Shown here: one piece after another, positions 1 to 64,000 of the stretch
Numbering within the stretch: position 1 is the first letter of the stretch
Layout of the letters: the number at the start of each line of letters is the position of its first letter
Origin: Rhodobacterales bacterium
Lineage (GTDB): Bacteria > Pseudomonadota > Alphaproteobacteria > Rhodobacterales > Rhodobacteraceae
Reading direction: 5' to 3'
DNA: 64,000 bases
NCBI GenBank assembly: GCA_002748265.1
Contig: PDRY01000018.1
Location: forward strand, 62,001 to 126,000
Position numbers and translations under genes: made by a program
Notes under the pieces: model-generated
Databases searched by the model: none
Seen by the model: only the letters and a program-made list of their open reading frames with translations
What the model was told of the DNA's origin: nothing

Positions 1-1578
1 CATTCTGAAACCCTGACCCGCCCGATGCTCGAGCTGTTCGCTGCCGACCCGGATCGGGCCGCGCGCTTCAGCGCGCGCGCTGGAGATCTGCTTCTGGACT
101 ACGCAAAGACAGGTATCGACGATGTCACCCGTAATCTGCTGCTCGAACTGCTGGAGCGCGCGGGCGTCGCCGACAAGCGCGATGCGATGTTTTCGGGCGC
201 GCCGATCAACGCCACAGAAGGGCGCGCGGTACTGCACACCGCCCTGCGTGCCCCCGCAAAGGCCAGCGTCATGGTCGATGGCAGCGATGTTATCCCCGGC
301 GTTCACGCAACGCTCGCCCGGATGGCGGAATTTGCAACAGTGCTGCGCAGCGGAGCCTTCGCGGGGCAGGGCGGGGCGATCCGCGATGTGGTGAATATCG
401 GCATCGGCGGCTCTGATCTCGGCCCGGCCATGGCGGTGCAGGCGCTTGGCGCCTATGCGGACGGGCCGCGTTGCCATTTCGTCTCCAACGTGGATCCGGC
501 GGATATTGCGACTACGCTGGCCGCCTGCGACCCGGAGGCGACGCTGATTATCGTCGCCTCCAAGACCTTCACCACCATTGAGACCATGACCAACGCCCGC
601 ACCGCGTGGGATTGGATGGCCGCGCATGTCTCTGACCCGGCGGCGCAGTTCGCGGCGCTCAGCTCGGCCACCGGCAAGACGGCGGAGTGGGGTATCCCGC
701 CCGAGCGGGTCTTTGGGTTCGAGGACTGGGTCGGCGGGCGCTATTCCGTCTGGGGCCCCATCGGGTTGAGCCTGATGATCGCCATCGGCCCGGACCATTT
801 CCGCGATTTCCTGAAGGGCGCGCATGAGATGGACACGCATTTCCGCAGCGCGCCCTGGGCCGAAAACCTGCCTGCGCTGCTGGCTCTGATCGGGATCTGG
901 CACCATCAGGTCTGCGGTTATCCGACCCGCGCTGTGCTGCCCTATGACAACCGCATGGCCCGCTTTCCCGCCTATCTTCAACAGCTTGAGATGGAGAGTA
1001 ATGGCAAGCGCGTGACGCTGGAAGGCCGCGATGTGCCGGTGAGCGGCCCCGTCGTCTGGGGCGAGCCGGGCACCAATGGCCAACACGCCTTCTACCAGCT
1101 CATTCACCAGGGCACGCAGATCGTGCCATGCGAATTTCTGGTCGCCGCCAAGGGCCACGAGCCCGATCTGCACCACCAGCACAGGCTCCTGGTTGCCAAC
1201 TGCCTCGCCCAGTCCGAAGCCCTGATGCGCGGGCGCAGTCTGGATGAGGCGCGGGCCAAGGTGGCGGATCGCTTCTCCGGGGACGAGCTGGAGCGTCAGG
1301 CCGCCCACCGGGTGTTCCCGGGCAACCGGCCATCGATCACGCTGGCCTATCCGCAACTGACCCCGCAGATGCTGGGGATGCTGATCGCGCTCTATGAACA
1401 CCGCGTCTTTGTTGAAGGCGCCGTGCTGGGGATCAACTCCTACGACCAGTGGGGCGTGGAGCTGGGCAAGGAGCTCGCCACAGCGCTGCAGCCCATCGTC
1501 GAGGGGCGTGAGGATGCAGATGGCAAGGACGGCTCGACCGCCGCCCTTGTGGGGTATCTGCGCGGGGCCGGGCTGTAA
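1..1578 (+). CDS. pgi: glucose-6-phosphate isomerase (5'-truncated by window edge)
   Basis: Interconverts glucose-6-phosphate and fructose-6-phosphate in the cytoplasm. The reading frame is open from base 1, so the start codon lies outside the window; the Met at 25 is internal, and 525 residues are visible. Family marks seen include the GIGGSDLGP sugar-phosphate loop, [18 protein letters not shown] and the C-terminal [11 protein letters not shown] signature. Full-length alphaproteobacterial enzymes are about 530 residues, so only a short N-terminal piece should be missing. The next gene, on the opposite strand, ends at the base directly after this stop, so the two genes converge with no spacer and no room for a separate terminator. 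Identity is secure; only the start is unknown. Confidence 0.97.
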
Positions 1579-1875
1579 TCAGCCCAGCAGCTTGCTCAGG
1601 GTCATGGCGGCGCTCATGTCGCCCTTGATCTTGATCTTGCCCAGCATGACGGCGGTCATCGGGTTCACCTTGCCGTTCAGCAGGCCCTCGAACGTCTTGG
1701 AGGACATGGTGATATTGCAGGCCGCATTATCGTCGCAGACCCGCGCGCCGCTTTCGTCAATCAAAACCCGGCCTTCGCCGTCGATGGCCAGACCGATCGA
1801 TTTTTCGATCCCGCCCCCGTCCAGCTTGGCGTTCATCCCGGCTGCAATCTTTTCCATCATGTCTGACATGGTCAC
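1579..1875 (-). CDS. SCP2 sterol-carrier-like lipid-binding protein
   Basis: A 98-residue single-domain protein of the sterol carrier protein 2 type, a small alpha/beta fold with a hydrophobic tunnel that binds fatty acyl or other lipids. The pattern GLAIDGEGRVLIDESGARV followed by ITMSSKTFEGLLNGKVNPMTAVMLGKIKIKGD is the usual SCP2 core, with the K-hKG strand near the C-terminus. It has no signal peptide or membrane segment, so it should be cytosolic. It stands alone: its own ATG at 1875 follows a plausible GGAGGAG ribosome site, and the upstream gene ends about 70 bases away on the same strand. The ligand cannot be read from the sequence. Confidence 0.85.
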   Translation of the reverse strand: MTMSDMMEKIAAGMNAKLDGGGIEKSIGLAIDGEGRVLIDESGARVCDDNAACNITMSSKTFEGLLNGKVNPMTAVMLGKIKIKGDMSAAMTLSKLLG

Positions 1876-1944
1876 TCCTCCTGCTGACGGGCCCAGTTAG
1901 GGGGCTTGTCCCCCTCCTGCCCAGCATGACGTTGGGGCGCCGTG

Positions 1945-3747
1945 TCAGCGGGCGCGACCTGACGCGATGAATGCGTTGCGTTCCTCAAGACTGCCCAGTT
2001 TTTCATCCTGCTCCATCCCTTCGCGGATGGAGGCATTCAGCCGCGCCTCGCTGGGCACTTCCCACACGTCCTGATCGCTCAGGAACCCGCGCGCGATCAG
2101 TTCCTCGCGGAGCAAGTCAAAGTCGAGAACGCCAATGGCGGTGTTGTCCGCCACCTCCATACGCCACAGGATTTGGTCCAGACAGTTGAGGATATGCACA
2201 TCCTGCGGATCGCGGTCGCCCATCTGGTCGGTCATAATCTTGGGTGGATCCATGCGGCGCAGGATCGTCGCGACCTTCTGGCCCGGCCGACGTACCAGCC
2301 CGTAGAGATGCAGCGCAGAGCCTTCGGCAAAGATCAGTTTGCGCGCGCCCTGGAACACCTTCGCCTGCTCAGTTAGCGAATGGCGCTCGGGGTGGAAGAT
2401 GCGGTAGCCCGCAAGCTCAAGCAGATGCTCCAGGTCACACTCGCAGGCAAACCGACCCAGGCGCGGATTCAGTGCCGCGCGCGAGACATAGACGTTCCCA
2501 TCGTCCGATATTGGCGCTTCCGTTGGCCAGCGGCTGTCGATCCAATCGTAAAAACGCGGATCGCCCCGTCCGCCGCGGGACTCGCCGAACAGTTCGGGGG
2601 CGGTGGTCAGGCTCTCGAACCATTCGCCTCCGCTGACGGAGACGCGCATGGGGTTGGTGATCCCCAGTTCCCGCAGAATCGTACGCAGGTGAGCGTAGTT
2701 TTCGAACATCCGCTGCTTTTTCGCCAGATAGACCAGCGTTGTGTCCTTCGGCATCTGGTCGAGCGCCCACAGACGGCCCAGCGAATTGAGCAGGCAAAAC
2801 CCGAATTGCTTATCGGCCACGCCCGCGAAAAGGTGCGATCCGAAATTGCGCGGAAAGCCATTGCCGGGGGCGTGCCCGTCGCCTGCCCGCGTGGTCCAGT
2901 CGGGCGTTGTGATGGTGCAATGCGGCAGCGGGGCAAGGTTTTTGGCAAAGAACCCAAGGCGCGCGTGACGGCGGTTGATGCGCTCGGCGTGGGTAAGGGC
3001 GACATCCTCTTGCGTCCAAAGCTGCGCCTCGGGCGCGGGTGCGGGGGCGTCAAGCGCGATCAGCGATTGCGCCGCCCGCTCGCCCAGGCCGAACAGCCCG
3101 CGCGGCATCACATGCACGCCGTCCCGGCGCAGCGGCAGATCGCCATAGTCGAACACGGCGCTTGGGCCCGAAAGCGTTTCGGACCCCGCGCGGATCAGAT
3201 CGCCATGGGGCCGGGCAGGGCCATCCTGGGGCAGGTGCCCGATGACAACCGGAAGGCCGGGGGCGCGCAGGGCGCTGCGCAGGTAGTCCATCATGGCGGG
3301 GAACACGGTGCCATATTCGGCGGCGCGGGCTTCGTCCGCCGCGTCGGTTTCGCCTTGGAGCCAGATCAGCCCGCCCAGCTGCACCAGCCCCGTGGACAAG
3401 GCGACGCGCGCCTGCGCGATCAGTCGCAGCAGGAGCCGCCCTGGTGTCCCATCCGGGAACCAGTGCTGGGCCAGCCGCGTGTTGGCGCGGGCCACTTTCA
3501 CGACCGATAGGGGCAGGGGGCTTTCGTGTTCCCAGGTATTGGCAAAGCCCAGCTCGGGCCCGAACCCGGATGGCTGATAGCCCGCACCCGCCTTCAGAGG
3601 GGCCCATCCCGTCTCTGCCCAGATCTGCGATTGCCCGCTGCCCCGAAAGGCGTCGCGCAGGCTGGCATCGTCTGTCTTGAAACCGGCCATATTGGCCTCT
3701 CCGGCCATCAGAACCAGGTGTCTCATGATGGCGGGACGGTCGGTCAC
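1945..3747 (-). CDS. fusion of SGNH/sialate-esterase-like domain with GT61-like glycosyltransferase domain
   Basis: A 600-residue protein from a GTG start at 3747, supported by AGGAG eight bases upstream. Residues 1-230 follow the SASA/CE6 carbohydrate esterase plan: block I (GEANMAG, 16-22), GPELGFA (63-69), WLQGETD (129-135) and DGVH (209-212). In active family members block I reads GQSNM and its Ser is the nucleophile; here that position is Ala18, while the Asp and His of the triad remain. Residues about 290-560 resemble GT61 (DUF563) glycosyltransferases, with a conserved FAEGSALHLYGLVRRPG segment near 485. The likely role is modification of a surface polysaccharide, with the N-terminal half possibly only binding sugar. 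No other polysaccharide gene is adjacent. The domain assignments are by eye, and the GT61 call is the less certain. Confidence 0.7.
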   Translation of the reverse strand: MTDRPAIMRHLVLMAGEANMAGFKTDDASLRDAFRGSGQSQIWAETGWAPLKAGAGYQPSGFGPELGFANTWEHESPLPLSVVKVARANTRLAQHWFPDGTPGRLLLRLIAQARVALSTGLVQLGGLIWLQGETDAADEARAAEYGTVFPAMMDYLRSALRAPGLPVVIGHLPQDGPARPHGDLIRAGSETLSGPSAVFDYGDLPLRRDGVHVMPRGLFGLGERAAQSLIALDAPAPAPEAQLWTQEDVALTHAERINRRHARLGFFAKNLAPLPHCTITTPDWTTRAGDGHAPGNGFPRNFGSHLFAGVADKQFGFCLLNSLGRLWALDQMPKDTTLVYLAKKQRMFENYAHLRTILRELGITNPMRVSVSGGEWFESLTTAPELFGESRGGRGDPRFYDWIDSRWPTEAPISDDGNVYVSRAALNPRLGRFACECDLEHLLELAGYRIFHPERHSLTEQAKVFQGARKLIFAEGSALHLYGLVRRPGQKVATILRRMDPPKIMTDQMGDRDPQDVHILNCLDQILWRMEVADNTAIGVLDFDLLREELIARGFLSDQDVWEVPSEARLNASIREGMEQDEKLGSLEERNAFIASGRAR

Positions 3748-3898
3748 TGGCTACGCTCCTTGGATCGCACTGCGGGGATTGCCCGCTTTGCCACCCGTGG
3801 TATCGCGCGGCGCGGCCAAGCTACAACCCAAACCCGGCGGGGGTGTGGCAAAGCTGCGACGCTGTCGCGAAGTCGGAGGTGGGGAAGACAGAGAGATC

Positions 3899-3972
3899 TG
3901 GAGCGGGTAGCGGGAATCGAACCCGCGCGTTCAGCTTGGGAAGCTGACAGGCTACCATTACATCATACCCGC
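3899..3972 (-). tRNA. tRNA-Gly (CCC anticodon)
   Basis: The minus strand folds as a 74-nt cloverleaf with CCA encoded in the DNA. The acceptor stem GCGGGTA/TACCCGC pairs perfectly. The anticodon stem TCAGC/GCTGA closes the loop TTCCCAA, giving anticodon CCC, which reads GGG glycine codons. The T arm carries GGTTCGAATCC. It sits alone between the esterase/GT61 fusion gene and the MerR-regulated gene pair. Confidence 0.97.
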
Positions 3973-4039
3973 CGCCGTGCCCGTTCAGATAGCCCCGCGC
4001 GCCGAAGGGCGCAAGGGGCATTCGGGCCCGGCGGCGTCC

Positions 4040-4438
4040 TCACATGAGGCCGCGCGCTTGATAGACCTCCTTCGCCACGAAGAGCCCGTTCAACGCGGCG
4101 GGAAAGCCTGCATAGACTGCCATCTGCATCAGGATTTCGGTGATTTCGTCCCGTGCGAGCCCGACATTCAGCCCGGCTTCGATATGGACCTTTAGCTGCG
4201 GCTGGGCCGTGCCCATCGCGGCCAGGGCGGCGATGGTTGCGATCTCGCGATCGCGCAGGGACAGGCCGGGGCGGGAGTAGATATCACCGAAGGGGAACTC
4301 GAACAGATAGGTGGCGAAATCCGGCGCAACGTCGCTGAGCGCGTCGATCACGTTCTGCCCGGCTTTGCCGTCAATTGCGGCCAGAGCGTCTTTGCCGCGG
4401 TCAAGTCGACTTGCGGCGGGGGACGGGGCGTTGGTCAT
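4040..4438 (-). CDS. carboxymuconolactone decarboxylase / AhpD-like protein
   Basis: A 132-residue all-helical protein of the carboxymuconolactone decarboxylase superfamily. The core SLRDREIATIAALAAMGTAQPQLKVHI followed by GLARDEITEILMQMAVYAGFPAALN is characteristic. It lacks the CxxC pair of AhpD-type peroxidases, so a redox role is not supported and it resembles gamma-carboxymuconolactone decarboxylase instead. ATG 4438 was chosen because AAAGGA lies seven bases upstream; the frame is open further but has no comparable site. Its start overlaps the end of the merR-like gene by 38 bases, so the two are translationally linked and share the MerR-type promoter at 4830-4860. The substrate is unknown. 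Confidence 0.85.
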   Translation of the reverse strand: MTNAPSPAASRLDRGKDALAAIDGKAGQNVIDALSDVAPDFATYLFEFPFGDIYSRPGLSLRDREIATIAALAAMGTAQPQLKVHIEAGLNVGLARDEITEILMQMAVYAGFPAALNGLFVAKEVYQARGLM

Positions 4439-4799
4439 GGTGCGTCCTTTCGTCATGGGCGGCGTAGCCGTCGATTTTGGTGTCCAAGACGAGAAGACAG
4501 TCCCGCAAGAGATCGAGCCGGGCGCGGACCGTGTCGCGATGGGCCTCCAGCAAGGCCCGACGCTCGGGTGAGGTGTGCTCTCCCTCTGCGCGCAGCGCCG
4601 CATAGCGCAGCATGTCGCTGATCGGCATCCCGGTGGTTTTGAGCCGCTCAAGAAAGGCGATCCACGTGAGAATAGATGGATCGTAATCCCGATGCCCGCT
4701 CGCATCGCGATCAGCAAAGGGCAGAAGGCCGATCCGCTCATAGTAGCGGATCGTATAGGCCGACAGCCCCGTGCGTTTCGAGAGTTCCCCGATCTTCAT
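4401..4799 (-). CDS. MerR-family transcriptional regulator
   Basis: A 132-residue regulator that begins with the MerR winged helix: MKIGELSKRTGLSAYTIRYYE is textbook, followed by the GLLP...RDYD wing and a coiled-coil dimerisation helix (residues about 75-120). No cluster of cysteines marks it as a metal or redox sensor, so it more likely responds to a small organic molecule. Upstream is a promoter with a 19-base spacer containing a palindrome, as MerR proteins require. It should control itself and the overlapping carboxymuconolactone decarboxylase-like gene. Confidence 0.92.
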   Translation of the reverse strand: MKIGELSKRTGLSAYTIRYYERIGLLPFADRDASGHRDYDPSILTWIAFLERLKTTGMPISDMLRYAALRAEGEHTSPERRALLEAHRDTVRARLDLLRDCLLVLDTKIDGYAAHDERTHHDQRPVPRRKST

Positions 4800-4829
4800 A
4801 GCAGACCATGTTCCGTCAAGACGCTGATC

Positions 4830-4860
4830 TATCTACGGGTTGGAGCGCGCTCTAAGTCAA
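4830..4860 (-). promoter_or_regulatory. MerR-type promoter with over-long 19-bp spacer and internal palindrome
   Basis: On the minus strand TTGACT (bases 4855-4860) and TAGATA (4830-4835) are separated by exactly 19 bases. The spacer contains the perfect palindrome GAGCGCGCTC, extendable to a 16-base near-palindrome TT-G-GAGCGCGCTC-T-AA on the plus strand. A 19-base spacer with a dyad in it is the signature of promoters activated by DNA untwisting by MerR proteins. It lies 31 bases upstream of the merR-like start. Confidence 0.7.
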
Positions 4861-4904
4861 CCGGGGAAAACGGATTTGTTCCGCAGCCCGCCAAAGGGAG
4901 CGGC

Positions 4905-5434
4905 TCAGGCGTTTTGGGTCAAGTCGTCTTTGGTGAAGACGGGCCGGACCTCCAGATCGGGGGCCTTGGCGATGCGCGGGCTGCCCTCTCCGCGCCAGAT
5001 CGCGCAGATCACGGTGGTGACGATGGCCCCTTCCGCGGTGGCAAGCGCAAGTGCGTCCGCGACGGCGCCGCCGGTGGTGATCACGTCTTCGATGAAGGTC
5101 ACGTTCTTCCCGGCGACGTCTTGGCCCTCGATGGCGCGGCAGGTGCCATAGGTCTTGGCTTCCTTGCGAATGAAGGCCGCCGGGAGCCCGGTTTCCAGCG
5201 AAAGCGCGGTGGCCAAGGGCACGCCGCCCAGCTCTAACCCGGCGACGATTTCGGTATCGGAGGGCAGCAGCCGGGCCATCTGAACGGCCAGCGGTCTGAG
5301 CAGCGTCGGCGCCCCTTCAAAGCGATACTTGTCGAAATAGCGATGGGCCACCTGCCCGGAGCGCAGCGTGAACGTGCCCTCCAGGGTGGCGACCTTCGCG
5401 ATCTCTCGGGCCAGCTCTTCGCGGGTCATCGCGC

Positions 5435-5438
<4 letters not shown>
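4905..5438 (-). CDS. orotate phosphoribosyltransferase-like protein coupled to purL
   Basis: A 177-residue type I phosphoribosyltransferase, closest in appearance to orotate phosphoribosyltransferase (orotate + PRPP to OMP). The PRPP-binding motif [13 protein letters not shown] is at residues 113-125, and the loop [15 protein letters not shown] matches the flexible catalytic loop of OPRT. The GTG at 5438 overlaps the purL stop as GTGA; an ATG at 5429 (174 residues) is an equally possible start, and neither has a clear ribosome site, suggesting coupling to purL. A second, longer PyrE lies beside pyrC at 26.1-26.8 kb. One of the two may therefore act on another base. I leave the symbol blank here because the pyrC-linked copy is the standard pyrE. 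Confidence 0.8.
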
Positions 5439-7597
<2,159 letters not shown>

Positions 7598-7670
7598 GGC
7601 GCAAATCTCCTGTCGCCCGCCTCATACGGCAGCGCGGCGGAAAGGGGAAGAATGGCCAAGGCTTTGCGCC

Positions 7671-7711
7671 AAACAAAAGCGGCGCGCCCGACGGGAAACG
7701 GGGCGCGCCGC
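7671..7711 (-). terminator. rho-independent terminator after the iron-binding protein gene
   Basis: An 11-bp perfect stem, GCGGCGCGCCC/GGGCGCGCCGC (7679-7689 with 7701-7711), has an 11-base loop. On the minus strand it is followed directly by TTTTGTTT (7671-7678). It lies 25 bases after the stop of the Fe(III)-binding protein gene and separates it from purL. Confidence 0.92.
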
Positions 7712-7735
7712 AAGGCTTCGACGGATGGTTCGGGG

Positions 7736-8737
7736 TCAGCCGTCGAAATCCACTTCTTCCATGATCCGCAGCGCGGCGGCGCGGTGCGCGGCGATCTCGC
7801 TCAGGGCGATGCTGTCCGGGGTGATCTCGCCCCAGCTGGCGACCAGATCGGACAGCGCAGCCTCTTCCAGAACCGGGTATTCGAAATTGGCTTCGGCATA
7901 GATCGCCTGCGCCTCGGGAGAAACGAGGTACTCGAGGAACTGGATGGCTTCATCCCGGTGCGGAGCGCCCTCCAGAAGCGACACGCCCGAAATGTTCACG
8001 TGGCTGCCGCCGTCGTCGAAGGTCGGGAAGACCAGCCGCACGGAGTTGGCCCATTCGGTCTGCTCGGCATCGCCCAGCATGGCGCCCATGTAGTAGGTGT
8101 TGCCGATGGAGATGTCGCACTCTCCGGCCCAGATCGCCTTGACCTGCGCGCGGTCATTGCCCTGCGGCTTGCGCGCGAGGTTGGCCTTCAGGCCCTCGGC
8201 CCAGGTCTTCGCGGCCTCTTCGCCATGGTGTGCGATCACGGCCGACAGCAGAGCGAGGTTGTAGTTGTGGGTGCCGGAGCGGGTGCAGATGCGGCCTTCC
8301 CATTTCGGATCGGTCAGATCCTCATAGGTGGTCACTTCGCCATCGGCGACGCGCTCTTTGCTGGCATAGATGACCCGCGCACGGGTGGTGACGGCGAACC
8401 ACTTGCCGTCCGGATCGCGCAGGGTCGCGGGGATCGCGGATTCAAGCGCATCGTTTTGGAGCGGCGCAACAACGCCAGCGTCCACCACCTGAGCCAGGTT
8501 GGCGATGTCCACGGTCATGACCAGATCCGCCGGGGAGCGCGCGCCTTCGGCCTTGAGCTTCTCGGCAATGGCGCCGTCCACATAGGCCAGGTTCACATTG
8601 ATCCCGGTGGCGTCGGTGAAGCCCTGGACGACCGGTTCAATCAGGCTGGGCTGACGGGTGGTGTAGATGTTCACATCGGCTGCAGCGGCACTGGCAAGAA
8701 GCGTCGTGCTGGCAAGAAGGGCATGGCGCATGGACAT
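7736..8737 (-). CDS. Fe(III) ABC transporter periplasmic binding protein
   Basis: A 333-residue extracellular solute-binding protein of the FbpA/FutA/IdiA type, which captures ferric iron in the periplasm. It has a Sec signal peptide (residues 1-20, cleavage before DVNIYTTRQ). The start YTTRQP.LIEPV and the paired tyrosines of NTYYMGAM (Tyr215-Tyr216) match the iron-liganding Tyr pair of the family. ATG 8737 has GGAG upstream; the frame is open much further upstream but there it runs through mazG. No permease or ATPase gene accompanies it in the window, so the rest of the transporter must be encoded elsewhere. It has its own promoter region in the 73-base gap behind mazG and a strong terminator. 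Confidence 0.88.
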   Translation of the reverse strand: MSMRHALLASTTLLASAAAADVNIYTTRQPSLIEPVVQGFTDATGINVNLAYVDGAIAEKLKAEGARSPADLVMTVDIANLAQVVDAGVVAPLQNDALESAIPATLRDPDGKWFAVTTRARVIYASKERVADGEVTTYEDLTDPKWEGRICTRSGTHNYNLALLSAVIAHHGEEAAKTWAEGLKANLARKPQGNDRAQVKAIWAGECDISIGNTYYMGAMLGDAEQTEWANSVRLVFPTFDDGGSHVNISGVSLLEGAPHRDEAIQFLEYLVSPEAQAIYAEANFEYPVLEEAALSDLVASWGEITPDSIALSEIAAHRAAALRIMEEVDFDG

Positions 8738-8773
8738 GGTTAAGTCTCCGTTGGTTGCTGAGCACCTTAAATC

Positions 8774-8794
8774 TGACAATTTTTGTAGGGTCAA
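8774..8794 (-). promoter_or_regulatory. putative promoter/operator of the iron-binding protein gene
   Basis: The AT-rich 73-base gap between mazG and the iron-binding protein gene contains TGAC-N12-GTCA (8774-8777 and 8790-8793), an inverted repeat. On the minus strand its right arm overlaps a -35-like TTGACC (8789-8794), with an AT-rich GATTTAA about 15 bases on. An iron-responsive repressor site would be expected here, but I cannot confirm a match to a known iron box. Confidence 0.4.
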
Positions 8795-8810
8795 TACCTG
8801 ATCGTTTTGC

Positions 8811-9617
8811 TTATGAATTATCGCGCTTTGCCGCCTGCCACAGAGCCTCCAGCTCATCCAGCGAGGCCTCACGGGGGGCGATGCCCTTCTCGGCAAGGGC
8901 GCGCTCAATGAAAGACCAGCGGCGTTCCACCTTTGCGTTGGCGCGGCGCAGGGCGGCTTCGGGTTCGCAGTCGAGATGCCGGGCGACATTTGCGACGGCG
9001 AACAGCACATCGCCCAGCTCGTCTTCGATGGCGTCTTGAGACCGCTCCGCACGTGCCTCGGCCAGCTCCCCGATCTCTTCGCGCAGCTTGGCAAGCGCGC
9101 CGTCCACATCCGGCCAGTCAAACCCGACGCGCGACAGGCGCTTTTGCAACTTGTGCGCCCGCAGCAGAGCCGGAAGCCCCAGGGCCACGCCGTCCAGCAC
9201 CCCGCGTTCGGCCTTTCCGGCGCGTTCGCGGGCCTTGATCGCCTCCCAGTCCTCGACCTGCTGCGCCGCGCTCTTGTCGCGGTTTTCATCCCCGAACACA
9301 TGGGGATGGCGGGCAATCATCTTGTCTCCGATGTCGGCGGCGATGTCGTCAAAGGAAAACAGCCCGGCCTCTTCGGCCATTTGTCCGTGATAGACGACCT
9401 GCAACAGCAGATCGCCCAGCTCTCCGCGCAGCTCGTCCCAGGCCTCGCGCTCAATGGCGTCCGAGACCTCATAGGCCTCCTCAATCGTGTAGGGCGCGAT
9501 GGAGCGGAAGTCCTGTTCAATATCCCAGGGGCACCCCGTTTCGGGATCGCGCAGGCGGCGCATGATCTCAAGCAGGCGGGGCAGGTCGGCGGGGCGGGTG
9601 TGGATCGGATCAGACAT
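8811..9617 (-). CDS. mazG: nucleoside triphosphate pyrophosphohydrolase MazG
   Basis: Hydrolyses (d)NTPs to NMP and pyrophosphate, a house-cleaning and stress-modulating activity. At 268 residues it has the usual two-repeat MazG layout. The N-terminal repeat carries CPWD and EEAYEVSDAI...ELRGELGDLLLQVVYH, the EExxE...ExxD metal site. The C-terminal repeat carries LREEIGELAEAR...DELGDVLFAVANVARH. ATG 9617 begins MSDPIHTRPADLPRLLEIM; the frame extends upstream without any family residues. It is single-copy here and followed by the iron-binding protein gene on the same strand, which has its own promoter. Confidence 0.95.
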   Translation of the reverse strand: MSDPIHTRPADLPRLLEIMRRLRDPETGCPWDIEQDFRSIAPYTIEEAYEVSDAIEREAWDELRGELGDLLLQVVYHGQMAEEAGLFSFDDIAADIGDKMIARHPHVFGDENRDKSAAQQVEDWEAIKARERAGKAERGVLDGVALGLPALLRAHKLQKRLSRVGFDWPDVDGALAKLREEIGELAEARAERSQDAIEDELGDVLFAVANVARHLDCEPEAALRRANAKVERRWSFIERALAEKGIAPREASLDELEALWQAAKRDNS

Positions 9618-9790
9618 GGGCGCACCATCCGGCGCACCCGGTCCCAAGTCCACCCTTGTTTTGGTCCTGAAGATGCGCGCCTGATAAAGGACAAAGGCCG
9701 AGGAGCGCCGCGTCACCACTTGCCCCGTTCGCCCTGCGCCTTACCTCTGGTGCGGCACATGCCCCCATCTCTGGTTCAAAGGACCGCCCC

Positions 9791-10246
9791 ATGAAACTGA
9801 TCCTTGCCCTCATCTTCCTTCTGATTGCCGGATTCGCGCTTCTGGTGCGGCTGGCGCCCGTCGATCCCGCCCGCTGGCACACCGATCCGGCAAAGGCGGC
9901 CAAGGGCCGTGCGGGCGGCTTTGCCCTACGACCGGGCGGTGATGCAGAGCCGCCCGAGTTTTCCGTGCCCGATCTTCTGGCCCGGCTGGATGCCATCGCG
10001 ATGGCCACCCCGCGGACGACCCGGATCGCGGGATCGGTTGAGGACGGGCGGATCACCTATCAGACCCGCTCCAAGCTCTGGGGGTTTCCGGACTACACGA
10101 CGATCGCCGTGGCTTCGGTCGAAGGTGGAGCCATGCCGCTGATCGACGCGCGCCTGCGCTTTGGGAAATCCGATCTCGGCGTGAACCGCAAGCGGGTGGA
10201 GGGCTGGCTTGCCCAGCTTGACGCGGCCATCGGGATCGCGGACTAA
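9791..10246 (+). CDS. DUF1499 family membrane-anchored protein
   Basis: A 151-residue protein with one N-terminal hydrophobic segment (residues 3-19), probably a membrane anchor or uncleaved signal. The body matches DUF1499: YQTRSKLWGFPDYTTIAV...LIDARLRFGKSDLGVNRKRVEGWLAQL. The terminal SDLGVN-R pattern is the family hallmark. Function is unknown for the family. It precedes prfA by six bases and is probably the first gene of the prfA-prmC operon. Confidence 0.85.
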   Translation: MKLILALIFLLIAGFALLVRLAPVDPARWHTDPAKAAKGRAGGFALRPGGDAEPPEFSVPDLLARLDAIAMATPRTTRIAGSVEDGRITYQTRSKLWGFPDYTTIAVASVEGGAMPLIDARLRFGKSDLGVNRKRVEGWLAQLDAAIGIAD

Positions 10247-10252
10247 GCGTGC

Positions 10253-11302
10253 ATGATCCCATCCGACACGCTTGACCAGATCACCGCCCGGTTCGAATTC
10301 CTCGAAGCCCAGCTCTCTGCCGGGCAGGGCGACATTGCCGAGATCAGCCGCGAATACGCCGACCTGAAGCCGGTGGTGGAGACCATCGGCGGCTACCGTC
10401 AGGCGCTGGGCGACATCGAAGATGCCGAGGCGATGCTCGCCGATCCCGAACTGCGCGATCTGGCCGAGGAAGAGCTGGCAAGCGCCCGCGCGCGGCTCCC
10501 CGAGCTGGAGCAAGCGCTTCAGATCGCGCTCCTTCCCAAGGACGCCGCGGACGCCCGCCCCGCCATCGTGGAGATCCGCCCCGGCACTGGCGGGGACGAA
10601 GCGGCGCTTTTCGCGGGGGATCTTTTGCGCATGTATCAGCGCTATGCCGAGGCGCGCGGCTGGAGCTTCGATCTGATCGAGCTGTCCGAGAGCGAGCTGG
10701 GCGGGGTCAAGGAAGCCGTCGCGCGGATCGCCGGGGAAGGGGTCTTTGCCCGGCTCAAATACGAAAGCGGCGTGCACCGCGTGCAGCGTGTTCCCGAGAC
10801 CGAAAGCGGCGGGCGCATTCACACCTCCGCGGCGACGGTCGCGGTGCTGCCCGAGGCGCAGGATGTGGACATCCAGATCGACCCGTCGGACATCCGCATC
10901 GACACGATGCGCGCCAGCGGAGCCGGGGGGCAGCACGTGAACACCACCGATTCGGCGGTGCGGATCACCCATATCCCCACCGGGATCGTGGTCACGTCGT
11001 CGGAAAAATCCCAGCACCGCAACCGCGAGATCGCGATGCAGGTGCTTAAGGCGCGGCTCTTCGATGCCGAACGCCAGAAGGTTGCCGATGCGCGTGCCGA
11101 TGCGCGCAAGGCGCAGGTGGGATCGGGCGACCGGTCAGAGCGGATCCGCACCTACAACTTCCCCCAGGGCCGGATGACGGATCACCGCATCGGGCTCACG
11201 CTCTACAAGCTGGACGCGATCATGGGCGGCGATCTGGACGAGATCATCGACGCGCTCATCACCGAAACCCAGGCCCGCCAACTGGCGGAGATGGAGGGGT
11301 GA
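10253..11302 (+). CDS. prfA: peptide chain release factor 1
   Basis: Reads UAA/UAG stop codons and triggers release of the peptide from the ribosome. The 349-residue protein has the codon-recognition tripeptide in its PxT form (PET, 181-183) and the GGQ catalytic motif at 225-227 within [11 protein letters not shown], whose Gln is the methylation target of PrmC. prmC follows immediately, overlapping by four bases (GTGA), so enzyme and substrate are co-translated. Confidence 0.98.
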
Positions 11303-12135
11303 GCCTCACCGTTCAGGACTGGCTCAAGATCGGTGCCGACATGCTCCGTGACGCGGGGATCGAGAGCGCGCAGAAAGATGCACGGCTCTTTATGGCGGCG
11401 TGTCTCGACATTGATCCGGGGCGGGTCACGCTGCACCTGCGCGACCCGTTGGACGCCGTCCCGGAGGCGGTGTTCCTGGCCGATATCCACGACCGAAAGG
11501 CGCGCAAGCCCGTGTCGCATATCCTTGGCCATCGGGATTTCTATGGCCGCCGTTTCACAGTGACGTCTGATGTTCTGGATCCGCGTCCCGAGACGGAGAC
11601 GCTGATTGCCGCAGCGTTAGAGACGCCGTTTTCGGAGGTGCTCGACTTGGGCACCGGCTCTGGTGCGATCCTTGTCACGCTGTTGGCCGAGCGGCCCCAG
11701 GCGACGGGCATCGGCTCTGATCTGTCCAAACCCGCGCTGCGCGTTGCGCACGAGAATGCTCAGGCCCATGGGGCGCTGGATCGCTGCGCACTGATCGCGT
11801 CGGATTGGTATGACGCGATCGGAGGGCGTTTTGATCTGATCGTGTCGAACCCGCCCTATATCGCGCTTGAGGAGATGCCCGAGCTGGCGCCCGAGCTGTC
11901 ATTCGAGCCGCGCATGGCGCTCACCGACGAGGCCGATGGGCTGACGGCTTATCGCGCGATCGCGGCGGGGGCGGGGGATCACCTGAGCCCTGGCGGACGC
12001 CTGATGGTGGAGATCGGCTGGCAACAAGGCGCAGCCGTGGCGGGCCTGTTCAAAGCAGCCGGGCTCACCGATGTGTCGGTGCGTTCCGATCTTGATGGGC
12101 GTGATCGCGTCGTCATCGGGCACGCACCGGGCTGA
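11299..12135 (+). CDS. prmC: release factor glutamine methyltransferase
   Basis: Transfers methyl from SAM to the Gln of the GGQ motif in release factors. The 278-residue protein has an N-terminal helical domain with [17 protein letters not shown] motif [10 protein letters not shown] (117-125) and the catalytic NPPY at 184-187. It starts with GTG overlapping the prfA stop. A second domain of unrelated function is absent. A weak hairpin follows the stop but has no convincing T-run. Confidence 0.97.
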
Positions 12136-12317
12136 AAACGGCCCATCGAGGGCGATTTTGGGCTTGCGCCGGGCCGCACTGCGTGTTTTCTAACTCTTGT
12201 CGGTTGACCAAGAGCCTTCGCGCCCTTGCTCCGATGTGTCGTCAGACCCTTGCCGGATTACTTAGGTGCCCCTCGGCGCTCCGGCGGCCTACAGTCACGA
12301 ACTGGACGAAAGACTCC

Positions 12318-12863
12318 ATGCGCTCATCTAAGAACCGCTCGCGCGGCAACAAGAACCGTAACCGTCCTTCCGGCGGCAATATTATTAACCGGGTGTTCGA
12401 TTCGAGCGGCCCGGAGGGCAAGGTCCGGGGCACGCCCCAGCAGATCATCGACAAGTACAACCAGCTTCACCGCGACGCGGTGCTGTCCGGGGACCGGGTC
12501 GATGCTGAAAACTTCGCCCAGCACGCTGAACACTACCTGCGGCTTCTCTCTGAAGCACAGCGCGAGATGGACGCCAAGCGTGCCGAACAGGAAGAGCAGA
12601 ACCGCGCCCGGCAAGCCGAGCGGGACCGCGAACGGGCCGAGCGCCTCAAAGCGCAGGAAGAAGCCGGCGGAGGCGAACAGCCCGACGTCATCGACAGCGG
12701 TGAGGACAGCGGCCCGGTGGAAACCCCGGAAGGCAACCCCAAGCCCCGCGCCCGCAAACCGCGCGCCCGCAAGCCCAAACCGGAAACCGTTGGCGACGAT
12801 GGCGGCGCTCCGGGTGGGGACAGTGACGGCGACAGCGGCGGCCCCGCCGAAGCGGCAGAATAA
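12318..12863 (+). CDS. DUF4167 domain protein
   Basis: A 181-residue cytosolic protein. The first 90 residues fit DUF4167: a basic start MRSSKNRSRGNKNRNRP, then GGNIINRVFDSSGPEGKVRGTPQQI and the helix LHRDAVLSGDRVDAENFAQHAEHY. The second half is low complexity: an E/R-rich coiled coil (about 95-130) and acidic stretches broken by repeated KPRARKPRARKPKP. The basic head suggests nucleic acid or ribosome association; no function is established. ATG 12318 starts at the family's conserved N-terminus. A strong terminator follows. Confidence 0.88.
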   Translation: MRSSKNRSRGNKNRNRPSGGNIINRVFDSSGPEGKVRGTPQQIIDKYNQLHRDAVLSGDRVDAENFAQHAEHYLRLLSEAQREMDAKRAEQEEQNRARQAERDRERAERLKAQEEAGGGEQPDVIDSGEDSGPVETPEGNPKPRARKPRARKPKPETVGDDGGAPGGDSDGDSGGPAEAAE

Positions 12864-12871
12864 ATCCAAGG

Positions 12872-12900
12872 CGGCTCCTTCGGGGGCCGTTTTCGTTTTT
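12872..12900 (+). terminator. rho-independent terminator
   Basis: The stem CGGCTCC/GGGGCCG with a TTCG tetraloop (12872-12889) is followed by TTTTCGTTTTT. It sits nine bases after the DUF4167 stop. Confidence 0.92.
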
Positions 12901-12922
12901 GGGTCCTTGTGGCGGCCGCAGA

Positions 12923-13336
12923 TCAGCCGCGAAGGACCAACTGGCTTGTGGCCGACGCGATCAGCGGTGATGCGGCGACAGTATCGTTGAGCGCCGAAAG
13001 CGCCTCCGTGTCTGGCACGCAGGCCAAAACGAGCGCGTCCAGATCCCCCGCCAGAGACAGCACCCGCGTCACCCCCTCAAGCCCGGCCAGCCAGCTTAGT
13101 GCGTCGTCGCAGGGGCGCTGCGCAATCCGCACGAACAGCACCGCCCGCAATAGCCCGGCCTCGGGAGCGATTTCGGCCCTGGCTCCGCGCAGGATGCCAC
13201 TTTCCTGAAGCCAGGTGAGGCGGTCCTGCACCGCCTGCCGCGACAGGCCGATCTCGCGCCCTATGGCAGCGGCGCTGCGGCGGGCATCGCGCTCCAGGAT
13301 GGCCAGAATGCGCCGGTTGGTTGTGTCGATCTGCAT
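12923..13336 (-). CDS. Lrp/AsnC-family transcriptional regulator (short)
   Basis: A 137-residue regulator. The N-terminus MQIDTTNRRILAILERDAR and the helix-turn-helix AAIGREIGLSRQAVQDRLTWL are standard Lrp, followed by a reduced RAM effector domain. ATG 13336 gives the canonical N-terminus; the frame is open further upstream but that extension is not Lrp-like. It is divergent from a cupin gene with 88 bases between starts, so the shared region probably holds its operator. Confidence 0.9.
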   Translation of the reverse strand: MQIDTTNRRILAILERDARRSAAAIGREIGLSRQAVQDRLTWLQESGILRGARAEIAPEAGLLRAVLFVRIAQRPCDDALSWLAGLEGVTRVLSLAGDLDALVLACVPDTEALSALNDTVAASPLIASATSQLVLRG

Positions 13337-13424
13337 TTCCGGCGATCCGCTCTCGAGTTCCGTCGCTTCGCAAGATGCGCCGGGCGCGGCGGGCAGGCAA
13401 GCTGCCCCGAAAAGGAGAGCCGTC

Positions 13425-13739
13425 ATGCGCATCATCACCCCCACCGACTTCACCGGCACCCGCGCCTGGGATGCCCAGCTGATCGAACGTTTCACCGGCG
13501 CCACCACCGTGCGCCTGCACTGGACCGACCAGCCCTATAGGTGGCACGTGAATGACGGCCCGGAAGTCTTTGTTGTCTTAAGCGGAATGGTCGATATGCA
13601 TGCGCGCGAAAACGGCGTGGAGACGATCCACCCGATGCGCCCCGGCGACATCTTCCATGTCCGCGCGGGCGGTGCCCATGTCGCCCATCCTCAGGGTCCC
13701 GCACATGTGCTGGTGATCGAGCGCGAGGGCAGCGTCTGA
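13425..13739 (+). CDS. single-domain cupin protein
   Basis: A 104-residue protein with one beta-barrel cupin domain: PYRWHVNDGPEVFVVLSGMVDMHA is motif 1 and MRPGDIFHVRAGGAHVAHPQG is motif 2. His residues in both motifs could bind a metal. ATG 13425 follows an excellent AAAGGAG site. The small size suits a ligand-binding or isomerase-like role, but no substrate can be assigned. It is divergent from the Lrp-like gene, which may control it. Confidence 0.88.
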   Translation: MRIITPTDFTGTRAWDAQLIERFTGATTVRLHWTDQPYRWHVNDGPEVFVVLSGMVDMHARENGVETIHPMRPGDIFHVRAGGAHVAHPQGPAHVLVIEREGSV

Positions 13740-13809
13740 GCCGCCCGCGACCGGATGCCTCGCACGCTTGTGATTGCACCTTGCGGGGTTCCCAGTCTAG
13801 ATCGGTTCT

Positions 13810-15774
13810 ATGATAGCAGAACTCGGACATTTCGCCCTGATCCTGGCCGCGCTTGTCGCGGTGGTTCAGGCCACGCTTCCCCTGATCGGCGCCCATAAGG
13901 GCTGGCGCAGCTGGATGGAGGTGGCGCCCCCGGCCGCCATGATCCAGTTCCTGCTGACGGGCATCGCCTTTTGTGCGCTGACCTGGGCCTTTATCACGTC
14001 GGATTTCTCGCTCCGCCTGGTCTGGGCCAACAGCCATTCGGCCAAGCCGATGCTCTACAAGGTCACGGGCGTGTGGGGGAACCACGAAGGCTCCATGCTG
14101 CTGTGGGTGCTGATCCTGTCCCTGTTCGGAGCCGCCGCAGCGGCGTTCGGCGGCAACCTTTCGGAAAGCCTGCGGGCCCGCGTTCTGGGCGTGCAAGGGC
14201 TGATCGGAGCCGCCTTCTTCGGCTTTATCCTCTTTACGTCGAACCCGTTTTTGCGGCTGGCCACGCCGCCGCTGAACGGCAAAGACCTCAACCCGCTGCT
14301 GCAAGACCCCGGCTTGGCGTTCCACCCGCCGTTTCTCTATCTGGGCTATGTCGGGCTCTCCATGGCGTTCTCCTTTGCCGTGGCCGCGCTGCTCGAAGGC
14401 AAGGTCGACGCCGCCTGGGGCCGCTGGGTGCGCCCCTGGACGCTGGCCGCCTGGCTGTTCCTGACGGTCGGCATCGGGCTGGGATCCTGGTGGGCCTACT
14501 ATGAGCTCGGCTGGGGCGGGTTCTGGTTCTGGGACCCGGTAGAAAACGCGTCCTTCATGCCGTGGCTTCTGGCGGCGGCACTGCTGCATTCCGCCATCGT
14601 GGTCGAAAAGCGCGAATCCCTCAAAAGCTGGACGATCCTGCTGGCGATCCTCGCCTTCGGATTCTCGCTTCTGGGCACGTTCATCGTGCGCTCGGGGGTG
14701 ATCACATCGGTCCACGCCTTCGCCAACGATCCGACGCGCGGGGTCTTCATTCTTGCGATCCTTGCGATCTTCGTGGGCGGAGCGCTGACGCTCTATGCCG
14801 CGCGGGCGGGGATCATGCAGGCGCAGGGGGTGTTCTCGGTGGTGAGCCGGGAAAGCGCCCTTGTGCTGAACAATATCCTGCTGGCGGTAAGTGCCTTTGT
14901 CGTGTTCATCGGCACCATGTGGCCGCTTCTGGCTGAGATGTTCATGGGCCGGACGCTCTCCGTCGGCGCGCCCTTCTTCAATGCGGCCTTTACTCCATTC
15001 ATGACCGCGCTCGGGATCATCCTGCCCTTGGGCGCAATGTTGGCGTGGAAACGTGGCAATCTCTCCAAGGCCGCGCGTCCGCTGGTGCCTGCGCTCGTCC
15101 TCGCGGCGGCACTTGGGCTTCTTGCCTATGCGATGCAGTCCGAACGCACCGCGCTTGGCCCGCTCGGCGTGGCGCTCGGCGCCTGGGTGATCGCAGGGGC
15201 GCTGACCGATCTGTGGACCCGCACCGGGCGCGGTGCCTTTGGCGCGCGGCTTGCGAGGTTGCGTCGCCTGCCGGGGGCCGATTGGGGTAAAACCGTCGCC
15301 CATGCCGGGCTCGGCGTGACGATGCTCGGCATTGCGGGGCTTATGGCGTGGGACGTCGAAGACATCCGCGTCGCCCAGCCCGGCGAGCGGTTCGAGGTCG
15401 CGAATTACGGGGTCGAGTTGATCAAGGTCGAACGCGTGCGCGGCCCCAACTACGATGCCAACCGCGCCGAGATCGCGATGTTCAAGGGCGAGCGCCAAAT
15501 CGCGCTCCTCCACCCCGAAAAGCGCTTCTATCCGGTGCAAGCCATGCCCACGACTGAGGCGGGGCTCGATAACGGCTTCTGGCGTGACCTTTACGTGGTC
15601 ATCGGAGATCCCCAGGCGGGCGGCGGCTGGGCCGTGCGGACCTATATCAAACCCTTCGCCAACTGGATCTGGGGCGGCTCGATCCTGATGGCCCTTGGCG
15701 GGATCTTGTCCCTCATGGACCGCCGCCTGCGGGTGGCGGCCGGGGCGCGCAAAGCAAAACCGGTGGCGGCATGA
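13810..15774 (+). CDS. ccmF: cytochrome c biogenesis heme lyase subunit CcmF
   Basis: Integral membrane core of the system I heme ligation complex, which attaches heme to apocytochrome c in the periplasm with CcmH and CcmI. At 654 residues with about 15 hydrophobic segments it has normal length. The heme-handling WWD region, GSWWAYYELGWGGFWFWDP, lies at about 226-243, and family His residues such as those in NSHSAKP and FHPPF are present. It overlaps ccmH by four bases (ATGA). The ccmE gene that often precedes ccmF is not in the window. Confidence 0.97.
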   Translation: MIAELGHFALILAALVAVVQATLPLIGAHKGWRSWMEVAPPAAMIQFLLTGIAFCALTWAFITSDFSLRLVWANSHSAKPMLYKVTGVWGNHEGSMLLWVLILSLFGAAAAAFGGNLSESLRARVLGVQGLIGAAFFGFILFTSNPFLRLATPPLNGKDLNPLLQDPGLAFHPPFLYLGYVGLSMAFSFAVAALLEGKVDAAWGRWVRPWTLAAWLFLTVGIGLGSWWAYYELGWGGFWFWDPVENASFMPWLLAAALLHSAIVVEKRESLKSWTILLAILAFGFSLLGTFIVRSGVITSVHAFANDPTRGVFILAILAIFVGGALTLYAARAGIMQAQGVFSVVSRESALVLNNILLAVSAFVVFIGTMWPLLAEMFMGRTLSVGAPFFNAAFTPFMTALGIILPLGAMLAWKRGNLSKAARPLVPALVLAAALGLLAYAMQSERTALGPLGVALGAWVIAGALTDLWTRTGRGAFGARLARLRRLPGADWGKTVAHAGLGVTMLGIAGLMAWDVEDIRVAQPGERFEVANYGVELIKVERVRGPNYDANRAEIAMFKGERQIALLHPEKRFYPVQAMPTTEAGLDNGFWRDLYVVIGDPQAGGGWAVRTYIKPFANWIWGGSILMALGGILSLMDRRLRVAAGARKAKPVAA

Positions 15775-16220
15775 TGAAACGGCTCCTTCTGATCCTCACG
15801 CTGCTCGCCTCGCCCGCTTTTGCGGTGCAGGTGGATGAACTGCTGGACGATCCGGTGCTCGAATCCCGCGCCCGCGAGATCAGCGCCGGGCTGCGCTGCC
15901 CCGTCTGCCGCAACGAGAGCATCGACGAGAGCAACGCAGGCGTTTCCAAGGACTTGCGCGTTCTGGTGCGCGACCGTCTGCTCGCGGGGGATAGCAACGA
16001 AGAGGTCGTCGCCTACATCGTCGATCGCTACGGCGAATACGTCCTGCTCAAACCCACCACCGATGGCGCGAACCAGCTCCTGTGGTGGGCCGGTCCGATC
16101 TGTCTCGTGCTTGGCCTCGGGGTGGGCTGGATGGCGATCCGCCCCCGCAAACGCCCGGCCCCCGCAGCGCTCAACGCCGAGGAAGAGGCGCGCCTCGCAG
16201 AGCTCCTGAAGGACGACTGA
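15771..16220 (+). CDS. ccmH: cytochrome c biogenesis protein CcmH
   Basis: Membrane-anchored thiol-disulfide protein that holds apocytochrome c for heme ligation. The 149-residue protein has a signal sequence, the redox motif LRCPVCRNESI (Cys43, Cys46), a helical periplasmic domain and a C-terminal membrane helix (about 100-125). This is the short CcmH/CcmL form without TPRs; the TPR partner CcmI is encoded at 35.1-36.4 kb. Translation is coupled to ccmF. Confidence 0.96.
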   Translation: MMKRLLLILTLLASPAFAVQVDELLDDPVLESRAREISAGLRCPVCRNESIDESNAGVSKDLRVLVRDRLLAGDSNEEVVAYIVDRYGEYVLLKPTTDGANQLLWWAGPICLVLGLGVGWMAIRPRKRPAPAALNAEEEARLAELLKDD

Positions 16221-16226
16221 CCCGCC

Positions 16227-16282
16227 CTTCTTATTTGTGGCAAATACCTTGGGGGAGCCCGAAGGGCGGGGGCAAAGCCCCC
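16227..16282 (+). repeat. composite intergenic repeat, copy A
   Basis: The head TTCTTATTTGTGGCAAATACC includes the inverted repeat TATTTG-TGG-CAAATA (16232-16246), followed by a G run and the hairpin GGGGGC-AAA-GCCCCC (16268-16282). The same architecture recurs four more times in the window. Here it lies between ccmH and the crotonase gene. Confidence 0.75.
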
Positions 16283-16364
16283 ATATTCCCCCGCTCTGAC
16301 CCAAGGTCGGGCGTTTCCTTGGCGCGCTGTTTCGGGCAATGATCCCGCAAACAGGAGGACCCCC

Positions 16365-17141
16365 ATGAGCTTTCAGACGATTTCCTTTGACGTCAGCGAC
16401 AATGTCGCGCTGATCACCTTCCGCCGCCCCGATGTGATGAACGCGCTCAACAGCCAGATGCGCGCGGAGATTCGCGACGCCTTTGAGCGCGGCGGGCGTG
16501 AGGCGCGGGTTGTCGTCATGACGGGCGAGGGGCGGGGGTTCTGCTCGGGGCAGGACCTGGCCGATGGCGGCAACGCGGCCAAGATCGACCTGGAGGCGAC
16601 CTTGCGGGACGAATACGTCCCGATGCTGCGCGCGATCATCGACTGCCCCGTGCCGACCATCGCCGCCGTCAATGGCACCGCCGCCGGGGCTGGTGCAAAC
16701 CTTGCCCTTGCGGCCGATGTCGTGATCGCCTCGGACGAGGCGAAGTTCATCCAGGCCTTTGCCAAGATCGCGCTGATCCCCGACGCGGGCGGCACCTACT
16801 GGCTTCCGCGTCAGGTCGGCTCGGCCCGCGCCATGGGCGCCTCGCTGTTCGCGGAGCCCGTCACTGCCCAGCAGGCGGCGGACTGGGGCATGATCTGGGA
16901 AGCGGTCCCCGAGGCCGAGTTCGATGCCCACTGGCGCGCCCGGGCCCGGCACCTTGCGGAAGGGCCGACCGAAACCTACCGCCATATCAAGACCGCGATC
17001 CGCGGCAGCTACGACAACGATCTGGACGGTCAGCTTGCGCTTGAGGCCAAACTGCAAGGGATCGCCGGCAAAAGCCGCGATTTCATGGAAGGCGTCACCG
17101 CGTTCCTGCAAAAGCGCAAAGCCGATTTCCAAGGGCGTTAA
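16365..17141 (+). CDS. enoyl-CoA hydratase/isomerase, PaaG-like
   Basis: A 258-residue crotonase-fold enzyme that stabilises acyl-CoA enolates. The oxyanion-hole segments GRGFCSGQDLAD and NGTAAGAGANLALAADV are clear. At the catalytic position it has Asp in ALIPDAGGTYWLPRQVG rather than Glu, as in PaaG-type 1,2-epoxyphenylacetyl-CoA or 2,3-dehydroadipyl-CoA isomerases, so isomerase is more likely than hydratase. The final QKRKADFQGR is typical of the group. ATG 16365 follows AGGAGG. No other phenylacetate genes are nearby. Confidence 0.88.
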   Translation: MSFQTISFDVSDNVALITFRRPDVMNALNSQMRAEIRDAFERGGREARVVVMTGEGRGFCSGQDLADGGNAAKIDLEATLRDEYVPMLRAIIDCPVPTIAAVNGTAAGAGANLALAADVVIASDEAKFIQAFAKIALIPDAGGTYWLPRQVGSARAMGASLFAEPVTAQQAADWGMIWEAVPEAEFDAHWRARARHLAEGPTETYRHIKTAIRGSYDNDLDGQLALEAKLQGIAGKSRDFMEGVTAFLQKRKADFQGR

Positions 17142-17164
17142 GCGCGCGCACCACGATATGCGAA

Positions 17165-17182
17165 GGGGGCCTCTCGGCCCCC
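17165..17182. terminator. hairpin between converging genes, possible terminator
   Basis: GGGGGCC/GGCCCCC forms a 7-bp stem with a 4-base loop, located between the crotonase stop and the end of the opposing oxygenase-like gene. There is no T-run on either side, so termination is inferred only from position. Confidence 0.4.
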
Positions 17183-17228
17183 TCACGCGCCCAAGGGGCG
17201 CGTCGATCACAAAGAATGATGTCGGGGC

Positions 17229-17849
17229 TCAGGCCCAAGCGTAGTTGAAGCTGATCGAGATGCGGTCGTCATCCGCCATATTGATCGGCACCTCGTGGCG
17301 CAGCCAGCTTTCCCAGAGCAGGACATCCCCCGGTTTGGGCGACAGGTAGATGAATTTGCGCAGCTCTTCGCGGGCCGTGCGGATCCGTTCCGGGGCCGCC
17401 ATCATCATCGCGGAGCGCGGGTCTTCGAGCTTGAGCGCGCTCGCGCCGTCAGGCATGGCGACATAGGTCGTGCCCGAGATCACGCTGTGCGGGTGCAGGT
17501 GCGAGCTGTGCGTGCCGCCAAAGGGCAGGATGTTGATCCACAGATCTTCGAGCACCAGCTCGCGCCCATCCAGATCGAATTCCAGATCCTTGGCAAAGCT
17601 CGCGACATGGGCGTCGAGCGCCTCCTTGAGATCGGCAAAGATCGGGAACCGCCAGGGCAGATCCGCGAGCGAAGCGTAGCTCGTATAGCCCGGATAGTCG
17701 TTCTCTTCGCACCACTGCTGCCCGGCCTCGTCATCCTCGGCGATGGACAGCGCGGCGGCTTCGAGCTCGCTAGTGTCGATGCCCGGTCCCTGTTCGGACA
17801 GGGCCGCGTGGTAGAGGCGGGTGACGAAGAGGGACCGGATATCAGACAT
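17229..17849 (-). CDS. putative 2OG-Fe(II) oxygenase (TIGR02466 type)
   Basis: A 206-residue protein that resembles the TIGR02466 family of double-stranded beta-helix, 2-oxoglutarate/Fe(II)-type proteins. The visible core is ILPFGGTHSSHLHPHSVISGTTYV, with His residues suited to metal binding, followed by KPGDVLLWESWLRHEVPIN and RISISFNY, which supplies the distal His and the Arg for 2-oxoglutarate. The substrate is unknown. It begins five bases after the typA stop and so is probably the second gene of a typA operon. Confidence 0.8.
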   Translation of the reverse strand: MSDIRSLFVTRLYHAALSEQGPGIDTSELEAAALSIAEDDEAGQQWCEENDYPGYTSYASLADLPWRFPIFADLKEALDAHVASFAKDLEFDLDGRELVLEDLWINILPFGGTHSSHLHPHSVISGTTYVAMPDGASALKLEDPRSAMMMAAPERIRTAREELRKFIYLSPKPGDVLLWESWLRHEVPINMADDDRISISFNYAWA

Positions 17850-17854
17850 GGGGT

Positions 17855-19672
17855 TTATCCTTGGCTGCGGGCGTGGCGCTTGCGCTCATGCGGGTCGAGA
17901 TACTTCTTCCGCAGGCGGATTGCGTTCGGGGTGACTTCGACCAGTTCGTCATCGTCGATATAGGCGATGGCCTCTTCGAGGCTCATCTTCACCGGCGGCG
18001 TCAGGCGGACGTTTTCATCCGAACCGGCCGCGCGAACGTTGGTCAGCTTCTTGCCCTTGAGCGGGTTCACTTCCAGATCGTTGTCGCGGGAATGCTCGCC
18101 CAGGATCATGCCCTGGTAGACGTCTTCCTGCGCGCCGATAAAGAACTTGCCCCGGTCTTCGAGGTTGAAGATCGCATAGGCCACCGACACGCCATTCTCC
18201 ATGGAGATCAGAACCCCCTGGCGACGGCCCGGGATCGCGCCCTTATGCGCTTCCCAGGCGTGGAAGACGCGGTTCATCACGCCGGTGCCTTTGGTGTCGG
18301 TCAGGAATTCACCGTGATAGCCGATGAGCCCGCGCGAGGGCACATGGGCGATGATGCGCGTCTTGCCCTGCTGCTGCTTCATCTCGATGAGAGAGCCTTT
18401 GCGCGCGCCGGTGATCTTTTCGATCACGGAGCCGGAATATTCGTCATCCACGTCGATGGTGACTTCTTCGACCGGCTCGACGGTCTGGCCGTCTTCCTCG
18501 CGCAGCAGAACCTGCGGGCGGGAGATCGACAGCTCGAACCCTTCGCGGCGCATGTTTTCGATCAGCACGCCCATCTGAAGTTCGCCCCGGCCCGCGACCT
18601 CGAAGGCCTCGCCGCCGGGCGTGTCGGTGACGCGGATCGCGACATTGGTTTCGGCCTCTTTCATCAGCCGGTCGCGGATCACGCGGGACTGGACTTTCTT
18701 GCCGTCGCGGCCTGCCAGAGGGCTGTCATTGATGCCGAAGGTCACGGTGATGGTCGGCGGGTCGATGGGCTGCGCATCGAGCGGCGCTTCCACCTCGGGC
18801 GCGCAGATCGTGTCGGCCACGGTCGCTTTCGCCATCCCGGCAAGTGAGACGATGTCGCCTGCGATGCCTTCGTCAATCGGCTGCTGGCTCAGGCCGCGGA
18901 AGGCCATGACCTTGCTCACGCGGAACTGCTCCACCCGGTCGCCCTGGCGGGACAGGGCCTTGACGGTGTCGCCCGCCTTGACGCGGCCGCTTTCAATGCG
19001 GCCGGTCAGCATCCGCCCGATGAACGGGTCGGCGCCCAACGTGGTGGCCAGCATACGGAAGGGCTCATCGGCATGGCCGAACTGCTTGGGCGGCTCGACA
19101 TGCTTGAGGATTAGGTTGAACAGCGGATCGAGGTTTTCGCGCGGGTCGTCCAGATCCTCCGCCGCCCAGCCGGAGCGGCCCGAGGCGTAGAGATGCGGGA
19201 AATCGAGCTGCTCTTCGTTGGCATCGAGCGATGCAAAGAGGTCGAACACCTCGTCCAGAGCGCGGTCGGGCTCGGCGTCGGGCTTGTCCACCTTGTTGAC
19301 GACCACGATCGGCTTGAGCCCCAGGGCGAGCGCCTTGGAGGTCACGAACTTGGTCTGCGGCATGGGGCCTTCGGCGGCGTCCACCAGCAGGACAACACCA
19401 TCCACCATGGAGAGGATCCGCTCCACCTCGCCGCCGAAATCGGCGTGGCCGGGGGTGTCCACGATATTGATCCGCTGATCGCCATGCTCGACGCTGGTGC
19501 ATTTGGCGAGGATGGTGATGCCGCGCTCGCGCTCCAGATCGTTGCTGTCCATGGCGCGTTCCGCCACGGCCTGATTTTCCCGGAACGACCCGGATTGCTT
19601 GAGAAGCTCGTCAACCAGAGTTGTCTTGCCGTGGTCAACGTGAGCGATGATCGCGATATTGCGCAGGTCCAT
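17855..19672 (-). CDS. typA: ribosome-associated GTPase TypA/BipA
   Basis: Translational GTPase acting on ribosome assembly and stress or cold adaptation. The 605-residue protein starts [20 protein letters not shown], carrying the G1 P-loop, with [15 protein letters not shown] (G3) and VVNKVDKP (G4) following. The BipA-specific C-terminal region includes [19 protein letters not shown] and the [14 protein letters not shown] loop. ATG 19672 gives the invariant family N-terminus; the frame extends upstream but without conserved residues. Confidence 0.97.
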
Positions 19673-19757
19673 TTGGTCCGTCCGTGAAAGGGGTGTTGCG
19701 CGGGCCATAGCGCAGCCATCCCATCGGGGCCAGTGCAAAAGGGACTATGGCGCGGGC

Positions 19758-20462
19758 TCAGTCGCGGCGGAAGGTCAGGTAATGGGGCACGCGGCCCTCG
19801 CGCAGGGCCTTTTGCTCATAGCGGGTGGAGATCCAGTCGCCCCATGGCGCGCGCCAGTCCTGCGGGCGCTCCGCCAGCCAGGTGAAGCCCGCCTTCGGCA
19901 CCTCTTCGAGCGTCTGGCGCACATAGTCGGGAATATCGGTCGCCACGCGGAACTCCGCACCCGGTTTCAGGGCGCGGTGCAGCGGGGCCAGATGTTCGGG
20001 CGTGACGAACCGGCGCCGGTGGTGGCGCGCCTTGGGCCAGGGATCGGGATACAGCAGAAACGCCTTGGACAGGCAGCCGTCGGGCAGCACGTCGAACAGA
20101 TCGCGCGCATCCCCCGGATGCAGGCGGATGTTGGACAGCCCCGCCATCTTGCCCAGAGCGACCGCGACGCCGTTCACATAGGGCTCGCAGCCGATGATCC
20201 CGACCTCCGGGTTCGACTGCGCCTGATGCACCATGTGCTCACCCGACCCAAATCCGACCTCCAGCCAGACCTCGCGCCCGTCGAACAGGGCGGAGGGATC
20301 GATCTTTGCCCGCTCCGGGTTTTCGTCCCAGTCCACGCCGGGCACCGCGACGCGCGGCAGGTCTTCCTCCAGGCGGCGCTGTTGCTCGGGCCGCAGGGAC
20401 TTGCCCTTGAAGCGGCCATAGAAGTTGCGCCAGGGGGCGCCAGAGGGGTGCTTGTCAGTCAT
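19758..20462 (-). CDS. trmB: tRNA (guanine-N7)-methyltransferase
   Basis: Methylates G46 in the variable loop of tRNAs using SAM. The 234-residue protein has the N-terminal family segment FYGRFKGKSLRPEQQRR, SAM motif VWLEVGFGSGEHMVHQA, and the signature LLYPDPWPKARHHRRRFV followed by FRVATDIPDYV. It ends 10 bases after the start region of the upstream kinase-like gene, which reads in the same direction, so the two are probably cotranscribed. Confidence 0.96.
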   Translation of the reverse strand: MTDKHPSGAPWRNFYGRFKGKSLRPEQQRRLEEDLPRVAVPGVDWDENPERAKIDPSALFDGREVWLEVGFGSGEHMVHQAQSNPEVGIIGCEPYVNGVAVALGKMAGLSNIRLHPGDARDLFDVLPDGCLSKAFLLYPDPWPKARHHRRRFVTPEHLAPLHRALKPGAEFRVATDIPDYVRQTLEEVPKAGFTWLAERPQDWRAPWGDWISTRYEQKALREGRVPHYLTFRRD

Positions 20463-20472
20463 GGCGCGCCTC

Positions 20473-21018
20473 CTAACGCGGGGACGACGTCACCTCAAGC
20501 CGCAGTGCGCGCTCAAAACGGCGCACGTCGCGCGGACGGCTCAGATGCGCGACGCGCATTCCGCGCGCCGACCAGGCCGCCATCCGCTCCAGATAAGCCG
20601 GGCGGTGGGTCTGCTCGAACCGCCAGACCCAGCCAAAGATGAAATCGCGATCGAACTGCTCGGGGCAGCCGCGCGCCATATCGGGGCGGGAGCGACCATA
20701 GTGGCGCAAGCTCCGCCAAATCACGCGCCGGACCCGGACGTGGCGCGGCAGGTCGAGAAATACGATCAGGTCCGCCCGCGCGGCCCGCGCCTCCATCGTG
20801 GCGGAGTGGTTCCCCTCGAACACCCAATCCGGGCGCGCGGCCGCTTCCAGCACAAGCGCGGTTGTTTCAGCGCCGGGTTTCTGGACCCAACCCGGATTCC
20901 AGTACATTGGATCGATATGGATGACCGGCAGCCCCGTGATCGCACCAATCCGCCGCGCCAGCGTGGATTTTCCTGACCCTGCGCCGCCAATGACCATAAT
21001 TCTTTGAAAATCGGTCAT
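20473..21018 (-). CDS. small P-loop NTPase, FlaR/adenylate-kinase-like
   Basis: A 181-residue P-loop protein resembling the so-called DNA topology modulation (FlaR) or adenylate kinase-like ATPases. The Walker A sequence GGAGSGKSTLA is near residue 10, a HIDPMYWNPGW segment follows, and FLDLPRHVRVRRVIWR with RPAYLERM match this group's lid. The real substrate is not known for the group and the topology name is probably misleading. ATG 21018 was chosen because the product then starts just before the P-loop strand; 18 extra upstream residues are possible. It precedes trmB in the same direction. Confidence 0.8.
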   Translation of the reverse strand: MTDFQRIMVIGGAGSGKSTLARRIGAITGLPVIHIDPMYWNPGWVQKPGAETTALVLEAAARPDWVFEGNHSATMEARAARADLIVFLDLPRHVRVRRVIWRSLRHYGRSRPDMARGCPEQFDRDFIFGWVWRFEQTHRPAYLERMAAWSARGMRVAHLSRPRDVRRFERALRLEVTSSPR

Positions 21019-21096
21019 TTTCGGGCGTCCCTCTGATCCCTTGCGGCGCCAGATCGTTTCTATTGGCCCCAAATGCCCCGGAGCCGCCAGCCCGGC

Positions 21097-21963
21097 TCAG
21101 CCCGCGCGAGGCCGCGCCCGAAGCAGGGCCAGCACCGGCAGGGTTACCAGATACATGGTGATCCCATAGACCGCCGCCGGCACGCCAAGCGCGCCAATTC
21201 CAGCCACGCCGCCGATCAAGCCCGCGACGGTGATCCCGAGCGAGGCGTTCTGAACGCCCATCTCCACCGCGATGGCAATGGCGTCGGCCCCCGATAGGCC
21301 CAGAAGATGCCCGACCGCGATCCCGATCCCCAGCAGCAGAAGGTTCATGACGATCAGCAGAGGGCCGACGGTGCCGATGGCGCCCGTGAAGATGCCCCAG
21401 TTGGCGGCCAGGGCGGCGATAACGATGATGACGAACAAGGCGGCGGCGAGCTTGGACACGCTGGGTTCGACCTTGCTGGCAAAGCCATGGGCAAACTGGT
21501 TGACCAGCAGCCCGAGCAGAACGGGCAGGGCGGTGATCACGAACATGGCGATCGCGATATGGGTCGTGTCCACGCTCACGCCGCTTTCACCCAGAAAATG
21601 GGTCGCGGCCCAGGCGCACAGGATCGGAACGCTCAGCACGGACAGAAGGCTGGTGATCGCGGTCAGGGTGATGGACAGCGCCACCGTCCCCCCGCCCAGC
21701 TTGGCCAGGATGTTCGACGTGACGCCGCCGGGACAGAAGGACAACAGCATGACGCCAAAGCTCAGCTCGGGCGGCAGCTTCCACAGCGTGACCAAGGCAA
21801 AGGCGACCAGCGGAAGGCCGATCATCTGAAGCAGTAAGCCAAGGCCGACCGCTCTGGGCATGGTCAGAACCCGGCCAAAATCCGCAAAGCGCAATCCAAG
21901 CCCGAGGCTGAACATGATGACCGCCAAGGACAGCGGCAGAACGACGTTGATCAGAATATCCAT
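21097..21963 (-). CDS. bile acid:sodium symporter (BASS) family transporter
   Basis: A 288-residue inner-membrane protein with about nine or ten hydrophobic segments. The BASS signature LLSFCPGGVTSNILAKLGGG is at residues about 73-92, and the second inverted-repeat crossover, AIAVEMGVQNASLGITVA, is near 230. Family members import organic anions with sodium. The natural substrate cannot be read from sequence. It is a single gene: ssb lies upstream on the same strand behind a hairpin. Confidence 0.9.
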   Translation of the reverse strand: MDILINVVLPLSLAVIMFSLGLGLRFADFGRVLTMPRAVGLGLLLQMIGLPLVAFALVTLWKLPPELSFGVMLLSFCPGGVTSNILAKLGGGTVALSITLTAITSLLSVLSVPILCAWAATHFLGESGVSVDTTHIAIAMFVITALPVLLGLLVNQFAHGFASKVEPSVSKLAAALFVIIVIAALAANWGIFTGAIGTVGPLLIVMNLLLLGIGIAVGHLLGLSGADAIAIAVEMGVQNASLGITVAGLIGGVAGIGALGVPAAVYGITMYLVTLPVLALLRARPRAG

Positions 21964-22001
21964 GGGGGTCTCCTCTTCCCGTCCGATCAGGAAAGAGGAA
22001 A

Positions 22002-22034
22002 GCGCCCCCTGCGGTCAACTGTCGCAGGAGGCGC
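22002..22034 (-). terminator. putative terminator after ssb
   Basis: An interrupted stem GCGCC-C-CCTGCG/CGCAGG-A-GGCGC (one mismatch, 9-base loop) is followed on the minus strand by pyrimidine-rich TTTCCTCTTTCC. It lies 38 bases beyond the ssb stop. Confidence 0.6.
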
Positions 22035-22072
22035 CTTGATCGCGTTGACGCTAGGTCGTGTGATGTCGGGGC

Positions 22073-22585
22073 TTAGAACGGGATGTCGTCGTCCAGCCCG
22101 CTGTTGCTGGCCGGGGCAGAGCTGCCGCCGCCATATCCACCGCGATCATCATACCCGCCGCGGTCGTCCTGACCGCCGCCATATCCACCGCCGGAGCCGC
22201 CGCCGAACCCACCACCGGAGCCGCCGCCTTCGCCGCGGCCGTCCAGCATGGTCAGTTCAGACCGGAAGGGGCGCAGCACGACTTCGGTCGAATAGCGGTC
22301 ATTGCCTTGCTGGTCCTGCCATTTGCGGGTCTCAAGCTGGCCTTCGATATAGACCTTGGAGCCTTTGCGCAGATACTGCTCCGCCACGCGGCCCAGAGGT
22401 TCGGAGAAGATGGCGACCGAATGCCATTCGGTGCGCTCGCGGCGCTCGCCGGTGTTGCGGTCTTTCCAGGTCTCGGACGTGGCGATGCGCAGGTTCACCA
22501 CCTTGCCGCCATTTTGGAAGGTCCGCACTTCCGGGTCACGGCCCAGATTGCCGATCAGGATAACTTTGTTCACGGAACCGGCCAT
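22073..22585 (-). CDS. ssb: single-stranded DNA-binding protein
   Basis: Binds ssDNA during replication, repair and recombination. The 170-residue protein has an N-terminal OB fold beginning [21 protein letters not shown], with [22 protein letters not shown] and [16 protein letters not shown] typical of bacterial SSB. A glycine-rich linker (about 115-155) contains repeated GGG and DDRGGY units. It ends with the acidic tip DDDIPF that recruits partner proteins. It is transcribed alone or with the TerB-like gene behind it. Confidence 0.97.
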
Positions 22586-22628
22586 TCTGGCGCCCCCTCA
22601 GTTGAGAATCCAATGCCCCGTTACATCA

Positions 22629-22659
22629 CCCAAGCAGGGTTAAGGAAACCCTGCTTGGG
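22629..22659. terminator. strong hairpin between the TerB-like gene and ssb
   Basis: A 13-bp perfect stem, CCCAAGCAGGGTT/AACCCTGCTTGGG, has a 5-base loop. It lies 38 bases beyond the stop of the TerB-like gene and 44 bases before the ssb start. A T-rich stretch (CTGTTTTCC) follows it only on the plus strand, so termination on the minus strand is inferred; it could also be an RNA element in the ssb leader. Confidence 0.5.
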
Positions 22660-22696
22660 CTGTTTTCCACAGCAAATCGCCGCGTCAACCGCTGGC

Positions 22697-23566
22697 TCAG
22701 CCATAGAGCGTGGGCACGCCCATTTGTTCATGGATCTGGTTCGCGGTGCTCTTGCCGATGCCCAGACCATTGGCCAGCCGGTCCAGATATTGCGCTTCGG
22801 CGTTGTTATCCAGATCGATCCCCATCAGCGACATGGCGTAGAGCGCCTGCTCCATCCCGCGCGGGGTGTCGCGGACCAGCCCGTCGATATCGACCGGCGC
22901 GCGAAGCTGTTCACGCACGAAGTCCAGCTCCGCCTGATCGGCATCACCCAGGCGCTCCATCAGGCGCTTTTGCTCGTTCGGGTCGATCTCGCCATCGGCC
23001 TTGGCGGCCTGGATCATCGCGCGCAGCATCAGGGCGGCGGCGGCCTCCTGATCGGGGGTGGGGCGGGCCTGCATGTCGCCGCGGGCGGCTTGGTTGAACA
23101 GCTCGCCAAAGCTGGCGTCAGGCTTGGACGGCTGCGGCTGGTGGGCGGCGCCGCCGCTTGCGGCCCCGGCCAGAGCGCCGAGCAGACCGCCCAGTCCACC
23201 GCTGGCCCCGGCTGTGCCGGGCGCGCCCATCTTTCCAGCAAGACCGCCCAGAAGGTCGTCGAGCCCGCCGCCCGATCCGGCGCGGGCAGAGCCCTGCGCG
23301 CCGCCAAGCGCGTCCAGCAATCCGCCAAGTCCGCCCTGAGCCTGACCCGTGGTGGAGCGCTGACCGCCCATCAATCCGCCCAGAAGGTCTTCGATCCCGG
23401 CGCTGCCGCCGGTGTCTTGCCGCGAATGGGTGCCGCCGAACACGCTTCCGCTGCCGGGGGTGTGGCGGGTTTGCTGACCCGCCTGCTGGTTCTTCACAAG
23501 GGCGCCGACGCCTTTGGCGGCGGCCACGCCGATCGCAACTTTTGCGAGGGTTTTCATCAGGCTCAT
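22697..23566 (-). CDS. DUF533/TerB-like protein with glycine-leucine repeats
   Basis: A 289-residue protein. The C-terminal third (about 165-285) is a helical TerB/DUF533-type domain: LMLRAMIQAAKADGEIDPNEQKRL with acidic residues positioned for metal binding. The first 150 residues are low complexity, with four spaced copies of a G-hxxLLxxLxG motif (GIEDLLGGLMGG, GGLGGLLDALGG, GGLDDLLGGLAG, GGLGGLLGALAG) joined by Gly/Ala/Gln linkers. The start MSLMKTLAKVAIGVAAAKG is weakly hydrophobic and may associate with membrane. ATG 23566 has an excellent AAAGGAGG site. Function is unknown. Confidence 0.85.
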   Translation of the reverse strand: MSLMKTLAKVAIGVAAAKGVGALVKNQQAGQQTRHTPGSGSVFGGTHSRQDTGGSAGIEDLLGGLMGGQRSTTGQAQGGLGGLLDALGGAQGSARAGSGGGLDDLLGGLAGKMGAPGTAGASGGLGGLLGALAGAASGGAAHQPQPSKPDASFGELFNQAARGDMQARPTPDQEAAAALMLRAMIQAAKADGEIDPNEQKRLMERLGDADQAELDFVREQLRAPVDIDGLVRDTPRGMEQALYAMSLMGIDLDNNAEAQYLDRLANGLGIGKSTANQIHEQMGVPTLYG

Positions 23567-23781
23567 GGTGGTCCTCCTTTGCGTGGATGTGACAGGCTCC
23601 ACAGCCCGTTTTGCAACGACTCTCACGTTAGGGCGCTGCCGCGGGTCTGTAAACGCGCGCGGCAGGGGGAATGATTTCCCGCGCATGGCCCCCCGTCTGA
23701 GGCGGCTGTGGCAAACCATACTGGCCTGACGGGCCGTGAATCGCTATCTTGCACGCGTTGCCATCATGACGGAGCCGATCC

Positions 23782-24387
23782 ATGGCCCATCCTCGCGCCC
23801 CCTTGATGCTGGCTGGCCTGATTGCAGGGCTGGCCCTGACCCCGGCTGCTCCTCAGGCGGAGAGCTTCTCCTCGAAGACGCGCCGGGACGAATTTGGCCG
23901 CCAGCTTTCGGTGCTCGATGGGCGGGCCGCGAGCCAGTATGCGGGCTCCGTGCGCCTGCAGCCCCCGCGGGTTGAGATCCCCGGCACGCCCACCGCGGCC
24001 CCGCGCTACAGCGGCAATTATCGTGGCACTTATCTGCCCATGGCCCGCGCCGCAGCAGAGCGGCACGGCATCCCGCCCGATCTGTTCGCCCGTCTTATCC
24101 AGCAGGAAAGCGGCTGGAGCCCCACCGCGCGATCCCACAAAGGGGCCTATGGGCTGGCCCAGCTGATGCCGGCAACCGCGCGCGGCTTGGGGGTGAACCC
24201 CGCCGATCCGCGCCAGAACCTGGAGGGTGGGGCCCGCTATCTGCGCCAGCAATACGACCGGTTCAGAAGCTGGCCGCTGGCTCTGGCGGCCTACAATGCG
24301 GGGCCCGAAGCCGTTGCGCGCCACGGGGGCATCCCGCCGTACCGCGAGACGCGCAACTATGTGCGGATCATCTGGGGGCGCCTGTAA
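23782..24387 (+). CDS. lytic transglycosylase (SLT domain)
   Basis: Cleaves peptidoglycan between MurNAc and GlcNAc with formation of an anhydro sugar. The 201-residue protein has a signal peptide (about residues 1-26) and a C-terminal family 1 SLT domain. The catalytic Glu109 sits in [12 protein letters not shown], and [20 protein letters not shown] and [17 protein letters not shown] are the family motifs. ATG 23782 follows GGAG. It is a stand-alone gene between two leftward genes. No lipobox is seen, so it is probably soluble in the periplasm. Confidence 0.94.
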
Positions 24388-24448
24388 CCGGGCCCGAGGG
24401 CGCGGCCGTTCACACCCCTTTTGAGTATGGCGCGCGCAAGGGAGCGGG

Positions 24449-25933
24449 TCAGATCCCGTCGCCCTGCCACGGTTTGACAAGGTTGCCAAAGCGCGTGAAC
24501 TGACCTTCAAAGCTGAGCTCGACCGTGCCGATGGGGCCGTGACGCTGCTTGCCGATGATGACTTCGGCCTTGCCGCGCAGGCGCTCCATGGCTTCCTGCC
24601 AGGCGGCCATCTTCTCCAGTTCGTGATCGGAGGGCTTTTCGCGTTCCTTGTAGTATTCTTCGCGGAACACGAACATGACCACATCGGCATCCTGCTCGAT
24701 CGAGCCGGATTCGCGCAGGTCCGAAAGTTGCGGTCGCTTGTCGTCGCGCGATTCCACCTGACGCGAGAGCTGGGAAAGCGCGATCACCGGGATGTCGAGC
24801 TCCTTTGCGATGGCCTTGAGCCCCTGGGTGATCTCCGACACCTCGTTCACACGGCTGTCCTTGGCCGTAGCCGGGCGGACAAGCTGAAGATAGTCCACGA
24901 TCAGAACGTCGAGCCCGTGTTCGCGCTTGAGCCGCCGGGCACGGGCAGCAAGCTGGCTGATCGGCAGGGCGGGGGTGTCGTCAATGAAGAGCGGGCACGC
25001 CTCAAGCGACTTGGCCGCTTCGACAAAGCGGCGGAACTCGACCTCGTCCATGTCGCCGCGGCGGATCTTCTCCGACGGGATCTCGGCCGCTTCGGACAGG
25101 ATCCGCGCGGCGAGCTGCTCTGCGCTCATTTCGAGCGAATAGAACCCGACAACCCCGCCATTCACCGCACCTTCGGTGCCGTCGTGCCGGATGCCCTTCT
25201 GATAGGTCTTTGCGATATTATAGGCGACGTTTGTCGCCAGCGAGGTTTTCCCCATCGACGGGCGCCCGGCGAGGATCAGAAGGTCAGAGCGGTGCAGTCC
25301 CCCCAGCTTCTTGTCCATGTCGTTGAGCCCGGTGGAAACCCCGGCCAGCCCCCCATCACGCTTATAGGCGGCGGCGGCCACTTCGACGGCCTGGGTGGTG
25401 GCGCTCAGGAACGACTGAAACCCTCGGCTGACGGTGCCCTGTTCGGCCAGGGCGTAAAGCGCCTGCTCGGCCTCCACGATCTGATCCTTGGGCTCGGAGG
25501 AGACATCCATGTTCCCCGCCCGGTCGGAAATATCGCGGCCCAGGGACATCAGCTTGCGGCGCACGGCCATGTCATAGATCAGCTGGGCATAGTCGCGCAC
25601 GGCATAGGCGGACACTGCGGCCCCGGCGATCCGCGCCAGATAGGCCGGGCCGCCCAGCTCTTCGAGCCCGGCATCGCCCTCGAAGAACGTCTTGAGCGTG
25701 ACCGGGCTCGCCAGCTGGTTGCGCCCGATCCGGGTGGCGGCGGTCTCAAAGATGCGGCCGTGAACCGGATCGTAGAAATGCTCGGGCTTGATAATCTGCG
25801 AGACGCGGTCATAGACCTCGTTATTCACCAGGATCGCCCCCAGAAGCTGTTGCTCAGCCTCGATGGAATGCGGAACGGAGCTGGTCTCCGAAGAATCGGA
25901 GCCGCTGGCATTGAAGGTGGTGATTTCGTTCAT
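24449..25933 (-). CDS. dnaB: replicative DNA helicase
   Basis: Hexameric helicase that unwinds DNA ahead of the replication fork. The 494-residue protein has an N-terminal helical domain starting at about residue 20 (PHSIEAEQQLLGAIL), the linker helix, and a RecA-like domain with Walker A AGRPSMGKTS (222-231) and VDYLQLVRP (Walker B/H3). The C-terminal SDLRESGSIEQDADVVMFV is diagnostic. There is no intein. ATG 25933 gives a normal N-terminus. pyrE lies 150 bases upstream on the same strand. Confidence 0.98.
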   Translation of the reverse strand: MNEITTFNASGSDSSETSSVPHSIEAEQQLLGAILVNNEVYDRVSQIIKPEHFYDPVHGRIFETAATRIGRNQLASPVTLKTFFEGDAGLEELGGPAYLARIAGAAVSAYAVRDYAQLIYDMAVRRKLMSLGRDISDRAGNMDVSSEPKDQIVEAEQALYALAEQGTVSRGFQSFLSATTQAVEVAAAAYKRDGGLAGVSTGLNDMDKKLGGLHRSDLLILAGRPSMGKTSLATNVAYNIAKTYQKGIRHDGTEGAVNGGVVGFYSLEMSAEQLAARILSEAAEIPSEKIRRGDMDEVEFRRFVEAAKSLEACPLFIDDTPALPISQLAARARRLKREHGLDVLIVDYLQLVRPATAKDSRVNEVSEITQGLKAIAKELDIPVIALSQLSRQVESRDDKRPQLSDLRESGSIEQDADVVMFVFREEYYKEREKPSDHELEKMAAWQEAMERLRGKAEVIIGKQRHGPIGTVELSFEGQFTRFGNLVKPWQGDGI

Positions 25934-26083
25934 GATCTCGCCTGCCTGGCCCGTATCGGGTCTCGTTCGGGATTGGCCCGGTGTAGCAAACTCGGACGCT
26001 CCGAGCAAAATGTATAAGGGAGGGGAGAAGCCTGTGGATAAGGCTTCTCCCCCTTCATGTGGTAGCAAAATGTGCGAAAGCGC

Positions 26084-26761
26084 CTAGCTCTTGTGGGCGT
26101 CCTGCCATCCGCGCGGATCGTTCAGGAAGGCTTCGACCTCGGCCAGGGTGTCTTCGTCAAAGGCCTTCTGAGCCTTGGCCTCGGCCAGAACATCCCACCA
26201 GGTCGCCAGATGGATCAGCCCGATCCCGGCATCGGCCAGCTTCTCGCGGGTCTGGGGAAAGATGTCATAGAAGAAGATCAGCGCGGTCCAGTCACAGCGC
26301 GCGCCGGTCTCGCGGATCGCTTCCACGAAGTTGATCTTGGATCCGCCATCGGTGGTCATGTCTTCCACCAGCAGCACCCGATCTTCGGGTGTCATCAGCC
26401 CCTCAACGCGGGCATTGCGGCCATAGCCTTTGGGCTTTTTGCGCACATAGGTCATGGGCAAAGCCATCCGCTCCGCCACGAAGGCGGCGTAGGGGATCCC
26501 GCCGGTTTCACCGCCGGCGACATTGGTGAAAGCCTCGAACCCGGCGTCCCGCATGACCGCGACCGTCAGGAAATCCATCAATGTCGCCCGGATGCGCGGG
26601 AAAGAGATCAGCTTGCGGCAATCCACATAGGACGGCGAGGGCAGGCCCGACGCCAGAATGAACGGCTCACGCGCGTTGAAATCGACCGCGCCGCTCTCCA
26701 GCAGCATCCGCGCGGTGAGCCGCGCCATCTCGGCCTTGTCAGGAAATCCCGTGGGGATCAT
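26084..26761 (-). CDS. pyrE: orotate phosphoribosyltransferase
   Basis: Makes OMP from orotate and PRPP in pyrimidine synthesis. The product is 225 residues from ATG 26761, which has AAGGAG seven bases upstream; a GTG directly before it is possible. The PRPP motif [14 protein letters not shown] is at about 129-142, the catalytic loop is [17 protein letters not shown], and [18 protein letters not shown] is typical of the Rhodobacteraceae form. It lies directly downstream of pyrC in the same direction, separated by a repeat element, so this is the pathway enzyme; compare the OPRT-like gene at 4.9-5.4 kb. Confidence 0.95.
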
Positions 26762-26770
26762 CACGCCTCT

Positions 26771-26820
26771 CCTTCTTATTTGTCACAAATACCTCGGGGT
26801 GAATTGGCCGTCAGGCCAAG
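26771..26820 (+). repeat. composite intergenic repeat, copy B
   Basis: The head CTTCTTATTTGTCACAAATACC has the inverted repeat TATTTG-TCA-CAAATA (26777-26791), then CTCGGGG and a tail with GGCCGTCAGGCC, itself a small hairpin. It sits between pyrC and pyrE, 10 bases before the pyrE start region. Confidence 0.72.
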
Positions 26821-26834
26821 AGGGGCAGCGCCAC

Positions 26835-27872
26835 TCACACCACCCGCCATTGCAGAGCAAACCCCGGATCGAACACGGTGATCGGGCCGTCTTCGCTCTC
26901 GATCGGGGCGGGCAGGGCATAGGCCGCGCCTTTCTCAAGGGTCATCAGCGTCTCATTGGCAGGCAGCTTGTAGAAGGCGGGGCCGTTCAGGGATGCAAAC
27001 CCTTCCAGCCGGTCCAGAACACCTTCGTCTTCGAACACATGTGCCAGGACCGGCATGGTCACCGGCGCCGTGTAGCACCCGGCGCAACCGCATGCCATGA
27101 GCTTGCGGGCATCCACATGGGGGGCGCTGTCGGTGCCCAGGAAGAACCGCGCATCGCCCGATGTCGCCGCGGCGCGCAGCGCCAGCCGGTGCTCTTCGCG
27201 CTTGGCGACGGGCAGGCAGTAGTAATGCGGCTTGATCCCGCCCGCGAGGATCGCGTTGCGGTTGATGATCAGGTGATGGGTCGTGATCGTGGCGGCGAGA
27301 TCTGTGCTGGCGCTCTTGACGTACTCGACAGCGTTCGACGTCGTGACATGCTCCATCACAACGCGCAGGCCGGGGACCTTCTGGCGGATCGGGTCCAGAA
27401 CACGGTCGATGAATACGGCTTCGCGGTCGAAGATGTCGATCTCGTCATTGGTGACTTCGCCGTGAACACACAGCGGCATGCCGATCTCGGCCATCTTCTC
27501 CAGAACGGGGCGTACCTTGTCGATGTCGCGCACGCCGCTGTCGGAGTTCGTCGTTGCCCCCGCCGGATAGAGCTTCACCGCCGTGGCGATGCCATCGGCA
27601 TGGGCGCGGGCGACGTCCTCAGGATCGGTGCCTTCGGTCAGGTAGAGCGTCATCAGCGGGGTGAAATCCATCCCGGCAGGCAGGGCGTCCATGATCCGCG
27701 CGCGGTAGCTGGCGGCCTGCTCGGCGGTCACCACCGGCGGCACCAGATTGGGCATGACAATCGCGCGGGCGAAATCGCGGGCGCTGTCGGGCAGAACGGC
27801 GCTCAGCACTGCGCCATCGCGCAGGTGGAGATGCCAGTCATCGGGGCGGCGAAGCGTGATTTTCTGGGTCAT
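26835..27872 (-). CDS. pyrC: dihydroorotase
   Basis: Cyclises carbamoyl aspartate to dihydroorotate. The 345-residue amidohydrolase is of the E. coli class II type. It has metal ligands His14 and His16 in [10 protein letters not shown], the lysine region [29 protein letters not shown], and the terminal [16 protein letters not shown] with the catalytic Asp. It is the first gene of a pyrC-pyrE unit reading left, and its upstream region is shared with the divergent microprotein genes. Confidence 0.96.
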
Positions 27873-27938
27873 GGGGCTGCGCTAGCAGATACGGGGAAAA
27901 CGCGCCAGAGGCTATGCAGCTGCAGCATGGCGGGCTTT

Positions 27939-27960
27939 CGCTTTACGTGCAGGTAAAGCG
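27939..27960. promoter_or_regulatory. perfect inverted repeat upstream of pyrC and microprotein 1
   Basis: The 8-bp arms CGCTTTAC and GTAAAGCG are separated by GTGCAG (6 bases). The repeat lies 67 bases before the pyrC start and 48 bases before the divergent microprotein start, and is followed by a -10-like TATATG at 27974. The size and symmetry suit a dimeric repressor site; no regulator is identified. Confidence 0.5.
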
Positions 27961-28007
27961 CGGAAGACGCCCCTATATGAGGCGCAACACTACTCACGGA
28001 GACCACC

Positions 28008-28130
28008 ATGCTGACCCGCTTTTTCGACCGCCTGAGCCGCAACGACCAGATGCGCAAGGGCCGCCTGTCCAGCCGCGATCAGGAAGCCGCCCGCGCGCGC
28101 CGCATCTATCGCGATATCTACTACCTCTGA
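28008..28130 (+). CDS. microprotein 1 (40 residues, Tyr-rich C-terminus)
   Basis: A small open frame, MLTRFFDRLSRNDQMRK...ARRIYRDIYYL, preceded by GGAGA six bases before the ATG. It is basic, lacks a membrane segment and could form an amphipathic helix. It resembles the next small frame in size, basic/aromatic N-terminus, an Ala/Gln/Arg-rich middle and a terminal Tyr-rich sequence ending in Leu. I do not recognise a family, and the resemblance to DUF1127 is not convincing. The Tyr codons just before the stop and the two hairpins after it also allow a leader-peptide role. The ribosome site, the similarity and the codon bias are the evidence that it is real. Confidence 0.6.
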   Translation: MLTRFFDRLSRNDQMRKGRLSSRDQEAARARRIYRDIYYL

Positions 28131-28136
28131 CGGGCC

Positions 28137-28208
28137 CGGGGCCGTCAGGGGCCCCGTATCCTTCATCCCCCGGGTCTCTTCGCCACACGGCGAGAGGCCC
28201 TTTCTTTT
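28137..28208 (+). terminator. tandem hairpins with intrinsic terminator between the microprotein genes
   Basis: The first hairpin is CGGGGCC/GGCCCCG (28137-28156). The second is a 12-bp stem with one bulge, GGGTCTC-T-TCGCC/GGCGAGAGGCCC (28172-28200), followed by TTTCTTTT (28201-28208), a standard rho-independent terminator. The ribosome site of microprotein 2 starts at 28209, directly behind the T-run. Confidence 0.8.
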
Positions 28209-28219
28209 GGAGCCCAACC

Positions 28220-28333
28220 ATGCGCCGCCTTTCCCACTTTCTGAGCTTTCGCAAATGCGCGCCGAACCGTCAGGCCGAACTGAAGGCGGCTCAGGCCGAC
28301 GCCCGTCATGTGAGCTACTACGCCTATCTCTGA
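28220..28333 (+). CDS. microprotein 2 (37 residues, Tyr-rich C-terminus)
   Basis: The small frame starts MRRLSHFLSFRK and ends HVSYYAYL, with GGAG seven bases before the ATG. It parallels microprotein 1: basic and aromatic N-terminus, Gln/Ala/Arg middle, Tyr-rich tail ending in Leu. Because an intrinsic terminator ends 12 bases before its ATG, it can be expressed only by read-through, from a processed RNA, or if the hairpin is not a working terminator. No family is recognised. Confidence 0.55.
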   Translation: MRRLSHFLSFRKCAPNRQAELKAAQADARHVSYYAYL

Positions 28334-28415
28334 ATAGGTGGTGCGCGGCGCCTATGCCTGCGGCGCGAACAGGGCCTGTGAAATGAATGGTTGCGGTCAT
28401 CCCCTGGGATAAGAT

Positions 28416-28434
28416 ATTTATGTTTTACATAAAT
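28416..28434. promoter_or_regulatory. perfect AT-rich palindrome upstream of the DUF2975-like gene (probable operator)
   Basis: ATTTATGT-TTT-ACATAAAT has 8-bp arms and a 3-base centre, and ends 27 bases before the ATG of the membrane protein gene. It is strikingly AT-rich in this genome and overlaps the likely promoter, as expected for an autoregulatory site of the Xre-type protein encoded downstream. Confidence 0.65.
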
Positions 28435-28460
28435 TGATTCGTCCTAAGGGGAATGTTTCC

Positions 28461-29015
28461 ATGTCGACCCTCCAATCTGATCTTGTGCGCTCCGACGCGC
28501 AGTTTTCCCGCCATGCGGGCATGATCTCTGCCGCGTGCCTGGGAATGGCGGTTGCCTTGCCGGTGCTGATGGTGATCAGCGGCGCGACAGGCGGGCTGCA
28601 AGACACCTTTGCCGATCTCGCGGGCCCGTCCGCCACGCTGTCGGCGACGCCTCTGACCCAGTTCAGCGCGCTCATCATTTCCATTGTTCCGGTGCTTTTT
28701 CTGTCGGCGGCGCTGCTTGCTGTTCGGCGCTGTTTTGCCGTGTTCGCAACCGGAGAGTGGTTCTCCCGGCTGCAGGCCGCTGCGCTGAGCCAGGCGGGGC
28801 GGTTCCTGGTCTGGGCCGGGCTGACCGGGCTCATTGTGCCGACGCTCCTGGGGCTGGTGCTGACCGCGGGAGCCCCGGCCGGGCAGCATGTGCTCAGCGT
28901 CACATTGGGGAGCACCCCTTTGCTCAGCCTCCTGCTGGGGGCGGTGCTGTGGGCTCTGGGCCATATGTGGGACCGCGCCTGCCTTCTGTCCGCTGAGAAC
29001 CGGCAGTTCGTCTGA
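28461..29015 (+). CDS. DUF2975-like integral membrane protein
   Basis: A 184-residue protein with four hydrophobic segments (about 21-42, 63-85, 111-134, 144-165). The segment RRCFAVFATGEWFSRLQAAAL between the second and third segments fits the DUF2975 cytoplasmic loop, where F..G..F is conserved. ATG 28461 has AAGGGGA upstream; the frame is open slightly further but that extension lies in the palindrome. It overlaps the Xre gene by one base (TGATG), the common DUF2975-HTH pairing. Function is unknown; a membrane partner that modulates the regulator is plausible. Confidence 0.75.
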   Translation: MSTLQSDLVRSDAQFSRHAGMISAACLGMAVALPVLMVISGATGGLQDTFADLAGPSATLSATPLTQFSALIISIVPVLFLSAALLAVRRCFAVFATGEWFSRLQAAALSQAGRFLVWAGLTGLIVPTLLGLVLTAGAPAGQHVLSVTLGSTPLLSLLLGAVLWALGHMWDRACLLSAENRQFV

Positions 29016-29242
29016 TGCCGATCATTGTCAGATTGGACGTGATGCTGGCCCGCCGCAAAGCCAGCTCAAAAGACCTGGCCGCGCGGATCGGCATCTCCGA
29101 GCCGAACCTGTCCTTGCTCAAGCGCGGCCATGTGAAGGGCGTCCGGTTCGAGACGCTCTCGCGCATCTGTGCAGAGCTGGACTGCCAGCCCGGCGATCTT
29201 CTGGAATATGTGCCCGAGGAAGAATCGGATACGCCTGAGTGA
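29015..29242 (+). CDS. Xre/Cro-type small transcriptional regulator (YozG-like)
   Basis: A 75-residue protein that is almost entirely one helix-turn-helix: KDLAARIGISEPNLSLLKRGHVKGVRF followed by ETLSRICAELDCQPGDLLEYVP. This is the YozG-like pattern found beside DUF2975 proteins. It has no separate effector domain. It should bind the palindrome at 28416-28434 and regulate its own operon. Translation is coupled to the membrane protein gene by the TGATG overlap. Confidence 0.9.
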   Translation: MPIIVRLDVMLARRKASSKDLAARIGISEPNLSLLKRGHVKGVRFETLSRICAELDCQPGDLLEYVPEEESDTPE

Positions 29243-29278
29243 CGCGCTGCCACCGGGCTGCTCTTCGGTTGGCGTCAC

Positions 29279-29303
29279 AGCGCGAGGGCCGGGGCCCCGC
29301 GCT
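29279..29303. terminator. hairpin between converging genes
   Basis: AGCGCG/CGCGCT continued by GGGC/GCCC with one bulged A gives about 10 bp. It lies between the Xre gene and the opposing 249-residue gene, overlapping the latter's stop. There is no T-run, so it is only a possible bidirectional terminator. Confidence 0.35.
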
Positions 29304-30051
29304 ACTGCATGTAGGACGTGATCGCGGGGCGATCGGCGTCAAAGACCAGCCCGGTCGAGCCGCTCAGATGCTTCGCCATCTCGTCCCGTGCTTCGGTTGA
29401 GGAGGCGACCCATGCCGTCTCGTCCGGCCTCAGGGGGGTGAGCGCAGCCATGCGAATCCCGCCTTCGGTCCGGGCCGGGCGGGTGGCGTGGCCCATCCCG
29501 ATCAGCACACCTTGATGCTGTTCCGCAGACACCCAACCCGGAGCCAGCTCCTGACCCACAGGAACCTCCATCGACAGCAATCCCATATGGTCGAGCAACG
29601 GGCCGATATCTCCATGGGCTGCGATGTTTTGTGCCGCCGCGGCGACCAGCTGGAACCAGGGGCTGTTCATGATCTCTTCTTGCGTGGCCTGCGCCGCGCC
29701 CGCGATCTCCAGGTAGACCTCCATGCCAAAGCCGTTGCCGCCATGGTCGTTCTCGAACGGATCGCTCAAGCCGTCCGAGGCGAGGATCATCCGATCTTCG
29801 TTGCGGATCACGCGGTAGGCCTGCCGGGTGGTCGGCCAGGCCGGCCCGCCCAGAAGCTGAGGGCTGATGAGATGCGTCAGGAAATCCGTGTCGACCGAGC
29901 CGCACGCGGACCAGTAGGCATCCCGGTCCGCCTGGGTGCGTTCGCAGGCGCGCTCCCACGCCGCCTGCGCCGCCTCGTTCGTCGCCTCGGCCGCGTTTGG
30001 CGGCACCTCGGCTTTCGACTTCGACCGGCCAAGCAGTCGCTTCCACCACAT
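29302..30051 (-). CDS. hypothetical protein, 249 residues
   Basis: I do not recognise this protein. It starts MWWKRLLGRSKSK (basic, aromatic, not a signal peptide), then has an Ala/Glu/Arg helix (about 20-45). A mixed alpha/beta body contains LGGPAWPTTRQAYRVIRNEDRMILASDGLSDPF, GNGFGMEVYLEIAG and GLLSMEVPVGQELAPGWVS. The general look (Trp-Pro, IxSxGLSDPF, GVLIGM) loosely recalls SUFU-like or immunity-type beta domains, but this is a weak impression. It starts 23 bases after the gcdH stop on the same strand and is probably cotranscribed with it. Confidence 0.75.
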   Translation of the reverse strand: MWWKRLLGRSKSKAEVPPNAAEATNEAAQAAWERACERTQADRDAYWSACGSVDTDFLTHLISPQLLGGPAWPTTRQAYRVIRNEDRMILASDGLSDPFENDHGGNGFGMEVYLEIAGAAQATQEEIMNSPWFQLVAAAAQNIAAHGDIGPLLDHMGLLSMEVPVGQELAPGWVSAEQHQGVLIGMGHATRPARTEGGIRMAALTPLRPDETAWVASSTEARDEMAKHLSGSTGLVFDADRPAITSYMQ

Positions 30052-30074
30052 GTTTCAGCCCTCCAATTGCCTCA

Positions 30075-31292
30075 CTACATGAAGGCCTGAAGCCCCGTTT
30101 GCGCGCGCCCCAAGATCAGCGCATGCACGTCATGCGCCCCTTCATAGGTGTTCACCGTTTCCAGATTTACCATGTGGCGAATGACTTCGTATTCCAACGA
30201 AATTCCGTTGCCCCCATGCATGTCCCGAGCCAGCCGCGCTATGTCGAGCGCCTTGCCGCAATTGTTGCGCTTCAGCAGGGACACGGCCTCGGGCGAGGCG
30301 ACACCCGCCTCCATCATGCGGCCCAGTTGCAAAACGCCCTGCAGGCCCAGGGTGATCTCTGTCTGCATGTCGGCCAGCTTCTTCTGGTACAGCTGCGTCT
30401 GCGCGAGCGGCCGTCCGAACTGTTTGCGATCCAGCCCGTAGGCGCGCGCGGCATGCCAGCACGCTTCGGCGGCGCCCATGACGCCCCAGGCGATGCCATA
30501 GCGCGCCCGGTTCAGACAGCCGAACGGGCCCTTGAGCCCTTCGACATTCGGCAGGAGGGCATCTTCGCCCACCTCCACGTTGTCCAGCACGATTTCCCCG
30601 GTGATCGAGGCGCGCAGGCTCATCTTGTTTTCAATCTTGGGCGCGGAGAGGCCTTTCGCACCTTTCTCAAGGACAAAGCCCCGGATCTTGCCGCCATGGG
30701 CGTCGGATTTGGCCCAGACGACGAACACATCCGCGATCGGCGCGTTCGAGATCCACATCTTCGATCCGGTCAGCACATAGCCGCCCTGAACCTTCTCGGC
30801 GCGGGTCTTCATGGAGCCGGGGTCGGACCCGGCTTCGGGCTCCGTCAGGCCAAAGCAGCCAATCCATTCGCCGCTGGCCAGCTTGGGCAGGTATTTGCGC
30901 CGCTGCTCCTCCGAGCCGTAAGCTTGGATCGGATACATGATCAGCGAGGACTGAACGCTCATCATCGAGCGATAGCCCGAATCCACGCGCTCCACCTCGC
31001 GGGCGATCAGGCCATAGCTGACATAGCCCGCGCCCAGCCCGCCGTATTCTTCGGGGACGGTGACGCCCAGCAATCCGGCGGCGCCCATTTCGGAAAAGAT
31101 CGCGGGATCAGTCGTTTCATGGGCGAAGGCATCGTTGACGCGCGGCTGGAGGTTGCTCTGACAGAACGCATGGGCCGCGTCGCGCAGCATCCGCTCATCC
31201 TCGGACAATTGGCTGTCCAGGTGAAGCGGGTCTTCCCAGGTGAAGGGTCCGAGTTCGGGGCCATGTCCCTTGGTGTCGCTGGCGCTCATCAT
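30075..31292 (-). CDS. gcdH: glutaryl-CoA dehydrogenase
   Basis: FAD-dependent oxidative decarboxylation of glutaryl-CoA to crotonyl-CoA in lysine/tryptophan breakdown. The 405-residue protein has acyl-CoA dehydrogenase signatures [18 protein letters not shown] and DMHGGNGIS, and the catalytic Glu in [20 protein letters not shown], which is the glutaryl-CoA form of the site. There are two adjacent ATG codons, 31292 and 31289; AGGAG lies four bases before the first and seven before the second, so the second may be used. The 249-residue unknown gene follows it. Confidence 0.94.
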
Positions 31293-31408
31293 GTATCTCC
31301 TCTTATGTGCCCAAGACCTAGCCTGACGCGGGGTCGGGGGCAATCTGCTGCGGCGGTCTGAACACGGTTCTCCTTTCCTTGGCCCGTTCCGTCTGCCACC
31401 AAGGCCCC

Positions 31409-32167
31409 ATGACGTTTTCTGATCTTGCCCTCCTGATCCCCGCCGGGCTCCTCGCCGGAGCCATGAATGCCATTGCAGGCGGAGGCACATTCGTGACCTT
31501 CCCGGCGCTCATCGCCCTGGGTCTGCCGCCGGTGGCCGCCAATGCAACGGCGACGCTTTCTGCGTTGCCGGGGTACTTCTCCGGCGCCGCCGCCTTTCGC
31601 GAAGACATCGCCAATGAACGCCGCTTCCCGCTTTGGCAGTTGATCGCAACGGCTCTGGTCGGCGGCCTGTGCGGCGCGCTGCTTCTGATCGCCACGCCCT
31701 CGAAGGCCTTCGCAGGGGCGGTGCCGTGGCTGCTGCTGATCGCCACCTTGCTGTTCGCGCTTGGCCCCCGGCTGGTTGCGATCATGCGCGCGCGGGCGGG
31801 GCGTGAAGCTGGGCTCTGGACCATGGTCGGTGTGCTCGGGCTCGTCTGTCTCTATGGCGGGTATTTCAACGGAGGGCTGGGCATCCTGCTGCTCGCCGGT
31901 CTGGGCCTGATCGGGCTGAGCGATCTCAACGCGATGAACGGGCTCAAGAACCTGATGAGCGGCTCCATCGCCACGATCTCGGCGGTGCCGTTCGCCTTGG
32001 CTGGCGTGGTGCACTGGCCCGAAGGCGCGGCGATGGCCGTGGCGACCATGCTGGGCGCCTATGGCGGAGGCCGGCTGGCCCGGCGCTTGCCCGACCAAAG
32101 ACTGATCCGCTGGGGCGTGATCGCCATCGGCCTGGGGATGAGCGCGCTGTTCTTCGCCCGCGCTTGA
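31409..32167 (+). CDS. TauE/SafE-family sulfite exporter-like permease
   Basis: A 252-residue membrane protein with about eight hydrophobic segments. The family signature [30 protein letters not shown] is near the N-terminus, and the second repeat has the matching [20 protein letters not shown] and [17 protein letters not shown]. Members export small anions such as sulfite or sulfoacetate, but this subgroup is broad. ATG 31409 starts the first membrane segment. The AAA gene follows 32 bases later and may share its transcript. Confidence 0.88.
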
Positions 32168-32199
32168 CGCGTGGCACGTCGGCGGCGCACCATCGCGCC

Positions 32200-33084
32200 A
32201 TGAACAGCATTGACGACGTGCAATCCGCGCTCGCCGCACAGGACTATGTCTGCGACCGCAGCCTGGCCACGGTGGCGTTTCTCAGCCTGCGCCTAGGGCG
32301 GCCGCTCTTCCTCGAAGGTGATCCCGGCACCGGTAAGACCGAAATCGCCAAGGCACTCGCCGCCGCGCTCGACCGGCCCCTGATCCGGTTGCAATGCTAT
32401 GAGGGCCTCGACACGGCGAGCGCCGTCTATGAATGGAACTTCCCTGCCCAGATGGTCGCCCTGCGCGCCGCCGAAGCCGCTGGGGGCGCGGATCGCGATG
32501 CGTTGACCGATGACCTCTTCTCTGAACGCTTCTTGGTCGAGCGCCCGCTGCTCAAGGCGATGCGCGGCGGGGCGCCGGTCCTGCTGATCGACGAGATCGA
32601 CCGCACCGACGAGCCGTTCGAAGCCTTCCTGCTGGAGGCGCTGTCGGATTTCCAGGTCACGATCCCCGAACTCGGCACGATCACGGCACAAGAACCGCCC
32701 TTGGTGGTGCTCACCTCCAACCGCACCCGCGAGGTCCACGACGCCCTCAAGCGCCGTTGCCTCTACCACTGGGTCGGCTACCCGGATTTCGCGCGCGAGC
32801 TCGACATCCTCAACGCCCGCGCGCCGGGCCTGCCGGAAACCCTCTCGCGCGATGTCGTCGCCTTCGTGCAGCACCTGCGCAGCGAAGACCTATTCAAACG
32901 TCCCGGGGTGGCGGAAACCATCGACTGGGCCAAATGCCTGCTCGCGCTCGACGTGATCGAACTCTCCCCGGAGGTGATCTCCGACACGCTGGGCGCGATC
33001 CTGAAATACCAGGACGACATCCAAAAACTCCACGGCTCCGAAGCAGCCCGGCTGCTGGAGGAAAGCCGAACCCAGATCACGTGA
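32200..33084 (+). CDS. MoxR-type AAA+ ATPase
   Basis: A 294-residue AAA+ ATPase, CoxD/MoxR-like, which works with a VWA protein to insert metals into or remodel a target complex. Walker A GDPGTGKTE is at 40-48, Walker B VLLIDEIDR at 127-135, and sensor 1 LTSNRTREVHDALKRRC follows. ATG 32200 gives the usual N-terminus. The VWA partner gene follows 88 bases later with a repeat element between them. No CO dehydrogenase genes (coxMSL) are present in the window. Confidence 0.92.
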   Translation: MNSIDDVQSALAAQDYVCDRSLATVAFLSLRLGRPLFLEGDPGTGKTEIAKALAAALDRPLIRLQCYEGLDTASAVYEWNFPAQMVALRAAEAAGGADRDALTDDLFSERFLVERPLLKAMRGGAPVLLIDEIDRTDEPFEAFLLEALSDFQVTIPELGTITAQEPPLVVLTSNRTREVHDALKRRCLYHWVGYPDFARELDILNARAPGLPETLSRDVVAFVQHLRSEDLFKRPGVAETIDWAKCLLALDVIELSPEVISDTLGAILKYQDDIQKLHGSEAARLLEESRTQIT

Positions 33085-33090
33085 TGCCTG

Positions 33091-33169
33091 CTCTTCTTAT
33101 TTGTCCAAATACCTCGGGGGGTGCGGGGGGCAGCGCCCCCCGCGGATCGCGCCGTCAGGCCCGAAACCG
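33091..33169 (+). repeat. composite intergenic repeat, copy C
   Basis: The head CTTCTTATTTGTCCAAATACC (TATTTG-TC-CAAATA, 33098-33111) is followed by CTCGGGG and a 9-bp perfect hairpin GCGGGGGGC-AGC-GCCCCCCGC (33123-33143). The tail GATCGCGCCGTCAGGCCCG and GAAACC resembles the tails of copies D and E. It fills the gap between the MoxR and VWA genes. Confidence 0.78.
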
Positions 33170-33172
33170 CTG

Positions 33173-34420
33173 ATGGTCCAACTGGCCGATCTTCCCCTGC
33201 CGGACCACCCCCGGTTGGCCGAGAACATCACCCATTTCGTGCGCGCGCTGCGCCGGGCGGGGCTCCCCGTTGGGCCCGGCCATGTGATCGACGCCGCCCG
33301 CGCCGTGGCTGAAGCGGGCTTCACCCGGCGCAGTGATTTCTACTGGACGCTCCATGCCTGCCTGACCTCGCGGCCCGAACACCATGCTGTGTTCGATCAG
33401 GTGTTTCGGCTCTACTGGCGTGATCCGCGCTTCATGGAGCACATGATGGCCATGCTTCTGCCCATGGTGCGCGGGGTGCAGGACGAACGCGCCGCCCAGC
33501 CCGCCGCGCGCCGCGCTGCCGAGGCGCTGCTCGATGGCCACGCGCCCGAGCAGCCCGAGCCAGAGGCGCCGCCCGAAGAGATCGAGATCAGCTTTGACGC
33601 AAGCCGCACGGCATCGGCCCGGGAACGCCTGCGCACGCTCGATTTCGAGCAGATGAGCCCCGAAGAGCTGGCCCGCGCGAAGGCGGCGCTCGCCCGCATG
33701 GTGCTGCGGGTGCCGCCGCTGCCCAGCCGACGTTTTCACGCGGCGCCCGGAGCGACCTCCGATCCGCGTCGGACCTTGCGGCGGATGATGCGCCAGGGCG
33801 GCACGTTGACCCGGATCGAAACCCGCCGCCGCGCCACCCGCCCGCCGAGCCTTGTCGTGCTGTGCGATATTTCGGGCTCAATGAGCCGCTATGCGCGCAC
33901 GATCTTGCATTTCATCCACGCCACAAAATCCCAGCCCGGCGCGGGCTGGCGCAATGTCCACGCCTTCACCTTTGGCACACGGCTGACCAACATCACCTGC
34001 CACATGGAGGGCCGCGACATCGACGCGGCGCTGCATGCGGCCGGGGCGGAGGCCCAGGACTGGGAGGGCGGTACCCGGATCGGGGCGTGCCTCTCTGCCT
34101 TCAACCGGGACTGGTCGCGCCGGGTGCTGGGGCAGGGCGCGGTGGTGCTGCTGATCACCGACGGGCTGGAGCGCGACCCCGGCGGCGAGCTTGGCGCCGC
34201 ATCGGAGCGGCTGGCCCTGTCCTGCAAGCGGCTGATCTGGGTGAACCCGCTGCTACGCTTTGATGGGTTCGCGCCAAAAGTAGCGGGCATCCGGGCGATT
34301 CTGCCCCATGTCGATGCGATCCTGCCGGGGCATGACATCGCGTCGATTGAAGGTCTGGTGGCGGCGATAGGCGATCCCAATGGCGGGGGGCACAAGGCGC
34401 GGCTGATGGCGGCGCTGTGA
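33173..34420 (+). CDS. VWA-domain protein, CoxE-like
   Basis: A 415-residue partner of the preceding AAA+ ATPase. The N-terminal helical region (about 1-200) matches CoxE/YehP-like proteins, with a Pro/Glu-rich linker at 124-138. The C-terminal von Willebrand A domain has the metal-binding DISGS (232-236) and GGTRIGACLSAFN. ATG 33173 is preferred because an earlier in-frame start would translate the repeat element; no good ribosome site is visible, so coupling or a leader structure may matter. The target complex is unknown. Confidence 0.9.
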   Translation: MVQLADLPLPDHPRLAENITHFVRALRRAGLPVGPGHVIDAARAVAEAGFTRRSDFYWTLHACLTSRPEHHAVFDQVFRLYWRDPRFMEHMMAMLLPMVRGVQDERAAQPAARRAAEALLDGHAPEQPEPEAPPEEIEISFDASRTASARERLRTLDFEQMSPEELARAKAALARMVLRVPPLPSRRFHAAPGATSDPRRTLRRMMRQGGTLTRIETRRRATRPPSLVVLCDISGSMSRYARTILHFIHATKSQPGAGWRNVHAFTFGTRLTNITCHMEGRDIDAALHAAGAEAQDWEGGTRIGACLSAFNRDWSRRVLGQGAVVLLITDGLERDPGGELGAASERLALSCKRLIWVNPLLRFDGFAPKVAGIRAILPHVDAILPGHDIASIEGLVAAIGDPNGGGHKARLMAAL

Positions 34421-34447
34421 CCTCGGGCTTGCCTCCCGGGAGGCTTG

Positions 34448-34678
34448 TCAGTCCTTGGAGCGGCGCTTGCGTCCGCCGCGCCGCTGGGTCAGGCGACTGG
34501 CGCGGTCGGGCAGGGTGCTCATGATCTCGCGCCGCTCTTGCGGCGCCATGCGCGACCATGTGCCGATCTCTTCGAGCGTGCGGTAGCAGCCGGTACAGAT
34601 CCGCTCTTCCGGGTGGATGACACAGATCTTGATGCAGGGGCTCTCAATCTCGTCGCGGGACCAGATGTCATCGCTCAT
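34448..34678 (-). CDS. DUF1289 family protein
   Basis: A 76-residue protein with the DUF1289 cysteine pattern: SPCIKICVIHPEERICTGCYRTLEEIGTW (CxxxC...CxxC), suited to binding a metal or iron-sulfur cluster, followed by a basic C-terminal tail RRGGRKRRSK. Function is not established. Its start overlaps the end of ruvX by 11 bases, so it is the last gene of a ccmI-ruvX-DUF1289 unit. Confidence 0.9.
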   Translation of the reverse strand: MSDDIWSRDEIESPCIKICVIHPEERICTGCYRTLEEIGTWSRMAPQERREIMSTLPDRASRLTQRRGGRKRRSKD

Positions 34679-35150
34679 GGGCGGCTCCCAGATGGGTCAG
34701 GCGGTCAAGCAGCCCTTGCAGGATGTAGGCGGCGGCCACGTGGTCGATCACTTCGGCGCGGCGCTTGCGGGACGTGTCGGCCTCCAGCAGGGCGCGCTCT
34801 GCTGCGACGGTGGAGAGGCGCTCGTCCCAGAAGGTGATCGGCAGATCGGTGAGCCGCTCAAGATTGCGCGCAAAGGCGCGGGTGGACTGGCAGCGCGGGC
34901 CTTCGGTGCCGTCCATATTGCGCGGCAGGCCCAAAACGATCCCGCCCAGCTCGTGGGTCTTTGCGATCTCCAAAAGGCGGGCGGCGTCCAGCGTGAATTT
35001 CGCCCGCTTGATCGTCTCCAGCGGGGAGGCGATGGCGCGCATCCGGTCGGACAGCGCAACGCCAATCGTCTTGGTGCCCAGATCGAGCCCGGCGAGCGGC
35101 GCCATGGGCGCGATCGCTTGCGCGAAATCAGCGGCGTCTTCGCAGATCAT
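34668..35150 (-). CDS. ruvX: putative pre-16S rRNA nuclease / RuvX (YqgF)
   Basis: RNase H-fold protein implicated in processing the 16S rRNA 5' end and once proposed as a Holliday junction resolvase. The 160-residue protein has APLAGLDLGTKTIGVALSD (first catalytic Asp), GGIVLGLPRNMDGTEGP, and FWDERLSTVAAERAL (second acidic residue), ending in DHVAAAYILQGLLD. The ATG at 35150 overlaps the ccmI stop (ATGA). Confidence 0.95.
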   Translation of the reverse strand: MICEDAADFAQAIAPMAPLAGLDLGTKTIGVALSDRMRAIASPLETIKRAKFTLDAARLLEIAKTHELGGIVLGLPRNMDGTEGPRCQSTRAFARNLERLTDLPITFWDERLSTVAAERALLEADTSRKRRAEVIDHVAAAYILQGLLDRLTHLGAAHER

Positions 35151-36379
35151 TGCAAGCCCGCCTGGGTGGCGGCCTGAACGATGGTTTCGAAATCGGGCTG
35201 GCCTTCGAAGCGCCCCTTGGCCTCATCATAGATGGCTTGTGCGCGCTCCGTGTCGCCCAGAACGCCAAGCGCAGAGATCAGCCGGGCCCATTCCTGCGCG
35301 GAGCCGCCTTCGGTGGCGAGCCGGTTCGAGAGCTGCTCGACCATCCCGGCGATCATCTGCTGGCGCTCTTCTGGCGTCATGTCGGCGGCGGCGTCCATGT
35401 CTTCGGCGGTAGGGCCGCGCATCATCGGGCCAGCCGGAGCCGCTGCCGCGGCGGGAAGCGTGTAGTCGATTCCGGCGCGCTGTGCGGCGTTTTCGATCAT
35501 CCGGCGGGCCAGGGCGGTATGGGGCGTGTTCCCGCCCTCATCGACCAGTTCCTGCCACAGCCGGAATGCCACGTCGGGGCGGTCGGTGAAGTCGTAGAGC
35601 AGCCCTATATAATAGCGTCCCGCCGCGTTGGTCGGGTCATCCTTGAGGATGGCGCGGGCCACGGCCTCCGCCTCGGGTGAGACATACCCCTGGACCTGAT
35701 ACACCATCAGATCCAGCAGCAGCATCCGGTCTTCGATCGGCGGGGTGTCCTGGAGCGCGATAACCTTCTCTTGCGCGACGATGGCGGCGTCGAACTGACC
35801 AAGGTTGGCCTCGTGCCGGGCCAGAAGCCGTTGACCTTCAAGATCGTCCGGGTTGTCGATCACCGCAGTGCGGAGCTGTTCGATCATCTCGATATAGGCG
35901 GGATCGGCGCGCTCAAGCGCCGGGGAGGGCGGCATCCTGGCGATCATATCGGCCTGAGACATCCGGGTGTCGCGCGCCTCTTCCGATGCCGCCAGCCGGG
36001 CTTTGAGCGGCAGGTCGGGATAGCCCGGAGCGCCGATGGATGTGTAGAGAAACGCTGCACCCCCAAGGATCAGCAGGCCCACGATGGTGGACAAAACGAT
36101 GGAACCATCCCGCCCTGGCGCGCCCATGGGTGCGGCGCTTTCGCTGCGCGCGCGATCGGCGGCGAGCATCCGGCGCGCCACTTCGGTGCGGGTGCGTTCG
36201 GCTTCGGTCGCGTCCAGCGTCCCGCGCGCCACGTCCCGGTCGATTTCCTCTAGCTGGGCGCGGAAGATGGCGATGTCTTTGCTTTCTTCGGCGGGCGTCT
36301 GCGCGCGCGTGCGCAACAGAGGCCGGAGCACCAATACGGCGGCCGCGAGGGTCAGAACGGCGCAGATAACGTAGAACAT
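35147..36379 (-). CDS. ccmI: cytochrome c biogenesis protein CcmI
   Basis: Chaperone that presents apocytochrome c to CcmF/CcmH. The 410-residue protein has an N-terminal membrane helix (about 3-20), a cytoplasmic-loop leucine-zipper-like region (AIFRAQLEEIDRDVARGTLD), a second helix (about 93-112), then a TPR-rich periplasmic part (about 165-290) with DDLEGQRLLARHEANLGQFDAA and GRYYIGLLYDFTDRPDVAFRLW. It is encoded 19 kb from ccmF-ccmH, so the ccm genes are split here. Confidence 0.92.
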   Translation of the reverse strand: MFYVICAVLTLAAAVLVLRPLLRTRAQTPAEESKDIAIFRAQLEEIDRDVARGTLDATEAERTRTEVARRMLAADRARSESAAPMGAPGRDGSIVLSTIVGLLILGGAAFLYTSIGAPGYPDLPLKARLAASEEARDTRMSQADMIARMPPSPALERADPAYIEMIEQLRTAVIDNPDDLEGQRLLARHEANLGQFDAAIVAQEKVIALQDTPPIEDRMLLLDLMVYQVQGYVSPEAEAVARAILKDDPTNAAGRYYIGLLYDFTDRPDVAFRLWQELVDEGGNTPHTALARRMIENAAQRAGIDYTLPAAAAAPAGPMMRGPTAEDMDAAADMTPEERQQMIAGMVEQLSNRLATEGGSAQEWARLISALGVLGDTERAQAIYDEAKGRFEGQPDFETIVQAATQAGLQ

Positions 36380-36558
36380 GAATGCCCCTTTTGCTTGCTG
36401 CGCCTGACTTAACCATCATGGCGCGGAAGCGGAAGGGGGCGGGATGGGCGCCAATGTCGCATTCGGTCGCTAACGCGCCGTTCTTTGGTGGGGTTTCCCC
36501 CCGGTCCCGGTCCAGTTATGGCTAGGCTCAACCATTCCGACCCCAGGAGGCGCTCCCT

Positions 36559-37803
36559 ATGAAACGCTATTCCGCCTTTGCCATCGCGAAAGAGGCGCTC
36601 GGTCGCCATCAGGGGTGGGACCGCGCCTGGGCCAAGGCCACGCCGAAGCCGCGCTATGATGCGATCATTGTCGGGGCCGGGGGGCACGGGCTGGCAACCG
36701 CCTATTATCTGGGCAAAAACCACGGAATCACCAATGTCGCGGTCATCGAAAAAGGCTGGCTGGGCGGCGGCAATACCGGGCGCAACACCACGATCATCCG
36801 GTCGAACTACCTTCAGGACCCGTCCGCCGCGATCTATGAGAAGGCCCGCAGCCTCTACGAGACCCTCAGCCAGGACCTGAACTACAACGTCATGTTCAGC
36901 CCGCGCGGCGTGATGATGCTGGCCCAGACCCAGCACGAGCTGCGTGGCTACAAGCGCACGGCCCATGCCAATGCGCTCCAGGGCGTCGCGACGGAGTTTA
37001 TCTCTCCGCAACGGGTCAAGGAGCTGGTGCCGATCATCGAGCTGAGCGGCCCGCGCTACCCGGTGCTGGGCGCGCTATGGCAGCCGCGCGGCGGCACGGC
37101 CCGCCACGATGCCGTGGCCTGGGGCTATGCGCGCGCCTGCGCCGCCATGGGCATGGACATCATCGAGCGCTGCGAAGTCACCGGCGTGAAGCGCGATGGC
37201 GGCAAGGTCACAGGGGTGACCACCACCAAGGGCGACATCGCCTGCGATAAACTGGGCGTCGTGGTGGCGGGCCATTCGGGGCGGCTGGCCGACATGGCGG
37301 GGTTCCGGCTTCCGGTTGAATCGGTGTCGCTTCAGGCTCTTGTGTCCGAGCCGATCAAACCTTGCATGGACGTGGTGGTGATGGCCAACACCGTCCATGG
37401 TTATATGAGCCAGTCCGACAAGGGCGAGATGGTCATCGGCGGCGGCGCGGACGGGTTCAACAACTACACGCAGCGCGGCAGCTTCCATCACATCGAAGAG
37501 ACCGTGCGCGCCCTGATCGAAACCTTCCCGATGATCTCGCGGCTCAAGATGCTGCGGCAATGGGGCGGGATCGTGGACATGACGGGGGACCGGTCTCCGA
37601 TCATCTCGAAAACGCCGGTGGACGGCTGTTTCATCAATTGCGGCTGGGGCACCGGCGGGTTCAAGGCGATCCCCGGATCGGGCTGGGCCATGGCGGAGCT
37701 CATGGCCCGTGGCACGTCTCCGCTGGCCGAGGCTTTCACGCTGGACCGGTTCCGCGAAGGCCGGTTCATTGATGAAAGCGTCGCGGCAGGGGTGGCGCAT
37801 TGA
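36559..37803 (+). CDS. soxB: heterotetrameric sarcosine oxidase, beta subunit
   Basis: Catalytic flavoprotein subunit that oxidises sarcosine (N-methylglycine) to glycine. The 414-residue protein has the FAD-binding IIVGAGGHGLATAYYLG (36-52) and the RHDAVAWGYARA segment whose His183 is the probable covalent FMN site. The 178-base upstream region, divergent from ccmI, should carry the operon promoter. It is first of soxB-soxD-soxA-soxG. This sox is sarcosine oxidase, not the sulfur-oxidation Sox system. Confidence 0.97.
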   Translation: MKRYSAFAIAKEALGRHQGWDRAWAKATPKPRYDAIIVGAGGHGLATAYYLGKNHGITNVAVIEKGWLGGGNTGRNTTIIRSNYLQDPSAAIYEKARSLYETLSQDLNYNVMFSPRGVMMLAQTQHELRGYKRTAHANALQGVATEFISPQRVKELVPIIELSGPRYPVLGALWQPRGGTARHDAVAWGYARACAAMGMDIIERCEVTGVKRDGGKVTGVTTTKGDIACDKLGVVVAGHSGRLADMAGFRLPVESVSLQALVSEPIKPCMDVVVMANTVHGYMSQSDKGEMVIGGGADGFNNYTQRGSFHHIEETVRALIETFPMISRLKMLRQWGGIVDMTGDRSPIISKTPVDGCFINCGWGTGGFKAIPGSGWAMAELMARGTSPLAEAFTLDRFREGRFIDESVAAGVAH

Positions 37804-37906
37804 TGACGATGCGGCCTGCTGTTCACGCTCTGTTGGGTTCTGATAATTATGTGCGGCGCGACGGGGTCACAGGGCCCTCGCCGCGCGGCCAGGAAAGGAC
37901 GTTGCC

Positions 37907-38212
37907 ATGCTGACTTTGCGCTGCCCTTATTGCGGGGTCCAATGCGATGAAACCGAGCTGGCCCCCGGAGGCGAAGCCCACCTGACCCGGCGCGGGCCGG
38001 AGGCGGATGCCGACGCCTTTGAGGCCTACCTGTTCCTGCGCCAGAACCCGATGGGAATCCATGCCGAACGCTGGCGCCACGCCTATGGCTGCGGCAAGTG
38101 GTTCCACGCCCTGCGCAACACCGTGACGCTGGAGGTCTACGGCACCTATCCGGCCCAAACGCTGGAGCCGCCAGCCGATCTTCTGGCCGCCGCGAAAGGA
38201 GACGCCGCATGA
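37907..38212 (+). CDS. soxD: sarcosine oxidase, delta subunit
   Basis: Small zinc-binding structural subunit of heterotetrameric sarcosine oxidase. The 101-residue protein has the zinc ligands in MLTLRCPYCGVQCDE (Cys6, Cys9) and the later RWRHAYGCGKWFH. It starts 103 bases after soxB, and its stop overlaps the soxA start (ATGA). Confidence 0.96.
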   Translation: MLTLRCPYCGVQCDETELAPGGEAHLTRRGPEADADAFEAYLFLRQNPMGIHAERWRHAYGCGKWFHALRNTVTLEVYGTYPAQTLEPPADLLAAAKGDAA

Positions 38213-41200
38213 GCACACGCCTGTCCCGTGGCGGCCGCCTGATCGACCGCTCCCGCAAGATCGACTTCGCTTTCAACGGCAAGCACCTGAAGGGCCATCC
38301 GGGCGACACGCTCGCCTCGGCCCTGCTGGCCGAAGACCAGATGCTGCTGGGCCGGTCGTTCAAATATCACCGCCCGCGCGGCGTGATGTCGAGCGGCGCC
38401 GAAGAGCCCAACGCCCTGTTCGGGATCGCCGATGGCGACCGGTTCGAGCCCAATCAGCGCGCCACCACCCAGGAGCTGTGGGACGGGCTTTCGGCCCGCA
38501 GTCAGAACCACTGGCCGAGCCTGAGCTTCGATGTGGGCGCGATCAACGCGCGGCTGTCGCGGTTCTTCCCGGCGGGGTTCTACTACAAGACCTTCATGTG
38601 GCCCCGTGCCGCTTGGAAACATCTGTTCGAGCCCATCGTGCGGCAATCCGCCGGTCTGGGCGCGGCCCCCGATGCGGAGGCGCGCGATCCCGATCTCTAT
38701 GAACATGCCTATGCCCATGTCGATCTGGTCATTATCGGAGGCGGCGTTGCCGGGCTCGCGGCGGCTCTGGTGGCGGGCGAGGCGGGCCAGCAGGTCTGGC
38801 TGATCGAACAGGACGCCCATTGGGGCGGCCGCGCTCCGGTCGATGGCGGGTCCATCGACGGGATGGCGCCGGGCGATTGGGTCGCGCAGGCGCTCTCCAG
38901 ACTGGAGGGTATGGAGAACGTCACCCTGCGCAATCGCTGCATGGGCGCCGGGCTTTACGATCACGGCTACCTTCTGGCCTATGAGCGGCTGACCGATCAC
39001 CTCCCAGCTGAGGCCGAGGGATCGCGCCACCGCCTGTGGCGCATCCGGGCGGGGCATATCGTCACCGCCACCGGCGCGTTGGAGCGGCCCCTGTCCTTTG
39101 CGGGCAACGACGTGCCGGGTGTGATGCTGGCCTCGGCCGTGCGCGACTACATCGTGAATTACGGCGTCAGCGTCGGTGACCGCGTTGTCGTCGTGACGAA
39201 CAATGATGACGCCTATCGCACGGCGCTTGAGGTGAAGCGCGCGGGGCTTTCGGTGCCCGCCATCGTGGATGCCCGCGCCTTGCCCGATGAGGGCCTTGTG
39301 GCCGAAGCCAAGGCGGCGGGGATCCCCGTCCATATGGGCGCTGCCATCGCCAAGGTGAAAGGTGGCGCGCGGGTCACTGGCGTTGCGCTTTGCGCGCAGG
39401 CCGGGGAAGGCACCGTCACCGAAGAGATCGCCTGCGACGTGGTGGCCATGTCGGGGGGGTGGTCTCCGGTCGTGCATTTGTGGTCCCATTGCGGGGGCAA
39501 GCTGCTGTGGGACGAGGCGCGGGCGCTGTTCCGCCCCGATCCTGACCGGCCCCCGCGCGGCGCTGAGGGGCAGGCCAGCGTGACGGCTCTGGGCGCCGCC
39601 AACGGCGCGCTGTCGCTTCATGCGATCATGGAGGATGTGCAGGTGGGTATGGGGACCATACTGGGAAGTATGCCCGACGTTCCGCGCGCGCCCGTCGAGG
39701 AAGAAGCGCCGCTTATGCCCGTGTGGATGATGCCGCAAGGCGCCAAGCACGAACTGCGCGCCAAAATGTTCCTGGATTTCCAGAACGACGTGAAAGTGTC
39801 CGACGTTCAGCTTGCTGCGCGCGAGGGCTATGAGAGCGTCGAACATACCAAGCGGTATACGACCCTTGGCATGGCGACGGATCAGGGGAAGCTGAGCAAT
39901 ATCAACGGTCTCGCAGTCCTGTCGGATGCCCTGGGCCAGCCGATCCCGCAGACCGGCACCACCACGTTCCGCCCGCCCTACACGCCCATCTCCATGGGGG
40001 CCATCGCGGGGGAGGCACGCGGGCCGCTGTTCCAGCCGATCCGGCGCACGCCGATCCATGCATGGCACGAAGAGCAGGGCGCCTATATGGAGCCCGTCGG
40101 CCAGTGGCGCCGCCCCTACAGCTATCCGCGCAGCGGCGAGAGCCTGCATGACGCGGTGATGCGCGAGGTCACCAATACCCGCGAGAATGTGGGGATGCTG
40201 GATGCCTCGACCCTCGGCAAGATCATCGTGAAGGGGCCCGATGCGGGGCGCTTCATGGATATGCTCTACACCAACATGATGAGCACGCTGAAGCCGGGCA
40301 AATGCCGCTACGGGCTGATGTGTTCGGAAAACGGCTTCCTGATGGATGACGGCGTGGTGGCGCGGCTCGATGAGGACACGTTCCTGTGCCACACGACCTC
40401 GGGCGGGGCCGCCCATGTCCACGCTCATATGGAGGAATGGCTCCAGACGGAGTGGTGGGACTGGCAGGTCTACACCGCAGATGTGACGGAGCAGTTCGCG
40501 CAAGTGGCCGTGGTCGGCCCGAAAGCGCGCGAGGTGCTGGAGGCTCTTGGCTCTGACACGGATCTGAGCGCCGAGGCCCTGCCGTTCATGGGCTGGATCG
40601 ACGCCCGGATTGGTGGCTTCGATGCGAGGATCTTCCGCATCAGCTTCTCGGGTGAGTTGAGCTTTGAGATTGCCGTGCCCGCCAGTCAGGGCCGGGCCTT
40701 CTGGGATGCGCTTTTGCGTGTCGGGGATGCGCGGGGGATCATGCCCTACGGGACCGAGGCGCTCCATATCATGCGGGCCGAAAAGGGCTTTATCATGATC
40801 GGGGACGAAACCGATGGCACCGTGATCCCGCAGGATCTGGGGCTGCACTGGGCGATCTCGAAGAAGAAGGACGACTATATCGGCAAACGCGCGCAGGCGC
40901 GATCCGACATGATCCGTACCGATCGCTGGCAGCTTGTGGGGCTTGAGACCCTGGACAAATCTGTCCTGCCCGAAGGGGCCTATGCCGTGGGCGAGGGCGT
41001 CAATTCGAACGGCCAAAAGGCCATGTTCGGGCGCGTGACATCAACCTACCATTCGCCCACGCTTGGGCGCGGGATCGCCATGGGGCTCGTGGAAAACGGC
41101 CCCGACCGCATGGGCGAGGTGATCGCGTTCGGCACGCTTGATGGTGGCACGGTGCAGGCGAAGATCGTCTCGCCCGTGTTCTTTGACCCGGAAGGAGAGA

Positions 41201-41214
41201 AGCAAAATGTCTGA
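38209..41214 (+). CDS. soxA: sarcosine oxidase, alpha subunit
   Basis: Large 1001-residue subunit. It starts with a ferredoxin-like/second-FAD region (RKIDFAFNGKHLKGHPGDTLASALL, then GRSFKYHRPRGVMSSGAEEPNA). A NAD-binding domain follows at about 200-460 (LVIIGGGVAGLAAALVAGEAG). The C-terminal aminomethyltransferase (GcvT)-like domain from about 640 binds folate and captures the methyl carbon as methylene-THF. ATG 38209 gives the conserved MSTRLSRGGRLIDRS start; the frame is open upstream inside soxD. Confidence 0.97.
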   Translation: MSTRLSRGGRLIDRSRKIDFAFNGKHLKGHPGDTLASALLAEDQMLLGRSFKYHRPRGVMSSGAEEPNALFGIADGDRFEPNQRATTQELWDGLSARSQNHWPSLSFDVGAINARLSRFFPAGFYYKTFMWPRAAWKHLFEPIVRQSAGLGAAPDAEARDPDLYEHAYAHVDLVIIGGGVAGLAAALVAGEAGQQVWLIEQDAHWGGRAPVDGGSIDGMAPGDWVAQALSRLEGMENVTLRNRCMGAGLYDHGYLLAYERLTDHLPAEAEGSRHRLWRIRAGHIVTATGALERPLSFAGNDVPGVMLASAVRDYIVNYGVSVGDRVVVVTNNDDAYRTALEVKRAGLSVPAIVDARALPDEGLVAEAKAAGIPVHMGAAIAKVKGGARVTGVALCAQAGEGTVTEEIACDVVAMSGGWSPVVHLWSHCGGKLLWDEARALFRPDPDRPPRGAEGQASVTALGAANGALSLHAIMEDVQVGMGTILGSMPDVPRAPVEEEAPLMPVWMMPQGAKHELRAKMFLDFQNDVKVSDVQLAAREGYESVEHTKRYTTLGMATDQGKLSNINGLAVLSDALGQPIPQTGTTTFRPPYTPISMGAIAGEARGPLFQPIRRTPIHAWHEEQGAYMEPVGQWRRPYSYPRSGESLHDAVMREVTNTRENVGMLDASTLGKIIVKGPDAGRFMDMLYTNMMSTLKPGKCRYGLMCSENGFLMDDGVVARLDEDTFLCHTTSGGAAHVHAHMEEWLQTEWWDWQVYTADVTEQFAQVAVVGPKAREVLEALGSDTDLSAEALPFMGWIDARIGGFDARIFRISFSGELSFEIAVPASQGRAFWDALLRVGDARGIMPYGTEALHIMRAEKGFIMIGDETDGTVIPQDLGLHWAISKKKDDYIGKRAQARSDMIRTDRWQLVGLETLDKSVLPEGAYAVGEGVNSNGQKAMFGRVTSTYHSPTLGRGIAMGLVENGPDRMGEVIAFGTLDGGTVQAKIVSPVFFDPEGEKQNV

Positions 41215-41755
41215 GGTCCTCTCAGCCCTGCCGGGCGCAACAGGCAGCGCGGACACCCGCGTGAGCGAAGCCGGACTGGTCGGTATGGTCACCCTGCGCG
41301 GCGATCTGAGCGACGCCAAGCTGCGCCAGGCGGTCTCTGACGTGACCGGCACCGCCTTCCCGGAGCAGGGCAAGATCACGTGGGATGGCGCGCGCGGGCT
41401 GGGGTGGATGTCCCCTGATGAGCTGCTGATCCTGACCGGTCACGGTGAGGCGGCGGGCGTCGTCGAGACGCTCCATACCGCCCTGGATGGTCAGCATGTC
41501 CTCGCGGTGAACGTGTCAGATGCGCGGGCCGTGTTCGATGTCGAAGGGCCGGGATGGCGCGACGTGGTGGCGCGGCTGTCCCCGATGGATCTGCGCGGCT
41601 TCAAGACCGGCGATCTGCGCCGCACGCGGTTCGGGCAGATTGCCGCTGCAGTCTGGACGACGGACGAGGAGTGCGCGCGGATCGTGTGTTTCCGCTCGGT
41701 CGCGCGCTACATGTTCGATCTACTGGAGACAGCAGCGCAGGCGGGGCGGCTCTAA
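41207..41755 (+). CDS. soxG: sarcosine oxidase, gamma subunit
   Basis: A 182-residue subunit that resembles the C-terminal part of aminomethyltransferase folds and helps form the folate channel. Recognisable segments include GLGWMSPDELLILTG, VNVSDARAVFDVEGPGWRDVVARLSPMDL and RTRFGQIAAAVW. ATG 41207, after a GGAGAG site, overlaps the soxA end by eight bases. It converges with the alcohol dehydrogenase gene 15 bases away. Confidence 0.95.
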   Translation: MSEVLSALPGATGSADTRVSEAGLVGMVTLRGDLSDAKLRQAVSDVTGTAFPEQGKITWDGARGLGWMSPDELLILTGHGEAAGVVETLHTALDGQHVLAVNVSDARAVFDVEGPGWRDVVARLSPMDLRGFKTGDLRRTRFGQIAAAVWTTDEECARIVCFRSVARYMFDLLETAAQAGRL

Positions 41756-41770
41756 GCCGCCCCAGCCGCA

Positions 41771-42916
41771 TTACATGGCCGCCTCGAACAGGGCGCGCAT
41801 GTTGTCGGCGTTCAGCTCAACCGGGTTGCCGCCGCAGGACGGATCCTCAAGTGCCATGGCGACCAGATCGTCGATGCGGTTGGTCTTCACGCCCAGATCG
41901 CTCAGGCGGCGCGGGATGGCGAAGCTGTCGTTGAACTCCTGAACGAAGCCGCGGAACCCGTCAAAGCCGCCCTTGATGCCCAGATAGCTGGCCGCACGGT
42001 CGAAGCGGTCGCGGATAACGGGCGCGTTCAGATCCAGCACGGCGGGCATGCAGACCGCATTGGTCGTGCCGTGGTGAGTGCCGAACACGGCGCCGATCGG
42101 GTGGCTCATCGCGTGGATGGCGCCAAGGCCCTTTTGGAAGGCGGTTGCGCCCATGGCAGCGGCGCTCATCATATTAGCGCGCGCGTCGATGTCGGAGCCA
42201 TCGAGATAGGCGCGGGGCAGGTTGTCGATCACCAGCCGCATCCCCTCCAGGGCGATGCCCTGGCTCATCGGGTGGTAATGCGGGCTGGAGAACGCCTCGA
42301 CGCAATGCGCGAAGGCATCAAGCCCGGTGCCCGCCGTGATCGGTTTGGGCATACCCACGGTCAGCTCGGGATCGCAGATCACAACCGTCGGCAGCACCTT
42401 GGGGTGGAAGATGATCTTCTTCACATGGGTTTGGGAATTGGTGATGACGCTGGCGCGGCCCAGCTCTGATCCGGTCCCGGCGGTGGTGGGCACGGCGATG
42501 ATCGGCGCGATGGCCTCTGCGTCTGCGCGGGTCCACCAATCGCCCACGTCTTCGAAATCCCACACCGGGCGGGTCTGCCCGGCCATGAACGCGACCATCT
42601 TGCCCAGGTCCAGCCCGGAGCCGCCGCCAAAGGCGATCACCCCGTCATGGCCCCCGGCCTTATAGGCGTCGACCCCGGCGCTCAGGTTCAGCTCATTGGG
42701 GTTGGGATCGACCTCGGAGAACAGACCGCGCCCCAGCCCGGCCTGATCGAGAATGTCGAGCGCACGGGCGGTGATATCCATCCCGGCGAGCCCCTTGTCG
42801 GTGACAAGCAGCGGTTTGGTGATGCCCGCTTGGGCACAGGCGGCGGGCAGTTCGTTGATGCGGCCCGCGCCGAACTTGATGGCGGTGGGGTAGGACCAGT
42901 TGCCGGTGAGGCTCAT
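41771..42916 (-). CDS. iron-containing (group III) alcohol dehydrogenase
   Basis: A 381-residue NAD(P)-dependent alcohol dehydrogenase. The coenzyme loop FGGGSGLDLGK and PTTAGTGSELGR are clear. Metal ligands are the Asp and His of GTGLDAFAHCVEAF and the two His residues of GAIHAMSHPIGAVFGTHHG. It is last in the TRAP/ligase/dehydrogenase operon, with its start overlapping the aldehyde dehydrogenase stop by four bases. This coupling suggests the pair carries out successive alcohol-to-aldehyde-to-acid oxidations. The exact alcohol is unknown. Confidence 0.93.
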   Translation of the reverse strand: MSLTGNWSYPTAIKFGAGRINELPAACAQAGITKPLLVTDKGLAGMDITARALDILDQAGLGRGLFSEVDPNPNELNLSAGVDAYKAGGHDGVIAFGGGSGLDLGKMVAFMAGQTRPVWDFEDVGDWWTRADAEAIAPIIAVPTTAGTGSELGRASVITNSQTHVKKIIFHPKVLPTVVICDPELTVGMPKPITAGTGLDAFAHCVEAFSSPHYHPMSQGIALEGMRLVIDNLPRAYLDGSDIDARANMMSAAAMGATAFQKGLGAIHAMSHPIGAVFGTHHGTTNAVCMPAVLDLNAPVIRDRFDRAASYLGIKGGFDGFRGFVQEFNDSFAIPRRLSDLGVKTNRIDDLVAMALEDPSCGGNPVELNADNMRALFEAAM

Positions 42917-44292
42917 GATGTCACCTTCTTGAGATGGTAGGATTTGGGTCGGGTGAGGTTGTGATAGCCGATCACGGACAGCCCGCCGCCGCGGCCGGTC
43001 TGCTTGCAACCGGTCCAGCACAGGCCGGGATCCAGATAATCGGCGCGGTTCATGAACACGGTGCCGGTCTCCAGCCGATCCCCGACGGCTTGGGCGCGGG
43101 CGATGTCCTGCGTCCAGAGCGAGGCGGTCAGCCCGAAATCGCTGTCATTCATCAGCTTGATGGCCTCTTCATCGCCCGAGACCGGCATGATGCCGACCAC
43201 GGGGCCGAAGCTCTCCTCGCGCATGACGCTCATGTCGTGGGTGACCCCGGTCAGGATCTGCGGGGTCAGGTAGGTGCCGCCATCATCCTCTTCGAAGGGC
43301 GCGATATGGGCGGTCGCGCCCGCCGCGACGGCCTCGCTGATCTGGGCGCGGACTTCGGCGGCGAAGCGGGCGTTGGCCATGGGGCCAATGGTGGTCGCGT
43401 CATCCAGAGGGTTGCCGAGCGTGTAGCCCTGCACGGTTTCAACGGCCTTTTGCACGAATGCGTCAAAGAGGCTTTCGTGGACATAGATCCGCTCAATCCC
43501 GCAGCAGCATTGGCCAGAGTTGAACATGGCGCCGTCGATCAAGGTGGCGACCGCCGCATCCAGATCGGCGTCTTCCATGACATAGCCCGGATCCTTGCCG
43601 CCCAGCTCCGTGCTGACGGGTACGAAAGTGCCCGCGGCGGCGCGCTCCATGCTCTGGCCGCCGCCGACCGAGCCGGTGAAATTGATGAAATCGAAGGCCC
43701 GCGCGCGGATCAGCGCGTCGGTCGTGTCGTGGCTCAGGAAGATGTTCTGGAACACGTCCTTGGGCACGCCGGCGGCGTGGAAGGCTTCGGCCATGCGCTC
43801 CCCGACGAGCAGCGTTTGTGTGGCGTGTTTCAGGATCACCGTATTGCCCGCGATCAGAGCCGGGGCGACGGTATTGATCGCGGTCATGTAGGGGTAGTTC
43901 CACGGCGCGACGACAAAGACGACGCCCCAGGGCGCGCGCTTGATGTAGCGGGTGAAGGTTTCATCCTCGCCCACAGAGATGTCGGCGAGGGCATCACTGG
44001 CGATGGTGGCCATGTGGCTGGCGCGCTCATGAAAGCCGCCGAATTCGCCGCCATAGCGCACGGGGCGGCCCATCATGCGGGCCAGTTCGGGCACGATCGC
44101 GTCATTCATGGCGCCCACGGCGTTGACCCCGGCCATGACCATGTCAATCCGCTCTTGCAGCGGGCGCGCAGCCCAGGCGGCTTGCGCGGCGCGGGCGCTG
44201 TCAGCCACGGCCTGAGCGTCCTCCAGCGAAAGCGCCTCGCGTTCGGCAAAGACCGATCCGTCGATCGGGGAGATACATCTGAGCACGCTCAT
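42913..44292 (-). CDS. NAD-dependent aldehyde dehydrogenase
   Basis: A 459-residue ALDH superfamily enzyme, on the short side. It has the Rossmann segment FVVAPWNYPYMTAINTV, NFTGSVGGGQSM, the catalytic Glu in STELGGKDPGYV, and the catalytic Cys in FNSGQCCCGIERI. ATG 44292 follows AGGAAAGGA. It lies between the glutamine-synthetase-like gene (34-base gap) and the alcohol dehydrogenase gene (overlap). The context suits oxidation of a gamma-glutamylated amino-aldehyde, as PuuC does in putrescine breakdown, but that is inference. Confidence 0.93.
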   Translation of the reverse strand: MSVLRCISPIDGSVFAEREALSLEDAQAVADSARAAQAAWAARPLQERIDMVMAGVNAVGAMNDAIVPELARMMGRPVRYGGEFGGFHERASHMATIASDALADISVGEDETFTRYIKRAPWGVVFVVAPWNYPYMTAINTVAPALIAGNTVILKHATQTLLVGERMAEAFHAAGVPKDVFQNIFLSHDTTDALIRARAFDFINFTGSVGGGQSMERAAAGTFVPVSTELGGKDPGYVMEDADLDAAVATLIDGAMFNSGQCCCGIERIYVHESLFDAFVQKAVETVQGYTLGNPLDDATTIGPMANARFAAEVRAQISEAVAAGATAHIAPFEEDDGGTYLTPQILTGVTHDMSVMREESFGPVVGIMPVSGDEEAIKLMNDSDFGLTASLWTQDIARAQAVGDRLETGTVFMNRADYLDPGLCWTGCKQTGRGGGLSVIGYHNLTRPKSYHLKKVTS

Positions 44293-44326
44293 GGTGCTGT
44301 CCTTTCCTCTCAGGACGCCTGCGGCG

Positions 44327-45682
44327 TCACGCTTTTTCAAACCCGCGTGCCACTTCCCAATCGGTGACGACGCGGTCAAATTCTTCGATCTCCCACCCGG
44401 CGGCGCGGGTGTAGTGATCCACCACCCAATCCCCCATGGCCGCGCGCAGCATCTTGGAGCGGCTCAGCTTTTCGCGCGCCTCGCGCAGACTGGAGGGGAT
44501 GGAGCCGGTCTTGCCCTGATAGGTGTCCCCCTTGGTCGCGGGCTGAAGCTCCAGCTTCTCCTCGATCCCGGCGATCCCGGCGGCGAGCATGGCGGCCATG
44601 GTCAGGTAGGGGTTGATGTCCGATCCCGGAACCCGGCATTCGACCCGCACGGCTTTGGTGCCATCGCCGCATAGCCGGAAGCCCGCAGTGCGGTTGTCCA
44701 CCGACCAGATCGTGCGGGTGGGGGCGAAGCTGCCCTTCTGGAATCGCTTGTAGCTGTTGATGTAGGGCGCCATGAAATAGGTGTAATCAGGTGCATATTT
44801 GAGCAGACCCGCCATGTACTGCCGCATCAGCTCGGACATGCCCAGATCGCCTTTGGGGTCGTGGAACGCGTTCTTGCCGTCCTTCCAGAGCGATTGGTGC
44901 ACATGGCTGGACGATCCCACGCGGTCGTGGTGCCATTTGGGCAGGAAGCTCGCGGCGTGGCCCTGTTGCCAGGCGATTTCCTTCACCGCGTGTTTCGCGA
45001 TGGAGTGGTAATCCGCCGTCAGCATCGCTTCGCTGTAGCGGATGTTGAGCTCTTCCTGACCGGCCTCGGCTTCGCCTTTGGAATTCTCGATCGGCAGCCC
45101 GGCGGCGTAGAGGTGATTGCGCAGAGGGCGCATCACGTGCTCTTCCTTGGTGGTCTGGAGGATGTGATAGTCCTCATTATAGCCCGAGATCGGGGCGAGA
45201 TCGCGAAAGCCGTCCTTGCGGATCTCGTCATAGCTTTTCTCGAAGAGGAAAAACTCCAGCTCCGTGGCCATCATCGGGGTGAAGCCCATGGCCTCCAGCC
45301 GGTCGATCTGGCGGCGCAGCACGGCGCGGGGGGAATGGGGGATCGGCTCGTGGCTGTGGTGGTCCAGCACGTCGCACAGCACCAGCACCGTGCCGTCCAG
45401 CCATGGCACCGGACGCAGTGTGCTCAGGTCCGGCTTCATGACGTAATCGCCATAGCCGGATTGCCACGAGGTCGCGGCGTAGCCGTCGGGCGTCGCCATT
45501 TCGAGATCCGTGGCCAGCAGATAGTTGCAGCAATGGGTTTCCTCCCACGCGCTGTCGACGAAGTGGCGGGCGTGGAACCGCTTGCCCATCAGGCGGCCCT
45601 GCATGTCGACCAGACAGGCAAGGACGGTGTCGATCTCGCCCGCGTCAACTTGGCTCTTGAGCGTGTCGAAACTCAGGGTCAT
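44327..45682 (-). CDS. glutamine-synthetase-family gamma-glutamyl-amine ligase
   Basis: A 451-residue member of the GS superfamily. It lacks the adenylylation-site and ammonia-pocket context of GlnA and resembles PuuA/GlnT-type gamma-glutamylamide ligases. ATP/metal-site motifs seen: TELEFFLFEKSYDE, EAEAGQEELNIRYSEA, GSSSHVHQSLW and DNRTAGFRLCG...VRVECRVPGSDINPYL. It should couple glutamate to an amine at the cost of ATP. Its place in an operon with a TRAP transporter, two dehydrogenases and an amidohydrolase argues for a catabolic rather than nitrogen-assimilation role. Confidence 0.88.
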   Translation of the reverse strand: MTLSFDTLKSQVDAGEIDTVLACLVDMQGRLMGKRFHARHFVDSAWEETHCCNYLLATDLEMATPDGYAATSWQSGYGDYVMKPDLSTLRPVPWLDGTVLVLCDVLDHHSHEPIPHSPRAVLRRQIDRLEAMGFTPMMATELEFFLFEKSYDEIRKDGFRDLAPISGYNEDYHILQTTKEEHVMRPLRNHLYAAGLPIENSKGEAEAGQEELNIRYSEAMLTADYHSIAKHAVKEIAWQQGHAASFLPKWHHDRVGSSSHVHQSLWKDGKNAFHDPKGDLGMSELMRQYMAGLLKYAPDYTYFMAPYINSYKRFQKGSFAPTRTIWSVDNRTAGFRLCGDGTKAVRVECRVPGSDINPYLTMAAMLAAGIAGIEEKLELQPATKGDTYQGKTGSIPSSLREAREKLSRSKMLRAAMGDWVVDHYTRAAGWEIEEFDRVVTDWEVARGFEKA

Positions 45683-45750
45683 GGGGGGCTCCCGTGTGCT
45701 GGTGTAGAGAAGGCTCCGGGCAGGGGCTCCCGCCCGGAGGAGAGGCCGTA

Positions 45751-46785
45751 TCAGCCGTAGCGGTAGGGCCGTCCGGCCTTTTGCATATCGGCGTTGTATT
45801 TCTTGATGATCTCGACGACCTTCGCCTTGGTCTCGCTCTCGGCGGCGATCTCATCCCAGAACTTGACGGCGGCGTCTTCGACCTGCGCCCATTCGGCGTC
45901 GGGGATCGAGGTCAGCTGCATCTTGTCGCCATTGACCCGCAGCGAGGCTTCGCCGCCCCAGTACCACCACTGGCGGTAGTAGTGCGACTGGTCGCAGCAG
46001 ACCCGGAACAGGGTTTGCAGGTCTTCGGGCAGCTCGTTCCAGCGGTCCATATTGGCAAAGAACGACCCGGCCCAGGCGCCGGAGATGTTGTTGGTCAGGA
46101 AGTAGTTGGTCACATCCGCCCAGCCGACGGTGTAGTCTTCGGTGATCCCGGACCAGGCGATGCCGTCCAGCTCACCGGTCTGGACCGCCACTTCGATGTC
46201 TTCCCAGGGCAGGGTGACCGGAACGACCCCGAACTGCGCCAGGAACCGGCCCGCCGTCGGGAAGGTAAAGACCCGCTTGCCCTTGAGATCCTCAAGCGAG
46301 CGGATCGGGTCTTTGGTGGCGAAATGGCACGGATCCCACGACCCGGCCGAGATGTGCTTTACCCCGACCTTGGAGTATTCGCTGTCCCAGATCTCATTGA
46401 GCCCGTACTGGTTGAACAGCACCGGCACATCGAGCGAGTAGCGCGAGGCGAACGGGAAATAGCCGCCGAACACCGTCACTTCGGTGGGGGAGGCCATGCT
46501 GTCATCGTCGGATTGCACCGCGTCGATCGTGCCGCGCTGCATGGCGCGGAACAGCTCTCCGGTGGGGACCAGCTGATCGGCAAAGAACAGCTCGATCTGC
46601 ATCCGGTCGCCGGCGATCTTGTTGAACATGTCGATGGCGGGTTTCACCACATGTTCAGCCAGAGCGGGCCCGGCATAGGTCTGCATCCGCCACTTGATCG
46701 TGCCCTGCGCAAGGGCAGGGGTGGCCAGCGGGGCTGCGGCAACGCCGAGCCCGGCGGTCTTGAGGAACTTACGTCTCGAAGTCAT
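45751..46785 (-). CDS. TRAP transporter substrate-binding protein (DctP type)
   Basis: Periplasmic receptor of a TRAP uptake system. The 344-residue protein has a Tat signal: SRRKFLKTAGLG at residues 3-14 and cleavage after ATPALA (26). The body has the family fold, with GKRVFTFPTAGRFLAQFG carrying the conserved Arg that usually binds a substrate carboxylate, and WDPCHFATKDPIRSLEDLKG. It follows the membrane subunit genes by 68 bases. The Tat signal and Trp-rich QWWYWGG segment fit the DctP subgroup for 2-oxoacid or amino-acid-like ligands; the ligand is unknown. Confidence 0.93.
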   Translation of the reverse strand: MTSRRKFLKTAGLGVAAAPLATPALAQGTIKWRMQTYAGPALAEHVVKPAIDMFNKIAGDRMQIELFFADQLVPTGELFRAMQRGTIDAVQSDDDSMASPTEVTVFGGYFPFASRYSLDVPVLFNQYGLNEIWDSEYSKVGVKHISAGSWDPCHFATKDPIRSLEDLKGKRVFTFPTAGRFLAQFGVVPVTLPWEDIEVAVQTGELDGIAWSGITEDYTVGWADVTNYFLTNNISGAWAGSFFANMDRWNELPEDLQTLFRVCCDQSHYYRQWWYWGGEASLRVNGDKMQLTSIPDAEWAQVEDAAVKFWDEIAAESETKAKVVEIIKKYNADMQKAGRPYRYG

Positions 46786-46853
46786 TTTCTGAACTCCCTT
46801 GGTTGGTGGAATGCGGCCCCCTTGAGGCGGGGCTCTTCTTGGTTAATCCGGTG

Positions 46854-48179
46854 TCAATTTTGGTAAACAACGTGGGGCAGCCACAGCGCGATCTGCGGGA
46901 AGACCATCACCAGCGTCAGCGCCAGGATCATGACCAGCACGAAGGGCAGGATGGATCCGTAGATGTCGCGCAGGGTGATTTCCGGCGGTGCCATTGCTCG
47001 CATAAGAAACAGGTTATAGCCGAAGGGCGGGGTCATGTAGGCGATCTGGGTCGTGATCGTGTAGAGCACGCCATACCAGATCAGATCGAAGCCAAGCGCC
47101 TGCACCAGCGGCACATAGAGCGGGGCCACGATCACCAGCATGGCGGTGTCGTCCAGGAACGTGCCCATGATGATAAAGCTCAGCTGCATGAGGATCAGGA
47201 TCATCCAGGGGCTCAGGCCCAGCCGCTCGGTGAACAGATCCTCAATGGCGCGCACCGCGCCGAGCCCGTCAAACACCGCGCCGAAGGCGAGCGCGGCGAG
47301 GATGATCCACATGAACATGCACGAAATGCCCAGCGTCTGACGCACCGAGGTCTCGAACACCTCGCGCGTCATGCGTCCCTTGAGCACCGCCGCCAGGAAA
47401 GCCGTCAGCGCGCCGATGGCTGAGCTTTCAACGAGCGAGGTCCAGCCATTCACGAACGGCACCATCATGGTGGCGAAGATGACCAGAGGCAGGAGGCCCG
47501 CGCGCAGCAAGGCCAGCTTTTCCGACATCGGCATGTCGCGCTCTTCGGCGCTGAGCGCCGGGCCCAGCGACGGGTTCAGGTGGCAGCGCACAGAGATGTA
47601 GATGATGAACAGCGTGGCCATCAAAAGCCCCGGCACCACCCCCGCGAGCCAAAGCTGGCCCACCGGCTGCCGAGCGATCATCGCATAGAGCACCAGCACC
47701 ACCGACGGCGGCACAAGAATGCCCAGTGACGATCCCGCCTGGATGACCCCCGTGACCATCTTCTTGTCGTAGTTGCGCTTGAGCAGCTCGGGCAGGGCGA
47801 TGGTGGCCCCGATGGCCATCCCCGCGACGGACAGGCCGTTCATGGCCGAAATCAGGACCATCAGGCCGATCGTGCCGATGGCCAACCCGCCGCGCAGCCC
47901 GCCCATCCAGACATGGAACATTTTGTAGAGATCGTCCGCGATCTTCGATTCCGACAGGACGTAGCCCATGAAGATGAACATCGGCAGCGTCAAAAGCGGA
48001 TACCATTTCATCAGCTTCATGGCGCTTGCAAAGGCCAGATCGTAGCCGCCCCGGTCTCCCCACAGCATGAGGGCTGCGATCACCGCAACGAAGCCGATGG
48101 CGCCAAACACCCGCTGCCCGGACAGCAGCAGCGCCATCATGGCGGCGAACATCATGAGGGCGATCAGTTCATACGACAT
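46854..48179 (-). CDS. TRAP transporter large permease subunit (DctM type)
   Basis: The 441-residue ion-coupled transport subunit has about 12 hydrophobic segments. Family segments: MMALLLSGQRVFGAIGF near the start, PLFIFMG-type MFIFMGYVLSES, GGLAIGTIGLMVLISAMNGLS and the second-half FLDDTAMLVIVAPLYVPL. ATG 48179 was preferred over a TTG six bases upstream. It overlaps the small subunit gene by 11 bases. It works with the small permease and the DctP-type receptor. Confidence 0.94.
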   Translation of the reverse strand: MSYELIALMMFAAMMALLLSGQRVFGAIGFVAVIAALMLWGDRGGYDLAFASAMKLMKWYPLLTLPMFIFMGYVLSESKIADDLYKMFHVWMGGLRGGLAIGTIGLMVLISAMNGLSVAGMAIGATIALPELLKRNYDKKMVTGVIQAGSSLGILVPPSVVLVLYAMIARQPVGQLWLAGVVPGLLMATLFIIYISVRCHLNPSLGPALSAEERDMPMSEKLALLRAGLLPLVIFATMMVPFVNGWTSLVESSAIGALTAFLAAVLKGRMTREVFETSVRQTLGISCMFMWIILAALAFGAVFDGLGAVRAIEDLFTERLGLSPWMILILMQLSFIIMGTFLDDTAMLVIVAPLYVPLVQALGFDLIWYGVLYTITTQIAYMTPPFGYNLFLMRAMAPPEITLRDIYGSILPFVLVMILALTLVMVFPQIALWLPHVVYQN

Positions 48180-48687
48180 CGGCAATCTCCTCGCCCCGCA
48201 GACGCAGGATGTCCTTGCACAGCTCGGACAGGGCCTGCAGCAGCATCAGGGTGATGCCGGTGCACATGATGACCTTGATCGGCCACAGATAGGGGCGCCA
48301 CGCGGTCGGGCTGCGCTCGCCCCCGTACTGGAAAGAGTAGGACGTGCTGTCGATCCCGCCCCAGAGCAGAACGCCCAGATAGAAGATCAAAAACAGCACG
48401 GTGACGCAGTCCACGGCCGCTTTGCGCCGGTCCGACCATTCGCCATAGAGCAAATCCATCCGCACATTCGATCCCATCTGGATCGAGTAGGGGCCGCCCA
48501 GGATGTAATAGGCGACCATGGCGAACTGGGCCATCTCCAGCGTCCAGAGTGACGGAGTGAAGAAGGTCTTTGAGATCGACGACCACAGCAGGATCGCCAT
48601 CATCACAAAGATCCCGTACATCGCCACGCGGCCAATCCTGTGATTGATCGCATCGACGACGCGCACGAAACGTCTGAGCGCGCTCAT
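48169..48687 (-). CDS. TRAP transporter small permease subunit (DctQ type)
   Basis: A 172-residue membrane protein with four hydrophobic segments (about 18-37, 50-66, 89-107, 133-152). The conserved ILGGPYSIQMGSNVRMDLLYGEWSDRRKAAVD fits DctQ. ATG 48687 forms an ATGA overlap with the upstream amidohydrolase stop, which puts the transporter and that enzyme in one translation unit. Confidence 0.92.
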   Translation of the reverse strand: MSALRRFVRVVDAINHRIGRVAMYGIFVMMAILLWSSISKTFFTPSLWTLEMAQFAMVAYYILGGPYSIQMGSNVRMDLLYGEWSDRRKAAVDCVTVLFLIFYLGVLLWGGIDSTSYSFQYGGERSPTAWRPYLWPIKVIMCTGITLMLLQALSELCKDILRLRGEEIADVV

Positions 48688-49448
48688 GAGCGGGGCTCCT
48701 TTCCGGGGTTGCACACGGAAAGCGCCCGCGTGAGGGTCTGCGAGAGGTGATCCGCCATCGTGTCGGCGGTCTCGGGCGTGTCGATCAGATCGTTTCGGAT
48801 CTCGATCATCAGCGCGGGCAGGCCGCGCGCGACGCCGTGCCGGGCGAGGCTGTAGGTGACCCCGTCGCTGGCGTCATAGGGTTCGTTCAGCCGCGCGGTG
48901 TAGCGGCCTGCCTCTTGCTCGGCGGCAAGCGCGGATTGGGCGAGCGCGTCGTGATCTCCGTGAAAGAGAAACCCCAGATCAAGCGCGCGCCGGGCCCCTT
49001 TGTAGATCGGCGTGAAGCTGTGAATGGTGATCAGCGCCGGGTCCGCCTTGGCGTCGATGACTTCGCTGACCGCCTCGTGAAACGGGTCGTGGATCGCCGC
49101 GCAGCGGGCTTGGCGGTCCGCGTCGCTCAGGTCGCGGTTGCCCGGGATGTCGTAGATTTCGCTGCGCGGAGGGATCGCGTCATGGGCCTCAAGCGGGCGG
49201 TTGCAATCATAGACCAGCCGCGAAACCCCGCCCGCCACCAAAGGCGCGTCCATCCGCGTCGCCAGCCCCTGCGCCACGTCAAGCGCGCCGATGTCCCAGG
49301 CGATGTGGGCCCGGCGCGCCTCTGCGTCGAGCCCGAGCCCTTTGTAGCGCTCCGGGATCAGGCGGGAGGCGTGCTCGCACACAAGCACGACCGGCGCCGC
49401 GCCCTTTGCGTTATGGATCGAGACCGGATCAAGGCCGGGCGTGGTCAT
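48684..49448 (-). CDS. N-formylglutamate amidohydrolase-like hydrolase
   Basis: A 254-residue member of the N-formylglutamate amidohydrolase (HutG-like) family, zinc-type amidases that release glutamate from N-acyl forms. Family marks: VLVCEHASRLIPERYKGLGL, HIAWDIGALDVA, LVYDCNRPLEAHDAIP, ITIHSFTPIYKG and LPALMIEIRNDLI. No hut genes are nearby. As first gene of the operon with a gamma-glutamyl ligase and two dehydrogenases, it may hydrolyse a gamma-glutamyl or N-acyl amino acid product instead. ATG 49448 starts MTTPGLDPVS; a slightly longer start is possible. Confidence 0.9.
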   Translation of the reverse strand: MTTPGLDPVSIHNAKGAAPVVLVCEHASRLIPERYKGLGLDAEARRAHIAWDIGALDVAQGLATRMDAPLVAGGVSRLVYDCNRPLEAHDAIPPRSEIYDIPGNRDLSDADRQARCAAIHDPFHEAVSEVIDAKADPALITIHSFTPIYKGARRALDLGFLFHGDHDALAQSALAAEQEAGRYTARLNEPYDASDGVTYSLARHGVARGLPALMIEIRNDLIDTPETADTMADHLSQTLTRALSVCNPGKEPRS

Positions 49449-49489
49449 GCAAGTTCTCCCCAAGGCGTCTGGATGCGCCGTTGTGAAGA

Positions 49490-49528
49490 GAAAACTACAT
49501 GAAAAAATGACATGTCAAGAAAAATACA
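49490..49528. promoter_or_regulatory. operator-like cluster between the catabolic operon and the rpiR-like gene
   Basis: The 138-base divergent region is AT-rich for this genome. GAAAACTACA (49490-49499) and GAAAAATACA (49519-49528) are direct repeats 29 bases apart that flank the perfect palindrome TGACATGTCA (49508-49517), with another GAAAAAATGACA in between. RpiR-type regulators often use GAAA-containing sites, so this is the likely control point for both directions. Confidence 0.5.
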
Positions 49529-49586
49529 TTACACTCGTCTTAACGATGGAGTTGCGTGCCGCTCAGGAAGCGGCGAGTGAGGGCGT

Positions 49587-50453
49587 ATGGAAAACGTCGC
49601 ATTGATCCGGGATTTGATCAAAGATCGTCAGGCCGACCTGACGGCGGCTGAGCGGCGTCTGACCGCTGTGCTGCTGGACGATTCGCTGGTGGCGGGGCTC
49701 AAGTCGATCACCAAGCTGGCCGAAGAGGCGGGGGTGTCGACCCCGACCGTGATCCGGCTCGCGCGCAAGCTGGGCTTCAACGGCTTTCCCGACATGCAAG
49801 AAGCCATCCGCGAAGAGATCGCCGCGCGAATGAAACAGCCTCTGGCCAAGCTGGAGACAGGCCCAATCGCGGGCCATGAAAGCCACGTGGTGAGCCGCTT
49901 TGCCTCTGCCATTTCTGACAACATCAACCGCACGATCGAACGGCTCGATCTGGCGCAGTTTGACGCCGTCGCGGCGGAGCTGTCAGACCCGGAGCGGGCG
50001 ATTCACCTGCTGGGCGGGCGTATCACGCGGTCCAACACGCATTACTTCTTCAACCACCTGCAGATCATTCGGCCCGGGGTCTCGCTGCTCGATTCCTCGC
50101 CCTCCGCATGGCCGCAATCCCTTCTGGATATGGGGCCGCGCTCGACCCTGGTGATGTTCGATATTCGCCGCTACGAAAAAGAGCTCAACCGCCTCGCAGA
50201 GCTCGCGGTCCGGCAAGGCGCGCGGATCGTACTGTTCACCGATCAATGGGGCTCCCCGATTGAGCGACACGCGGCCTATTGCTTCCGCACCATGGTCGAG
50301 GCCCCGTCGAGCTGGGATTCGACGCTGGCCATCAACTTCCTGATTGAGGCGCTCGTGGCCGAGGTGCAGCAGCGCAGCTCTGCCAGCAGCTCGGAGCGGA
50401 TCGCTTTGATGGAAGAGATGATCGGGGAAACCCGTATTTTCCGCGGAAGCTGA
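49587..50453 (+). CDS. MurR/RpiR-family transcriptional regulator
   Basis: A 288-residue regulator with an N-terminal RpiR helix-turn-helix (SITKLAEEAGVSTPTVIRLARKLGFNGFPDMQEAI at about 47-81) and a C-terminal SIS sugar-isomerase-type domain (about 120-265) for a phosphorylated or other small ligand. The SIS part reads AIHLLGGRITRSNTHYFFNHL and LVMFDIRRYEKELNRLAELAVRQGARIVLFTDQ. It lies between the leftward seven-gene operon and the rightward ABC operon (117 bases downstream), so it may control one or both. Confidence 0.93.
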   Translation: MENVALIRDLIKDRQADLTAAERRLTAVLLDDSLVAGLKSITKLAEEAGVSTPTVIRLARKLGFNGFPDMQEAIREEIAARMKQPLAKLETGPIAGHESHVVSRFASAISDNINRTIERLDLAQFDAVAAELSDPERAIHLLGGRITRSNTHYFFNHLQIIRPGVSLLDSSPSAWPQSLLDMGPRSTLVMFDIRRYEKELNRLAELAVRQGARIVLFTDQWGSPIERHAAYCFRTMVEAPSSWDSTLAINFLIEALVAEVQQRSSASSSERIALMEEMIGETRIFRGS

Positions 50454-50570
50454 CGCCAGTGGGCTCGGGCTGTCCTTTTCGACGTCACGCACGGCATTGA
50501 TGCCGAAGGCTCGGTTGGTTACAGACCCGTTACAAAAGGCGGGCTGGGGCCGCCGCTGCCGGGGATCATC

Positions 50571-52088
50571 ATGATGAATGATGCGTTGTTGACGCTGGAG
50601 GGGATCAGCAAATCCTATCCTGGTGTCACCGCCAATGACGATGTCAGCTTTTCCGTGCAGCCGGGGCAGATCCACGCGTTGCTTGGCGAAAACGGGGCCG
50701 GGAAATCGACCCTGGTCAAGACGATCTATGGGCTGGTGACGCCCGATCGCGGCGCGATGACGTTGGGCGGCGGGGCCTACCGCCCGGCCAGCCCGAGGTC
50801 GGCGCGCGCCGCCGGTGTGGCCATGGTGTTCCAGCATTTCAGCCTGTTCGACGCGCTCACCGTTGCGGAAAACATCGCTCTGGGCATGGACAACCCACCG
50901 CCCGCGCGCCTCTTGGCTGCGCGCATCCGCGAAATCAGTGAGACCTACGGCCTCCCGCTGGACCCTGATCGGCGGGTCGGCGGTCTGAGCGCCGGGGAGC
51001 GTCAGCGGGTCGAGATCCTGCGCTGCCTGCTCCAGACGCCGCGCCTGTTGATCATGGACGAGCCCACCAGCGTGCTGACCCCGCAAGAGGTGGAGATCCT
51101 CTTTCGCACCTTGCGCCAACTGGCCGATGAGGGGACCGCGATCCTCTATATCAGCCACAAGCTGGAGGAGATCCGGGCGCTGTGCGGCTCGGCCACGGTG
51201 CTGCGCCACGGGCGCGTCGTGGCCACGTGCAACCCGCGCGAGAAATCGGCGCGCGAGCTGGCCGAGATGATGGTGGGCACGCGGCTCCATACCCCCTCGC
51301 GCGAGGCGACCCCGCCGGGTCCGCCGCTGCTGGAGGTCGCGGGGCTGTCATTGCCGCCGACATCCGCCTTTGGTGCCGCGCTGACTGACCTGACCTTCAC
51401 GCTTCACAGCGGAGAGGTGCTTGGGATCGGCGGCGTGGCCGGGAACGGGCAGGACGAATTGCTGGCCGCACTGTCGGGCGAGCTGCGCGCGCCCGCCGGG
51501 GTCATCCGGCTCAAGGGGCAGGACCTCTCCACCTTCGGTCCCAACCGCCGCCGCGCTGCCGGGCTGCTCAGCGCGCCCGAAGAGCGCCTCGGCCACGCCG
51601 CCGCGCCGGACATGACCCTAAGCGAAAACGCGCTTTTGACCGGCGAGACCCGCGAGGCGCTGAGCCATCGCGGCTTTGTCCGCTGGCCCGAAGTGCGCGA
51701 TTTCGCGCGCCGCATCATTGAGCGGTTCGATGTGCGCACGCCCGGCCCGGATGTGGCCGCAGGGGCGCTTTCGGGCGGGAACCTTCAGAAATTCGTCATA
51801 GGGCGCGAGATCCTTCAGCGCCCGGAGGTCTTTGTGGTGAACCAGCCGACCTGGGGTGTCGATGCCTCGGCAGCCGCCGCGATCCGGCAGGCCTTGCTGG
51901 ATCTGGCCGCCAAAGGGGCAGGGGTCATCGTGATCAGTCAGGATCTGGATGAGCTGATGGAGATTTCGGACAGGTTCACCGCGCTCAACGCCGGGGCGCT
52001 TGCCCCGATCCGGCCCGCACGCGGCCTGAGCATGGAGGAGATCGGCCTGATGATGGGCGGCATGGGCGTGCAAGGAGAGGTGGCATGA
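50571..52088 (+). CDS. BMP-type ABC transporter ATP-binding protein (two ABC domains)
   Basis: A 505-residue duplicated ATPase of the RbsA/YufO type that powers import. The first domain has an intact Walker A (LLGENGAGKST, 38-48) and LSAGERQRVEILRCLL. The second has the degenerate GVAGNGQDELLAALSG normal for this class and LSGGNLQKFVIGREI. There is a double ATG (50571, 50574) with weak ribosome sites. Its stop overlaps the first permease gene (ATGA). Similar transporters carry nucleosides or purines. Confidence 0.93.
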   Translation: MMNDALLTLEGISKSYPGVTANDDVSFSVQPGQIHALLGENGAGKSTLVKTIYGLVTPDRGAMTLGGGAYRPASPRSARAAGVAMVFQHFSLFDALTVAENIALGMDNPPPARLLAARIREISETYGLPLDPDRRVGGLSAGERQRVEILRCLLQTPRLLIMDEPTSVLTPQEVEILFRTLRQLADEGTAILYISHKLEEIRALCGSATVLRHGRVVATCNPREKSARELAEMMVGTRLHTPSREATPPGPPLLEVAGLSLPPTSAFGAALTDLTFTLHSGEVLGIGGVAGNGQDELLAALSGELRAPAGVIRLKGQDLSTFGPNRRRAAGLLSAPEERLGHAAAPDMTLSENALLTGETREALSHRGFVRWPEVRDFARRIIERFDVRTPGPDVAAGALSGGNLQKFVIGREILQRPEVFVVNQPTWGVDASAAAAIRQALLDLAAKGAGVIVISQDLDELMEISDRFTALNAGALAPIRPARGLSMEEIGLMMGGMGVQGEVA

Positions 52089-53176
52089 GGATCGCTCTGG
52101 AGAAGCGCCCGGCGCCGTCCGGGCTGCTGTCTGCTCTGACGCCGCCGCTTGCGGTGCTGGCGACGATGCTGGCCGGGGGCGTGATGTTCTGGGCGCTCGG
52201 GATCGAGCCGCTCCTGGCGCTGCGCACGATCTTCTGGGATCCGCTGTTTCACCCCGATTTCTCGGGCTTCCTGCGCCCGCAGCTTTTGGTGAAAGCCGGG
52301 CCGTTGGTGCTGATCGCCACCGGGCTTGCGCTCGGGTTCCGGGCGGGCGTGTGGAACATCGGCGCCGAAGGGCAATACATCATGGGTGCCATCCTTGGCG
52401 CCGGGGTTGGGCTTGCCTTTTACCCCACGGAAAACCGGATGATTTTTCCGCTCATGATCCTGGCGGGGGGCTTTGGCGGCTGGCTTTGGGCGATGATCCC
52501 GGCACTGCTGAAGACGAAGCTGGGCACCAATGAAATTCTGGTCAGCCTCATGCTGGTCTATGTTGCAGAGACGATCCTGTCGGCGGTCAGCAGTGGCATC
52601 TTGCGCAATCCCGATGGCCGGGGCTTTCCCGGATCGCGCAACCTGGCGCGGGACTTCCCCGCCGCATCCAATCCCGAGCTGTTCGAAGGCACCGGGATGC
52701 ATTGGGGCGTGGTCGCGGCGCTGATCGCAGTGATCTTCGCCTATGTCCTGCTCACGCGGCACAAGATGGGCTATGCTATCCAGTTGAGCGGTCAGGCCCC
52801 GCGCGCGGCGCGGTTCGCGGGGATTTCGCCATCGCGGCTGGTGGTCTTTGTGCTGGGCACGGCGGGCGCGCTTTCGGGGCTTGCGGGGCTGTTCGAAGTC
52901 ACCGGCCCTGCCGGGCAGATCAGCAGCAATTTCGGATCGGGCTACGGCTTCACCGCAATCATCGTTGCGTTTCTGGGCCGCTTGCACCCGGTCGGCATCC
53001 TTCTGGCCGGGCTCCTGATGGCGCTGACTTATATTGGCGGAGAGCTGGCCCAGCCGCTTCTGTCGATGCCCGCCGCCGCGATCCAGCTCTTTCAGGGGAT
53101 GATGCTGTTCTTCCTTCTGGCGATGGATGTGTTTGCCAACTACCGCGTTCGGCTGATCCTGAAGGGGGCGCGCTGA
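52085..53176 (+). CDS. BMP-type ABC transporter permease 1
   Basis: A 363-residue inner-membrane permease of the YufP/NupP type with about nine or ten hydrophobic segments. GLALGFRAGVWNIGAEGQYIMGAILGAG is the conserved BPD_transp_2 segment, followed by TNEILVSLMLVYVAE and GYGFTAIIVAFLGRLHPVGILLAGLLMA. It is coupled to both neighbours: ATGA with the ATPase and TGATG with permease 2. It pairs with permease 2 as a heterodimer. Confidence 0.93.
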   Translation: MRIALEKRPAPSGLLSALTPPLAVLATMLAGGVMFWALGIEPLLALRTIFWDPLFHPDFSGFLRPQLLVKAGPLVLIATGLALGFRAGVWNIGAEGQYIMGAILGAGVGLAFYPTENRMIFPLMILAGGFGGWLWAMIPALLKTKLGTNEILVSLMLVYVAETILSAVSSGILRNPDGRGFPGSRNLARDFPAASNPELFEGTGMHWGVVAALIAVIFAYVLLTRHKMGYAIQLSGQAPRAARFAGISPSRLVVFVLGTAGALSGLAGLFEVTGPAGQISSNFGSGYGFTAIIVAFLGRLHPVGILLAGLLMALTYIGGELAQPLLSMPAAAIQLFQGMMLFFLLAMDVFANYRVRLILKGAR

Positions 53177-54282
53177 TGGATTTCGGATCAATCAACCCGG
53201 CGCTCTTGCTCGCCTCGCTCATGGTCGCCTCCACGCCGATCCTGCTGGCCGCGCTCGGAGAGCTGGTGGTCGAGAAGGCGGGCGTTTTGAACCTCGGGGT
53301 CGAGGGCATGATGATCACGGGCGCCGTTGTCGGCTTTGCCGTCGCTGTGCGCCTGGGTGATCCCGGTCTCGGCTTCGTGGCCGCGGCCGGGGCCGGGGCG
53401 GGGCTGAGCCTGATCTTTGCGCTGCTCACGCAGGTCCTGATGTCGAACCAAGTGGCGACGGGGCTGGGGCTCACGCTGTTCGGGCTGGGGCTTTCCTCGC
53501 TCATCGGCAGCAGCTTCGAGGGGGAGAAAGCCCCCGGCATGGCAAAGCTCGACCTGCCGCTGTTGTCGGACCTGCCCGCTTTGGGGCCGATCCTGTTCCG
53601 CCATGACGCCATGGTCTACCTGTCGCTGCTGCTGGTGGGGCTGGTCTGGGCCGGGCTCAAATACAGCCGCGCCGGGCTGATCTTGCGGGCCGTCGGAGAG
53701 AACGCCGATGCGGCCCATGCGCTTGGCTACAAGGTGGTGCGGGTGCGGGTGCTAGCGATCGTGTTCGGCGGGGCTCTCGCCGGGCTGGGCGGCGCCTACG
53801 TCAGCCTGGTGCGGGTGCCGCAATGGGTCGACGGGCTGACCGCCGGGGCCGGGTGGATCGCGCTCGCCATCGTGGTCTTTGCCAGCTGGCGGCCCTGGCA
53901 TGTGTTGATCGGCGCCTATCTTTTCGGCGGGCTCACGGTGCTTCAGCTCAACCTTCAGGCGGCGGGGGTGCCGCTTCTGAAGGCGCTGCCGGTGATGCTG
54001 CTGGCGCTGTCTGTGGCCAGCCTTGCCTTCACGGTCATCGCGCGGCTGGTGAGCGGCCGCGGCGGGCTTCGGGCGCTTCTCCTTTGGCCTGCGCTCTTTG
54101 CCGGGCTGGCGGGCGCCGTTGCCGCTTTGGGCCAGGCGACCGGCTATCCGACCGGCGCCGACACTATGCTGTTGTCGATGAGCCCCTACCTTGTCACCAT
54201 CCTCGTGCTGGTCATCTTGTCCCTGCGCGGAGAGCACGGTGCGCCCGGATCGCTCGGGCGCAGCTTTCACCCTTCATCCTGA
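53176..54282 (+). CDS. BMP-type ABC transporter permease 2
   Basis: A 368-residue permease of the YufQ/NupQ type. The N-terminal half carries ALGELVVEKAGVLNLGVEGMMITGAVVGF and VLMSNQVATGLGLTLFGLGLSS, the family's conserved NLGVEG and GL-L-G segments. The C-terminal portion has two extra hydrophobic stretches (about 300-350) compared with permeases that end after the core. ATG 53176 overlaps the permease 1 stop by one base; an in-frame extension upstream lies inside permease 1 and is rejected. Confidence 0.93.
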   Translation: MDFGSINPALLLASLMVASTPILLAALGELVVEKAGVLNLGVEGMMITGAVVGFAVAVRLGDPGLGFVAAAGAGAGLSLIFALLTQVLMSNQVATGLGLTLFGLGLSSLIGSSFEGEKAPGMAKLDLPLLSDLPALGPILFRHDAMVYLSLLLVGLVWAGLKYSRAGLILRAVGENADAAHALGYKVVRVRVLAIVFGGALAGLGGAYVSLVRVPQWVDGLTAGAGWIALAIVVFASWRPWHVLIGAYLFGGLTVLQLNLQAAGVPLLKALPVMLLALSVASLAFTVIARLVSGRGGLRALLLWPALFAGLAGAVAALGQATGYPTGADTMLLSMSPYLVTILVLVILSLRGEHGAPGSLGRSFHPSS

Positions 54283-54304
54283 TCCCAACCACCGGAGAAC
54301 TGCC

Positions 54305-55381
54305 ATGAACCTTCTCAAGACACTGGCCGCCAGCACGGCCCTCGCGCTTGGCCTGACCGGCGCGGCAAGCGCCGATGATGCCACCAAGGTCGGCTTCATC
54401 TATGTCGGTCCCGTCAATGATGGCGGCTGGTCCCAGCACCACCACGAAGCCGCCATGGAGATGAAAGAGCATTTCGGCGGCGCCGTCGAAGTGATCGAAC
54501 AGGAAAGCGTGCCGGAAGGCGCCGACGCCATGCGCGCCATCAGCCAGATGGCTCTGGCCGGGGCGGATCTGATCTTCACCACCTCCTTCGGGTTCATGGA
54601 CCCGACCATCGAGGCGGCCGAGAAATTCCCGAATGTGAAATTCGAGCACGCCACCGGCTACAAGAGCGCCGAGAACGTGGGCAACTACTCCGCCCGCTTC
54701 TACGAAGGCCGCGCCGTGCAGGGCACGTTGGCCGGCCACATGACCAAGTCGAACGTGGTGGGCTACATTGCCTCCATGCCGATCCCCGAGGTCGTGCGCG
54801 GCATCAACTCTGCCTTCATCCACGCCCGCAAGGTCAACCCCGAGGTCGAGTTCAAGGTGATCTGGCTCTATAGCTGGTTTGACCCGGCGAAAGAGGCCGA
54901 CGCGGCCAAGGCTCTGATCGAGCAAGGCGCCGACGTGATCTTGCAGCACACCGACAGCACCGCGCCCCACGCCGCTGCGCAAGAGGCCGGGAACGTCTAC
55001 ACCTTCGGTCAGGCGGCCGACATGGCGGAATACGGCCCGATGCCGCGCATCAGCTCGATCATCGACGTCTGGGCCCCGTATTACATCGCGCGCACCCAGG
55101 CCGTGATTGACGGCACCTGGGAGAGCGACACCACCTGGGACGGGATCGGCGCCGGCATGGTCGGCATCGGTGAGATCTCCTCCGCCGTGCCCGCCGATGT
55201 GAAGGCCGAAGCGGAAGCCATGCGCGATGCAATCGCGGCGGGTGAATACCACCCCTTCACCGGCCCGCTGAACAAGCAGGACGGCACGCCTTGGCTGGCC
55301 GAAGGGGAAGTGGCCGATGACGGCACCCTGGCGGGCATGAACTTCTATGTCGAAGGGCTGACCGGCGACGTGCCGCAGTAA
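54305..55381 (+). CDS. BMP-family periplasmic substrate-binding protein
   Basis: A 358-residue basic-membrane-protein (Med/BmpA) family receptor with a Sec signal peptide (1-23, cleavage after GAASA). It lacks a lipobox cysteine, so it is soluble in the periplasm, unlike Gram-positive and spirochaete homologues. Conserved stretches: VGFIYVGPVNDGGWSQHHHEAAM, QESVPEGADAMRAISQMA, TTSFGFMDP, and YEGRAVQGTLAGHMTK. Relatives bind nucleosides or purines. It is last of the four-gene import operon and ends at a hairpin. Confidence 0.94.
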   Translation: MNLLKTLAASTALALGLTGAASADDATKVGFIYVGPVNDGGWSQHHHEAAMEMKEHFGGAVEVIEQESVPEGADAMRAISQMALAGADLIFTTSFGFMDPTIEAAEKFPNVKFEHATGYKSAENVGNYSARFYEGRAVQGTLAGHMTKSNVVGYIASMPIPEVVRGINSAFIHARKVNPEVEFKVIWLYSWFDPAKEADAAKALIEQGADVILQHTDSTAPHAAAQEAGNVYTFGQAADMAEYGPMPRISSIIDVWAPYYIARTQAVIDGTWESDTTWDGIGAGMVGIGEISSAVPADVKAEAEAMRDAIAAGEYHPFTGPLNKQDGTPWLAEGEVADDGTLAGMNFYVEGLTGDVPQ

Positions 55382-55398
55382 GCGCGACGCAATCCAGG

Positions 55399-55430
55399 AA
55401 GGGCCCGCAAGCGCAAGCTCGCGGGCCCTT
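55399..55430. terminator. bidirectional terminator
   Basis: A 10-bp stem, AAGGGCCCGC/GCGGGCCCTT, has a 12-base loop. It lies between the end of the ABC operon and the end of the opposing crotonase gene. A/T bases flank both sides (TTTGCGTT on the plus strand), giving a weak T-run. Confidence 0.7.
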
Positions 55431-55435
55431 TGCGT

Positions 55436-56221
55436 TCAGGGCTTCTTACGTGCCAGAAGGGCGGCGATGGCCGCCTCGTGATCTGCGCTGTGATGGCTCG
55501 CGCCCTGGTAGGCAGCGGCCAGTTCCAGCAGGCTGTCATAGCGCGTCACCTGGCCCTCGCGCAGCAGGCGCTTGGTCATGCGCAGCTGCCGGGCCGGATT
55601 GCGCGCGATGCGCGCGGCAAGGGCCTTGGCCTCATCCAACAGCGCCTCAGCGGCGACCACCTTCGACACCAGGCCCCAGGCAAGCGCGGTCTCCGCATCA
55701 ATCGGATCGCCTGTGTAGCTCATCTCGCAGGCGCGGCTGAGTCCGACGGTGCGGGGCAAAAGCCAGCCGCCGCCATCGCCCGAGATCAGCCCGACGCGGA
55801 CAAAGTTTTCTGCAAACTGAGCCTCTTGAGAGGCGATCCTGATGTCACACATGCAGGTCAGATCGCACCCCGCACCATAGGCGGCGCCATTCACGGCGGC
55901 GATGATCGGCAGATCGCACCCCCAGACGGCCTTGGCCAGCCGCTGGATCCCCGCGCGGTAATTGTCGCGAATGTCGAGCACGTCGCCTTCGAAGATGCCG
56001 GATCGCTCCAGCATATGCTTCACGTTTCCGCCTGACGAAAACGCCTTGCCCGCCCCGGTCAGCACCGCGCAGCCGATGGACAGATCGGCCTCCAGATCGC
56101 GCAGGGCCGCGGCCAGATCCTCGCACAGATCGGTATCGGTGAGCGCGTTGAGCGTCTCGGGCATGTTGAGCGTGATGACGGCCACGGGGCCGTCGCGCTC
56201 GATCAACAGTTTCTCGGGCAT
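55436..56221 (-). CDS. enoyl-CoA hydratase/isomerase family protein
   Basis: A 261-residue crotonase-fold enzyme. The oxyanion-hole segments GKAFSSGGNVKHM and NGAAYGAGCDLTCMCDI are present. At the position of the catalytic Glu of hydratases it has SGDGGGWLLPRTVG, i.e. a Gly-Asp-Gly-Gly motif, so a normal hydratase mechanism is uncertain and an isomerase or other crotonase reaction is likely. It is a single gene, with a 212-base upstream gap before tRNA-Asn that shows no coding frame and no clear structure. Confidence 0.87.
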   Translation of the reverse strand: MPEKLLIERDGPVAVITLNMPETLNALTDTDLCEDLAAALRDLEADLSIGCAVLTGAGKAFSSGGNVKHMLERSGIFEGDVLDIRDNYRAGIQRLAKAVWGCDLPIIAAVNGAAYGAGCDLTCMCDIRIASQEAQFAENFVRVGLISGDGGGWLLPRTVGLSRACEMSYTGDPIDAETALAWGLVSKVVAAEALLDEAKALAARIARNPARQLRMTKRLLREGQVTRYDSLLELAAAYQGASHHSADHEAAIAALLARKKP

Positions 56222-56433
56222 GCGTGTCTCCTTCCTCGCGTTGTCCTCAGCCTAGGGGGCAGGGACCGCGCGGTCGAGGGGGGCTGCACCAGCCAGCAGA
56301 CCCAGAGAGTGACGGTGCAGGCCGTTGCGGTCGAACGATGGCCGACTGGGTTCCCACTGCTAATCTAGCGCCAAACACCCCCTGAGCCACCTCGCTGGGA
56401 TGTCTCGTAAATCTTTGATCTACTGGGGGATTA

Positions 56434-56508
56434 TGGCTCCGGCGGTAGGGATCGAACCTACGACCAATTGATTAACAGTCAACTGCTCTACCGCTGAGCT
56501 ACGCCGGA
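56434..56508 (-). tRNA. tRNA-Asn (GTT anticodon)
   Basis: The minus strand gives a 75-nt cloverleaf with encoded CCA. The acceptor stem TCCGGCG/CGCCGGA pairs fully. The anticodon stem GTTGA/TCAAT closes the loop CTGTTAA, giving anticodon GTT. The D arm has AGCTCAGCGGTAGAGC and the T arm GGTTCGATCC. No integrase or duplicated tRNA end is visible beside it. Confidence 0.98.
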
Positions 56509-56568
56509 ACACTGGCGGCGCGTATAGCAACGGTCGAACGGGCCGTCCAGAGGGGGATGCAGAAAAAA

Positions 56569-57447
56569 TCACGCTCCGGGCAGAAATTCAGCGGACACCC
56601 CCAGAGACGGGCGGGCCTGTACCAATCCGAGCTCATGCAGATCGACCAGATGCGCAAAAAGATTCCGGGCCGCGGCGGGCCAGGCAGCCTGAGGTAAGTC
56701 ATTGTAAACCTGGGATACAAGCGCATCGAGGGTCAGCGGCGCGTTGAGCGCTGCGAGGATTTGGGCCTCGCGCGTGCGGCGGTGATTTATGAGCCACTCG
56801 AGCCGCGCGGCCGGGTCCTGTATCGGTGCTCCGTGGCCGGAATACATGATGGACCACGGCGTTTCTTGCAGCCGCGCGCAGGAGGCCATGAACTCCGTCA
56901 GATCGCCGTCCGGGGGCGAGACCAGAGACGAGGACCATCCCATCACCAGATCGCCCGAGAACAGGCGTGATCCGCTGGCGAAGCACAGGTGGTTGCCGAA
57001 GTGCCCCGGCGTCCAGAGCGCGGTGAGCGCCCAGCCGTCTCCGGTCACGGTTTCGCCGTCGCTCAGGCATCGGTTGGGGCGAAAATCGTGATCGACACCT
57101 TCTCCGCCGCCGGCCAGCCCCTCGGCCGCGAGCTGCTTCATCACCGCGCTGCGCCCCGCCGTGGCATCGCCATAAGCCAAAACGGGCGCGCCTGTCGCTT
57201 CGGCGAGCGGGCGGGCGAGGGGCGAGTGATCCAGATGCGCGTGGGTCACGAGGATCGCTTCGACCGTGCGTGTGCCGATGGCCCCCAGCAGCGCGTCCAG
57301 ATGCGCATCCATCATCGGGCCGGGGTCAATCACGGCAAGGCTGCCCGTGCCGACGAGATAGCTGTTTGTCCCCCGCTCGGTCATCGGGGAGGGGTTCGGG
57401 GCGAGCACCGAAACGATATCGGGGGCGTGCTGTGTGATCTCGGTCAT
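56569..57447 (-). CDS. metallo-beta-lactamase-fold hydrolase (LACTB2-like)
   Basis: A 292-residue MBL-fold protein. The zinc motif THAHLDHSPLA supplies HxHxDH, with later ligands in TPGHFGNHLCF and LFSGDLVMGW and the terminal MYSGHGAPI. The C-terminal winged-helix-like part (HRRTREAQILAAL...) matches LACTB2-type hydrolases, some of which act on RNA or thioesters; the substrate here is unknown. No signal peptide is seen, so it is cytosolic and not an antibiotic beta-lactamase. It lies between tRNA-Asn and the divergent histidine kinase. Confidence 0.9.
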   Translation of the reverse strand: MTEITQHAPDIVSVLAPNPSPMTERGTNSYLVGTGSLAVIDPGPMMDAHLDALLGAIGTRTVEAILVTHAHLDHSPLARPLAEATGAPVLAYGDATAGRSAVMKQLAAEGLAGGGEGVDHDFRPNRCLSDGETVTGDGWALTALWTPGHFGNHLCFASGSRLFSGDLVMGWSSSLVSPPDGDLTEFMASCARLQETPWSIMYSGHGAPIQDPAARLEWLINHRRTREAQILAALNAPLTLDALVSQVYNDLPQAAWPAAARNLFAHLVDLHELGLVQARPSLGVSAEFLPGA

Positions 57448-57521
57448 GGCGGCAGGCTACTCAGAACCTGGTGGGAGCGCGAGCCCTTTCCCGCGCCGCT
57501 CCAGCGGCGTAGCTTGTGCCC

Positions 57522-58802
57522 ATGTTCATGTGGCTCAAACAGAAAATGCCCCGGGGGCTCTACGGGCGCGCGGCGCTGATTCTGCTGCTTCCGGTGCTGT
57601 CCTTGCAGTTCAGCGTCGGGCTCGTCTTCATCCAGCGGCACTTCAACCAGGTGACAGAGCAGATGACCCGCGCCGCTCTTGTCGATCTCACCCTTGTCGT
57701 GGGGGGGCAGGGCGCCCGGCCAGATCTGGCCGGCGCCCTTGGCATCGACATTGCGCAAGGGGCCGGTCCAGAGCGCGATCAGCGCGTCTTTTACGATCTT
57801 TCAGGCCGGGTCGTGACGCGGGTGCTGAAGGCGGGCCTGCCGGGCGTCTCTGGCGTCGATCTGAGCGACCCGCGCCGTGTCTCCTTTGGGCTGGAGCGCG
57901 AGCTCCCGCTGCAGGTCAGCTTTGACCGCAGCCGGGTCTCCGCGTCCAACCCGCATCAGCTTCTGGTGATCATGGTCGTGATCAGCGCCTTCATGACGCT
58001 GATCGCGTACATATTCCTGCGCAATCAGCTTCGGCCAATCCGGCGGCTGGGCCGTGCGGCGCAGGAATACGGGCGGGGGCGGATTGTGCCCTATCGCCTT
58101 GCGGGGGCGACGGAGGTGCGCGCGGCAGGGGTCGCGTTTCTCGAAATGCGCGCCCGGTTGGAGCGACAGAGCCAGGCGCGGCGAATGATGCTCTCGGGCG
58201 TGAGCCACGATCTGCGCACGCCTCTGACCCGGATGCGGCTTGAGCTGAGCCTGATGGATGAGGATGAGGCCGCACCGATGTTGCGCGACGTGCAGGATAT
58301 GGAGCAGCTTCTCGACGCTTTTCTCGCCTATGCCCGCGACAGCGGCGAAGAGGGGGCGAGCAGCGTTCTGGAAACGGATCCAGCGGCGCTCCTGCGCGAG
58401 GCGGTGCATGACGCGGCCCGGAGTGGCAACGTCGCTCTGGGCACTGTCGCGACGCCTGGCCCCATACCGATGCGTATGGTGTCAGTGCGGCGTGCGCTCG
58501 ACAATCTTTTGGCCAATGCGCATCGGTACGGTGCCGGAGAGGTCCGCGCGAGCCTGATCGCCTCGGACGCGGCCTTGCGGTTCCGCATCGAAGATAACGG
58601 ACCGGGCATTCCTGAGGACCGGCGCGAAGACGCCCTGCGCCCCTTCGTGCGGCTCGATCCCGCCCGCAATCAGGATCGAGGGTCGGGCGTTGGGCTGGGA
58701 TTGGCCATCGTCGAGGATATCGCCCGCACCCATGGTGGTCAGCTCATCTTGGGGGAAAGCGATCTGGGCGGGCTGCGCGCGGATCTGGTGCTGCCGCGCT
58801 AG
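57522..58802 (+). CDS. EnvZ-like sensor histidine kinase (orphan)
   Basis: A 426-residue membrane sensor. There are two membrane segments (about 17-37 and 147-166) around a roughly 110-residue periplasmic part, then a HAMP domain (about 167-218) and a dimerisation helix with the phospho-accepting His in LSGVSHDLRTPLTRMRLEL (His229). The ATPase domain has DNLLANAHRY (N box), EDNGPGIP (G1) and GVGLGLAIVEDIA (G2). ATG 57522 was chosen, with a GTG six bases earlier possible. No response regulator gene is adjacent on either side within the window, so its partner is encoded elsewhere. Confidence 0.92.
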   Translation: MFMWLKQKMPRGLYGRAALILLLPVLSLQFSVGLVFIQRHFNQVTEQMTRAALVDLTLVVGGQGARPDLAGALGIDIAQGAGPERDQRVFYDLSGRVVTRVLKAGLPGVSGVDLSDPRRVSFGLERELPLQVSFDRSRVSASNPHQLLVIMVVISAFMTLIAYIFLRNQLRPIRRLGRAAQEYGRGRIVPYRLAGATEVRAAGVAFLEMRARLERQSQARRMMLSGVSHDLRTPLTRMRLELSLMDEDEAAPMLRDVQDMEQLLDAFLAYARDSGEEGASSVLETDPAALLREAVHDAARSGNVALGTVATPGPIPMRMVSVRRALDNLLANAHRYGAGEVRASLIASDAALRFRIEDNGPGIPEDRREDALRPFVRLDPARNQDRGSGVGLGLAIVEDIARTHGGQLILGESDLGGLRADLVLPR

Positions 58803-58844
58803 CGGTTGGTGGATTTTGCGGATGGTCCGGGCTAGGCTTCGCGC

Positions 58845-59447
58845 ATGACCCGCATGCCCACACCGCTGGAGCGGATATACAAGACCGACGATGCCGATGC
58901 GCAGCGGACGGCCTATGATGACTGGGCGCAGCGCTATGAGGCCGATCTCGCTGCGGGAGGCTATGCCACGCCCCACCGCCTGGCCAAGATGGTGGCCCGG
59001 TTCGCACATGTTCCGGGACCGGTTCTGGATTTCGGCTGCGGCACCGGGTTGGCGGGGGCGGCGCTTGCGGCGGAAGGGCTGGGCCCCATCGACGGCGTGG
59101 ATATGTCCGAAGGGATGATGGCGCGGGCGCGTGAGCGCGGCCTCTACCGCAGTCTGATCCTGTCAGACCCGGCGGCGCCGCACCGGCCCAGCGGCTATCC
59201 CATCACCGTGGCCTGCGGCGCCATCAGCCCCGGCGCCGCGCCAGCATCTTTGCTTGCGCCGCTGGCGGGCAGCGTCCCCGACGGCGGATTGCTTGTGTTC
59301 TCCTTTAACGATCTGGCCCTGAAAGAAGAGACCTACCGCGCGGCGCTTGACGGGCTCGATGCGATGCTTACACCGCTTTGTGCCGAACACGGGCCGCACT
59401 TGCCCGCGCACGGTCTCATGTCCACGATCTACGCGTACCGGAAGTGA
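58845..59447 (+). CDS. class I SAM-dependent methyltransferase
   Basis: A 200-residue cytosolic methyltransferase. SAM motif I is GPVLDFGCGTGLAGAALA (about 58-75), followed by GVDMSEGMMARARERG. The N-terminus has a DWAQRYEADLAAGGYATP helix typical of small UbiE-like or WBSCR27-like enzymes. The substrate is unknown. Its stop overlaps the GTG of gluQ (GTGA), so the two are translated together; a tRNA-related role is therefore tempting but unsupported by motif. Confidence 0.88.
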   Translation: MTRMPTPLERIYKTDDADAQRTAYDDWAQRYEADLAAGGYATPHRLAKMVARFAHVPGPVLDFGCGTGLAGAALAAEGLGPIDGVDMSEGMMARARERGLYRSLILSDPAAPHRPSGYPITVACGAISPGAAPASLLAPLAGSVPDGGLLVFSFNDLALKEETYRAALDGLDAMLTPLCAEHGPHLPAHGLMSTIYAYRK

Positions 59448-60283
59448 TCACCCGCTTTGCCCCGTCTCCGACCGGCCCTTTGCATCTGGGCCATGCGTTT
59501 TCTGCGCTGACCGCCTTTGACATGGCGCGCGCGGCGGGGGGGCAGTTTCTGCTGCGCATCGAAGATACCGATCTGGAGCGCAGCAAACCCGAATGGGAGG
59601 CGCAGATCTACGACGATCTCCGCTGGCTGGGGATCTCTTGGGACGGGCCCGTGCTGCGTCAATCGGACAACCTTCCGCGCTATGACGCGGCGCTTGCCGG
59701 GCTCAGTGCCCTCGGGCTGACCTTTCCGTGCCGATGCAACCGGGCGGATATCCGCGCGGCGACCTCCGCCCCGCAAGAGGGCGTGCCGCTCCTGGGGCCG
59801 GACGGGGTGGTCTATCCGGGCACCTGTCGCACCCGCAGCATGGATGAGGCGGCGCCTGAGGACGCGATCCGGTTGAAAATGGCGTGCGCGGCCCGCGCGC
59901 TCAGCTACACGGAAACTGGCGAGCATCCCGGAGTGCTCGCAGTCTCTGAAGCCGTCCAGAAAGAGCATATCGGCGACGTGGTGTTGCGCCGTAAGGGCAC
60001 GGGGACTGCGGCCTATCACCTCGCCTCTGTCGTCGACGATGCCGCGCAGGGCATCACCCACGTGATCCGGGGCGCTGACCTGTCGGAGGCAACGGCAATC
60101 CACGTACTGCTGCAACAACTGCTCGGCCTGCCGACCCCGATCTACCACCACCACCGCCTGATCCGCGATGACGCCGGAAAGAGGCTGGCCAAGCGCAACG
60201 ACGCCAGATCGCTTGCTCGCTACCGGGCCGAAGGCGCCACGCCTGCCGATATCCGCCGGATGGTCGGCCTGCCCGCCGACTAG
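59444..60283 (+). CDS. gluQ: glutamyl-Q tRNA(Asp) synthetase
   Basis: Attaches glutamate to the queuosine base in the anticodon of tRNA-Asp. It is 279 residues, lacking the anticodon-binding domain of full GluRS, which is the hallmark of GluQ-RS (YadB). The class I motifs are FAPSPTGPLHLGHAFSAL (HLGH 14-17) and the KMSKS variant KRLAKRNDA. The zinc region has FPCRCNRADI and YPGTCRTRS. The GTG start at 59444 overlaps the methyltransferase stop. A repeat element follows the stop. Confidence 0.95.
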   Translation: MITRFAPSPTGPLHLGHAFSALTAFDMARAAGGQFLLRIEDTDLERSKPEWEAQIYDDLRWLGISWDGPVLRQSDNLPRYDAALAGLSALGLTFPCRCNRADIRAATSAPQEGVPLLGPDGVVYPGTCRTRSMDEAAPEDAIRLKMACAARALSYTETGEHPGVLAVSEAVQKEHIGDVVLRRKGTGTAAYHLASVVDDAAQGITHVIRGADLSEATAIHVLLQQLLGLPTPIYHHHRLIRDDAGKRLAKRNDARSLARYRAEGATPADIRRMVGLPAD

Positions 60284-60372
60284 GCTTCTTTTGGTCCCAA
60301 ATATCCCGTGAGGGGGTTGGGGGAGAGCAGAGCTCTCCCCCAACCGATCGTGCCCGCAGGGCGCGAAACCCT
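60284..60372 (+). repeat. composite intergenic repeat, copy D
   Basis: It has a degenerate head, CTTCTTTTGGTCCCAAATATC, then CCGTGAGGGGG and a 14-bp perfect hairpin GGTTGGGGGAGAGC-AGA-GCTCTCCCCCAACC (60315-60345), then a tail with GATCGTGCCCGCAGGGCGCG and AAACCC. It closely matches copy E in inverted orientation. It lies between the converging gluQ and ornithine cyclodeaminase genes and could also act as a terminator. Confidence 0.8.
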
Positions 60373-60378
60373 TGGACG

Positions 60379-61425
60379 TCAGACCGCGCGTTGGAGCATC
60401 CCGTAGAGATCACGCGGATCGTCAGGATCGGCCAGCATGTCCAGGTCTTCGTAGAAATCCGTGCCCTTGATCTTGTCATGGACGTAGCGCAGCGCGGAGA
60501 AGTCCTCGATCGCGAAGCCCACGCTGTCGAAGAGCGTGATCTGGTGCGGATCGCTCCCGCGTCCCGGTTTGGTGCCTGAAAACACCTCCCACAGCTCGGT
60601 GACGGGATGGTCTTCGGGGAGCTGCTGAATCTCGCCCTCGATCCGGGTCTGGGGCGGATATTCGACGAAGACGTCAGAGCGTTTTACGATCTCGGCGTCC
60701 AGTTCGGTCTTGCCCGGGCTGTCGCCGCCGATAGCGTTGATATGCACCCCGGCGCCGACCATGTTGCCCGTCAGGATGTGGTTGTTGGCCTTGTCGGCGG
60801 TGCAGGTCGTCACGATCTGCGCGCCCTCCATGGCCTCTTCCGAGGACCGGCACGGCACGACCACAAGCCCCGAGCCTTCGAGGTTGCGGGCACATTTGCG
60901 CGTGGCCTCCGGGTCGATGTCATAGAGCCGAACGGTCCTCACCCCGCAGATCGCGTGGAAGGCACGGCACTGGAATTCCGATTGGGCTCCGTTGCCGATC
61001 ATGGCCATCACCTCGGCGTTTTTCGGCGCGAGATGCTTGGCCGCCAGGGCGGACATGGCCGCTGTGCGCATGGCGGTCAGAACGGTCATCTCCGACAGCA
61101 TCAGCGGATAGCCCGTGCGCAGGTTTGCCAGCACGCCAAAGGCGGTGACGGTCTGCAACCCGGCCTTGGTGTTCACCGGGTGACCGTTCACGTATTTGAA
61201 CCCGTACATCTCGCCATCGGCGGTTGGCATCAGCTCCACCACGCCCTCGTCCGAATGGGCCGGGATGCGGGCGGTTTTGTCAAAGCTCTCCCAGCGGAGG
61301 AAATCGGCCTCGATCGCATCGGCCAGCTCGCGCAGCATCTGCTCGATCCCGACCGAATGGATCAGCCGCATCATGTTTTCGACGGAAACGAACGGCACAT
61401 AGGCCAACTCGGAAGGAGAGATCAT
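60379..61425 (-). CDS. ornithine cyclodeaminase
   Basis: Converts ornithine directly to proline and ammonia with NAD. The 348-residue protein is of the mu-crystallin fold. Family segments: ADFLRWESFDKTARIPAHSDEGVVELMP, MYGFKYVNGHPVNTKAGLQTVTAFG (substrate Lys/Arg), the Rossmann MAMIGNGAQSEFQ, and HINAIGGDSPGKTELD. It is the last gene of arginase-ctlX-ornithine cyclodeaminase, with one base between it and ctlX. Its substrate ornithine is the product of the arginase encoded in the same operon. Confidence 0.94.
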   Translation of the reverse strand: MISPSELAYVPFVSVENMMRLIHSVGIEQMLRELADAIEADFLRWESFDKTARIPAHSDEGVVELMPTADGEMYGFKYVNGHPVNTKAGLQTVTAFGVLANLRTGYPLMLSEMTVLTAMRTAAMSALAAKHLAPKNAEVMAMIGNGAQSEFQCRAFHAICGVRTVRLYDIDPEATRKCARNLEGSGLVVVPCRSSEEAMEGAQIVTTCTADKANNHILTGNMVGAGVHINAIGGDSPGKTELDAEIVKRSDVFVEYPPQTRIEGEIQQLPEDHPVTELWEVFSGTKPGRGSDPHQITLFDSVGFAIEDFSALRYVHDKIKGTDFYEDLDMLADPDDPRDLYGMLQRAV

Positions 61426-61426
61426 G

Positions 61427-62353
61427 TCAGGAGCCTTTCCGGGGAGAGAGGTGAACACCCGCGATCATGCAGCGCACAGAGCCGCCCGCGGTCTCAAGGG
61501 TGGGGATCGCCAGGGGCAACAGCGTGGCGCTGCGCTCGATCCGGGCGATCTGGGCGGGGGTGAGCGCGGCAAGCGCGGTGGTGGAGAGCACCAGCAGACG
61601 GCCCTGATGGCCGGTCAGTTCGATCGCATTGCCCGCAAAGGCACCGATCTGCGCCGGGGACAGGGCGAGCACGTCATGGCTGGTTTCCTCCAGCCGCGCG
61701 GCGATGTCCTCACGGCGGGCGGCGTCCGCGATCATGTCGAGCCCGATCAGGGCGAAATCGCTCGCCACCGCCATCAGGACATTGGTGTGATAGACTGGCT
61801 TGCCTTCGGCATCCGCCGCATCGAACACGATGGGCTCATAGCCGAAATGGGTGCAGAACCGCTCCAGCAACACGGGATCGGCCCGGCGGGAGCGCGCGAC
61901 ATAGGCGATATGGTTCACATGATCGAGCACCATGGCCCCGGTGCCTTCCAGGGCCAGCCCGTCATGTTCCAGCCCGGAATAGTCGATCACGTCCTGCACG
62001 CGATAGGCGCGCTTGAGGTACTCGATCACGTCGGGGCGGCGTTCCCTGCGGCGGTTTTCGACAAACATCGGATAGACGGCGATGCGCCCGCCTGAATGGG
62101 TCGAGAACCAGTTGTTCGGAAACACGCTGTCGGGCGTGTCCACGGTTTCGTCGTCGAACACATGGACCGCGATGCCATGGGCGCGCAGCGCCTTCACGGC
62201 GGCGTCATGTTCGGCCATGGCCGCGCGGGCCGTGGCTTCCTCGGGGCGGGCCTCGGCTGTCTGGTAGGCGTTGTCGGCCAGCGTTTCGGGGTTTGAGCGG
62301 AAGTGATGCGGGCGGATCATCACCACCGCGTTCGGGGCTTGCAGCAGGCTCAT
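61427..62353 (-). CDS. ctlX: citrulline utilisation hydrolase CtlX
   Basis: A 308-residue guanidine-modifying-superfamily (amidinotransferase fold) protein of the CtlX type, thought to hydrolyse citrulline or a related ureido compound. Marks: MIRPHHFRSNPETLADN, DTPDSVFPNNWFSTHSGG, ALEGTGAMVLDH, YHTNVLMAVA and the C-terminal catalytic-type Cys295 in GGSVRCMIAGVH. It sits between arginase (three-base gap) and ornithine cyclodeaminase, so it should feed the same ornithine/arginine breakdown. Confidence 0.92.
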   Translation of the reverse strand: MSLLQAPNAVVMIRPHHFRSNPETLADNAYQTAEARPEEATARAAMAEHDAAVKALRAHGIAVHVFDDETVDTPDSVFPNNWFSTHSGGRIAVYPMFVENRRRERRPDVIEYLKRAYRVQDVIDYSGLEHDGLALEGTGAMVLDHVNHIAYVARSRRADPVLLERFCTHFGYEPIVFDAADAEGKPVYHTNVLMAVASDFALIGLDMIADAARREDIAARLEETSHDVLALSPAQIGAFAGNAIELTGHQGRLLVLSTTALAALTPAQIARIERSATLLPLAIPTLETAGGSVRCMIAGVHLSPRKGS

Positions 62354-62356
62354 GGA

Positions 62357-63274
62357 TCAGCCGTGGCTCCAGGTGGGCCGGTCAAAGACGCGGCGGCCCA
62401 TGAGCGAGGCGGTCAGGTCCACCATCAGCCGCGCGGTCTTGCCCCGATCATCGAGAAACGGGTTCAGCTCCACGAGATCGAGCGAGGTGACGCGCCCTGA
62501 ATCCGACAAAAGCTCCATGGCCAGATGGGCTTCGCGTTCGGTCGCGCCGCCGGGAACGGTGGTGCCCACGGCGGGCGCGATGGCGGGGTCCAGGAAATCC
62601 ACATCTAGCGAGACATGAAGCAGCCCGTCTTCGGCTTCGACCTTCTCCAGGAAGGCGGAGAGCGGGGCCTTGATCCCGTATTCGTCCATGGCCCGCATAT
62701 CCGCGACCATCACGTCAGAGGCATCAAGCGCGGCATGTTCCGCCGGGTCGACGGAGCGCAGGCCGATCATGCCGATCCGATCCGTGGGGATCGGGGCAGG
62801 GAAGGGCGGGAAGGCGTCAAAGCCCTCACGCCCGGCCGCATAGGCCATGGGCGTGCCGTGGAGATTGCCCGACGCGGTGCTTTGCGGCGTGTGGAAATCG
62901 GGATGGGCATCGAGCCAGAGCACGAAGAGCGGGCGGCCCAGATCCTGGGCGTGCCCGGCCACGGCGGCGAGCGATCCCATGGCCATGGCGTGATCGCCGC
63001 CCAGGAAGATCGGCATGCCTTCGGCGCAGGCTTCCAGCCCCGCGCGGGCAATGGCGCGGGTCCAGCCGATGGTCTCTCCAAGGGCATGGAGCGGCGGGGG
63101 GCTGTCGACGTCGATGGCGTCGGGCACGACATTGCCCATGTCGCGCACGGTATGGCCCAGCTTTGTGAGCGTCTCCGCCAGATCGGCGGTGCGATAGGCG
63201 TCGGGGCCCATGAGGCAGCCCCGGCGACGCTTGCCGCAATCGACGGGGGCTCCGATGAGAATGCAATCTGTCAT
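62357..63274 (-). CDS. rocF: arginase
   Basis: Hydrolyses arginine to ornithine and urea with a dimanganese centre. The 305-residue protein has metal ligands in GGDHAMAMG (His95), LDAHPDFHTP (Asp122, His124, Asp126) and SLDVDFLDP. ATG 63274 was chosen because it starts MTDCILIGAPVDCGKRRRG, the conserved N-terminus. It is first of the three-gene arginine operon and divergent from an Lrp-type regulator. Confidence 0.96.
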   Translation of the reverse strand: MTDCILIGAPVDCGKRRRGCLMGPDAYRTADLAETLTKLGHTVRDMGNVVPDAIDVDSPPPLHALGETIGWTRAIARAGLEACAEGMPIFLGGDHAMAMGSLAAVAGHAQDLGRPLFVLWLDAHPDFHTPQSTASGNLHGTPMAYAAGREGFDAFPPFPAPIPTDRIGMIGLRSVDPAEHAALDASDVMVADMRAMDEYGIKAPLSAFLEKVEAEDGLLHVSLDVDFLDPAIAPAVGTTVPGGATEREAHLAMELLSDSGRVTSLDLVELNPFLDDRGKTARLMVDLTASLMGRRVFDRPTWSHG

Positions 63275-63328
63275 GCGACATTCTGTCTTATCAAAACGGG
63301 AGTGGTGGAAGCGACCAAATTGCCCTAA

Positions 63329-63348
63329 TTGGATCACGAGTGATCAAA
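63329..63348. promoter_or_regulatory. palindrome between arginase and its Lrp-type regulator
   Basis: GATCAC-GA-GTGATC (63332-63345) extends, with one mismatch, to TT...AA outside, and lies directly before the regulator start and in the 78-base divergent gap. Related CCAAATTG/CAAATTGG stretches flank it. The position suits autoregulation and arginine-dependent activation by the Lrp protein. Confidence 0.5.
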
Positions 63349-63352
63349 TTGG

Positions 63353-63796
63353 ATGGCTGAAATGGACGATTTGGACAACAAGCTGATTGCAGCGCTGCGG
63401 CGGGACGCGCGGATGTCGATTTCGGATCTTGCCGGGCTTCTGGGGGTGACACGCGGTACGGTCCGTGCGCGGATCGCCCGGCTGGAAGCGGCGGGCGCGA
63501 TCACGGGCTACACGGTTCTGACCAAGGCGGATGCGGCACGGGCGCCGGTGCGCGGGCTGATGATGCTGGGCATCGAGGGGCGCGGGACGGAGAAGGTCAT
63601 GGCCCGCCTGCAAGGCATGTCAGAGGTCGAGGTGGTCTATACGACCAACGGGACGTGGGATCTGATCGCGGTGATCGGGACCGATACGCTTGAGCATCTC
63701 GACGAAGTTCTGTTTGCGATCCGGCGTCTGGAAGGGGTGACGCGCTCTGAGACGAATTTGCTGTTGTCGACGCGCCGGGCCGGGCGGGCAAGATAG
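63353..63796 (+). CDS. Lrp/AsnC-family regulator of the arginine operon
   Basis: A 147-residue regulator: DDLDNKLIAALRRDARMSISDLAGLLGVTRGTVRARIARLE is the helix-turn-helix, and the RAM domain follows with GIEGRGTEKVMARLQGMSEVEVVYTTNGTWDLIAVI. The second Met (63362) is another possible start. The divergent position beside arginase suggests it senses arginine or ornithine. The last bases run into repeat copy E. Confidence 0.93.
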   Translation: MAEMDDLDNKLIAALRRDARMSISDLAGLLGVTRGTVRARIARLEAAGAITGYTVLTKADAARAPVRGLMMLGIEGRGTEKVMARLQGMSEVEVVYTTNGTWDLIAVIGTDTLEHLDEVLFAIRRLEGVTRSETNLLLSTRRAGRAR

Positions 63797-63798
63797 CG

Positions 63799-63887
63799 GT
63801 TTCGCGCCTTCCGGTGCGACCGGTTGGGGGAGAGCTCTGCTCTCCCCCAAACCCCCTCACGAGGTATTTTTACAAATAAGAAGGGGG
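63799..63887 (-). repeat. composite intergenic repeat, copy E
   Basis: Read on the minus strand: head CTTCTTATTTGTAAAAATACC, then TCGTGAGGGGG and the hairpin GGTTTGGGGGAGAGC-AGA-GCTCTCCCCCAACC (63822-63853 on the plus strand, one extra base in one arm), then a tail ending AAGGCGCGAAACC. It matches copy D along most of its length. It lies between the converging Lrp and DsbB-like genes. Confidence 0.8.
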
Positions 63888-63888
63888 A

Positions 63889-64000
63889 TCAGCGCGTGAG
63901 GCTGGCGGCCCAGATCAGGGCGAGGCCGAGCGAGGAGATTGCATTCCACGCCGCCATGGACAGACCGAAGATATAGAGCGCCACTTCGTTGCAGAGCACG
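63889..64000 (-). CDS. DsbB-like disulfide bond formation protein (3' end only)
   Basis: Only the last 36 residues are in the window; the start lies beyond base 64000. They read LCNEVALYIFGLSMAAWNAI, then a hydrophobic segment and a short basic end LTR. A Cys followed by about eight residues, FGLS and AxWN, then the last membrane helix fits the C-terminus of DsbB, which reoxidises DsbA using quinone. The match is short, so the call is tentative. Confidence 0.6.
   Translation of the reverse strand, partial: VLCNEVALYIFGLSMAAWNAISSLGLALIWAASLTR

Follow-up and report, generated by a model that had tools for sequence, protein, structure and literature searches.

Membrane lipids carry ethanolamine as a headgroup, and the Eut (eutBC) route converts this compound to acetaldehyde with a B12-dependent ethanolamine ammonia-lyase. 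Another ethanolamine route has been assigned to the operon MED193_10021-10056 of Phaeobacter sp. MED193, whose EtoX protein binds ethanolamine with a Kd of 7.9 uM and five of whose proteins increase on phosphorylethanolamine (PMC10132767, published in 2023; this source was available to us in part). The same source puts the share of ocean bacteria with etoX at about 5 to 10%, and earlier work by Vetting et al., cited there, covers Chromohalobacter and the counterpart in Agrobacterium C58. For Streptomyces coelicolor, a path from ethanolamine to glycine was proposed for the GlnA4 route (SCO1611-1615), and the activity of the ligase itself was shown (PMC6529630, likewise available in part).

We compared these systems with a gene cluster in a 64,000-nucleotide stretch of a Rhodobacterales genome, referred to below as the window. 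Homology, residues and gene order indicate that the cluster is very probably an ethanolamine-catabolic operon of the Phaeobacter kind. A reading of the same DNA made from its sequence only had implied a novel pathway, but the operon type is already known, the same operon being in print for Phaeobacter sp. MED193 (PMC10132767, as far as the available part goes).

Layout and conservation of the gene cluster

Seven genes had been read in one direction across 41771-49448, and the frame check and Pfam bear out all of them on the minus strand: each frame runs from an ATG to a stop with no internal stops, and the family of every gene scored above its own Pfam cut-off. They encode an FGase-family amidohydrolase, predicted to be a gamma-glutamylglycine amidohydrolase (GGAH; 48684-49448; PF05013, 6.8e-41), the small TRAP permease DctQ, equivalent to EtoV (48169-48687; PF04290, 2.8e-19), the large permease DctM, equivalent to EtoW (46854-48179; PF06808, 1.2e-65), the EtoX-equivalent binding protein DctP, predicted to bind ethanolamine (45751-46785; PF03480, 2.3e-20), a glutamine synthetase (GS)-family ligase, predicted to be a gamma-glutamylethanolamide synthetase (ETAGA; 44327-45682; PF00120, 6.5e-99), an aldehyde dehydrogenase predicted to act on gamma-glutamylacetaldehyde (GAADDH; 42913-44292; PF00171, 1.4e-116) and an iron-type alcohol dehydrogenase predicted to act on gamma-glutamylethanolamide (GETADH; 41771-42916; PF00465 and PF25137). 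Gene coordinates reproduce the 4-base overlaps at 48684-48687 and 42913-42916, the 11-base overlap at 48169-48179 and the ceiling of 68 bases reported for the other gaps, which measure 68, 68 and 34 bases. The extent of the unit needed correction, as the sequence-only reading left out a divergent RpiR/MurR-family regulator gene (49587-50453, plus strand; HTH_6 3.4e-16, SIS 4.6e-16 in Pfam) that is part of it. Over 41600-50600, a promoter scan gave no excess (2 sites versus 1.7 in shuffles), and terminator-like sites numbered 11 versus 5.0 in shuffles.

Conservation was assessed in the best 80 of 590 ligase relatives, mostly Rhodobacteraceae, a sample of the closest loci whose figures therefore lean high. 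The RpiR gene and all seven operon genes were collinear in 56 of the 80, so that the order proves conserved in relatives and the seven-gene grouping is beyond chance. Among the 24 incomplete loci, a contig end cuts at least one side in 11, including three (L007, L023 and L061) where the cut alone fails to explain the missing genes. A regulator of the RpiR type sits at the equivalent place in 64/80 (56 + 5 + 2 + 1). TRAP import is not universal, because 12 of the closest 80 loci have a long left flank and no TRAP genes.

Predicted pathway and its substrate

In the proposed mechanism, DctP (EtoX) would catch ethanolamine in the periplasm and the EtoV/EtoW permease would bring it inside, where the GS-like ligase would use ATP to link the amine group of ethanolamine with the gamma-carboxyl group of a glutamate. 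The iron-type dehydrogenase would then oxidize the glutamylated alcohol to gamma-glutamylacetaldehyde, the aldehyde dehydrogenase would carry this on to gamma-glutamylglycine, and the FGase-family hydrolase would release glycine together with glutamate for recycling; the divergently read RpiR protein is probably the repressor of the operon. We infer each of these steps for the present genome from sequence, while ethanolamine binding by EtoX and protein induction on phosphorylethanolamine are published for relatives (PMC10132767). Homology, residues and gene order support the succession first proposed, from TRAP import and gamma-glutamylation through alcohol, aldehyde and acid to FGase cleavage, and within the ethanolamine- or alaninol-like substrate class then suggested, ethanolamine is the best of the options.

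The binding protein matched the solved entries 4uab and 4xf5 with an E-value of 7.9e-196, stronger than the published e-60 cut-off for Csal_0678-like binding proteins, although this is a phmmer value rather than one from the profile used in that publication. The first of these entries is Csal_0678; the second we take to be the alaninol complex of the same binding-protein sequence. A Tat-type signal was recognized by TIGR01409 above its cut-off. In the alignment, Phe173 occupies the place of the carboxylate-binding Arg of 4yzz; of the 64 loci with DctP among the closest 80 of 590, 55 have Phe at this place and the other 9 have Tyr. All 64 also keep Glu216, which may correspond to the acidic platform residue Glu220 published for Csal_0678; it is the nearest Glu, but its index in the 4uab chain is 217. 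Csal_0678 itself is reported to be without an equivalent of Arg-147 (PMC4646407), and 4uab was crystallized with ethanolamine (PMC12410723).

The second solved entry for the binding-protein sequence, 4xf5, leaves room for the same chemistry acting mainly on L-alaninol, isopropanolamine or serinol in nature, with alanine or another amino acid as the product in place of glycine. The glutamylation of isopropylamine and alaninol in the ipu route also favours such a substrate. We nonetheless regard it as improbable, ethanolamine being a common lipid headgroup. The ethanolamine binding by MED193 EtoX and the rise of five operon proteins on phosphorylethanolamine likewise count against it (PMC10132767).

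Ethanolamine as the substrate also agrees with the ligase, whose nearest solved relative is 5dm3 (2.1e-237). All six metal residues (E141, E143, E204, E211, H260 and E348) are kept in the alignment, as are R313 and R350. The E327-flap place of glutamine synthetase is filled by Phe319, as in 80/80 of the closest ligase loci (of 590), the Y179 place by Phe159 and the N264 place by Val255. GlnA4 of S. coelicolor, which is reported to be specific for ethanolamine, also carries Phe at the E327-flap place, and changes at E327 and Y179 are argued likewise in the available part of that study (PMC6529630). The D50 of glutamine synthetase is kept as D66 (Asp in 72, Glu in 7 and Ser in 1 of the closest 80 of 590), a place that corresponds to D81 or D69 in GlnA4, depending on the model (PMC6529630). 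Given this residue, the ligase could in principle use ammonia.

An alternative reading, with a standard glutamine synthetase and an N-formylglutamate hydrolase of the histidine pathway beside unrelated oxidoreductases, would share the family labels PF00120 and PF05013, and the alignment of Asp66 with the ammonia-site D50, but little else, and we consider it hardly credible. We rejected the ligase as GlnA, as it reached only 245.3 of the 429.15 bits of the equivalog cut-off and has Phe319 for E327, and a different gene, at C2:340474, has the highest GS-family score in the genome (444 bits, measured on the family rather than on the GlnA model). The FGase was rejected as the HutG deformylase, with 21.6 of 278.75 bits on TIGR02017 and no urocanase found in the genome, a weak absence at about 88% completeness; it is also kept in order with the TRAP, aldehyde and alcohol dehydrogenase genes. 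The only solved relative found for it was 2odf (Atu2144), and its E25, H26, D52, H143 and E216 are identical in 72/72 aligned loci (closest 80 of 590). Another FGase in the genome, on C38 (35% identity to the protein in the window), was rejected as the mark of a duplicate pathway, since the 3.6 kb of sequence available there contains no other operon gene.

For the oxidative steps, Cys263 and Glu229 of the aldehyde dehydrogenase are kept in 75/75 and 76/76 aligned loci, respectively, and D200, H204, H268 and H282 of the alcohol dehydrogenase, which line up by eye with the metal ligands of FucO, are identical in all 71-72 (each among the closest 80 of 590). The best models, succinic-semialdehyde for the former and 4-hydroxybutyrate dehydrogenase for the latter, scored under their cut-offs, and their names do not confirm the substrates. 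A variant of the putrescine (Puu) pathway, to which the ligase and aldehyde dehydrogenase correspond as PuuA and PuuC (respectively 28% and 34% identical to their E. coli counterparts), was rejected as next to impossible, with neither a PuuB-type amine oxidase nor a PuuD hydrolase among the operon genes, a binding protein of the ethanolamine type, and a separate GS-like ligase gene on C2, adjoining an FAD oxidase, that fits Puu better. That second GS-like gene, at 28% identity, was also rejected as a copy of the operon ligase. The PuuD search gave chance matches only (E 0.88 and above), in keeping with the earlier view of the amidohydrolase as a non-homologous substitute for PuuD.

Candidate operator and TRAP-less sister clusters

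A predicted operator for the RpiR regulator, a degenerate copy of the motif TGTAR-N6-YTACA with one mismatch, lies in the intergenic region at 49484-49499 (minus strand), and a second predicted copy with two mismatches lies at 49513-49528. Across the whole window, 16 sites with two or fewer mismatches were found versus 11.0 expected, which alone is not significant, and the evidence therefore rests on relatives. The motif is present in 10/10 of the regions from which it was drawn. An exact copy stands upstream of the regulator subtype in 16 of 24 non-duplicate regions and is missing from the other 8; this set, screened for kinship with the first ten by 60-base identity only (one region dropped), is the sole test, with shuffles by single bases. 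Next to regulators of less than 50% identity, the motif was found in 0/54 cases in the first analysis and 0/4 in the later test.

Some relatives have TRAP-less sister clusters, 4 of 16 of them with an Na/Pi transporter. These may be a second form of the pathway, in which the transporter is accompanied by an inositol-phosphatase-family enzyme and, in many cases, by a phosphate/sulfate ester hydrolase resembling PehA. In such clusters, phosphoesters of ethanolamine would be cut, surplus phosphate moved and the ethanolamine passed to the same ligase-ALDH-ADH module. This phosphate-linked reading is made less likely by the L040 protein of the inositol-phosphatase family, which best fits the histidinol-phosphatase model (243.3 of 275.15 bits). 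Taken jointly, repression of the TRAP-form operon by RpiR at TGTAR-N6-YTACA and a phosphate-linked role for the sister clusters remain a doubtful proposal. If true, the sister clusters would be candidates for a Pho-independent route of phosphorylethanolamine use, which must exist according to PMC10132767 (available part). Within our partial coverage of the literature, we met no published description of this operator or of the TRAP-less clusters; both are small points still worth pursuing.

Comparison with known systems

The Eut route and the operon have the substrate ethanolamine in common, but Eut depends on a B12-dependent lyase; no EutB was found in the genome, a weak absence at about 88% completeness. 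The operon is one more clear EtoX-type example in a genome where EutB was not found. The E. coli Puu pathway (b1296-b1302) resembles it in gamma-glutamyl protection by a GS-like ligase, an aldehyde dehydrogenase step and the release of glutamate, but uses the oxidase PuuB in place of an iron-type alcohol dehydrogenase, the symporter PuuP for uptake and a PuuD dissimilar to the FGase. For the S. coelicolor GlnA4 route, the same four chemical steps were proposed and the ligase shares the Phe at the E327-flap place, whereas the steps after the ligase are predicted only and the available part of the source names no TRAP importer (PMC6529630). Likeness to the Csal_0678 pathway of Chromohalobacter salexigens and to Agrobacterium C58 extends to the binding protein (4uab), the ligase (5dm3) and the FGase (2odf, Atu2144). 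The MED193 operon, compared across organisms by gene order and annotation rather than alignment, agrees with the present one in both the content and the order of its eight genes (RpiR, GGAH, EtoV, EtoW, EtoX, ETAGA, GAADDH and GETADH), with the RpiR gene described here equivalent to MED193_10021 (PMC10132767, Fig. 5 legend).

Gene order in the window and its relatives

A reading-frame check confirmed the positions, overlaps and gaps that the sequence-only reading had assigned to the seven minus-strand genes at 41771..49448; every frame has an ATG start, a stop at its end and zero internal stops. Pfam identified the genes, in transcription order, as FGase, DctQ, DctM, DctP, Gln-synt_C (the GS-like ligase), Aldedh (ALDH) and Fe-ADH, with an RpiR-type regulator diverging from them at 49587-50453. 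Downstream of the regulator (50571-54282) lie an ABC ATPase, whose nearest NCBIfam model is a putative B6 transporter (below cut-off), and two permease-like frames recognized by eye. Sarcosine oxidase alpha- and gamma-type genes (38098-41755, plus strand, Pfam) converge on the operon's other side, the gamma-type gene scoring above the Pfam cut-off and below that of NCBIfam.

For neighbourhood comparison, we kept the best 80 of 590 ligase relatives and called genes present at a minimum identity of at least 35% (RpiR, FGase and DctQ) or at least 60% (other genes), thresholds because of which diverged copies were possibly missed. The seven-gene order, proposed from the sequence as a check, was recovered together with RpiR, all collinear, in 56 of these 80 loci. 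Among the remaining 24, 11 were truncated by a contig boundary on one or both sides and 13 were uncut. Five of the uncut loci (L004, L013, L038, L046 and L080) contained FGase, ligase, ALDH and Fe-ADH, with RpiR and TRAP absent; L011, L035, L040, L059 and L070 were without TRAP, further genes also being missing except in L040 and L059; Fe-ADH was not detected in L051 and L062, nor ALDH in L017. DctP was absent from 16 of the 80 loci, 12 of which had a long left flank. In a partial locus named Halomonas (L048), identity was 77-83% for the four genes detected: DctP, ligase, ALDH and Fe-ADH.

Ligase, binding protein and downstream enzymes

The ligase matched 5dm3 (2.1e-237) and scored below the cut-offs of the GlnA, type III GS and gamma-glutamylputrescine synthetase models. 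Aligned to E. coli GlnA, it retains the six metal residues, R321, R339, R359 and D50 (as Asp66), and is changed at E327 (Phe319), Y179 (Phe159, near which the alignment is gapped), S53 (Ala69) and N264 (Val255). Phe319, E141, E143, E204, E211, H260, R313, E348 and R350 were invariant in all of the best 80 of 590 relatives, in which position 66 was Asp (72), Glu (7) or Ser (1). According to the available text of PMC6529630, which argues alike for GlnA4, this enzyme has Phe at the E327 place and has lost Y179, and is reported to be ethanolamine-specific (Km 0.47 mM). A second GS-like ligase gene in the same genome (L087:7837-10547, on contig C2) adjoins a DAO-family FAD oxidase in a Puu-like arrangement and was rejected as a copy of the operon ligase.

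The DctP protein matched 4uab_A over residues 26-343 (E 7.9e-196); the available text of PMC12410723 identifies 4UAB as a structure of Chromohalobacter salexigens Csal_0678 containing ethanolamine. Csal_0678 is described as being without the arginine with which almost every TRAP binding protein of this family binds carboxylates (available text of PMC4646407); in an alignment to 4yzz, Phe173 occupies this place in the window's DctP. Across the 64 DctP-bearing loci among the best 80 of 590, position 173 was Phe in 55 and Tyr in nine, and Glu216, which takes index 217 in the 4uab chain and is likely the published platform residue Glu220, was the same in 64/64. Exactly the nine Tyr173 loci (L015, L019, L027, L047, L057, L062, L077, L081 and L082) also carry Lys171 and show only 64-66% identity; judged by sequence, they are a second subtype (9 of these 64 loci), whose ligand may differ from that of the first.

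Fe-ADH metal ligands aligned with those of FucO and were invariant in the 71-72 loci aligned among the best 80 of 590, as were Cys263 (75/75) and Glu229 (76/76) of ALDH. The FGase-family protein scored 21.6 bits versus a HutG cut-off of 278.75, and Atu2144 (2odf) was the sole relative of solved structure at E 0.01. Three FGase genes occur in the genome: the operon's own, a second sharing 35% identity with that one, and a third that gives no BLAST match to the operon's at 1e-5. Neither urocanase nor EutB was found in this genome (2,785,211 bases, 56 contigs, 88.36% complete), absences that its incompleteness weakens.

TRAP-less sister clusters and a candidate operator

Upstream of the ligase, genes for an inositol-monophosphatase-family protein and a Na/Pi transporter are found in four loci without DctP (L004, L011, L013 and L040; ~3300-9250), accompanied in L004, L011 and L040, not L013, by a sulfatase-superfamily gene; in L035 the sulfatase and phosphatase genes are present and Na/Pi was not detected. 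The phosphatase-family gene was found in 9 of the 16 DctP-less loci (among the best 80 of 590), far downstream in L059. For the proteins of L040 and L011, the best NCBIfam models, both below cut-off, were PehA, a phosphate/sulfate ester hydrolase model (~450 of 900 bits), for the sulfatase-like gene and HisN histidinol-phosphatase (243.3 of 275.15) for the phosphatase-family gene; HisN being the best model, another role is favoured for the latter. Na/Pi genes occur in 9 of the best 80 of 590 loci overall, including five otherwise ordinary TRAP loci (L014, L033, L034, L044 and L065) where the gene lies between DctP and ligase (~8230-9920). The sister clusters may be linked to phosphorylethanolamine; by title, no paper on such a link was found among the matches listed.

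TGTAR-N(3-9)-YTACA occurred upstream in 10/10 relatives whose regulators share 50% identity or more with that of the window, the same ten from which the motif was derived. A separate test draw of 248 genomes gave 117 with a match, including the window's own; 29 non-self loci were listed, 25 with regulators at least 50% identical, and removal of one duplicate left 24. Exact TGTAR-N6-YTACA was found within ~220 bases in 16 of these 24 regions (within L093-L117), versus a mean of 0.007 in single-base shuffles, and in 0/4 listed loci of the same draw with regulators below 50% identity. By eye, a TTGACA box is often found directly upstream of the candidate site, an arrangement that would fit a repressor. 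Only degenerate copies are present at 49449-49586 in the window. A promoter scan over 41600-50600 gave no excess, and our literature search, in a partial library, found no paper on such an operator among the matches listed.

Published precedent

In the available text of PMC10132767, the Phaeobacter sp. MED193 operon comprises RpiR (10021), gamma-glutamylglycine amidohydrolase (10026), EtoV (10031), EtoW (10036), EtoX (10041), ethanolamine gamma-glutamylase (10046), gamma-glutamylacetaldehyde dehydrogenase (10051) and gamma-glutamylethanolamide dehydrogenase (10056). Five of its proteins were raised on phosphorylethanolamine (Table 2), and EtoX binds ethanolamine with a Kd of 7.9 uM; the paper cites a demonstration for both C. 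salexigens and A. tumefaciens C58. The same four steps had been proposed earlier for SCO1611-1615 in PMC6529630, whose available text names Gerlt 2016 as the source of an in silico prediction for C. salexigens. The window's operon and RpiR equal the MED193 operon in gene content and order, as far as the available text describes it, and the four steps are published; the pathway predicted from the sequence, in which an imported amino alcohol is glutamylated, oxidised and cleaved, is therefore very probably right and already in print.
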